From the IMG/VR virus record IMGVR_UViG_3300020179_000094, positions 1 through 34,504 of that record: a DNA stretch of 34,504 bases, one strand, 5' to 3'. Shown here piece after piece: positions 1 through 34,504 of the stretch. Source of the stretch: a virus. Made by a program: the position numbers and the translations under genes. The notes under the pieces are model-generated. The model ran no database searches. It was not told the origin of the DNA and saw only the letters and a list, made by a program, of their open reading frames with translations. The first letter of the stretch is position 1. Each line of letters opens with the position of its first letter.

Positions 1-2
1 AA

Positions 3-2234
3 CCTATTGGTCTAACTTACTTTAATGAAACTAGCATTATAAATACTTTGCATGGCGGTGCAGCTATAAATCCAGATGATAATGAAAGATATCTTGTCCC
101 ATCATCTCCAAATATAATATATAAAACCTATAATTCTTCAAACGCTGAAATTGCCAGCCCAGATTACTTTGATTCAGCTACAATAAACTATTATGCGACA
201 CCATCGTATTTAACATTTGAATCAGCTAGTAATAATTTCTATCCCATTTATTTTACCAAGTATTCACCTTTCACTTCTGAAACAACACCTCAAATATTTA
301 GTGGGTATATAGATTCTTTGGATAATGTCTACGAAAGTTCAGAGGCGGCAGATAATCTATTCTTTAATTCAGATGATTTCCTAAAGAGAATTTATTTATC
401 AAAAGACTCTTTTGGATTAAATTCTGAAATAAATTATATTATAAAAGATATACAATTAATATCTGATACTCAATATATAGAGCCATATGTAAGTGATAAA
501 AATTCTTCAATTACAAATATTAATAACGCATTTAGTAATAATGAAGATATAGATATTGACGTAAGAATAGCTAGAGACATTCAGGAAGTAGTGCAAAATA
601 ATCCAGCAATTCATACTGGCTGGCTATACTTAAATCAAGATGAATACTATATATATTCCAATCCAATTACTGATTCCGCCACAGGGAGATTTTTCTCCCT
701 GCCGATTAGTCGATATCCAAGATCTGGTTCCCCAATAATAGTCAAAGTAGGCGAAGAGGAATATAGAAATATTCTTTTTGAAGACGCTGCAACTCCTGGA
801 AATATTTTATTTAGTAATACTGAAGAAATTTACGGTAACGTTAGCAACACTATTTACCTAGCTTATCAAAATGTTGAAAATATATCTGTTACAGATTCCT
901 ACACTGGTGTTGTACTATTTGATAATTTATCTACTTCCACAAATGAGTTGAATTGCTTCAGCGCTGCAACACCTTCTGTATATGGCAGAAAGTATAATGT
1001 CAGTTACGATGTCAGAAATGCCTGGTATGTTGACAAAAACGTATACAACCCTAATACCGAAATTTTTAGTTCATCAGTTTACTTTAGCTCTACCCCAAAT
1101 ACAGATCAAGTCTACTCTGTTACGTATGAGTCTTCATTGAATGATAATAGTCATTCGATAGATCTTTCATTGCTGCCCTCGTTAAATCCATTAGACGAAG
1201 GGTTTGTGTATATTTCAAAGACAGATTACAATTTTGCTAGCGCAAAAGCAGTTTTGTCTCCAGGAAATATCTCTAACTTACAAGATGATTTAATGTATTT
1301 GACCATTGTTTCTTATGATGAAAATAATAATTTTAAGCCAGGTCAAACTTTTCATGTTTATGGCGATATAGTTTCAGCTACACCAGCCTATGTTACCACT
1401 AATGATAATGGTATAGCCAAAACTATAATTCGCTATTCCTACACTGGTGAAGAGAAATATCAGTCAAGCAATGTGTTCATTTCTGGAATTGGCTCTGCAA
1501 CTCCGTACGGCAATGTCAATAGTCAGACCCAAGGATATGTAACATTTGTACCATTTGATATTAATATCGCAGATTCGGAAATACTAAGACTAAAAGCTGC
1601 GCCATCCTCATTAATAATAAATGCCGGCTCTGATCAGTCAGTGTCTATAGTCGGACAGGTTTTATGGAATAATCAGCCATGGGGTAAAATCTTACGTGTT
1701 TCCTGGAATAAAGCTAGAACCTTAAAGGACCTTTTTGCTGCGACACCAGATTATACGGCTTATACATCTTCTGATGGAAAGTTGGAAATAGCAAGTGTGG
1801 CAACAGCTCAAGATTCGGCTACTCCTGGATATTGGTTCGCAAGAGTAAATATAGCAGATGAAGACTATGCCAAGACTATTTTGCTGGCAGATCAGGAAAT
1901 TAATGCTGGCCAAAATGTTACTATATCTGGAGATGTTATTTACTGGTATGAGTCCTACGATACAGTCCAGTATGACCAGGAACTGAGTCCCCCACTGCCC
2001 AATATTTACACATCAAATAAGCAGGAAAAATCAGATATTATAGCAACACCAAACTTTGTTTATAAACACAATGATTCAAATACTATTATATATAACAGTG
2101 CAACACCCAATTGGACGCCCCCAAGATGGGTGCCTTTGAGAAAGTACGATCAGTATCAAATGGGCATTTTTGGGTCAACGCCAAACCATATAGCTGATTA
2201 TGAGCTAGTGCATCCAGATCATGAGGAACAATGA
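3..2234 (+). CDS. Tail/adsorption structural protein with Ig-like domains, 5'-truncated
   Basis: The frame is open from the left window edge with no stop, so the true start lies upstream. The TTG at 48 is only the first possible start inside the window. About 743 residues are visible. The product looks extracellular and beta-rich, with few Cys and many Ser, Thr, Asn and Tyr. The segment at nt 1330-1450 (PGQTFHVYGDI through TTNDNGIAKT) and the one at 1600-1870 (SVSIVGQVLWNNQPW, TSSDGKL, YWFARV) look like bacterial Ig-like beta sandwiches. The tripeptide Ala/Ser-Thr-Pro occurs 11 times, a striking enrichment (see findings). The stop overlaps the next start (ATGA at 2231-2234), so the two genes are probably translationally coupled. 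Position at the head of a run of large beta-rich genes before a holin suggests a tail-tip or baseplate protein. I do not recognise a specific family, and the structural role is inference from context. Confidence 0.75.
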   Translation, partial: PIGLTYFNETSIINTLHGGAAINPDDNERYLVPSSPNIIYKTYNSSNAEIASPDYFDSATINYYATPSYLTFESASNNFYPIYFTKYSPFTSETTPQIFSGYIDSLDNVYESSEAADNLFFNSDDFLKRIYLSKDSFGLNSEINYIIKDIQLISDTQYIEPYVSDKNSSITNINNAFSNNEDIDIDVRIARDIQEVVQNNPAIHTGWLYLNQDEYYIYSNPITDSATGRFFSLPISRYPRSGSPIIVKVGEEEYRNILFEDAATPGNILFSNTEEIYGNVSNTIYLAYQNVENISVTDSYTGVVLFDNLSTSTNELNCFSAATPSVYGRKYNVSYDVRNAWYVDKNVYNPNTEIFSSSVYFSSTPNTDQVYSVTYESSLNDNSHSIDLSLLPSLNPLDEGFVYISKTDYNFASAKAVLSPGNISNLQDDLMYLTIVSYDENNNFKPGQTFHVYGDIVSATPAYVTTNDNGIAKTIIRYSYTGEEKYQSSNVFISGIGSATPYGNVNSQTQGYVTFVPFDINIADSEILRLKAAPSSLIINAGSDQSVSIVGQVLWNNQPWGKILRVSWNKARTLKDLFAATPDYTAYTSSDGKLEIASVATAQDSATPGYWFARVNIADEDYAKTILLADQEINAGQNVTISGDVIYWYESYDTVQYDQELSPPLPNIYTSNKQEKSDIIATPNFVYKHNDSNTIIYNSATPNWTPPRWVPLRKYDQYQMGIFGSTPNHIADYELVHPDHEEQ

Positions 2235-5200
2235 TGGAAAAGTTTGTTAATTTAACAAATTCCAATAATGAGAAATCAGTTAAGATTGGTCAAAATGCAC
2301 CTAAAGATTCTGTTGTTTTAGGGTGGTTTAATGTTGATCCAATTTCTCCAGAAAAAAATATCACAATATTTGATCTATCTGGAACAATATTGGAAAATAG
2401 GATTTCGCTTTCTGATCAGTCGGAATTAATGTACGCAGATGAATTTGGCATATTGACGAGGTCGGATGGTTCCTCAACCATTGCCAATAATGATATTAGC
2501 GTAAGTAATATTTTCACCAATAGAATTACATCATCTCAAAAATTTATCTCTTCTGAGATAGATAGTAATAATTTTGCCCATCACTATTATGTAAGTAGAT
2601 ATTTTACTGTCGCTCAAGCTGTCTTTTCGGTTATTACTTTAAATGATTATCTGGACAGCACACGGATTTCTGATGTGGGAATTAAAATAATCGATCAATA
2701 TGGCAAAGATTATGTTGATAAAGATACAAATAAGCCAAAGTATAAAATTCTTTTAGAGCCATTTAAAACAGACTACAATCTAAATGATACAGAATTACCT
2801 TACAGAATTCTTGTATTTCTAGACTCCACTACACCTGTTGGTTTAAAAATAATCTATAATAAGTTTGAGGTAGACGAAAAAGGTAAGAGGCACAATCATC
2901 AGCTTAGATATACAGAAAATATTAATGCTGTACCAATGTTTAAGGAAGTCCCTGAAGAATCTTTTGTTATAGACCCTAATTATTTGGGTTCTAATACTTT
3001 TTCTATAAAGAAAGTAGACAATAGATTTGTTAATACATCTGGTCAATCAAATATAGTCAAAAATGGGTATCAAGCTATAGTGCCCAGCAAAGCAATAAAA
3101 GATTATAGAACTTACGAGGTATTTAATTGGAGAATTGTGGGCAGAGTAAGAAGAGCTCTCAATTTAACACAGGTAAACTTCGGAGCCAATAGAACTGTTA
3201 ATGCTTGCATACTATATTCCGGTAGTGTCTCGGGATCTAATATTAGCCCGTATGTAATATATAGGCTAGAAAATTCGCCATTTAATTTATCTAATTTTAA
3301 TTTTGAAAATCCATTAATTAATACACAAAGTAAGAATACAAAATCACATTGGTTAATAGATATAGACACAGTCACGATACAAGATCTGTCTAGGTTTGAC
3401 ATTGTTTTTTGGTCACCCGATATTTCTATTACTCCGCTTCAAGCACAAAAAATCAATGATTATATTACCAATAAATTTGGTACCTTATTTTTAGATTTAA
3501 CTAATTGCCCTGATGCTCAAAGGCTTTTTTGTGGCTCACAACTACAGATGGTAGAATCATCGTCAGCCACTACGGCTTCTATAAATTCTGACAGCTATCT
3601 TATTAATTCAAATAAAAATGGTGGCTGGGATATCAACGATAACATTTTTGAAAAAAATTATTATGGAGTATTTGGATCTAGATACACAAGAGATTTAAAC
3701 CCTAAAACTTATAAATATTTTTCAAATATTGTATCTGATAATAGTTTTGTTAAAGTTGGTCCCACTTCAGGATCTCAGAAATCTATTGGCGCTGCGATAT
3801 CATACTCTCCGGCTGTTGATAATTTGTCAAAAGGCAACGTTATAGCTACTACTTTCCCAGTAATGGAATACTGTAATAAAGTCTATTCTTTATCTGGATC
3901 CGAAATTCCAGTTAACGACAACAATGAAAACACGCATGCTGGAAATATTGAGACAGAAAATGTATTACCAGCAATAATAGAGGGACCGTTTAAGTTATTA
4001 TATAATGCGGTTTCTTATGCAATGTACTCTAAAGCTAGAGCTCAACAGTCTACTTCTACAATATCTTCTTTAACCAACCTTGTTACAGACTGGAATTCTT
4101 CCTGGGTAATGTACAGTGATGCACTAGACGATTCTGAAAAAGACGATTTTGAAGTAACACCAATATCATCTTCAACATTTGTTTATGCACGTGTTCTTAC
4201 AAAAAACTCTGCCTCTAATAACACTAGTGTATTAAATTATTTTAAAGAAAAAATGTCATTAAAGCTTCCAGCAACGCAGGTTTCGATACTATCTGAGGTG
4301 TCGGTTAATGATATAGATTTCTTTATTGAAGTAACAAATCCCGACGTTTCGATTAAAGATGCGACAAAAATAGATAATAATAATTCTTTAACAGTAAATA
4401 TACCGTCTTCTTATTATCTACATCAGATTAATCAACCGACTGGGAATACCGCACATCCAGCAAACGCAGCGTTATACGCTTATACGATAAAATATTCAAG
4501 ATCTCTTTCTCCTATTTCTGGTATGGGACCTTATACGTTATTGGAGAGACCAATTAATAGCTCGTCAAGTAGACAGTTATTAAGTGGGTTCAATCAATCT
4601 TCTGGTTTTCATTCTTATTCATTTAGATTAAAGTCTTCTTTTGTTTCTTATGAGGGAATAGATCAACCAACAGTTTTTCAAACTAAATTAAATGGTGAAT
4701 TAGTTTATGATTTAATGGGAACAATTAAGAGAACTAGAACAACTGTTGTAACGCCAGAGCCAGCAATTAGAACGTTAAGAACATCTTCTATTAAATCTGC
4801 AATTGATGACTATGATTTATTAAGAGCTAAGTCTACATCTGAAACATCTAATGTTTTTCCTTATACTGGTGATATAGATATTCATGGTCAAACTAGAATT
4901 TGGAAACAAGGTTGGGATTCCTCTGGAGGTAGTGATAAAAGACTCTTGTCGACAGAAGACGCACAGGCTGTTGGCGATTATATATCTTCGTTGTATGAAT
5001 CAAATTACTATCAGTTAAATCCCCCTGCTGCTCCTGATATTTATCAATCTCCAGATAGAATTGAGCAAAGAATAAATAGAATACCAACCCTAACTGAAGT
5101 TGTTGCCACAACAGTTCCTCAAAATAGAATACCAACCCCAACTGAAGTTGTTGCCACAGCAGTTCCTCAAATGACTTCTTCTACTAATTTTAGATCATTA

Positions 5201-5497
5201 TGGGTCCAACAATTAAATATAGGCAGAGTCCAGTTACCCGGACCAGGCTCTACCCCTTTTCCAATTGCAACATGGAGATATTGGATAAACGATGGCTCAC
5301 TTGATGGTAAAGATTACAATATCGGAACTGTTACGAAAAACAGCTTGAGTCAATATAGTTTGGAAATAGGGCGGCCAGAAGGTGATGGGGTAAAGATCTT
5401 GCTTATCTACCCACTAATGACCTTGCAACAGCTCAGACAAAAGTTGGGTTCGACAATTGTTATTCCAGCTGAATTTTTAGATAGAACAGCATCTTAA
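2231..5497 (+). CDS. Large tail/baseplate-like protein with a glutamine-amidotransferase-like segment
   Basis: This gene encodes 1088 residues from ATG 2231. A second ATG at 2234 lies at better spacing from the GAGG at 2223-2226 and may be the real start. Residues of about 320-435 (NACILYSGS, FDIVFWSPDIS, QAQKINDYI, GTLFLDLT) resemble the alternating strand-helix pattern of a class I glutamine-amidotransferase or GldG-like fold, with no catalytic Cys-His-Glu triad that I can identify, so it may be a structural version. The rest is Ser/Thr/Asn-rich and beta-like. Near the C terminus a perfectly in-frame 48-bp tandem duplication encodes two copies of a Pro-containing 16-residue linker. The final 100 residues (LWVQQLNIGRVQLPG onward) look globular. 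It sits in a tightly coupled structural operon. A tail sheath-adjacent or baseplate role is inferred from context only. Confidence 0.75.
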   Translation: MMEKFVNLTNSNNEKSVKIGQNAPKDSVVLGWFNVDPISPEKNITIFDLSGTILENRISLSDQSELMYADEFGILTRSDGSSTIANNDISVSNIFTNRITSSQKFISSEIDSNNFAHHYYVSRYFTVAQAVFSVITLNDYLDSTRISDVGIKIIDQYGKDYVDKDTNKPKYKILLEPFKTDYNLNDTELPYRILVFLDSTTPVGLKIIYNKFEVDEKGKRHNHQLRYTENINAVPMFKEVPEESFVIDPNYLGSNTFSIKKVDNRFVNTSGQSNIVKNGYQAIVPSKAIKDYRTYEVFNWRIVGRVRRALNLTQVNFGANRTVNACILYSGSVSGSNISPYVIYRLENSPFNLSNFNFENPLINTQSKNTKSHWLIDIDTVTIQDLSRFDIVFWSPDISITPLQAQKINDYITNKFGTLFLDLTNCPDAQRLFCGSQLQMVESSSATTASINSDSYLINSNKNGGWDINDNIFEKNYYGVFGSRYTRDLNPKTYKYFSNIVSDNSFVKVGPTSGSQKSIGAAISYSPAVDNLSKGNVIATTFPVMEYCNKVYSLSGSEIPVNDNNENTHAGNIETENVLPAIIEGPFKLLYNAVSYAMYSKARAQQSTSTISSLTNLVTDWNSSWVMYSDALDDSEKDDFEVTPISSSTFVYARVLTKNSASNNTSVLNYFKEKMSLKLPATQVSILSEVSVNDIDFFIEVTNPDVSIKDATKIDNNNSLTVNIPSSYYLHQINQPTGNTAHPANAALYAYTIKYSRSLSPISGMGPYTLLERPINSSSSRQLLSGFNQSSGFHSYSFRLKSSFVSYEGIDQPTVFQTKLNGELVYDLMGTIKRTRTTVVTPEPAIRTLRTSSIKSAIDDYDLLRAKSTSETSNVFPYTGDIDIHGQTRIWKQGWDSSGGSDKRLLSTEDAQAVGDYISSLYESNYYQLNPPAAPDIYQSPDRIEQRINRIPTLTEVVATTVPQNRIPTPTEVVATAVPQMTSSTNFRSLWVQQLNIGRVQLPGPGSTPFPIATWRYWINDGSLDGKDYNIGTVTKNSLSQYSLEIGRPEGDGVKILLIYPLMTLQQLRQKLGSTIVIPAEFLDRTAS
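5075..5170 (+). repeat. In-frame 48-bp tandem duplication (two copies)
   Basis: The copies are 5075-5122 and 5123-5170. They are exactly contiguous, identical in length and differ at two bases by my reading (Leu/Pro at codon 6, Thr/Ala at codon 13). Each encodes a unit that begins NRIPT, contains TEVVAT and ends VPQ. Near-identity of synonymous positions points to a recent duplication, and the units lie in a probable linker between the body and the C-terminal domain of the tail protein. Confidence 0.95.
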
Positions 5498-5509
5498 TTA
5501 AGGAATATT

Positions 5510-8254
5510 ATGGCAACACATGAATATGTCAAATACATACAATATACGCTCGGTGCCTCGGGCTTCTATTCAAAAGCAATAGATGGCGATTATGGTTCTT
5601 CGACTGCGTCTGCTGTTAGATCTTTTCAGATATCAAATAATCAGAGATATATTGATGGTAAGGTTGATAGTGAAACTAAATGGTATTTAGCTAAATATTG
5701 GTTGAACTTAAAAACGACTAATAATAGTTTGTTTGAAAGTTGGAAGTCCTTTGCGTCTGAAGATATTAGGAAATATATACAAAAGGTTGAAGAGATGGGT
5801 TTAGCCCCAGATATTAATACTGGAAAAGTATATAGAAAAACAACATTTACAGGAGTAGCCGGTCCAAGTTCTGCCTCTGATGTAATATTTTTCGAGATAC
5901 CACAATCTATTATTGGTATTGAAAAAATTATTATAGTTCCAGATCAGGATATTAGATGGAGGAATTATAAGGCTATTTCTTTCGGTTGGCATTCTTCTTT
6001 TTCTTCAAATATATTTCACTATCCGAATATCGAGGCGCTAGATCTCTCTGCTGCAACCGGAAATATAGAGATACCAATGAATGGCAGATCTGGCGAAAGT
6101 GCCAGATATATATGGGTTAATCTTGTGGGCGGACCAATATATGGACTAGGTCAAGGTGAAGGGTTCGGTATATCGGAAATAAATGTATTAGCTTTAGCGC
6201 AAGATCCAGATATAACACAGGTTGTAGATTATGATGATCCTATTACAATTACTGTAAAAGCTAATTTTATTACGTCACTAAATGATGTCACTCCATCTTC
6301 TCCAGCTTTAATAAATCTTTCAAGTGTAGAAAGAGTATCTGCGCAACAAACACAATATATATCGCGATTAACATATTATCCAGATGGCATTAATCAAAGA
6401 CAGTTAACATTTACTTCTGGTTCAGGAATAAATCTTAACAGCATTGACTATATTTCAACTGGAGAATATGAAATAAAAATTCCTAATTTTAGAAGCAATG
6501 TAGTATCTGGAACCTTTGCTTTAGCAAATTTAAGCCTATCTGACACAGTGAGCCTTGGCGAAACTGTATCCGGATCACCCATATCAATTAGGCAGACACA
6601 GGAAAATAATGTAGTGTTAGAAACCTCAAGTACATTTTACGGCGATGCCCTTACTAGGACGACCGTAATAGACTTGTCTTCCGGTTACAGACTAAAGAAT
6701 CGTCTTGGTCAAATGTTTCCTGAAGGAAAAAACTCTATTAATTATGGAGACGGTGTATTGCTGTTGTGCGATTCGAGCGGCAAACCAGTCGGTCTGCCAA
6801 CATTAGCGCAGATATCTGCGTCAATATCAAATCCGGCAACGCTTTCTCAGGAGGAGAGAGACATTGCTTACGGATATTTTTCGTTAGTTAATGAGCTGCC
6901 CGCAGATGGGTTGAGGTATGGCTTTTATGATCTAAACACTCAAGAAATGCTTGGAAGTTCTCTAAGCTATATTGATTTCTATACGAGATCATCTTTTACT
7001 AATTTTGAAAATATCTATATAGCAGTTTGTGCGTTGGACGCGGATGGTGCTAATGGAGATAATGATTTTGTTGGCCAAAATAATTCCACTACGTTTATCC
7101 CTGTAAGAATTCCATTAAAGTATTTAACCCCTATATATTCAGTTAAATATAACAATGGATCTGGAATACAAGTTAATAATATTAATGCTAATCTATCAAA
7201 ATACGATGCATGGGAATTGCCGGTGACAAATGGTTCTTTTAATAAAAAGGTAAAAATTGATTCCCTTATCCAATATACTGATTGGAAGTCAATATATTCT
7301 GGGCAAGAAATGTTAGCCGAATACTCCACCATGGATCTACCGGGAGTTTCTTGGTCAAAAATATATGGATATGGATATTATGATATATCTAATGAACATC
7401 CTATAGTTGTTGATAATAAATCAATTAAATTAAGAAAAACTCCAATTTTAAGTTGGAATCACAAAACTGACTATATGCAGTCGATAGGTGGAATAGTCCG
7501 CCAACAAGTAGAAGTGTATACTAGGGCAAGTGTAACATCAGCTTGGGTAAAAGTTGAGGACTCTCTTATATTAGATGTAGATTGTGATAATGGATTAATA
7601 AAATTTAAAAAACGAATAATTCCAAGTGATCCATCTTTAATTAAAGTAAATTATTCAACTGTAAATAAAAATTCTTTAGTCAGACAAATTAATGGAGACC
7701 CTATACCTTTGAATCCATTCTTAAATTCTGACAGTGTACAGTTTGATAAACCTATGTATATATATCTGACACCACGAAATATATATAAGAAAAACACACC
7801 TAATCAATCTGAGGTAAATGTATTTAGCTATGAAAAAATAACTGAATTTCAATATCCAAATTTGATTAATTTTACATATAGTTCTACTATTTTTGATGAA
7901 ACATCCATAGACTACGATCCATTTGCGCTTTGCATAGCAATAATATATGTTACTAACAACCCAAATAAAGTTAAGCCTAAACTGTCCGACCTTAGATTAA
8001 GGGGTGGTGGGATTCGGGCTGATATAGAAAATTCAGATATAGTTAATGAAGTTCCTGAAATTCTGTCTCACTGGGACGTATATCCCGCAAATGCAACTGC
8101 ATATATGAATGGCGGATATGTTATAATTAAAATACCTGAAAATGTTAAGCAAAACTTTACTTCACCAAAAGAAATATATAATATTATTAGAAATAACTTA
8201 ACAGCCGGAATTGTTTTCGATTTGCAAAACATGGAAGGGGAAGATTGGTCTTAA
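5510..8254 (+). CDS. Tail protein with N-terminal peptidoglycan-binding domain
   Basis: The protein has 914 residues. Its start is supported by AAGGA at 5500-5504, five bases before the ATG. Residues of about 4-62 match the PG_binding_1 fold: VKYIQYTLGASGFYSKAIDG, DYGSSTASAVRSFQ, then the IDGKVDSET turn, which is the classic three-helix pattern of this cell-wall-binding domain. No lysozyme, amidase or peptidase signature is visible in the remaining 850 residues, which are beta-rich. Near the C terminus a strand reading KPKLSDLRLRGGG resembles the C-terminal strands of downstream structural proteins. The likely job is to anchor or guide the tail at the Gram-positive-type cell wall during adsorption. 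The domain call is firm. The tail location is inferred from operon context: the stop directly abuts the next ATG. Confidence 0.82.
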   Translation: MATHEYVKYIQYTLGASGFYSKAIDGDYGSSTASAVRSFQISNNQRYIDGKVDSETKWYLAKYWLNLKTTNNSLFESWKSFASEDIRKYIQKVEEMGLAPDINTGKVYRKTTFTGVAGPSSASDVIFFEIPQSIIGIEKIIIVPDQDIRWRNYKAISFGWHSSFSSNIFHYPNIEALDLSAATGNIEIPMNGRSGESARYIWVNLVGGPIYGLGQGEGFGISEINVLALAQDPDITQVVDYDDPITITVKANFITSLNDVTPSSPALINLSSVERVSAQQTQYISRLTYYPDGINQRQLTFTSGSGINLNSIDYISTGEYEIKIPNFRSNVVSGTFALANLSLSDTVSLGETVSGSPISIRQTQENNVVLETSSTFYGDALTRTTVIDLSSGYRLKNRLGQMFPEGKNSINYGDGVLLLCDSSGKPVGLPTLAQISASISNPATLSQEERDIAYGYFSLVNELPADGLRYGFYDLNTQEMLGSSLSYIDFYTRSSFTNFENIYIAVCALDADGANGDNDFVGQNNSTTFIPVRIPLKYLTPIYSVKYNNGSGIQVNNINANLSKYDAWELPVTNGSFNKKVKIDSLIQYTDWKSIYSGQEMLAEYSTMDLPGVSWSKIYGYGYYDISNEHPIVVDNKSIKLRKTPILSWNHKTDYMQSIGGIVRQQVEVYTRASVTSAWVKVEDSLILDVDCDNGLIKFKKRIIPSDPSLIKVNYSTVNKNSLVRQINGDPIPLNPFLNSDSVQFDKPMYIYLTPRNIYKKNTPNQSEVNVFSYEKITEFQYPNLINFTYSSTIFDETSIDYDPFALCIAIIYVTNNPNKVKPKLSDLRLRGGGIRADIENSDIVNEVPEILSHWDVYPANATAYMNGGYVIIKIPENVKQNFTSPKEIYNIIRNNLTAGIVFDLQNMEGEDWS

Positions 8255-10849
8255 ATGATACACGCATTACCGGAAACAATTAGCTTATATTCTTCCGCCT
8301 CTAGGGCGACTGTTTCGTCTCTCATAAGAGATATGAGGCTTGAAAAAACAGATTTAAATTTTTTAGTAACAAAAATGTCAAATATGACAGTAGATCTAAA
8401 TTATACGGGAGCTAAAGTTGCGTCTTTTTCCCTTCTAACAAAAGAAGCAATGGTGGATGCGTTCAGAAACGCCTACCTAAGAATGCAAAATTTATTTAAT
8501 GCAGCCAATGCTACCGGTATAGCTTTAAATTCTATTGTTAGCGTTTTTGATTCTGAAATACAAAAAGTAGAAGAAGATTTAGATAAGCTACAAGTGTTTA
8601 TAGATAACTATGAATTTATTTCTGGTAAAGATGATTTGTTTAACGCAAACTATATAGAGAAATTTGATAGCTTCCTTAATGACTATAGGGCAGATGGAGT
8701 TCAGTTTGCAATTCCAGATAGGGATGGCATACCTTTTTCGGAAACAAATAATGCCTTCATAGATCCTGTCAGCGGTGCTTTAAAAATTGGTAAGGGACAA
8801 GATGTAAAAAATATCATTAGAAATATAAAGTCTATAAAAATTGCTACTAATTATAATAATTATGTGACAACAAATTCTAATTTTGAAAATTTATTTAATG
8901 ATAATTTTTCTGATTCATGGTCAGTGACAATAAAGTCTCCAGCTATTTTATCTGCACAGCTAAAAGATTATATAAAATATTTTAACTATGATTATTCTAC
9001 TGTTAGTGGAGCAATCGCAGCTGTTGAAATAGTCTTACAAAGACCTATTAATATAGATACAATTAGATTTCAGTCTAATCAATCAACTAATTTTAAGCTA
9101 TTACAGGCTGTTGTATACCACAATTCTCCTATAGATGCGAATAATATTACGCCGTCAGAAAACTATACCATTCTACTAAACAGGCCAGCATTGCTAAATA
9201 GAGTTTTTGATTTAAGATTTAATAAGAAATCAGTTAATAAGATTATTCTGATATTTAATCAGCAAGATTACATTAAGAATAATAGGCCACCAATTAATTC
9301 TGAGCTAAACTCTAAAGTTTTGGATTCATTTGTGAAAGCTGTAATAGATGAGCGCAAAAAAAGTTTTAGTAGATTTCAAGATATTATTTATTGGTTTTTC
9401 AAAAGAAAAAGTACGGTAAAAGGAATATCTAAAAATAAAAAAACAGATATAGACTACTACACATACAGGTTTCCGCAGGAATTTGATAGCTACATAAATA
9501 ATTTAGATGAGCAAATTAAAGAATTTAATAATCTAATTATTGAAGATAAAAACGTATTTACTAATACCCCTGTATTCGTTAATGCAATTAATTCTATGTT
9601 GAATACTTTTTCTGGAAAATACAAAATATTTGATTCTGATAAATATATTGAAGGCATAACAGCAGGATCTTCTTTATTTGCGTCCGGATTCATCATGGGT
9701 TCGAGCACTAACGTCAGGTCCCAATCTGATCAACAATATAACACTGGAATTCTAGCTACTCCAGTAGCTTCGTTAAACTCTCAATTATCTGTGCTAGAAT
9801 CCAATTCTAGCTATGAATACAGTTTTTCTCTTAGATCAATAGAGTTCATAGAAACATTAAATCAAGATACTAATAAAGCTGTTTTTGTTAGCAAAAAAAT
9901 TCCTGTTAATGGGCAAATTATTGCAGCTAAAGTAAAGCCATATTTCTTTAACAATAATGCCGGTGTTTCCAATGTAAATAGAGACATACTAGCTCCGGCA
10001 TCATACGAGATATCTATATCCAATAAGCCACTGCCATTAAGTGAATCTGACTGGATACCAATATCAACTTATGGCAATAAAATTGTTCAATCTGAAATTT
10101 TGTTTACAAATAATGTCACTAGAAAAGCTAAATTAAGATTTAAACCTAAAAATGATTCAATTATTGTATATAAAGACGGAGTTTTGTTGCCCAGAATTTC
10201 TACTAACTATAGTTATTCGATTGATGAAAATACCATTTCTATTTCGCAAAGTCAATTTAATGTAAATAGCAGATTTATAGTTTCTTATGATTTAGATTTC
10301 GCATTCACTGCGCCTGATGAGGTTGATTTTATAAAAAGAAATGTAATTCTTCAATCTTTAAAAAACTATTCTTCAGACGATGGTTCGGGTGAAACTTTTT
10401 CTTCGACTGATTTCAATGCATCAATCAGATTAAGTTATTCTCCTTATGTGGATAGGGATAGTTATGCTAGAATAATTTATAATAAATCAACAGGAACAAA
10501 TTTTATTAGCAACAATGCTGGGTACAACCCTGTAAAAATTATTCTTTCAGATGGAACAGTGGCAATTAATCTAACTAATTACTCTCTTTCCGTAGAAAAG
10601 GTTTCATTTTATTCTACGACTGAAACACTATTTATCCAAAATGGTAAAAATGTCGTTTTCAACAGGCCGATTAATCAGCCATTTACAGTTTACTATCAAT
10701 ATATACCTAATGATTTGCGATTTAGATTAGTGATAAGAAAAAACATTATTGACTCTTCTGATCCAATATCCGTCGATAGCGTTATTGTCAAAATGAAAAC
10801 CATTAATAATGATCCATATTATGAGAAGCTAAATTCTTTAACATTGTAA
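8255..10849 (+). CDS. Structural protein with helical N terminus and beta-sandwich modules
   Basis: This 864-residue product starts at the ATG immediately after the previous stop, so translation is probably coupled. The first 115 residues are helical and charged, with likely coiled-coil character (EIQKVEEDLDKLQ). They are followed by a beta region (GAIAAVEIVLQRPINIDTI, FKLLQAVVYHNSP) resembling the discoidin-like jelly rolls common in phage baseplate and fibre proteins. Around residues 590-610 the sequence SESDWIPISTYG matches a motif that recurs in three downstream genes, and KNDSIIVYKDGVLLP follows it. No enzymatic motif is seen. The gene is part of the same tail/baseplate cassette, but its exact function is unknown. 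Confidence 0.75.
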   Translation: MIHALPETISLYSSASRATVSSLIRDMRLEKTDLNFLVTKMSNMTVDLNYTGAKVASFSLLTKEAMVDAFRNAYLRMQNLFNAANATGIALNSIVSVFDSEIQKVEEDLDKLQVFIDNYEFISGKDDLFNANYIEKFDSFLNDYRADGVQFAIPDRDGIPFSETNNAFIDPVSGALKIGKGQDVKNIIRNIKSIKIATNYNNYVTTNSNFENLFNDNFSDSWSVTIKSPAILSAQLKDYIKYFNYDYSTVSGAIAAVEIVLQRPINIDTIRFQSNQSTNFKLLQAVVYHNSPIDANNITPSENYTILLNRPALLNRVFDLRFNKKSVNKIILIFNQQDYIKNNRPPINSELNSKVLDSFVKAVIDERKKSFSRFQDIIYWFFKRKSTVKGISKNKKTDIDYYTYRFPQEFDSYINNLDEQIKEFNNLIIEDKNVFTNTPVFVNAINSMLNTFSGKYKIFDSDKYIEGITAGSSLFASGFIMGSSTNVRSQSDQQYNTGILATPVASLNSQLSVLESNSSYEYSFSLRSIEFIETLNQDTNKAVFVSKKIPVNGQIIAAKVKPYFFNNNAGVSNVNRDILAPASYEISISNKPLPLSESDWIPISTYGNKIVQSEILFTNNVTRKAKLRFKPKNDSIIVYKDGVLLPRISTNYSYSIDENTISISQSQFNVNSRFIVSYDLDFAFTAPDEVDFIKRNVILQSLKNYSSDDGSGETFSSTDFNASIRLSYSPYVDRDSYARIIYNKSTGTNFISNNAGYNPVKIILSDGTVAINLTNYSLSVEKVSFYSTTETLFIQNGKNVVFNRPINQPFTVYYQYIPNDLRFRLVIRKNIIDSSDPISVDSVIVKMKTINNDPYYEKLNSLTL

Positions 10850-10859
10850 AGAGAACACT

Positions 10860-13016
10860 ATGACACAACTATCAGCAAACACTATGCCGTATCAGCAAAT
10901 GCTACATAAGGTGGCTCAGTTAATTACCGCAATAAACTCTGCGTCATTAATTACAAAAGATGAAATAGCAGAACAATATTTAAAAATATTAAATGAAATT
11001 AAGAATCAAATAGGAGCCCCTTTGGCATCTTATTCGCCCTTCATAAAAGGTGAGCCACCAAGATCTGAAAAGTTTAATAAATTTTTTACAGAGTATGCAC
11101 AAGACGTATCTATTTTGTCAAAGCAAATAGATTACCTCAACGCCAAGACCATTAATATATTTAATCTTTTTTCTAAAGAAGTTGAAGGAGAAAAAAGGTA
11201 CTCGGAAAGAATAGTTTCCAAGTGTAAAATTTTGCAAATGTATTCTCGTAGTCCATCTGATGATCTAATTTATGTTGGTGATTCATTTGAAAATGATGAT
11301 TTAATTGATTATACAAAAATAACAAAAGGCTCAAATCCACTTATTAAGGGCGGGGCTGCGTCGTTAGCGATAGAATCCTCTAAACGATGGACCATTGATT
11401 CAATAGAAGTTTTATCTGGAAATGGTTTTATTGGCAATAGTCATCAAATTATAAAGTCTAATAATGATGAAAATACATCTCAATATAAATATGTTTTTGA
11501 GAATAATAAAACATTAAATAACCTAAGAAGCATTAATGACAATAATCCTCTTACATATTTTGAATATGAAAGTTTAAATGTAGATAAGTCAATAGCAAAA
11601 CCACCATTTACTATTGCGCCTCAGGAGAATGAATTTAAGTTTCTTAAAACAGAAATGAATAGTTCTAATTCTAATGAGTCCAATGTAGTAGATTGGTCTT
11701 CGCATCCAATAGCTGATCCCTTAACTTTGAAACTAAAACTAACTTCTAATTCCGGAAGAATTGCAAATAGTATTGATATAACTCCATTTTTTGGTTCCTC
11801 TAAATATATAGAAGTTACAGAAGTTGTAGTTTTTGCTAAAAATGGTTCTTCAGAAAATGTTTTAAAGGAAAATATTTTTATTGGCTCATCATTAATCCCA
11901 TTGAATATTGAAATTGCGCAAAACTATTTTTACAACAAAGCTACAGTAAGATTTCCTGAAAGAGAAGTTTCTAAAATAGAAATATCTTTTAGGCAGACGG
12001 CTTATTCAAACGTAGAAATAAAACACGTTTATTGGAAACCAAGCTCAATAAACGCTAATAATCCTTTTGTCAATTTATCAAGATTCAACCCAGATGCCTT
12101 GAGCAGGGATATATACGAATCAATTAAATACAATAAATATCAATTAATACCAACACTATCTAATCCAACTAAATATAAAACTACTACACAAAATGTAACA
12201 GATATAAATGTTAGCTTAAAAAAGAAGCCAACATCCCTAACGGCTTATTTCATAGCTGCCTCATTCTTTAGCGATTCAGCTACTCCAACTAGTTCTACGG
12301 TTTATTTTCATAGATGGACAACAACTGGAGAAGAGGCTCAATTTGTTTCTGAGCCAGTTAAAGATGAAGATAGTTACATAACAAAAAACTATGATACCGC
12401 AGCAGCTGCTCAAGAAGATTTGAATGATCTTTTGGATTTATATTTAGGTGCCACTCCATTTTCGCATCCAGAGTTAGGGGTAATGCAAGATATTTCGATT
12501 GTGCAACAGTCATTTGTACCTGTGCAAAAAGAAATTTCTCATAGAGTTATTCTTCAGCAGGCAGAAGAATTATATAATGCTAAAAGATGGGCGATAGGAA
12601 TTAGAGATATAGATGTGTATAGGGAGAAATACAAGGATGAAATGCAGATAATTTCTTTTCCATTTAAGTTTGATTATCCTATTGAATCTGTAATGCTTGA
12701 CGTACAAGCTACTATAAATCAGGTTCATTCTACAAAAATAAATATTGAAACATACATATCTGCAGATCAAGGATCCAATTGGATAGAGATTTCTCCGGTG
12801 CAATTAGACTTTAATGGTGTTCCTGAAATAGTGTTCTTTAATCAATCTATACTTAATGAATATAGATTATCTGGCGCATCATATTTATCCTTTCCAACTA
12901 TTCCAAAAGAAGTTAAAGAAATTGTTGTTAAAATAGTTGCGAACAAAAAAGGTACATATAATTTTACGCCTAATATATATTCGTACCAATTAATAGCTAA
13001 GGTAAAAAGATCATGA
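10860..13016 (+). CDS. Structural protein, helical N terminus plus beta modules
   Basis: The protein has 718 residues and begins 10 bp after the preceding stop, with a GAGA purine stretch ahead of the ATG. The first 115 residues are helical (VAQLITAINSASL, EYAQDVSILSKQIDYLNAK). The middle is beta-rich and resembles a carbohydrate-binding or discoidin-like sandwich, without conserved catalytic residues. The C-terminal 120 residues include YISADQGSNWIEISP, related to modules in neighbouring genes, and end in a strand-rich IYSYQLIAKVKRS tail. It contains two ATP tripeptides (SDSATPTS and LGATPFS) like those concentrated in the first gene. The stop overlaps the next start as ATGA at 13013-13016. 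A baseplate or tail-fibre role is inferred from context. Confidence 0.75.
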   Translation: MTQLSANTMPYQQMLHKVAQLITAINSASLITKDEIAEQYLKILNEIKNQIGAPLASYSPFIKGEPPRSEKFNKFFTEYAQDVSILSKQIDYLNAKTINIFNLFSKEVEGEKRYSERIVSKCKILQMYSRSPSDDLIYVGDSFENDDLIDYTKITKGSNPLIKGGAASLAIESSKRWTIDSIEVLSGNGFIGNSHQIIKSNNDENTSQYKYVFENNKTLNNLRSINDNNPLTYFEYESLNVDKSIAKPPFTIAPQENEFKFLKTEMNSSNSNESNVVDWSSHPIADPLTLKLKLTSNSGRIANSIDITPFFGSSKYIEVTEVVVFAKNGSSENVLKENIFIGSSLIPLNIEIAQNYFYNKATVRFPEREVSKIEISFRQTAYSNVEIKHVYWKPSSINANNPFVNLSRFNPDALSRDIYESIKYNKYQLIPTLSNPTKYKTTTQNVTDINVSLKKKPTSLTAYFIAASFFSDSATPTSSTVYFHRWTTTGEEAQFVSEPVKDEDSYITKNYDTAAAAQEDLNDLLDLYLGATPFSHPELGVMQDISIVQQSFVPVQKEISHRVILQQAEELYNAKRWAIGIRDIDVYREKYKDEMQIISFPFKFDYPIESVMLDVQATINQVHSTKINIETYISADQGSNWIEISPVQLDFNGVPEIVFFNQSILNEYRLSGASYLSFPTIPKEVKEIVVKIVANKKGTYNFTPNIYSYQLIAKVKRS

Positions 13017-15157
13017 ACATAGCAAGCATGCAGAAAATAAAGTTTTTAAATAATGTAAATAAACTACTTTACTCATCTGGAACTAGACCAAGTGAAATAG
13101 AGATAAGAAAACTTTTTAATGATTATTTTTCTATCTATAAACTAGGTTATCCTATACCTATGGATTATGATATTTTTACAAGAAAAAATATTTTTGATCA
13201 TGAAGATTTAAATGAGCTAATGATTAAGGCATTATTTAATTTAGAAGTAGCTTATGATTGTACAACTCAAAATAATTATCAAATGATGGAGACTATTACA
13301 GCTCTTAATAAAAAGTTGGATAATCTAAAATCTAAGCGTCGAGAATTAGAAGGAAAAGTTGATGAATTAATCTTTTCTATAAATAATTCTGATGGATTTT
13401 ATTACTCTTACTTAGAAAACTTCACATCAACTAAAAACATTGATTTAACCTTAACAGATGCGTTTGTTGATGTCAAAGCTGGAAACGTGACTATACCAAT
13501 TATACATTCTGGCATATTTGATATGATAACATCTTCATTGATCAATCCTTCCAGTGTTACATTGTCCGTTGACCTAAATGGCGTACAAGTTGTTGCGCCA
13601 TATGTCATTTCTGAATTGGAAAATATAACAGATGGACTTAGCGACACATATTGGTCATGTAGATATGAATCCGCTGAATTAGGTGTAGTAAGCGCAATAA
13701 TGACTATACCAGTTAATTCTAATTATACTATCTCTAAAATCGAAGGTACTTTATTGGCGTCTTCTGGAGTTGGAATTGGAATTTTAGCAAAACCATTAAA
13801 TAAAGAAGTTCCAGAACAAAATATCATTAAAGATACTAGATCTGACTACGATAGATTTTCTTTCAATTTAAATCCTCTTAATTATTCAAGTATTACTTTA
13901 ATTTTGTTTAAAACATTTCCTGATGAGGTTTTAAACAACTCTAATAAACCTTATATTTATGAATTTGGATTGAGAGACATTTATATTGGATCAAAATATC
14001 ATGATAAAGCAGCTATAATAGTTTCGTCTCCAATATCAATACCAGAAGTGGACAATGGTTTATTGGCAATAGAATCTGTTGGCTTAAGCGTCCAACATCA
14101 GGTTGGTCCTGGATATGATGTAAACTACTTTGTTGCGGCAGATATTCCTGGAGCAAGCGGAATTGACGCTTTTAATTGGATAGCAATTGATCCAGAAAAT
14201 GCCTCATCTAATTCAAATTCAACAATTGCAAATCTACAAGCAACCGATAAAAATAATAAATTAATTTACGACGGTGCTGGACAAGTAGGCGGTTTTGAGC
14301 TAATAGATTTAAATTCTACTTCTGGAAATATTAATGAATTAAATCCAAATACAAATATATATTCTGGTAAAACTGTTTATAGAGTTTGCAATATTGGCGC
14401 AGAGGAAGTAAAGCAGCCATTTATTCTAAATGGTATAAATTCCATAAGAAACTACGCAATGCTTAGATCCTCTAATTCAAACATAACAGAGCAATATTAT
14501 AAGTCTTTAAATATATGGTCACAAAAAATCTCACAGTCTTCCTCAGATATTACGCAAACAAGTCCTATTGAAAATCAGTTAAACGCAATAAGTCCTGGGT
14601 TTAATGGAATTTGTTCCGGCTTATTAGAAACCAGTCTTTCTGCCACAAGAGATAATACTGTAATACATACTGTAACTAAAAGTAGGGAAGATTTTACATT
14701 AGCAATATATTTAAACGATGTTTTGATTGCGGATCTTCCATCTGGTATTTTGTCTCAAGATATTGAATGGAATTTCAAAACTGGAATTAACTATATTAAG
14801 ATAACATATGACAAAAATTTTGAAGGTTTAATTACATTTAATATCATGTCTGGAAGAAGATTATCTGATTATGGTACCATATTTTTAGACTATTACTCAT
14901 ACCTTGATCCATATGAGTTTAGGCAGAGAGTCGCACAAACAAACTATGTATTTACCGTAGATCAAGCTTTTGGTGCTCGTGAAGTAATAAGCTCTAGACA
15001 TTTATCGGGTAAGTCAAAAATAGTTTATTATGGGGAAAATTCTAAACTAGTCAAGGCCGTTAGATATAGGGCTGATTTGTATAGGGATAAAAACCCATTA
15101 GTTTCTCCAATAATAGATAATATAAGAATAAGATTCAAGCACAACGAAGAAGGATAA
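13013..15157 (+). CDS. Structural protein with coiled coil and beta-sandwich modules
   Basis: This 714-residue product starts at an ATG overlapping the previous stop. Residues 85-120 (TALNKKLDNLKSKRRELEGK) form a strong coiled-coil candidate, suggesting oligomerisation. Later residues include VNYFVAADIPG followed by NWIAIDPE, a version of the tryptophan motif shared with neighbouring genes, and a C terminus reading SPIIDNIRIRFKHN that parallels those of adjacent proteins. It looks like a diverged paralogue of the flanking genes. I see no enzymatic signature. Function as a baseplate or fibre component is inferred from architecture and operon position. Confidence 0.75.
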   Translation: MNIASMQKIKFLNNVNKLLYSSGTRPSEIEIRKLFNDYFSIYKLGYPIPMDYDIFTRKNIFDHEDLNELMIKALFNLEVAYDCTTQNNYQMMETITALNKKLDNLKSKRRELEGKVDELIFSINNSDGFYYSYLENFTSTKNIDLTLTDAFVDVKAGNVTIPIIHSGIFDMITSSLINPSSVTLSVDLNGVQVVAPYVISELENITDGLSDTYWSCRYESAELGVVSAIMTIPVNSNYTISKIEGTLLASSGVGIGILAKPLNKEVPEQNIIKDTRSDYDRFSFNLNPLNYSSITLILFKTFPDEVLNNSNKPYIYEFGLRDIYIGSKYHDKAAIIVSSPISIPEVDNGLLAIESVGLSVQHQVGPGYDVNYFVAADIPGASGIDAFNWIAIDPENASSNSNSTIANLQATDKNNKLIYDGAGQVGGFELIDLNSTSGNINELNPNTNIYSGKTVYRVCNIGAEEVKQPFILNGINSIRNYAMLRSSNSNITEQYYKSLNIWSQKISQSSSDITQTSPIENQLNAISPGFNGICSGLLETSLSATRDNTVIHTVTKSREDFTLAIYLNDVLIADLPSGILSQDIEWNFKTGINYIKITYDKNFEGLITFNIMSGRRLSDYGTIFLDYYSYLDPYEFRQRVAQTNYVFTVDQAFGAREVISSRHLSGKSKIVYYGENSKLVKAVRYRADLYRDKNPLVSPIIDNIRIRFKHNEEG

Positions 15158-15158
15158 G

Positions 15159-15554
15159 ATGGCTATTAGCTATAGAAATTCCAATAAAATAAATAGAATT
15201 ATTGAACCACTTTATCAGATTGATAGAGCAAAATTTAAATCTCCTAGAAATAGTTTAATGGAAAATCTAGAGAGTAATTTATTAAAGATAGATTTTTCTA
15301 GAATATTAAATCATTTAAATGAAGTTGATAATTCTATTTTAGATAAGTTAACATATTTTATTGGGGATATAACAGATTATACAGAGCAAGCAAAAATAGA
15401 CGATGGCATTTCCTACGATTTTGCTTCCTTGCAAAGGTATATAGATGAGGCAAGTCCTTCATTGGAAACGCTGACAATTGACACTACTAATAAGTTAAGT
15501 GGAAAATTGTCTAGATTAATCAATAAAGTTTCTAGATTAGAAAATGGTGGATGA
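15159..15554 (+). CDS. Small helical protein of the tail cassette
   Basis: The gene encodes 131 residues and is preceded by GAAGGAT with 5-6 bp spacing. The predicted product is almost entirely alpha-helical, rich in Leu, Ile, Asp and Lys, with heptad-like stretches (LNEVDNSILDKLTYFIGDI, TNKLSGKLSRLINKVSRLE) but no transmembrane segment. It may be a small adaptor, chaperone or trimerisation partner of the large proteins on either side. No family is recognised. Its 3' end overlaps the next gene. Confidence 0.7.
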   Translation: MAISYRNSNKINRIIEPLYQIDRAKFKSPRNSLMENLESNLLKIDFSRILNHLNEVDNSILDKLTYFIGDITDYTEQAKIDDGISYDFASLQRYIDEASPSLETLTIDTTNKLSGKLSRLINKVSRLENGG

Positions 15555-16809
15555 TATGACTTATGTATTAAAAACTAAAAAAAGAGACTATAAATACAAT
15601 GGCCCCGTGGATAGCTCGGACTATAATTCGAGGATACAGGAAAATTATGAAGATTTAGTTTACCTTTATAATAGGGCAAATATCATAGACGCTAAGTTGT
15701 CTAGTGCTTTTGAAAGAGTTTTAAAAGATCACATATTTTTAGCTAATGCAATACAGGATCTAAGCGATAGGGTTTCTGCCTTAGAGTCAAATTCTAATAC
15801 ATTGTCAATATATTCTTTTTCACAGTTGGATTATAATAATTTTGTTGGAACAAGCTTTTCAATTGCCGGAACGGAGTTATTAAGCTTTGACCCCTCATAT
15901 AACGCAATAACTCTACCAAAAGTGTCTAGTGGATCATTCTCAAAGCTAAAGTTTGGTCAGGCTGGTGTTGGACAGGTAGTCCCAGATTATTTTAAAACCA
16001 GAATAGACATTTCCTATGCAGGTGTGGATACTCCTGGTGCGGTAATTGACAGTACCCCAATATATAATTGCATCTTAGATGCTGCTGATAAAGTTTGGAG
16101 AAGAACAGTAGTTTCTAATACAAATCCCACAACTGGTGCACAGCTTATGTTATATGTGGCAATACCCAACGACGCTGTTGGGATATTGAAATCTAATGTT
16201 ATTAAGCTAAACCCATTTCCGGCTTTTGGCTGTGAGATATATTCGATTGAATATACGACAGTCGCTAATCCCTCATTGACTCCAGCAGATACTTGGATAC
16301 CTTTAAATAAAAATAGTTTTTACGATTCAGTCGCCTCAGCCATAGGAAAGGTAGCGCCTGGTGGGTGGTCATCTCTTGGTTCTGATTCTATTAAAAATTC
16401 TGGACCACTATGTTTCCATTTTCCGGAAACAAATATAACAGCCATAAGAATTAAGATGAATCAAAAAAATTATTTAACAGAAACAGGAAAGTATATTTAC
16501 ACATATGGTCTTTCTGATTTGGACGTTAAATATGAGAAATATTTACAAACTGGTAAAATAATTATAAAGTATTCCGCCCCCGTCGGCACCGTTGTACAAG
16601 AAGTGACAAATGTCTCGCCCAAGATATATAATGTAGCGGAAAGTCAGCTTGATGAAGCTTTTAGCTACAGAATTATATACGACGATGCTGGGACATATAG
16701 CTTAATCAATCCCGGTGCCTCTAATCATGTATGGATAGAAGTCACCCTGAATCAGTTAGATGACAAAACTGCGCCAGTTCTTTCCGATTTAATTATTGAA
16801 TATATCTAA
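15544..16809 (+). CDS. Structural protein, short paralogue of the preceding tail genes
   Basis: The longest frame starts at ATG 15544 (421 residues). ATG 15556 gives MTYVLKTKKRDYKY and has GGTGG at 15546-15550 ahead of it, so it is arguably the better start. The N terminus is helical with a short coiled coil (LSDRVSALESN). It is followed by a beta region with PADTWIPLNKNSFYD, another copy of the tryptophan motif found in three upstream genes. The last residues (TAPVLSDLIIEYI) match the C-terminal strand motif of the others. It is probably a shorter member of the same baseplate or fibre family and the last gene of the contiguous block; 46 bp separate it from the next ORF. Confidence 0.75.
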   Translation: MVDDMTYVLKTKKRDYKYNGPVDSSDYNSRIQENYEDLVYLYNRANIIDAKLSSAFERVLKDHIFLANAIQDLSDRVSALESNSNTLSIYSFSQLDYNNFVGTSFSIAGTELLSFDPSYNAITLPKVSSGSFSKLKFGQAGVGQVVPDYFKTRIDISYAGVDTPGAVIDSTPIYNCILDAADKVWRRTVVSNTNPTTGAQLMLYVAIPNDAVGILKSNVIKLNPFPAFGCEIYSIEYTTVANPSLTPADTWIPLNKNSFYDSVASAIGKVAPGGWSSLGSDSIKNSGPLCFHFPETNITAIRIKMNQKNYLTETGKYIYTYGLSDLDVKYEKYLQTGKIIIKYSAPVGTVVQEVTNVSPKIYNVAESQLDEAFSYRIIYDDAGTYSLINPGASNHVWIEVTLNQLDDKTAPVLSDLIIEYI

Positions 16810-16826
16810 TTTAAAATTACTATAAG
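16796..16826 (+). promoter_or_regulatory. Weak candidate promoter upstream of the repeat protein gene
   Basis: TTGAAT at 16796-16801 and TATAAG at 16821-16826 are separated by 19 bp. They lie just before a gene whose codon use suggests high expression. Both boxes deviate from consensus, the spacing is long, and AT-rich DNA produces such matches by chance, so this is only suggestive. Confidence 0.25.
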
Positions 16827-16855
16827 TATATAGATTTCTGACAAGGAGAAAATAA

Positions 16856-17488
16856 ATGGCCACTTTTTACGTAGGACCCAGACCAGTTTTAAAGGGCAGA
16901 TCATCATCCGAGATGGTCAACCCACACACCACTATGACCGAAAAGTCTAAGGGTACTGGTACCTATTCATTTTACCCGCTTTACAGCACTAGTCACGTAT
17001 TAGACGGTGCCCCAGATAATGATCATATTCCTGGAACTGGTGAACGTCCTGGTAATAGATTTTTGTCGCAAGTATTTATTGGAACCACTCTTTACGTCCA
17101 TCCACTCTCGGGCACTTTTGCTGACGGCAGCGCAACATACGATGGTGCAAGATTCCGTCCGCTAGAGTACAAAGGTCTTGATGGGGCAAAGGTATTCTCA
17201 TCAGACTATGGACATTCGCCAACAGCAGATACAAATTACTCCCTGTATAATAACTACATCTTTGACGGTGTGGCATCCGCTAATATATTTTCTGATACTG
17301 GTCACGGACCAAGAACCGAAGCTAATGGTGCGCCATCGTCATTCGGCGTTTTTAAGCCCACTGAATTTCATGGCGTAGATAGTGCTACAGTGTTTACCAG
17401 TAATTACGGTCAAGCTAATACAACTGGAGATTATGGTCGTGAAAAAGTTCAAGAGTGGTACGGAGTGCCTTCGGCTAAAGCTCTCTAA
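16856..17488 (+). CDS. Repeat-containing virion-like protein, probably highly expressed
   Basis: The protein has 210 residues behind an excellent AAGGAG ribosome binding site seven bases before the ATG. It is Gly-, Ser-, Thr- and Tyr-rich with no Cys or transmembrane segment. Its C-terminal half contains four degenerate units around a G-(V/L)-x-(S/G)-A core followed by F-(S/T)-S-(D/N)-Y-G-like residues: EYKGLDGAKVFSSDYG (104-119), the unit starting IFDGVASANIFS (135-150), EFHGVDSATVFTSNYG (170-185) and a final EWYGVPSAKAL (200-210). It uses more C-ending and G-ending codons than its neighbours, as abundant virion proteins often do. It could be a minor tail tip, fibre knob or decoration protein. 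I do not recognise a named family, and the structural role is inference. Confidence 0.75.
   Translation: MATFYVGPRPVLKGRSSSEMVNPHTTMTEKSKGTGTYSFYPLYSTSHVLDGAPDNDHIPGTGERPGNRFLSQVFIGTTLYVHPLSGTFADGSATYDGARFRPLEYKGLDGAKVFSSDYGHSPTADTNYSLYNNYIFDGVASANIFSDTGHGPRTEANGAPSSFGVFKPTEFHGVDSATVFTSNYGQANTTGDYGREKVQEWYGVPSAKAL
17165..17485 (+). repeat. Four degenerate protein-level repeats
   Basis: Units encoded here share an aromatic-x-G-(V/L)-x-(S/G)-A core at residues 107, 138, 173 and 203, spaced 31, 35 and 30 residues apart. The nucleotide sequences have diverged, so the repeat is only visible in translation. The last unit is truncated at the stop. Confidence 0.7.
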
Positions 17489-17753
17489 TATTACATGCGC
17501 TCCCTTAATTCTTGAAAAAGAGGAAAGAAAAAGCGGGATAACCGCTTGGGGCGCATTAGTATTAGGAATTATAGCTTACGACGTGTACGCTATAAAGTCC
17601 AGAAAGATTGAAACTTTAACTAGATCTTTTTGGAGATTAACTGAAAAACCATTAACAGCAATTATACCAGTAGGAGTGTGGTTAGGTTTAACTTTTCATC
17701 TTCTTATAGAGAAGCTGGTTAGAAAAAGTATTCTTAACAAGGGAGTTATATGA
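17433..17753 (+). CDS. Two-TM membrane protein of the lysis region (DUF7427-like)
   Basis: The diagnostic part begins SGITAWGALVLGIIAYDVY and continues to PVGVWLGLTFHLLI, giving two transmembrane segments with the SG(I/V)TAWGAL pattern seen in actinobacteriophage membrane proteins beside holins. There is no ATG, GTG or TTG in this frame between the previous stop (17488) and that motif. The start must therefore lie inside the preceding gene. ATG 17433 (106 residues) or GTG 17439 both follow GGAGA at 17426-17430, and the GTG has the better spacing. This gives a 50-56 bp out-of-frame overlap. Alternatives are an ATT start at 17508 or +1 frameshifting (see findings). The stop overlaps the holin start as ATGA at 17750. 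A lysis-accessory role is inferred. Confidence 0.65.
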   Translation: MVVKKFKSGTECLRLKLSNITCAPLILEKEERKSGITAWGALVLGIIAYDVYAIKSRKIETLTRSFWRLTEKPLTAIIPVGVWLGLTFHLLIEKLVRKSILNKGVI

Positions 17754-17950
17754 CTAAATTACACAAAGATATTATTGAAAGAGCAATATGGACTGCGGTT
17801 CAAGCTTTTGTGGCAGTTTATACTGTTGGCGGGGTTGATGAACTTAAGTCCGCTACAACCGCAGCAGTTGCTGCTGGGATTAGCGTTATCAAAGGTTTTG
17901 CCGCTACAAAAATTGGTGATGCAAAAAGCGCAGCAACTATAAAGAGTTAA
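17750..17950 (+). CDS. r1t-like phage holin
   Basis: The protein has 66 residues, starting at an ATG that overlaps the upstream stop, with GGGAG six bases before it. The layout is that of r1t/LLH-type holins of Gram-positive phages: an N-terminal amphipathic ERAIWTAVQAF segment, a hydrophobic stretch to VGGVD, then a second hydrophobic helix (AAVAAGISVIKGFAAT) and a short polar tail with the KIGD turn. A holin accumulates in the inner membrane and opens it at a set time to release the endolysin. No endolysin gene is adjacent within the window. It is the last gene of the late block, followed by a 152-bp non-coding gap. Confidence 0.7.
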   Translation: MTKLHKDIIERAIWTAVQAFVAVYTVGGVDELKSATTAAVAAGISVIKGFAATKIGDAKSAATIKS

Positions 17951-17976
17951 TTTAGTATTACATAGTGGCTATGACG

Positions 17977-17985
17977 TGATATAAT
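17977..17985 (+). promoter_or_regulatory. Extended -10 promoter
   Basis: The bases TGATATAAT form a perfect extended -10 element (TGn followed by TATAAT), in the only sizeable gap between the late and metabolic blocks. No good -35 is present; TTACAT at 17958-17963 is the nearest, at 16 bp spacing. Extended -10 promoters can work without one. Transcription would start near 17992, reading into the hairpin just downstream and towards the gene at 18103. Confidence 0.55.
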
Positions 17986-18011
17986 GTATCTGTCAGAAAG
18001 TCGATAGAGGA

Positions 18012-18048
18012 GCGGCCCCGTCTGAAGTTGACGGGGCTGTCTCTTTAT
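18012..18048 (+). terminator. GC-rich hairpin, terminator or attenuator
   Basis: An 8-bp perfect stem (GCCCCGTC at 18015-18022 with GACGGGGC at 18030-18037) encloses a 7-base loop, extendable by three pairs including two G-U wobbles. It is followed by TGTCTCTTTAT, a short and imperfect U-rich tract. It is far more GC-rich than the surrounding DNA. It may end late transcription from the holin side. Since the promoter lies upstream of it, it may also act as an attenuator or define a short RNA. Confidence 0.6.
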
Positions 18049-18102
18049 ACTGGCAAATATATATGTTTAAACTAATTTATGTGAGGTTATTTAGGATTAA
18101 AG

Positions 18103-18801
18103 ATGTCTATACAAGAGCTTCGAGAAGCAATAGCAAACAAGTCTCTGCCCTTTCCCGTTGCAGAAAAATATTTAAAACTATATGTTGCTGATGTTAGTTG
18201 GGAGCAATCAATAAATACTTTATGGACTAATTCTATTAATAAACTTCATGATCAAGAGCTAGCTAAAGAACATGTTAAAAAGGCAATTAGTTGCGCAACA
18301 ATACTGCCATTCATGGAAAATACGACTATACCAGATCCGCCAACTAATTTGCTTTTTTGGTGTACCGGTTGGGCTCAATTTAATAAGCATGATTGGTTTT
18401 CGATGTATATAGATATTCTCAAAGAAGATTTAAAGGTTGTTGAACTTAGAAATCAGGCAATAGAGATTGGAGTCATAGATCCAATTGATGTTTCGCCAAT
18501 AACTAGGCAGGCTTATAATTGGCTTTACCAAAGAACGGAAGAAAACGAAAATTGTTTTAAAATAGATATGGAGAGTTTAAAAGTCAAGTTTTCTAATTTA
18601 GTTAAGGTGTATGGTGGAGCAGTTATTTGTAACATATTTATGAATCATAAGCAAAATGTGGACAAAGTATTCAATTGGAGAAGTGGATACTTTTTTGAGA
18701 AACAAATACACAAAGTGTATTCTATAAATGAAATAAAAAAAATAAAATTAGCAGAGTTGAATAAAACAAACAATAAATATATTAAAAAGGTAGGAGTATA
18801 A
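18103..18801 (+). CDS. Unknown protein, first gene of the metabolism operon
   Basis: The gene encodes 232 residues, with AGGA at 18093-18096 six bases before the ATG. The product is soluble and mostly helical, with no signal peptide. Its tryptophans and charged residues are spread throughout, and a Lys-rich C terminus (NEIKKIKLAELNKTNNKYIKK) could bind nucleic acid. I recognise no family or motif. It ends one base before the start of the ribonucleotide reductase gene, which has its own GGAG site. The position suggests it is co-expressed with dNTP synthesis genes, but there is no evidence of a direct functional link. Confidence 0.7.
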   Translation: MSIQELREAIANKSLPFPVAEKYLKLYVADVSWEQSINTLWTNSINKLHDQELAKEHVKKAISCATILPFMENTTIPDPPTNLLFWCTGWAQFNKHDWFSMYIDILKEDLKVVELRNQAIEIGVIDPIDVSPITRQAYNWLYQRTEENENCFKIDMESLKVKFSNLVKVYGGAVICNIFMNHKQNVDKVFNWRSGYFFEKQIHKVYSINEIKKIKLAELNKTNNKYIKKVGV

Positions 18802-18802
18802 A

Positions 18803-20860
18803 ATGTCTGAGGGTTTATCTTTATTCACTTTTCGTTTAAGTGATGATTTTGTGGAGACATACAAAAAGGTTAAGGCGCCGTTCGGCTATGCAGATGCTGC
18901 AGGTAATTCTGTTGGAGAAATTACATTTCTAAGAACATATTCTAGAATCAAAGAAAATGGCACTAAAGAAACTTGGGTTGATGTATGTGAACGAGTAATT
19001 AACGGAATGTATTCTCTGCAAAAAGAACACTGCAAAAAAAATAGACTACCATGGAATGATATCAAGGCTCAAGCGTCTGCCAAAGAAGCTTTTGATAGAT
19101 TGTTTAATTTAAAGTGGACACCTCCTGGTCGAGGGCTTTGGGTTATGGGCACCCCTCTGGTGATGGTGCAAAGAAACTCTGCCGCTTTGCAGAACTGCGC
19201 TTTTGTTAGCACCTCAGAAATGACAAAAGCAAATCCCGCTAAGCCATTCGGCTTTCTTATGGAGGCATCAATGCTGGGTGTGGGCGTAGGATTTGACGAC
19301 AAAGGCGCTGATAAAGATTTTAATATCTATGAGCCTACCAGACCAATGGTCATAGATACCATCGAGGATTCTCGTGAAGGTTGGGTTAACTCTGTTGTTG
19401 CTCTAATCAATTCGTATTTAAAGCCAGATCAAAACCCATTAGAATTTGATTACTCCTTAATTAGGCCCTTGGGTACTGCAATTAAAACATTTGGCGGCAC
19501 TGCAGCAGGCGCAGATCCACTTATTAGGCTCCACAATCATGTTAGAAAGATGTTTGAAGGTAGAGCTGGGCAAAAATTAACTAGAGTTGACATAGCTGAT
19601 ATTGGTAACACTATAGGTGTTTGTGTTGTATCTGGAAATGTTCGTAGATCGGCAGAGCTATTGATTGGGCGCTTGGATGACCAAAACTTTTTAAATCTTA
19701 AGAATTCTGAAAAGTTTCCGGAAAGAAACTCCTATTTAGCAGAAGCTCCTGGTTGGGGATGGATGTCCAATAACTCTGTAGAAACATCTGTTGGAACAGA
19801 TTTGTCAAGTATCGTTGATGGAATATCTAGAAACGGTGAGCCAGGTGTAATTTGGATGGACATGTCACGAAAATATGGAAGATTAGCGGATCCACCAAAT
19901 AATAAAGATCATCGTGTAGCAGGATATAATCCATGCGCAGAGCAATCCCTTGAGTCTTATGAATGCTGCACACTAGTTGAAACATACTTGAATAGGCATG
20001 ATTCTTTGGAGGATTTTAAGAGAACTTTGAAGTTTGCGTACCTATATGCTAAAACGGTAACGCTTCTTCCAACTCATTGGGAAGAAACAAATGCTATCAT
20101 GCAAAGAAACCGTAGAATCGGTACATCAGTTTCCGGTGTTGCAAACTTTGCCGATAGACTAGGCTTGCCCGTATTAAGAGAGTGGTTGGATAATGGTTAT
20201 CAAACTGTTCAAAGATATGACAATATTTATTCAGAATGGTTAGGTATACGTGAGTCAATCAAAACCACTACCATAAAACCCTCTGGTACAGTTTCTATTT
20301 TGGCCGGAGAATCTCCAGGAGTACATTGGACCCCTGGTGGTAAATATTTTCTGAGAGCGATTAGATTCGCAAACGACGATGCAATGTTACCGCTATTTAA
20401 AATGGCTAATTATATAGTAGAGCCAGCTTCTGAATCACCAGATACTACATCTGTTGTTTTTTTCCCAATAAAGTCAGATTCTCGTAGATCAGAAAAAGAT
20501 GTAACAATCTTTGAAAAAATGTCCCTAGCTGCAACAGCTCAGAGATATTGGTCTGACAATTCTGTTTCAGTTACAATATCATTTGATGCAAAAGAAGAAA
20601 AACATCATGTTGGTACAGTTCTTCACATGTACGATGGCCAGCTGAAGACTGTGTCATTTTTGCCCCAGGGAAATTTTGTTTATCCACAAATGCCTTATAC
20701 GCAGATAGATGAAAATGATTATGATAACTGCTCAAAAAACCTATTACCGATAGATTTAGATGGAATATACGCTGGGCTTGCTGCTGATGCTATAGGGGAG
20801 CAGTATTGCACAACTGATTCATGCGAAATTAGGTTTATAAAAGATAATTTAAAGGTGTGA
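18803..20860 (+). CDS. nrdJ: Adenosylcobalamin-dependent (class II) ribonucleotide reductase
   Basis: The protein has 685 residues, behind GGAG seven to eight bases upstream. It reduces ribonucleotides to deoxyribonucleotides using a cobalamin-generated thiyl radical, which makes dNTP supply independent of oxygen and of a second subunit. It resembles the monomeric triphosphate reductase of the Lactobacillus leichmannii type. C132 sits in LQNCAFVST and corresponds to C119 there. YNPCAEQ carries the radical C378 and E380, and C389 lies exactly 11 residues later, matching the C408/C419 pair. KPSGTVSILAGESPGVHWTP is the phosphate/substrate loop. The C terminus has a C-x4-C pair (C669, C674) for thioredoxin-type re-reduction. 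All catalytic residues I can check are present, so it is probably active. Slightly shorter than the approximately 740-residue reference, it neighbours thyX, forming a nucleotide module. Confidence 0.93.
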   Translation: MSEGLSLFTFRLSDDFVETYKKVKAPFGYADAAGNSVGEITFLRTYSRIKENGTKETWVDVCERVINGMYSLQKEHCKKNRLPWNDIKAQASAKEAFDRLFNLKWTPPGRGLWVMGTPLVMVQRNSAALQNCAFVSTSEMTKANPAKPFGFLMEASMLGVGVGFDDKGADKDFNIYEPTRPMVIDTIEDSREGWVNSVVALINSYLKPDQNPLEFDYSLIRPLGTAIKTFGGTAAGADPLIRLHNHVRKMFEGRAGQKLTRVDIADIGNTIGVCVVSGNVRRSAELLIGRLDDQNFLNLKNSEKFPERNSYLAEAPGWGWMSNNSVETSVGTDLSSIVDGISRNGEPGVIWMDMSRKYGRLADPPNNKDHRVAGYNPCAEQSLESYECCTLVETYLNRHDSLEDFKRTLKFAYLYAKTVTLLPTHWEETNAIMQRNRRIGTSVSGVANFADRLGLPVLREWLDNGYQTVQRYDNIYSEWLGIRESIKTTTIKPSGTVSILAGESPGVHWTPGGKYFLRAIRFANDDAMLPLFKMANYIVEPASESPDTTSVVFFPIKSDSRRSEKDVTIFEKMSLAATAQRYWSDNSVSVTISFDAKEEKHHVGTVLHMYDGQLKTVSFLPQGNFVYPQMPYTQIDENDYDNCSKNLLPIDLDGIYAGLAADAIGEQYCTTDSCEIRFIKDNLKV

Positions 20861-20861
20861 T

Positions 20862-21215
20862 ATGCCCGAAGATCCTGATTTTGAAAAAAAGTTTTCTGAG
20901 ATAATTAATTCAGAGGAATTAAAAGACTTTTCCGAAAGTTGCTTCAAAGATGGTCCGTTAGCAATCAAAGACTTGTTGTTGATACAAAGATCATTAATTG
21001 ACGCTCTGAATAACATAGCAGAAATAATAGAAGGAATGAATGAGGGTGAGTCTAATTTGGCTCAACCTGGTAGTGAAGAGTTTGAAAAGTTAGGTTTACT
21101 GTATAGAATGTCTGAAGATTTCAATGATTCTATAAGTGAAAATTTTATTATTTTTACAATTGATGATGATGAAGATTTTGAAGAGGATGAATCTGAAAAT
21201 GGAGAAAGTTATTAA
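20862..21215 (+). CDS. Small acidic protein of unknown function
   Basis: This 117-residue product starts one base after the reductase stop, with AAAGGTG upstream. It is very acidic, especially the C-terminal DDDEDFEEDESENGE tail, and has a helical centre (LLLIQRSLIDALNNIAEII). There is no transmembrane segment and I recognise no family. Acidic tails of this kind can mimic DNA or bind basic partners, but that is speculation. Its 3' end overlaps the thyX start by 17 bases, suggesting coupled translation within the nucleotide-synthesis operon. Confidence 0.7.
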   Translation: MPEDPDFEKKFSEIINSEELKDFSESCFKDGPLAIKDLLLIQRSLIDALNNIAEIIEGMNEGESNLAQPGSEEFEKLGLLYRMSEDFNDSISENFIIFTIDDDEDFEEDESENGESY

Positions 21216-21900
21216 TTCTATAGAAGTTTTAGATAAAGGCTATGTTAGACTTGTAGATGTTATGGGCTCTGACCTTTCCATAGTGAATGCAGCAAGAGCT
21301 TCATTTGCCAAAGAGTCTACAGAGATGTCTGTAGCAGATGGACGATTACTGCATTTTTTGGCTAGGGAAAATCATATGTCCCCCTTCAGACACGCCTTTG
21401 CCACCTTTGAGTTAAAGGCACCTTTAATGGTTGCGCGTCAGCATTGGAAATATGTTGTTGGCGCAGATCATACAATGGATTCCTGGAATGAATCTAGTAG
21501 ACGTTATATTACCATGGATCCAGAGTTTTATGTACCGCTAAAAGATGACTGGAGATTAGCTGCAGATAATAAAAAGCAGGGATCTGGTGGCCCCGTAGAT
21601 CCTTGGACTGGGGCAATATTGACCCAACAACTGCTGGATTACGTAGAGCAGGGGGAGGCACACTATGCTATGGCAATAAATTCTGGTGTAGCACCTGAGC
21701 AAGCAAGATTGTTTTTGCCAGCTTATGGTATGTATGTAATTTATAGATGGTCTTGCAGTCTTCAGTCGATAGCATTGTTTCTCTCTCAGAGATTGGCCGA
21801 AGACTCGCAAAAAGAAATACAACTTTACGCCCTTGCAGTAAGAGATTTAATAATAGATAAGTTTCCAGTTTCTATACCACTACTTATTGGTGAATTATGA
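21199..21900 (+). CDS. thyX: Flavin-dependent thymidylate synthase ThyX
   Basis: The enzyme converts dUMP to dTMP using FAD, NADPH and methylenetetrahydrofolate. From ATG 21199 it has 233 residues. The frame is open further upstream (to 21136), but that extension is the out-of-frame 3' end of the previous gene, and GAGG at 21183-21186 supports a start at 21199 (or 21187). The signature appears as R80-Q81, then DSWNESSRRYI (94-104), equivalent to the S-x-N-E-x-S-x-R-Y part of the ThyX motif; the RHR portion is replaced by HWKYVVGADH, a variant spacing. Downstream APEQARLFLP and SLQSIALFLSQRL fit the dUMP/FAD-binding helices. Placed next to a ribonucleotide reductase, it completes a dTTP supply route. 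Identity is strong. Confidence 0.92.
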   Translation: MEKVINSIEVLDKGYVRLVDVMGSDLSIVNAARASFAKESTEMSVADGRLLHFLARENHMSPFRHAFATFELKAPLMVARQHWKYVVGADHTMDSWNESSRRYITMDPEFYVPLKDDWRLAADNKKQGSGGPVDPWTGAILTQQLLDYVEQGEAHYAMAINSGVAPEQARLFLPAYGMYVIYRWSCSLQSIALFLSQRLAEDSQKEIQLYALAVRDLIIDKFPVSIPLLIGEL

Positions 21901-22070
21901 TTGCCCTAGATATATTAAAGCTAATCTTATTTTCATTTATGATTAATTGGTGCATATCGTTGCAAGTATTTCAGCAATCCTTAGACTCTACTAAGGTAGC
22001 ATCAAGAAGAGTTGCTGTTGCATTAGCAATTATAAGTGGATTTATAGCTGGGATTCTGCTAATATGGTAA
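21897..22070 (+). CDS. Small two-TM membrane protein
   Basis: The ORF encodes 57 residues and begins at an ATG overlapping the thyX stop (ATGA). The product has a hydrophobic N-terminal helix (ILKLILFSFMINWCISLQVF), a short polar loop with SRR, then a second hydrophobic helix (VALAIISGFIAGILLIW) up to the C terminus. The positive loop would favour a hairpin in the membrane with the loop inside. No family recognised. The overlap plus clean two-TM pattern supports it as real. Confidence 0.6.
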   Translation: MIALDILKLILFSFMINWCISLQVFQQSLDSTKVASRRVAVALAIISGFIAGILLIW

Positions 22071-22137
22071 TTAACTTCACTTTAATAAAAGATATTTATT
22101 GTGGCAATACGCTGAATATAAACTATAGAGGTAAAAA

Positions 22138-22371
22138 GTGCCAGCAGCTAAATTAAACTATATTCTAGTCTATAAAGAGCATAGTCAAATATATGGTTGT
22201 TCTTCTAAAAAGATTGCGTTGGAAAGTCCGCCGCCAGAAGGTTATTCGGCAAATGATAAAAATGTTTTTTTTATAACATTTGAACCAGACACCGGCAGCA
22301 TTAGTATACATAGAGTAAATAATCAGGAAGAAAGCAATGAGCAAGAAGCAATCGTACAAGAAAAAAATTAG
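22138..22371 (+). CDS. Small hypothetical protein (GTG start)
   Basis: The protein has 77 residues, starting at GTG with GAGG at 22128-22131, six bases upstream. The first 55 residues look like a compact beta fold (KLNYILVYKEHSQIYGCSS, NVFFITFEPDTGSISIHR). The Gln/Glu-rich C terminus overlaps the next ORF by 35 bp. Function unknown. Confidence 0.55.
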   Translation: MPAAKLNYILVYKEHSQIYGCSSKKIALESPPPEGYSANDKNVFFITFEPDTGSISIHRVNNQEESNEQEAIVQEKN

Positions 22372-22570
22372 CTTAAAACTAAACGTAGATGATACAGCAA
22401 TTGTCATGCCGTATGACATAGCCCTGCATATAGCGGAAACTTATGACTATGTTTCCATGGACGCAGAAGAGCAATATGTTCAATACTATAAAGATGTTGC
22501 AGATATGGTTAGGGCGCAAGCTTATGAAAATCGTCACGAAATGCAAGATGATGAATATGAAGAATGGTGA
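22337..22570 (+). CDS. Small acidic hypothetical protein
   Basis: This 77-residue ORF follows AGGAAGA at 22325-22331, about five bases before the ATG. It starts Lys-rich (MSKKQSYKKK), suggesting nucleic-acid or membrane contact, and ends very acidic with aromatic residues (MQDDEYEEW). It overlaps both neighbours, by 35 bp upstream and 14 bp downstream, typical of compact phage early regions. No family recognised. Confidence 0.6.
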   Translation: MSKKQSYKKKISLKLNVDDTAIVMPYDIALHIAETYDYVSMDAEEQYVQYYKDVADMVRAQAYENRHEMQDDEYEEW

Positions 22571-22820
22571 AAAAGCAGCATTCTTGTTAGCCATGTTTGC
22601 TATAGGATCAGTTATTGGTAGATTAAGTTCTCAAAAGAGACTAATACAAAAAAACAATCAACCAAATATTGCGCAGTACCTTAATCGTTTAACTGAATTT
22701 TACGGTTCAAAGACCATAGGATATGCTGAAGACGAGTTTCTTCATTTAGTTGATTTTGGTATGAGTCCACAGAATGCATTCACTGCAATTACCGATACAG
22801 AAAGAGCAATCAATGATTGA
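22557..22820 (+). CDS. Small membrane-anchored hypothetical protein
   Basis: The 87-residue product begins KNGEKAAFLLAMFAIGSVIG, a Lys-headed hydrophobic helix that reads as an N-terminal membrane anchor, followed by a soluble helical tail of about 60 residues. The frame extends upstream to 22443, but that part lies in the previous gene. ATG 22557 gives the most natural N terminus, although the ribosome binding site is weak and 22548 or 22551 are possible. It overlaps the next gene start by eight bases. Function unknown. Confidence 0.55.
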   Translation: MKNGEKAAFLLAMFAIGSVIGRLSSQKRLIQKNNQPNIAQYLNRLTEFYGSKTIGYAEDEFLHLVDFGMSPQNAFTAITDTERAIND

Positions 22821-23604
22821 TTTATGTATAGTTAATTATAATACTAGGCATCTGCTAAATAGATTTTTAGATTGTCTTCATAACGACTTGCATCTGGTAG
22901 ACAAAAAGTGGAATCTTTATATAGCAGATAATAATTCTTCTGATGACACGCAAAAGTGGATAAAATCAAATGATAAAAGATATCATATTGATGATGTTAA
23001 ATTTAATGATAACGTAGGTTATTCGGCTGCATGTAATCAGCTAGCTGCTATAGGTAGTTCTGAAATTATATGTCTTCTAAATGCTGATGTATGGATGGAC
23101 AGTTATTCTGTTAGCGCGGCTATGGATTCTTTTTCGCAAAATACGTTTATAGATATTCTTGGACCAAAGCAAAGAGACGAAAATGGTTTCATAACTCACG
23201 CTGGCATTGTTGGGTCCAATGTTGATCCAAAGCATAGGGGCTGGAAAGAGCATGACCCTAATGATATTTTATATAGAGATATGGTTGAATGCGTTACTGT
23301 TTCTGGTTCAGCTTACTTTATTAGGCGAAGCGTTTGGGATTCGCTAACAAATGATGAGCAATATAGAAAGATGTATCCATACGCTACAGGAGCATTTCTT
23401 CCTACGCCACATTATTATGAAGAAACTTGGTGCTCTTATTTTGCTAGACATAAAGGCTATAAGGTTTTTTATGATGGATCTATTTCTATAGGACATAGCT
23501 GGCATAAGTCATCGAGTGTTGGAAGTGAGGCAGATGGTAAGTTTCCAATCAGCAGAGATATATTTAGAAAAGCTTGTGATTTCATGGGAATAGAAAGAGA
23601 TTAA
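22813..23604 (+). CDS. Family 2 glycosyltransferase
   Basis: This gene encodes 263 residues from ATG 22813, overlapping the previous stop. Upstream in-frame codons (to 22774) lie in the preceding gene. The N-terminal nucleotide-sugar-binding half reads IDLCIVNYNT, LYIADNNSSDDT, NVGYSAACNQL, then CLLNADVWM, the GT-A fold of GT2 enzymes such as WbbL rhamnosyltransferase. The metal-binding DxD position is NADV with no second Asp, as is common in this branch. GSAYFIRRSVWDSL and the HYYEETWCSYFARHKGYKVFY region supply the acceptor/base side. It would transfer an activated sugar to a protein, lipid or DNA acceptor that cannot be read from sequence. Two further glycosyltransferase candidates lie downstream, so virion or DNA glycosylation is a reasonable inference. 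Confidence 0.82.
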   Translation: MIDLCIVNYNTRHLLNRFLDCLHNDLHLVDKKWNLYIADNNSSDDTQKWIKSNDKRYHIDDVKFNDNVGYSAACNQLAAIGSSEIICLLNADVWMDSYSVSAAMDSFSQNTFIDILGPKQRDENGFITHAGIVGSNVDPKHRGWKEHDPNDILYRDMVECVTVSGSAYFIRRSVWDSLTNDEQYRKMYPYATGAFLPTPHYYEETWCSYFARHKGYKVFYDGSISIGHSWHKSSSVGSEADGKFPISRDIFRKACDFMGIERD

Positions 23605-23605
23605 A

Positions 23606-24499
23606 TTGCCCATAAAAAGCTATGGCTCTTTGTTTGCAGGGGCTGGTGGGATAGATATAGGCTTAGACTTTGCAGGTCTTCAGTGCACTTTTCAGGTTGA
23701 AATTGATCAAAATTGTCAACAAGTGTTATCATATCACTGGCCCAATGTTCCAAAGTATCGTGATATAAAAGATGTTAACGGATATGATCTCCCCGCAGTA
23801 GATTTGATAGTTTTTGGTTCACCTTGTCAAGATTTATCAAGTGCCGGTAATAAAATTGGATTAAATGCAGAGCAATCTGTTTTATTTTATGAGGCGATTA
23901 GAATAATTAAAGAGATGAGAGAAAAGACAAATGGAGAATATCCAAAAATTTCAATCTGGGAAAATGTTACGGGCGCCTTATCATCCAACGCAGGTGCCGA
24001 CTTTGGGCAAGTCCTCTACGAAATGGATGAAGCAGGGGCGCATTTCTCGGAATGGGCAGTCCTGGATGCACAATACTTTGGAGTGCCCCAGCGAAGAAAA
24101 AGAATATACCTTATATCTGTCTTCGATCATGCAACAGCACAAAGATGTCCCGAAAAAATATTACCTGTCAGCAAAAGCGGCTCGGGGAATTCTCAGAAGA
24201 ATGTTAGCAAACAAGAGTATTTTTCCGAAAAGATTGCTAGCTGCCTTAGAAGCGGTGGCAAAGGAGGAAAGCCCTCAAGTAGAGGAGAAAATTTAATTGT
24301 AGTAGAAGACAATAACAGTCTATGCGTTAGAGAATTTACACCTTTAGAATGCGAAAGATTGATGGGTTGGCCAGATAATCATACTCTATATAGAGCTGAT
24401 GGTAAATATAATTCTGATAATGTTAGATATAAAATGTGTGGCAATGGGGCTGTTTCCCCTGTAATATATTGGATAGTTAATCAAATTAAGGAGATATAA
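23606..24499 (+). CDS. dcm: DNA cytosine-5 methyltransferase
   Basis: The protein has 297 residues, starting at TTG 23606, with an AGAAAGAGA purine stretch before it. It methylates carbon 5 of cytosine in a specific DNA sequence using S-adenosylmethionine. The ordered motifs are clear: motif I SLFAGAGGIDIG (8-19), motif IV GSPCQDLSSAG with catalytic C74, motif VI ENV, motif VIII QRRKRIYLI, and motifs IX/X with GWPDNHTLYR and CGNGAVSPVIYWI at the C terminus. The target-recognition region is short, so the recognition sequence cannot be inferred. A solitary phage methyltransferase without a partner restriction enzyme usually protects phage DNA from host restriction. It lies between a glycosyltransferase and a nuclease gene in the same tightly spaced operon. 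Confidence 0.93.
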   Translation: MPIKSYGSLFAGAGGIDIGLDFAGLQCTFQVEIDQNCQQVLSYHWPNVPKYRDIKDVNGYDLPAVDLIVFGSPCQDLSSAGNKIGLNAEQSVLFYEAIRIIKEMREKTNGEYPKISIWENVTGALSSNAGADFGQVLYEMDEAGAHFSEWAVLDAQYFGVPQRRKRIYLISVFDHATAQRCPEKILPVSKSGSGNSQKNVSKQEYFSEKIASCLRSGGKGGKPSSRGENLIVVEDNNSLCVREFTPLECERLMGWPDNHTLYRADGKYNSDNVRYKMCGNGAVSPVIYWIVNQIKEI

Positions 24500-24898
24500 A
24501 TGTCAGATAAATTAAACCCGTGGATATATAATGCTGAAGTAAAAAAGGTTGTTGATGGTGATACTTTTGATATCATTATTGATCTTGGCTTTGATGTGTT
24601 GAAGAAGGGTAGAGTTCGATTATATGGAGTTAATACACCTGAAAGTAGAACTTCTAATGTTGAAGAAAAGAAAATGGGATTAGCGGCAAAAGAATTTACT
24701 GACCAATGGCTAACCGCAGCAAATCATAAAGTCAAAATTGAAACTATTATTGATAAGAAAGAAAAGTATGGAAGAGTTTTAGCAAAAGTATGGAATGAAG
24801 CAGGAGAGTGTCTCAACGATGCTATAATAGCTTCCGGTCTAGCCAGAGCATATTTTGGTGTAGGCGACAAGACATTCACTGAGTTCAAAAAGGATTGA
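24500..24898 (+). CDS. Staphylococcal-nuclease-like (thermonuclease) protein
   Basis: The protein has 132 residues and starts right after the methyltransferase stop, with AAGGAGA at 24488-24494. It matches the SNase OB-fold: KKVVDGDTFDII carries the first metal-site Asp (D21), VRLYGVNTPESR holds R40 and catalytic E48, and KYGRVLAKVW contains the second arginine (R92). The family hydrolyses DNA or RNA with calcium. The Asp that normally precedes Thr-Pro-Glu is Asn here (N45), which may alter metal binding. No signal peptide is visible, so it probably acts inside the cell, perhaps in host DNA degradation. Family membership is strong; activity is uncertain. Confidence 0.88.
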   Translation: MSDKLNPWIYNAEVKKVVDGDTFDIIIDLGFDVLKKGRVRLYGVNTPESRTSNVEEKKMGLAAKEFTDQWLTAANHKVKIETIIDKKEKYGRVLAKVWNEAGECLNDAIIASGLARAYFGVGDKTFTEFKKD

Positions 24899-24899
24899 T

Positions 24900-25304
24900 G
24901 TGCAAACATTTCTACCATATGCAGATTTTCAAAAGTCTGTAGAAGTATTAGACTATAAACGTCTTGGAAAGCAGCGTGTTGAAACATTGCAGATATTAAA
25001 TATACTTCTTGAACGTACCACAACAAAAGGTTGGCGTAATCATCCAGTGACACTAATGTGGACTGGCTATCAGTCAGCACTAAAGCTGTATCAGAACATA
25101 ACTATCCGTGAATGGATTAATCGTGGATATGAGAACAATATGGATTTTGAAGAAATAGAACCAGGAACTGTTGTAATGCCAGCTTGGTTTGGCAATGAAG
25201 AATTTCATAGATCACATAGATCAAATCTTCTTCGTAAAGATTATGCATACTACTCTCAATATTTTGATGAACCAGCAGATTTAGAGTATCATTGGCCAGT
25301 ATGA
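24900..25304 (+). CDS. MSMEG_6728-family / pyrimidine-dimer-glycosylase-like protein
   Basis: The 134-residue product starts at GTG 24900 immediately after the nuclease stop, with AAGGA at 24890-24894. The opening MQTFLPYADFQKSVEVLDYK, then RLGKQRVETLQIL, WRNHPVTLMWTGYQSALKLY and the closing LLRKDYAYYSQYF are the hallmarks of a family annotated as MSMEG_6728 or pyrimidine dimer DNA glycosylase (Pyr_excise), frequent in actinobacteria and their phages. If the repair function holds, it would excise UV dimers, useful for a virus exposed to sunlight. That activity is inherited from the family label and not shown by catalytic residues I can verify here. Confidence 0.75.
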   Translation: MQTFLPYADFQKSVEVLDYKRLGKQRVETLQILNILLERTTTKGWRNHPVTLMWTGYQSALKLYQNITIREWINRGYENNMDFEEIEPGTVVMPAWFGNEEFHRSHRSNLLRKDYAYYSQYFDEPADLEYHWPV

Positions 25305-25705
25305 CAATCACCGTTTATTTAGCTGGAGCTATGGACTATGTTGGCGATTACGCTAAGGTTTGGCGTAAATCAGCATCAGAAGCTTTACAGTTTTTGGGCT
25401 ACAAAGTATATGACCCAACTTGTATTCCAGAAGAACCAGGAGTAACTGAAAATGAAATTGTTCAAAAAAATATGTTTATGCAGAAAAAATCAGACTTAAT
25501 GCTGGTAGAATATCTACTAGAAGATAGAGCATACATAGGAACTGATTTTGAACTAACTTTGGCTAAATTAAATAATCAACCAAGTATAGTTATGTGCTCT
25601 AAACAAAATAAAGATCGACCATATATGAAATATATGGCCACAAAGCTTGCAGACAACCTGCAAGATGCGATAGAATATATCGCAATCAATTATCCATCAA
25701 ATTAA
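25301..25705 (+). CDS. Nucleoside 2-deoxyribosyltransferase-like protein
   Basis: This 134-residue product starts at ATG 25301, overlapping the previous stop as ATGA (the frame is open from 25292). It follows the NDT/MazG-free Rossmann-like pattern of Pfam Nuc_deoxyrib_tr: ITVYLAGAM strand and loop, WRKSASEALQFLGYKVYDP helix-strand, KKSDLMLVEYLLEDRAYIGT with the usual Asp, and DFELTLAKL carrying the conserved catalytic-type Glu after Gly-Thr. Enzymes of the family swap bases between deoxynucleosides or cleave the N-glycosidic bond of nucleotides. In a phage this could be salvage, or supply or removal of a modified base. Substrate not determinable from sequence. Confidence 0.72.
   Translation: MTITVYLAGAMDYVGDYAKVWRKSASEALQFLGYKVYDPTCIPEEPGVTENEIVQKNMFMQKKSDLMLVEYLLEDRAYIGTDFELTLAKLNNQPSIVMCSKQNKDRPYMKYMATKLADNLQDAIEYIAINYPSN
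25647..25676 (+). promoter_or_regulatory. Weak candidate promoter and inverted repeat before the 64-residue gene
   Basis: TTGCAG (25647-25652) and TAGAAT (25671-25676) are 18 bp apart, and a 7-bp inverted repeat, CTTGCAG/CTGCAAG with a 5-base loop (25646-25664), overlaps the -35. It lies in the coding region of the previous gene, so chance is a fair alternative. Confidence 0.2.
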
Positions 25706-25719
25706 CGAAAGGTAATACA

Positions 25720-25914
25720 ATGTCAGATAACAAGTTAAAGTATTTTACAGTAACAACAACAGCAATCGTCAAGGCCAACAATAAGACTGAGGCCCAGAAG
25801 CTTGCCATGTCGACTGGTCGTCGTCCAGTTGGCGTTACTGGAGAGGTAATCTTCAAGGACGTTGAGATCGAGCGCATCTCGGCTGTTGAGGCTCACGATC
25901 AGCTCGTCGGCTGA
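25720..25914 (+). CDS. Small protein with atypical GC-rich codons
   Basis: The gene encodes 64 residues, with GAAAGGTAA about six bases before the ATG. It is basic in the middle (KNNKTEAQKLAM, TGRRPVGVTG) and otherwise beta/helical, resembling a small single-domain fold (FTVTTTAIVKANNKTEAQKL). From about 25770 it uses C/G-ending codons (GAC, ATC, GAG, CTC, GGC), markedly unlike its AT-rich neighbours. This suggests strong expression or recent acquisition. A very stable terminator follows within 30 bp, so it probably forms the end of a transcript or a separately controlled gene. No family recognised. Confidence 0.65.
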   Translation: MSDNKLKYFTVTTTAIVKANNKTEAQKLAMSTGRRPVGVTGEVIFKDVEIERISAVEAHDQLVG

Positions 25915-25937
25915 GTAGTTCAGCAAACGTATTTGTT

Positions 25938-25976
25938 GCAGATTGAGGGGGATTGTCCCCCTCAATCTGCTTTTAA
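25938..25976 (+). terminator. Strong intrinsic (Rho-independent) terminator
   Basis: A 15-bp perfect stem (25938-25952 with 25956-25970) closed by a 3-base TTG loop is followed directly by TTTT. The GGGGG/CCCCC core makes it the most stable hairpin I see in the window. It lies 23 bp after the stop of the GC-rich small gene and should end transcription there, so the following genes would need read-through or their own promoter. Confidence 0.92.
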
Positions 25977-25990
25977 AGATTGGATATTTT

Positions 25991-26683
25991 ATGATTATAG
26001 CACAGATGATAGGTAGAAACGAGTCTGGTAGATTTCTTGAAAATGTCTTAAAAAGATTATCTTCACAAGTTGATAAAATTGTTTTCACAGATGACTGCTC
26101 AGATGATAATACTATGGAGATAGCTGCAAAATATGCAGAAGTCTTCCGAAGTCCTGAGCCTTTATTCAAGGTACATGAAGGTAAGTTAAGATCTTTTGCA
26201 TGGAGCAACTTAGAGCATTTTGCACATCTTGGTGATTGGATAGTGGCCATAGATTGCGACGAAATGCTACACCACACTCATAATTTATCAATAAGAAATG
26301 TTTTAGCTCAGTCGCCAAATGATGTTGTTAATGTTAGATTTTATCATATGTGGAACGATTCTCAATATCGAGTTGATAAACTGTGGGCACCTAACAATAG
26401 CTCAAGAATATTTAGATTTGCTGCTAATGGCGGATTTGCAGATAAGCAGCTTGCTTGCGGTTCGGAGCCTACATATGTAGTGGATTGGATTCGCCAAAGA
26501 AATTGGTGGCTTAACTCCGGTTTCATGATGCAGCACTTGGGCTATATTAGTGATTTAGATAAGCAAGATAAATATTCAAGATACTCAGAGATAGATGGTG
26601 GTAAGTTTCATAATATAAATCATATCAATTCAATATTAGACAAAAATCCAGTTTTAATTGACTGGGGTACATTTGGTATATGA
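25991..26683 (+). CDS. Glycosyltransferase family 2-like protein
   Basis: The gene encodes 230 residues from ATG 25991; the longer frame (from 25943) would run through the terminator stem, so it is not used. The N-terminal pattern IIAQMIGRNESGRFLENVL, then KIVFTDDCSDDNTMEIA and DWIVAIDCDEML, is that of GT-A enzymes of family 2, with DCDE at the metal-binding DxD position. The remainder contains many Trp and aromatic residues (RIFRFAANGG, VDWIRQRNWWLNSGFMM) and a His-rich end. The ribosome binding site is weak (GATTGG). The acceptor is unknown. It pairs with the next gene, 12 bp away, and the earlier glycosyltransferase 3 kb upstream. Confidence 0.78.
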   Translation: MIIAQMIGRNESGRFLENVLKRLSSQVDKIVFTDDCSDDNTMEIAAKYAEVFRSPEPLFKVHEGKLRSFAWSNLEHFAHLGDWIVAIDCDEMLHHTHNLSIRNVLAQSPNDVVNVRFYHMWNDSQYRVDKLWAPNNSSRIFRFAANGGFADKQLACGSEPTYVVDWIRQRNWWLNSGFMMQHLGYISDLDKQDKYSRYSEIDGGKFHNINHINSILDKNPVLIDWGTFGI

Positions 26684-26695
26684 TAAGGAGAAAAA

Positions 26696-27337
26696 ATGAC
26701 TTGCCTTAATCCCGCTGAATCAATTAAAAATATTACACTAGCACTTGAAAAGAATAAAAAATTTTCCTATATTAATGTCACAAAGTCGGCAATTATTGCT
26801 TTAAGTAAAAACTCTGATAATTGTTTTCCTTCACATTTTGCAAAAAATGTAGTAGCTTCATTGAAAAACAATGATCCGATGATGATGAAAGCTATATCTC
26901 ATTCTCTAGTTTCTGACATAGAAGATGGCAAGCACTATAAAATAGGCTTACACAAAAATGCAACCTATTATTATTCTAATATTTTTGAATATTATTACAT
27001 GAACCATAAAGATGTATATAGTTCAACTGTTAATTATTATTTAAAGAATTCTTCAAGCGTTGTTATCACTTTTCATGACAAAAAGCTAATACAAAAGCAT
27101 TTTGGAAACAATGCTCATATAATTAATGTTGCGTATACTAATTATTATGAAAAATTAGACAATATATATGCTCAACTAACGGAATTCCAGGGTGGAGTAG
27201 ACTATTGCATAATGGATTGCGGTGTGCTTGGGTTGGCCTTAGCTTCTAAAATATGGGACAACTTAGATATGTCAGTATTAGATTTTGGGAAAACATTAAG
27301 TTTGAGCAAGGTCTCTTCAGCAGCAACTATTACATGA
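26696..27337 (+). CDS. Putative GT-D-type glycosyltransferase
   Basis: This 213-residue product has a strong AAGGAG six bases before the ATG. The C-terminal part, GVDYCIMDCGVLGLALASKI followed by MSVLDFGKTLSLSK, resembles the GT-D (DUF1792-like) fold in which a strand ending in acidic residues precedes a Gly-rich helix and a final D-x-G strand. The N-terminal half (FAKNVVASLKNNDPMMMKAI, then HYKIGLHKNATYYYSN) is consistent with that fold but not diagnostic. It would act on an acceptor already carrying sugar, together with the GT2 gene upstream. The family is a moderate-confidence call. Confidence 0.55.
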   Translation: MTCLNPAESIKNITLALEKNKKFSYINVTKSAIIALSKNSDNCFPSHFAKNVVASLKNNDPMMMKAISHSLVSDIEDGKHYKIGLHKNATYYYSNIFEYYYMNHKDVYSSTVNYYLKNSSSVVITFHDKKLIQKHFGNNAHIINVAYTNYYEKLDNIYAQLTEFQGGVDYCIMDCGVLGLALASKIWDNLDMSVLDFGKTLSLSKVSSAATIT

Positions 27338-27990
27338 ATAGGCAACATAAAAAAATAGAAGAAGATGACATAAATTTTCTTACCGATCTTCTTTTTGACA
27401 CATCACTTTCTGTCAGAGAAATTGCTAGACAATTAGATGTACCTGTATCTGAGGTTAATAAGAAGATAAATTATCTTGGCTTATCATGGCTAAAAAACTC
27501 TAGAAAAAAAATGTCTAGAGGACAAATGGCTTTAACAATGATAATGAAAAAACTTCTTCCTGGTGAAGAGATTATTAATGAGCATCATATAGGAGACAAG
27601 TTAAAGTTTGACGTGTTTTGCCCTAAATACAAGATCGCAGCAGAGTATCATGGCCGACAGCATTTCTATTATACTAGTAGATTTTTTGAATCAAAATATG
27701 AGTTTGAACAAGCTCAAAAAAGAGATGATAAAAAAACACAGTACTGTATAGATAATGGAATAGCTTTGATTGTTTTTAGATATAACGATCTACTAACAGA
27801 ACAAGCGGTATATGATAGAATGTTAACAGCAATAAGGGAGACCGATTTTGTTCCAAAGTCCACTAATAAAAAATCCATAAGCTCTAATCCAGCATATCAG
27901 GAAGCTAAAAAGAAAAACTCTGAGTACAAAAAAAAATTGTACAAAAAAATAAAAGGTTCTAAAATTGATGGTCGTAGAAGAAGTATCTGA
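27334..27990 (+). CDS. HTH plus PD-(D/E)XK-type endonuclease
   Basis: The 218-residue protein starts at ATG 27334, overlapping the previous stop as ATGA (the frame is open from 27253 inside that gene). Residues 25-50 (LSVREIARQLDVPVSEVNKK) form a helix-turn-helix. Residues 80-150 fit the Vsr/DUF2726-like nuclease fold: E83, D93 in KLKFDVFCPK, E104 in IAAEYHGRQHFY, then RDDKKTQYC and ALIVFRY. The C terminus is strongly basic (KKKNSEYKKKLYKKIKG), suited to DNA binding. It overlaps the helicase gene by 23 bp. It could be a recombination or homing-type endonuclease in the replication module; which one cannot be told from this sequence. Confidence 0.72.
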   Translation: MNRQHKKIEEDDINFLTDLLFDTSLSVREIARQLDVPVSEVNKKINYLGLSWLKNSRKKMSRGQMALTMIMKKLLPGEEIINEHHIGDKLKFDVFCPKYKIAAEYHGRQHFYYTSRFFESKYEFEQAQKRDDKKTQYCIDNGIALIVFRYNDLLTEQAVYDRMLTAIRETDFVPKSTNKKSISSNPAYQEAKKKNSEYKKKLYKKIKGSKIDGRRRSI

Positions 27991-29428
27991 CTTAGAAAGT
28001 TCTCCGATAGAGTACCACGCATTTGCTTTATGCCTAAAGCAACCAGGTGCCGTAAAATTCTTCAATGATAATTTGCCCAGTAATATAGTTGGAATTATTC
28101 ATGGAGAAAAAGGTGTTCATGAGTTCTATGAAGCACTACTTAGCTTCTATCGTGCTACGGCACTTGATGTAGTGGATCCTGTAGCGCTTAAAGTTTGGCT
28201 ACAATCTGAAACAGATATTTATAACGCTCTAGGTGGGGATACTGGTTTAGCAATAATGCTAGACTATGTACTGGGCATACATGTTGGCAGTAAAGAATCT
28301 GTTTTAGAGCTTATTAAACACAAGGCCAATAAGCGTAAGCAGATAAATTATCTTCAAGAGCTTCAAATATTAATTAATAAAAAAGGTCTTAAATCAGAAG
28401 AGGATACCTCTAGAATATCTGAGTTAACTTTAAAGATCAAAGATCTAGAAAATTCTATAAAATATAATCCATTTGATAAGCTTACAACAGCTTCGGATAT
28501 TATGTCTAGAGCCGATAATCTACTAGATATACCTAGCTTTATGCCTACGCAGTTTAGGGCTCTGAATAGAGCTATGGGTTATACCGAAGATGGGGGGTTC
28601 TTTAAGGGGGCTGTGCATGCGGTCATTGCACCATCCGGTAAAGGTAAGAGTACTTTCGCAAAATGTTTAGCTAATCATTGGCTAGATACTGGTTACAGAG
28701 TTTTGTATGTCAATTTTGAGGAAGCTGTTGGTCACTGGGAAAGAATATTAATGACTCAAGTAATAGGTAAAAATGTTTATTCTGAGTCAGAAAAGTGGTC
28801 GCAAAAAGAAAAGATAGATTATATATCCATTTTTAAATCTAGATTAGAAAAGTGGGGTGACCGCCTTATGGTTAGGCATGATCCTGATACTCCATATTTT
28901 GAGGATCTAGAGTTTTGGCTTAGGGACCTAATAGGTCACGCTGACAAAATCCCCGATGTTTTAATAATTGACACTATACAGTCCATGTTCACTAGGGGTA
29001 ACGGCAAAGGTAAGCCTCGTTGGGGTGAGTTTGAGGAAATGATGGTCAGATTGGAAAAGCTAGCCAGAGACATGAATTGTGTTTTAATAATCACCGCACA
29101 AGAAAATGCTAATAGGATGAAGGAAAGAAGAGAGGTAGTTCAGCAGTCAGATACGGGTGGATCCTTAGCTATTCAGCAAAAATGTGCAGTTACTATCTTT
29201 ATTACAGAAAAACGTTTAGCAACTCATGATGAAACTGAGGACGAAAATATTATGCAGTTGCAAATTCCAAAAAATAGAATAACTGGTTCTGCATTTCTTT
29301 ATGATCCTCCACTAGTTCGCTATAATGATGAAAAGAAAATATATGAAGATTACGAAGTTGTAAATGAGACTTCTTATACTGAAAATACCAGTTTACAAGA
29401 CCTACTTAATGGAGAAGGATTTGATTGA
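27968..29428 (+). CDS. dnaB: DnaB-like replicative helicase
   Basis: The protein has 486 residues from ATG 27968 (a TTG three bases earlier is an alternative). The N-terminal 120 residues are helical, like the DnaB N-domain. The RecA-like C-terminal domain carries Walker A APSGKGKST at about residue 221, a FEEAVG motif (equivalent to the H1a glutamate), Walker B VLIIDTIQSM, and ITAQENANRMKERR with the arginine-bearing QQSDTGGSLAIQQKCAV loop. This enzyme unwinds DNA ahead of the fork as a hexamer and recruits the primase. Downstream, in the same operon, lie primase and DNA polymerase III alpha genes. It overlaps both flanking genes. Confidence 0.92.
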   Translation: MVVEEVSDLESSPIEYHAFALCLKQPGAVKFFNDNLPSNIVGIIHGEKGVHEFYEALLSFYRATALDVVDPVALKVWLQSETDIYNALGGDTGLAIMLDYVLGIHVGSKESVLELIKHKANKRKQINYLQELQILINKKGLKSEEDTSRISELTLKIKDLENSIKYNPFDKLTTASDIMSRADNLLDIPSFMPTQFRALNRAMGYTEDGGFFKGAVHAVIAPSGKGKSTFAKCLANHWLDTGYRVLYVNFEEAVGHWERILMTQVIGKNVYSESEKWSQKEKIDYISIFKSRLEKWGDRLMVRHDPDTPYFEDLEFWLRDLIGHADKIPDVLIIDTIQSMFTRGNGKGKPRWGEFEEMMVRLEKLARDMNCVLIITAQENANRMKERREVVQQSDTGGSLAIQQKCAVTIFITEKRLATHDETEDENIMQLQIPKNRITGSAFLYDPPLVRYNDEKKIYEDYEVVNETSYTENTSLQDLLNGEGFD

Positions 29429-30219
29429 TGATAGACTTAAGTGCTGATTCAATAAAAGACTTTCAAACGTGTGAAAGATTATACGATTATAGATACTTAG
29501 AAAAACTTCCTGAAACAATCTATTCTCGTGATTTAAACACTTTAAAGTTTGAAAATAGTTTAAAGAGTATTATAAATTTTTTTTGGTTTAAGAAACAGGC
29601 TGGCATTACTCCGTCATACGCTTCGCTTTTAAATAGGTGGGAAAAAATATGGTTTCCCAAAGATACAACTCACTATGATTTAACCATAGAACAACACGAA
29701 AGTGCATACGGTAATACGTCTAGCTTGACAGCTCACGCTGCAAACATATTGCTGAATTTTCATGAAACTTATAATGAGTTAAATGCAATTCCTTTATCTA
29801 TTGCAGATGAATATATTGTCTCCATAGATAAGTCAGTTAGGATACATGATAAGTTTGATTTAATATATAGATACGCTGGCGAAAATTATGTTGTTAAATT
29901 TATTTTTAATTATAAGAATAGTTACAGACAAATGTATCAAATTGATTTTTCTTCAATGTATTTAGCCTTCAAAAATCTGCATCCAGGTAAAATTTCTTCA
30001 ACAAAATTTGGTTATGTTGATTTAATGTCGAATAACTTAAATTTCAATGAATATCAAATAACCGAACAAGATGTAGAAGCAATAAATTACTGGTGTGCTA
30101 CAATAGAGGGCAAAGACGTGTTTGTGCCTAGGCGAGGTTTAACATATTATTGCAAAAGATGCCCATTTGATACGCCATGTTCTAAATGGTCTTTTGCAAT
30201 TCAAGCAAAGGTAAAGTGA
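29428..30219 (+). CDS. RecB/Cas4-like PD-(D/E)XK fold protein, degenerate active site
   Basis: The gene encodes 263 residues from ATG 29428 (TTG 29425 is also possible), after GGAGAAGG at 29411. The opening LSADSIKDFQTCERLYDYRY is the signature first helix of Cas4/RecB-like nucleases, and the C terminus has YYCKRCPFDTPCSKW, the cysteine cluster that with an upstream Cys can hold an iron-sulfur site. The first metal Asp may be in IHDKFDLIYRY. The strand that normally reads v-D-x-K is VVKFIFNYKNSY here, so the D/E-x-K pair appears lost. It may be a non-catalytic partner (as some AddB-like proteins are) or misaligned by me. It lies directly after the helicase gene. Confidence 0.7.
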   Translation: MIDLSADSIKDFQTCERLYDYRYLEKLPETIYSRDLNTLKFENSLKSIINFFWFKKQAGITPSYASLLNRWEKIWFPKDTTHYDLTIEQHESAYGNTSSLTAHAANILLNFHETYNELNAIPLSIADEYIVSIDKSVRIHDKFDLIYRYAGENYVVKFIFNYKNSYRQMYQIDFSSMYLAFKNLHPGKISSTKFGYVDLMSNNLNFNEYQITEQDVEAINYWCATIEGKDVFVPRRGLTYYCKRCPFDTPCSKWSFAIQAKVK

Positions 30220-30229
30220 GTATTATATT

Positions 30230-30907
30230 ATGGCTAAAAATTTCTTGGACGAAATCCTTAAAGAAGATAAAAAAAGTTTTTTTGAGACAGAGAACGACGT
30301 TCTTAGTCAGTTGTTAGACGAAATAAATCTAATCACAGATGATTCTATAGTATCTTTTGTTAGATCTGTTTTACTAAAGGCTCAAATATTTTGGGATATT
30401 CCATCTAGCTTTTCTGATAAATATCATCCCGGGGATGAGCATGGTGTGGGTGGCAATGTTTTGCATACCAAAAGAGTTGTTAGAGTGGCAACAATTTTAG
30501 CAGATTCGTATTGTTTATCTGATGATGAAAGAAATATAATTTTAGCTGCTTGCCTGCTTCATGATATCACCAAGGGTATAGCTGACGTCAATGATGACTC
30601 CTGTTTCCACTATGACCCTATGCATCCATATACGGTGGCTACTTTTGTGCAGAATTGTCAACTATATGATAAAGAACATGGGAATGATTCTCAGTCAACA
30701 AGCTTATTTGTATCAGAGGAATCAATACAATCTATATTGAGATTAATTAGGTGTCATCTTGGACCATGGTCTCCAGTTCCAGAAACTTATCCTATCACCT
30801 ATTTAGACTACATTGTTCATATTGCCGATAGTGTTGCTAGTAAAATTCATACAGTTATAGAAGATAGTGAGCTTATCAATGAAAAATGGCGAAAGCAAGC
30901 TGAATAA
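30230..30907 (+). CDS. HD-domain phosphohydrolase
   Basis: The protein has 225 residues. H79 in GGNVLHTKRVV, then LLHDITKG (H111-D112), H132 and a final Asp in DYIVHIADSVASK make the H...HD...H...D metal site of HD hydrolases. The family acts on nucleotides (dNTP triphosphohydrolases, 5'-nucleotidases such as YfbR) or cyclic dinucleotides; the substrate cannot be assigned here. Spaced between helicase/nuclease and primase genes, it could tune dNTP pools for replication or hydrolyse signalling nucleotides used in host defence. The latter is speculation. It overlaps the next small ORF by 29 bp. Confidence 0.82.
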   Translation: MAKNFLDEILKEDKKSFFETENDVLSQLLDEINLITDDSIVSFVRSVLLKAQIFWDIPSSFSDKYHPGDEHGVGGNVLHTKRVVRVATILADSYCLSDDERNIILAACLLHDITKGIADVNDDSCFHYDPMHPYTVATFVQNCQLYDKEHGNDSQSTSLFVSEESIQSILRLIRCHLGPWSPVPETYPITYLDYIVHIADSVASKIHTVIEDSELINEKWRKQAE

Positions 30908-31061
30908 ACAGCAGCGTATTATAAATAGAGCATTTATTCTTAACAATCTAGATGATATAATTAAAGAATCTATTTATTATAGAGCCAATGCGGACTCTTT
31001 GTCTGAGCAATCTGTCGCAAAAATTCATATTTATAATGACACTAAGGTGAAGATATTATGA
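30879..31061 (+). CDS. Small basic protein of the replication module
   Basis: This 60-residue ORF starts at ATG 30879 (GTGAG lies seven bases upstream); a GTG at 30867 is an alternative. The N terminus is basic (KNGESKLNKQQRIINRAF), the rest helical. It overlaps the HD gene by 29 bp and the primase start by four (ATGA). Function unknown; the tight overlaps support it as real. Confidence 0.55.
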   Translation: MKNGESKLNKQQRIINRAFILNNLDDIIKESIYYRANADSLSEQSVAKIHIYNDTKVKIL

Positions 31062-32254
31062 AAATGCCGGCGGATCAATCTAGGTATATTTCCAATTGGA
31101 AATATTTTGAGATAGCCAAGTATATAAAGAATCTAGATAGAGTTATTAGAATAAAAAATAATGATGCGCCAGTGCTGATTACTGACGCTGAGTTAACTAA
31201 TTTTATTAAACAGAATAATAATACCGGTTTATATACTTCAGTGTGGAGATATAACGAAACTAATTTAGATTCTGCAACTAGACTATCATCTCTTTACTTT
31301 GATATTGACAATAAAGATCAAGAGCAATCTTTGCACGATTGCATACAGTTGTATGATTATCTTTGCAACTTCGTTCCTGGGGATTCTGTAATAGTTTATT
31401 TTACTGGCAAGAAGGGGTTTCATGTTGAGTGTGAAGCTATTGCTTTGGGGATTAATCCTTCAAATAACCTACCAAATATATTTAGATTTATAGCAGAAAG
31501 CGTGAAATCAAAATTAAATATACAGTCTTTAGATTTTAGTGTATACGACGCTAGAAGAATGTGGAGACTTCCTGGGAGTATACATCAAGATACGGGACTG
31601 TACAAGAATACCATAAGCGAGCAAATCTTAAGATCTGGAATGCAAGCTATATTAAGACATTGCTCATCGCCAGCGGATAATACTGTACAAGAACAAACAT
31701 TTAATGCTAAAGCGAATGAATGGTTTAGAAGTTTTACATATGAATTAGAAATACAAAAAGAAAAATCTAAAGATTTTATTGGATATTTTAATAAATATGG
31801 ATCTTCTAATTTAAAATCTTTTCAGGAATCAGAAAAACAATTTACTGCAAAGCGTCTCATGGAGAACTGTGTGGCAGTAAAAAGATTATGGCAGCAAGCT
31901 ATAGATAAAAAATGCCTAGAGCATGAAGCAAGATTGTTTTTATGCTCTATCCTGACATACAATAATGAGTCTATAATGTTTTTGCATAGTATATTAAGTA
32001 ATTGCGACGATTACAATATAGATAAGACTAATAGCCATATTAATGATTGGATTAAGAGAAGACAGTTGGGAATTGGCGGAAGACCGTATACGTGCGAAAG
32101 AGCAAATGCCGTTGGCGTTGGTTGTGGTGAATGTTCTTTGGAAAAAAGAAATAAATGGGTAAAAATTGGAAATAAATATGTTGAAACGCAAGATCAGTCT
32201 TCTCCATCGCCAATTAGGTTTGCCTACAAAAACATTAGAAAAGGGGGTGAATAG
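31058..32254 (+). CDS. Archaeo-eukaryotic-type primase with PriL-like C-terminal cysteine domain
   Basis: The product has 398 residues. The AEP catalytic core shows D82 and D84 in LSSLYFDIDNKD, then YFTGKKGFHVECE (equivalent to the S-G-x-G-x-H nucleotide-binding motif, with H122), and the third Asp D164 ahead of RRMWRLPGSIHQDTGLYK. From residue 270, NCVAVKRLWQQAIDKK, HEARLFLCSIL, IDKTNSHINDW and TCERANAVGVGCGECS supply four Cys (C271, C346, C356, C359). This resembles the order in the iron-sulfur domain of the primase large subunit PriL. The protein would synthesise RNA primers at the replication fork, working with the upstream helicase and downstream polymerase. The primase call is strong; the PriL-like domain is from pattern recognition. 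Confidence 0.85.
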   Translation: MKMPADQSRYISNWKYFEIAKYIKNLDRVIRIKNNDAPVLITDAELTNFIKQNNNTGLYTSVWRYNETNLDSATRLSSLYFDIDNKDQEQSLHDCIQLYDYLCNFVPGDSVIVYFTGKKGFHVECEAIALGINPSNNLPNIFRFIAESVKSKLNIQSLDFSVYDARRMWRLPGSIHQDTGLYKNTISEQILRSGMQAILRHCSSPADNTVQEQTFNAKANEWFRSFTYELEIQKEKSKDFIGYFNKYGSSNLKSFQESEKQFTAKRLMENCVAVKRLWQQAIDKKCLEHEARLFLCSILTYNNESIMFLHSILSNCDDYNIDKTNSHINDWIKRRQLGIGGRPYTCERANAVGVGCGECSLEKRNKWVKIGNKYVETQDQSSPSPIRFAYKNIRKGGE

Positions 32255-32257
32255 TTC

Positions 32258-32464
32258 GTGAACGGCATAAAAAACCCAGATGATGTTGTAGCAGTTTGCT
32301 CCGAGTGTCACTCAGATCAACCGGATATTTATATGTACAAGAACCCTTTTGCCCAAGAGGGTAAGCCAGTCCCATGCAAGTATTGTGGTGGAGTGGTAAT
32401 AATTACATACAGGGAAATAAGAGATCAGTCTTTAGATGACTCAAATAAAGGCAGAGGAATTTAA
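32258..32464 (+). CDS. Zinc-ribbon miniprotein
   Basis: The 68-residue product starts at GTG 32258 with GGGGGTGA at 32241-32248. VCSECHSDQ and PCKYCGGVV supply a C-x2-C ... C-x2-C set with about 24 intervening residues, a zinc ribbon typical of small DNA- or protein-binding factors. Placed between primase and polymerase genes, and overlapping the polymerase start by one base, it may be a replication accessory or a regulator. No named family recognised. Confidence 0.65.
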   Translation: MNGIKNPDDVVAVCSECHSDQPDIYMYKNPFAQEGKPVPCKYCGGVVIITYREIRDQSLDDSNKGRGI

Positions 32465-34504
32465 TGAAAAATTGGACAAATCTTCATAATCATACAGTTT
32501 TCTCTATGCTCGACGGGCATGGAAGAATCGATGAGTATCTAGATAGAGCTAGATCTCTTGGTATGAAGGGATTGGCTACAACTGATCACGGCAATATACA
32601 CTCGTGGCTTGATTTTTATGATGCAGGTCAAGCTACGGGTATCAAGCCAATCCTTGGTTCTGAATTTTATCAAGCTAGAAAAACTAGATTTGATAAAGAT
32701 GAAGAAGAAAGATCTGGCCCAGCAAAAAATGAATGGGAACAAAGAGGTCCATATCATATAACAATTTTAGCTAAAAATAATATTGGATATAATAATATTA
32801 TAAAAATGTCTTCAAGATCTTTTCTTGAGGGATATTATGTTAAGCCAAGAATAGATCATCAATTGATTTCCGAACATTCAGATGGAATAATAATCTTATC
32901 TGGATGTTTAAATGGAGAAGTTTCTCAAGCATTACTCAGAAATGATTACGATTTTGCCTTGAAAACAGCGCAAAAAATGCAAGATATAGTAGGTAAAGAA
33001 AACTATTTCATAGAAATTCAAGATCATGGTTTGTATGAGCAGAAGAAAATTACTAATGGACTAATACAAATAGCAAATACTATAGGCGCTAAAATAGTTC
33101 CAACGGGGGACTGCCACTACGTGCATCAGCATGACGCTAGAGCTCACGACATTATGTTATGCGTGGCAACTAACTGCAATATACATACTCCAAATAGATT
33201 TTCTTTTAGCGGAGATGAATTCTATTTGCAATCTTATAATGATATGGAAAATAAATTTAATTCTAATTGGCTAAAAAATACCATGGACATTTATGATATG
33301 GTTGATGTAAATTTAAATTTTGGTAATATATACTTTCCAAATTTCCCCATACCTACAAGCGAAACATCAACCCAATACTTCGAAAGATTAGCCTGGAATG
33401 GTCTAAGAGAAAGATACGGAGATTCATTACCTAAACACATCATTGACAGAGCTGATTATGAGATAAAAGTTGTTAAGGAGATGGGTTTCCCCGAATATTT
33501 CTTGGTTGTTTCCGATCTAGTCAATTGGGCTAAAGATAATGGAATACGAGTTGGTTGGGGTAGAGGATCCGCGGCTGGCAGTATACTATCCTATGCATTT
33601 GGAATTACTAATCTAGATCCAATTAAGTTTGGTTTGATGTTTGAGAGATTTCTTGTAGAAGGAAGAAAGTCAATGCCAGATATTGATCTTGACTTTGACG
33701 ATAGACATAGAGATGAAGTTATCAATTATGCTAAAAATAAATATGGGCATGATCGTGTCGCTCATATATGTACATTTAATAAAACTGGCGCAAGACAGTC
33801 CATAAGAGATGCAGCAAGAGCTCTCGGATATGACTTTGCGACTGGTGACTCTGTAGCTAAATTAGTTCCACCACCAGTATTGGGAATATCAAAAAACCTT
33901 AGTGAGTGCATGGAAGTTGTAGAATTTTCACAATTATATAAAAAAGAAAACACAGCTAAAGAAATAGTAGACACTGCGTTTGGCCTAGAAGGTTTAATAA
34001 GACAAACTGGAATACACGCTGCGGGCGTAGTTATTTCCAAAGGTCCACTAACAGATTATTTACCAATTATGCAAAAGGGTATAGATAATCCAATAGTTAC
34101 CCAATGGGATATGGGTAGAGTCGAACAGTGTGGATTATTAAAAATTGATTTCCTTGGATTAAGAAATTTGGGTGTGATTGATTCTTGTGTTAAATTAATT
34201 GAGAAGCACCAAGGGAAAATTGTAGATATTGATTTAATCCCACTAGATAATGAAAAAACTTATGATGAATTGTGCAAGGGAAATTGTACTGGTGTATTTC
34301 AGCTTGAATCTTCTTCTATGAGAGAAATGATGATTGGACTTCAGCCAAGAAGCATTGAAGATATAATGGCTCTTATTTCCCTTCATAGGCCTGGTCCGAT
34401 GGGGTCTGGAATGGATAAAGAGTATATTAATAGAAAGCATGGTCGCAGCGTAATTAAATATGATCATCCAAAATTAGAAAAAGTTTTAGCTTCGTCCCTG
34501 GGAA
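32464..34504 (+). CDS. dnaE: DNA polymerase III alpha subunit (C-family), 3'-truncated by window
   Basis: The frame is open from ATG 32464 (TAATG overlap with the previous gene) to the window edge, giving 680 residues. The N-terminal PHP domain has LHNHTVFSMLDG (H8, H10), ATTDHGN, a conserved GDCHYV and other metal ligands, so proofreading-type PHP activity may be retained. The palm domain has VGWGRGSAAGS (phosphate loop) and MPDIDLDF with catalytic D406 and D408. The third Asp is in LKIDFLGLRNL (about 562). HRPGPMGSGM follows near the edge. It would be the phage replicative polymerase with its own helicase and primase, a self-sufficient replisome core. The C-terminal part, including the beta-binding and OB regions, is outside the window. 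Confidence 0.95.
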   Translation, partial: MKNWTNLHNHTVFSMLDGHGRIDEYLDRARSLGMKGLATTDHGNIHSWLDFYDAGQATGIKPILGSEFYQARKTRFDKDEEERSGPAKNEWEQRGPYHITILAKNNIGYNNIIKMSSRSFLEGYYVKPRIDHQLISEHSDGIIILSGCLNGEVSQALLRNDYDFALKTAQKMQDIVGKENYFIEIQDHGLYEQKKITNGLIQIANTIGAKIVPTGDCHYVHQHDARAHDIMLCVATNCNIHTPNRFSFSGDEFYLQSYNDMENKFNSNWLKNTMDIYDMVDVNLNFGNIYFPNFPIPTSETSTQYFERLAWNGLRERYGDSLPKHIIDRADYEIKVVKEMGFPEYFLVVSDLVNWAKDNGIRVGWGRGSAAGSILSYAFGITNLDPIKFGLMFERFLVEGRKSMPDIDLDFDDRHRDEVINYAKNKYGHDRVAHICTFNKTGARQSIRDAARALGYDFATGDSVAKLVPPPVLGISKNLSECMEVVEFSQLYKKENTAKEIVDTAFGLEGLIRQTGIHAAGVVISKGPLTDYLPIMQKGIDNPIVTQWDMGRVEQCGLLKIDFLGLRNLGVIDSCVKLIEKHQGKIVDIDLIPLDNEKTYDELCKGNCTGVFQLESSSMREMMIGLQPRSIEDIMALISLHRPGPMGSGMDKEYINRKHGRSVIKYDHPKLEKVLASSLG

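Follow-up and report, generated by a model that had tools for sequence, protein, structure and literature searches.

A recurrent [AS]TP tripeptide under protein-level selection in a probable phage baseplate protein, a candidate O-glycan acceptor motif

The stretch of DNA analysed here (the window: 34,504 nucleotides, the whole of positions 1 to 34,504 of virus record IMGVR_UViG_3300020179_000094) opens within a gene whose product carries the tripeptide Ala/Ser-Thr-Pro ([AS]TP) many times over, which raises the question of what maintains it. An earlier note had located 11 copies in ORF 3-2234, and all of its coordinates are correct (nine ATP and two STP), and [SA][AS]TP occurs at eight of the 11 sites. 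The two extra copies that it had reported in the 10860-13016 product are present at nt 12279 and nt 12450, and copies are indeed rare in the other structural genes of the window, with one each in 2231-5497, 8255-10849, and 15544-16809 and none in the rest. The features are listed below, with their distribution in the homologue alignment.

3..2234, + strand: incomplete ORF that runs off the window; last 743 aa of a virion protein of 1696 aa, probably part of the baseplate; 11 [AS]TP
195..203, + strand: ATP motif 1, INYYATPSYL; TP in 16/16 aligned homologues, [AS]TP in 14
789..797, + strand: ATP motif 2, FEDAATPGN; in 16/16 homologues
966..974, + strand: ATP motif 3, CFSAATPSV; in 16/16 homologues
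1089..1097, + strand: STP motif 4, YFSSTPN
1377..1385, + strand: ATP motif 5, IVSATPAYV; missing from L056, L057, L058, L063, L064, and L067
1497..1505, + strand: ATP motif 6, GIGSATPYG; missing from the L057/L063/L067 group
1740..1748, + strand: ATP motif 7, LFAATPDY; lineage-restricted
1818..1826, + strand: ATP motif 8, QDSATPGYW; lineage-restricted
2043..2051, + strand: ATP motif 9, IIATPNFVY; in 16/16 homologues
2100..2108, + strand: ATP motif 10, YNSATPNW
2175..2183, + strand: STP motif 11, FGSTPN
12279..12287, + strand: ATP copy in the 10860-13016 virion protein
12450..12458, + strand: ATP copy in the 10860-13016 virion protein

Amino acid composition predicts 0.50 [AS]TP in ORF 3-2234, and 200,000 shuffles of the ORF gave a mean of 0.505 and a maximum of 5; the Poisson tail for 11 copies is 8e-12. 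ATP is the most frequent of all tripeptides in the ORF (9 vs. 0.18 expected). Chance or compositional bias could draw on the protein being rich in S, T, and P, but the null already includes composition, permuted motifs stay near background, and the homologues described below refute such an origin, so that we give it practically no weight. The copies are not a DNA repeat either, because 10 different nonamers encode the 11 sites and the average identity of the flanking nucleotides is only 30%. This origin is ruled out, as the earlier note had argued, although its premise that codons differ at every site does not quite hold: the nonamer GCGACACCA is used twice, at nt 195 and nt 1740.

The intact gene is found in G001 (IMG/VR contig 3300020183_000007), where it encodes 1696 aa with 19 [AS]TP, and the part present in the window is 100% identical. 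The next highest count among the 204 ORFs called on G001 is three. The N-terminal half of the protein matches phrog_21059 ("virion structural protein"), and in G001 the immediately preceding gene matches phrog_6 ("baseplate wedge subunit", E=1e-36). Distant relatives occur in the structural regions of Bacillus phage KLEB27-3, where the gene directly follows a Baseplate_J gene, and of Moorella phage MTATph1. The phage also has a sheath gene. Because its gene follows the baseplate-wedge gene, we place the protein by gene order in the baseplate, most likely as a large component of it in a phage with a contractile tail. Neither the protein nor its profiles matched any sequence in Pfam or the PDB, a genome-collection search found no homologue, and the A1 scan recovered only close relatives. 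Among phages with named hosts, the DnaE of this phage is closest to the enzymes of Streptomyces phages, a hint of an actinobacterial host.

The large protein has a mid-protein cassette site (residues about 553-720; L008, 2142-7229). In G001, it holds three near-identical FG-GAP-like repeats (tblastn match to an "FG-GAP repeat" gene), and in some relatives an unrelated domain of ~170 aa, in others only a short linker (L065/L067/L069 and L061-L064 were compared); L063 and L064 have additional large inserts farther along the protein. The domains at this site are possibly exchangeable receptor-binding domains. In L005/L066 (3300008110_000048), the gene is split at this point into ORFs of 525 aa and 994 aa, and close relatives have one ORF; this could be a real split or an assembly error.

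Homologues of the large protein were collected by IMG/VR scans with growing alignments, from 100% down to 30% identity. Every full-length homologue across this range has 14 to 24 [AS]TP (mean 18.6), and permuted or related tripeptides average 0.3 to 5.0 copies (0.7 to 5.0 for the permuted ones). Over 20 sequences, the motif Thr falls into 69 alignment columns, a count that is approximate because distant alignments are imperfect; about eight of these columns have the motif in at least 15 of the 20 sequences, and 24 have it in a single sequence. The 16-sequence alignment (at least 46% identity) has 38 motif columns, some universal and most variable. Copy number is thus much steadier than position. 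The earlier note had asked whether copies were inserted relative to homologues, and this is true of a few, which came with short insertions (NSTPNSS in L064 and DSATPAVQ in the L057/L063/L067 group); most new copies arose by substitution, in columns where ASP, SSP, TTP, AEP, or LEP alternate with ATP. The long acquired domains of L059 and L064 (859 aa) have zero copies.

For a test of conservation, sites were defined in one sequence and scored in six other lineages. The motif Thr was kept at 0.61-0.84, roughly double the rate of other Thr (0.22-0.42), and the motif Pro at 0.80-0.89 (other Pro, 0.47-0.76), and the positions that flank the motif were conserved at the protein background (0.38-0.52). 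Ala precedes TP nine to ten times more often than expected, and G, N, D, and L are depleted there; after TP, N/S/D/G are enriched at +1 and Y/W at +2. The motif is no artefact, and selection on it at the protein level, a claim of the earlier note, is strongly supported by the near-constant copy number, the positional turnover, and the Thr-specific conservation. The retention of 14 to 24 copies across proteins of only 30% identity is evolutionarily unusual and calls for an explanation whether or not a sugar is involved.

One such explanation is structural: a favoured [SAG]-[AS]-T-P-[NSDG]-[YWF] loop would lead into a beta-strand in this beta-rich family, with the Thr hydroxyl and the Pro fixing the turn and the Thr unmodified. 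The preferences at +1 and +2 and the conserved contexts of the universal sites fit this reading. So do AlphaFold2 models of low confidence (built from 15-16 sequences; pTM 0.28 and 0.31), in which coil directly flanking a strand holds most motifs and a short strand-rich stretch holds one, with none inside a long helix or a strand core; the last three motifs of the window lie in the unmodelled C-terminus. Coil placement does not separate the rivals, because Pro favours coil anyway, and a fold search of the PDB was uninformative, its hits all being generic ones to Ig-like, adhesin, and complement structures with low TM-scores. A generic turn, however, would not call for so specific a preference for Ala at -1 with depletion of G, N, D, and L, nor for copies that arise at non-homologous places while their number stays near constant, and the other large virion proteins of the window have only zero to two copies. 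We consider an unmodified structural turn rather unlikely, although it deserves to be kept in view.

Beyond the large protein, the motif is in excess elsewhere in the virion. The other structural proteins of G001 have 15 ATP (4.05 expected), with STP, TTP, GTP, NTP, and LTP near expectation, and the remaining, non-virion proteins have no excess (5 vs. 6.8). Four further lineages pooled have 44 ATP in structural proteins (17.6 expected) and one in assigned non-structural proteins (2.8 expected), and the other virion proteins of G021 have 16 (4.7 expected); these lineage counts are not independent, because homologous sites recur among lineages. In G018, the other virion proteins are at expectation (4 vs. 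4.0). In most lineages, the candidate acceptor ATP is thus in excess in virion proteins alone, and in G018 in the large protein alone. STP is enriched in the large protein and not in other virion proteins, which show no consistent excess of STP, TTP, or GTP. In the Moorella and Bacillus relatives, there are 0-1 copies per protein and no clear ATP excess in the structural regions.

In the sheath and the adjoining 531-aa protein, ATP occurs in loops that vary in flanks and length between lineages; in the sheath of G014, for example, a copy lies within the short insert NSATPSN. These loops could not be mapped on a solved sheath, since the sheath profile has no match in the PDB. In all five lineages, the last residues of a 287-aa tail protein are ATPN and one further amino acid, a feature that also speaks against the structural turn. 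Placement in these three proteins appears to be the behaviour of a linear motif. Such behaviour would also be expected if [AS]TP were a multivalent docking peptide for a virion protein or an assembly chaperone, with number and not position being what matters: turnover at near-constant number, variable flanks, loop positions, and presence in several tail proteins all agree with docking. A specific need for Thr over Ser is, however, more typical of enzymes than of docking, and no candidate partner was identified. Docking is in our judgement rather improbable.

An enzyme that could act on the motif is suggested by the three putative glycosyltransferases that had been noted in the window, which turn out to be two family-2 (GT2) genes and one GT-D-like gene.

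22774..23604, + strand: GT2a, predicted soluble family-2 glycosyltransferase, 276 aa (Pfam PF00535, E=4e-12)
25943..26683, + strand: GT2b, predicted soluble family-2 glycosyltransferase, likely true start at codon 17; GmaR is the nearest solved structure
26696..27337, + strand: GT-D-fold-like glycosyltransferase (PF22882, E=5e-9), adjoining GT2b in 18 searched contigs

All three are predicted by hydropathy to be soluble, with no hydrophobic stretch of membrane-spanning strength. Catalytic acidic motifs are conserved across five lineages, LLN[AS]DVW in GT2a and the invariant IDCDE in GT2b; the GT-D-like enzyme also matches NCBIfam GT-D_rel (E=8e-7), below the curated cut-off. The three genes are present in 18/18 group contigs searched and in 0/2 motif-poor relatives (Moorella and Bacillus, in which PF00535 was not found), a co-occurrence that is effectively one event because it sets one clade against two outgroups. 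The best PDB match of GT2b is GmaR (phmmer E 1.2e-7, profile E 5.5e-8), the N-terminal GT domain of which transfers GlcNAc to flagellin (PMC9638930). This similarity is a lead on the type of substrate and no proof of it, because family 2 is broad. GT2a relatives are encoded by 321 viral stretches in IMG/VR, and of 12 contigs tested, 11 also encode the large baseplate protein, which suggests an uncultured phage group of considerable size. Mangrove phage GX15bay, with relatives of GT2a and GT2b at 42% and 30% identity, was considered as an independent replicate and rejected: its ATP excess is weak (7 vs. 3.0), and there is none in its 2098-aa tail protein.

The cassette adjoins replication genes and not tail genes, and a C5-cytosine methyltransferase gene (23606-24499) lies between its members, beside GT2a. 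Alternatively, the enzymes may modify DNA rather than protein, as the neighbouring methyltransferase gene would suit, the co-occurrence with the motif being a phylogenetic coincidence; this overlaps with the turn and docking alternatives. Protection of DNA is a role often proposed for phage glycosyltransferases (PMC10202952), and G003 has a sub-cut-off TET/JBP match. Such a match is lacking in G001, G002, and G005-G008, however, and GT2b is nearest to a protein glycosyltransferase. DNA hypermodification by way of the C5-methyltransferase is judged less likely because comparison with four other lineages, all with an intact cassette, turned up no counterpart of that gene, and DNA as the substrate would leave the motif unexplained. 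We regard DNA modification as possible but on the doubtful side.

Two further observations concern other genes of the window. Small genes resembling an SNase and a pyrimidine-dimer glycosylase (window 24500-25304) are 84-92% identical among lineages, and tail proteins are 40-60% identical, so these genes are seemingly either unusually slow-evolving or recently exchanged. The B12-dependent ribonucleotide reductase (window 18803-20860) is 86% identical to that of G014 and 32-33% identical to those in the same place in G009, G010, and G013, which suggests gene replacement.

We give about an even chance to the reading that [AS]TP is an O-glycan acceptor motif on the tail, served by the three-enzyme cassette of the phage. 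Of the explanations in the earlier note, this one fits best, given the cassette in all 18 contigs, the similarity to GmaR, and the ATP excess in virion proteins; we infer the glycosylation of Thr itself, its assignment to these enzymes, their order, the surface exposure of the sites, and any benefit. The accompanying argument from host mannosyltransferases is weak. In actinobacteria, Pmt modifies proteins as they are secreted, and baseplates assemble in the cytosol, so a soluble enzyme encoded by the phage is the better candidate. A-T-P would serve on the virion as a short linear acceptor motif, with S-T-P tolerated in the large protein, and the phage glycosyltransferases would put an O-linked sugar on its Thr in surface loops, with GT2b the likely initiator and GT2a and the GT-D-like enzyme likely extenders. 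The large baseplate protein would bear the sugar most densely, and the sheath and other tail proteins more sparsely. Selection would hold each baseplate protein at about 18 sites even as single sites are gained and lost, and a benefit might lie in shielding, stability, or adsorption.

Several findings count against O-glycosylation. GX15bay has related enzymes and little motif excess, G018 has the full cassette and an ATP excess in the large protein only, and the enrichment of STP does not extend from the large protein to the other virion proteins. The 859 aa of inserts in L059 and L064 are motif-free, and the surroundings of some universal sites are conserved and lead into strands, which a structural role predicts. 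The similarity of GT2b to GmaR is modest, and the cassette sits beside replication genes. The argument is weakest where it joins motif to cassette, since the two, as far as the genomes compared here indicate, co-vary across one clade boundary only.

A broader proposal, which we make tentatively and hold at somewhat under even chances, is that a large group of uncultured freshwater phages has its own sequon-like O-glycosylation, with three core enzymes, the acceptor [A>S]-T-P, and turnover on the tail at near-constant number, like the glycan-shield sites of eukaryotic viruses. If true, an acceptor motif for phage virion glycosylation could be read from sequence, together with candidate enzymes and several virion substrates; the role of glycans in adsorption, stability, and escape would become testable in abundant uncultured freshwater phages; and the group would provide a compact Thr-Pro-directed bacterial O-glycosyltransferase.

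Known systems resemble this one in part. In the glycosylation of streptococcal serine-rich-repeat proteins, soluble GT2 and GT-D enzymes act together on a protein, and the presence of both types here is a likeness to be taken only as a lead, as there are no serine-rich repeats and the GT-D similarity is below the NCBIfam cut-off. GT2b aligns with GmaR of Listeria (PDB 22ao) over ~200 residues, including a shared acidic DxD region, but at low identity; it is a stand-alone protein of 230-246 aa without TPR or antirepressor parts, and we do not file it as a GmaR because it is a single domain without the substrate-binding TPR domain. The Pmt glycoproteome of S. coelicolor has frequent Ala, Pro, and Gly near modified sites without a consensus, and its glycoproteins are mostly membrane or secreted proteins (PMC6593405). 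This frequency of Ala, Pro, and Gly is the likeness to actinobacterial O-mannosylation; no Pmt-type phage gene was seen here. In mycobacteriophages, the virion glycosylation sites of Freeman et al. 2023 (cited in PMC12619734) are reportedly C-terminal, in capsid and tail-tube subunits. The present candidate sites differ in being a tripeptide scattered along the chain, with its highest density in a baseplate protein; the likeness would lie in glycans on phage structural proteins, and here too one tail protein carries the motif at its C-terminus, in a conserved ATPNx.
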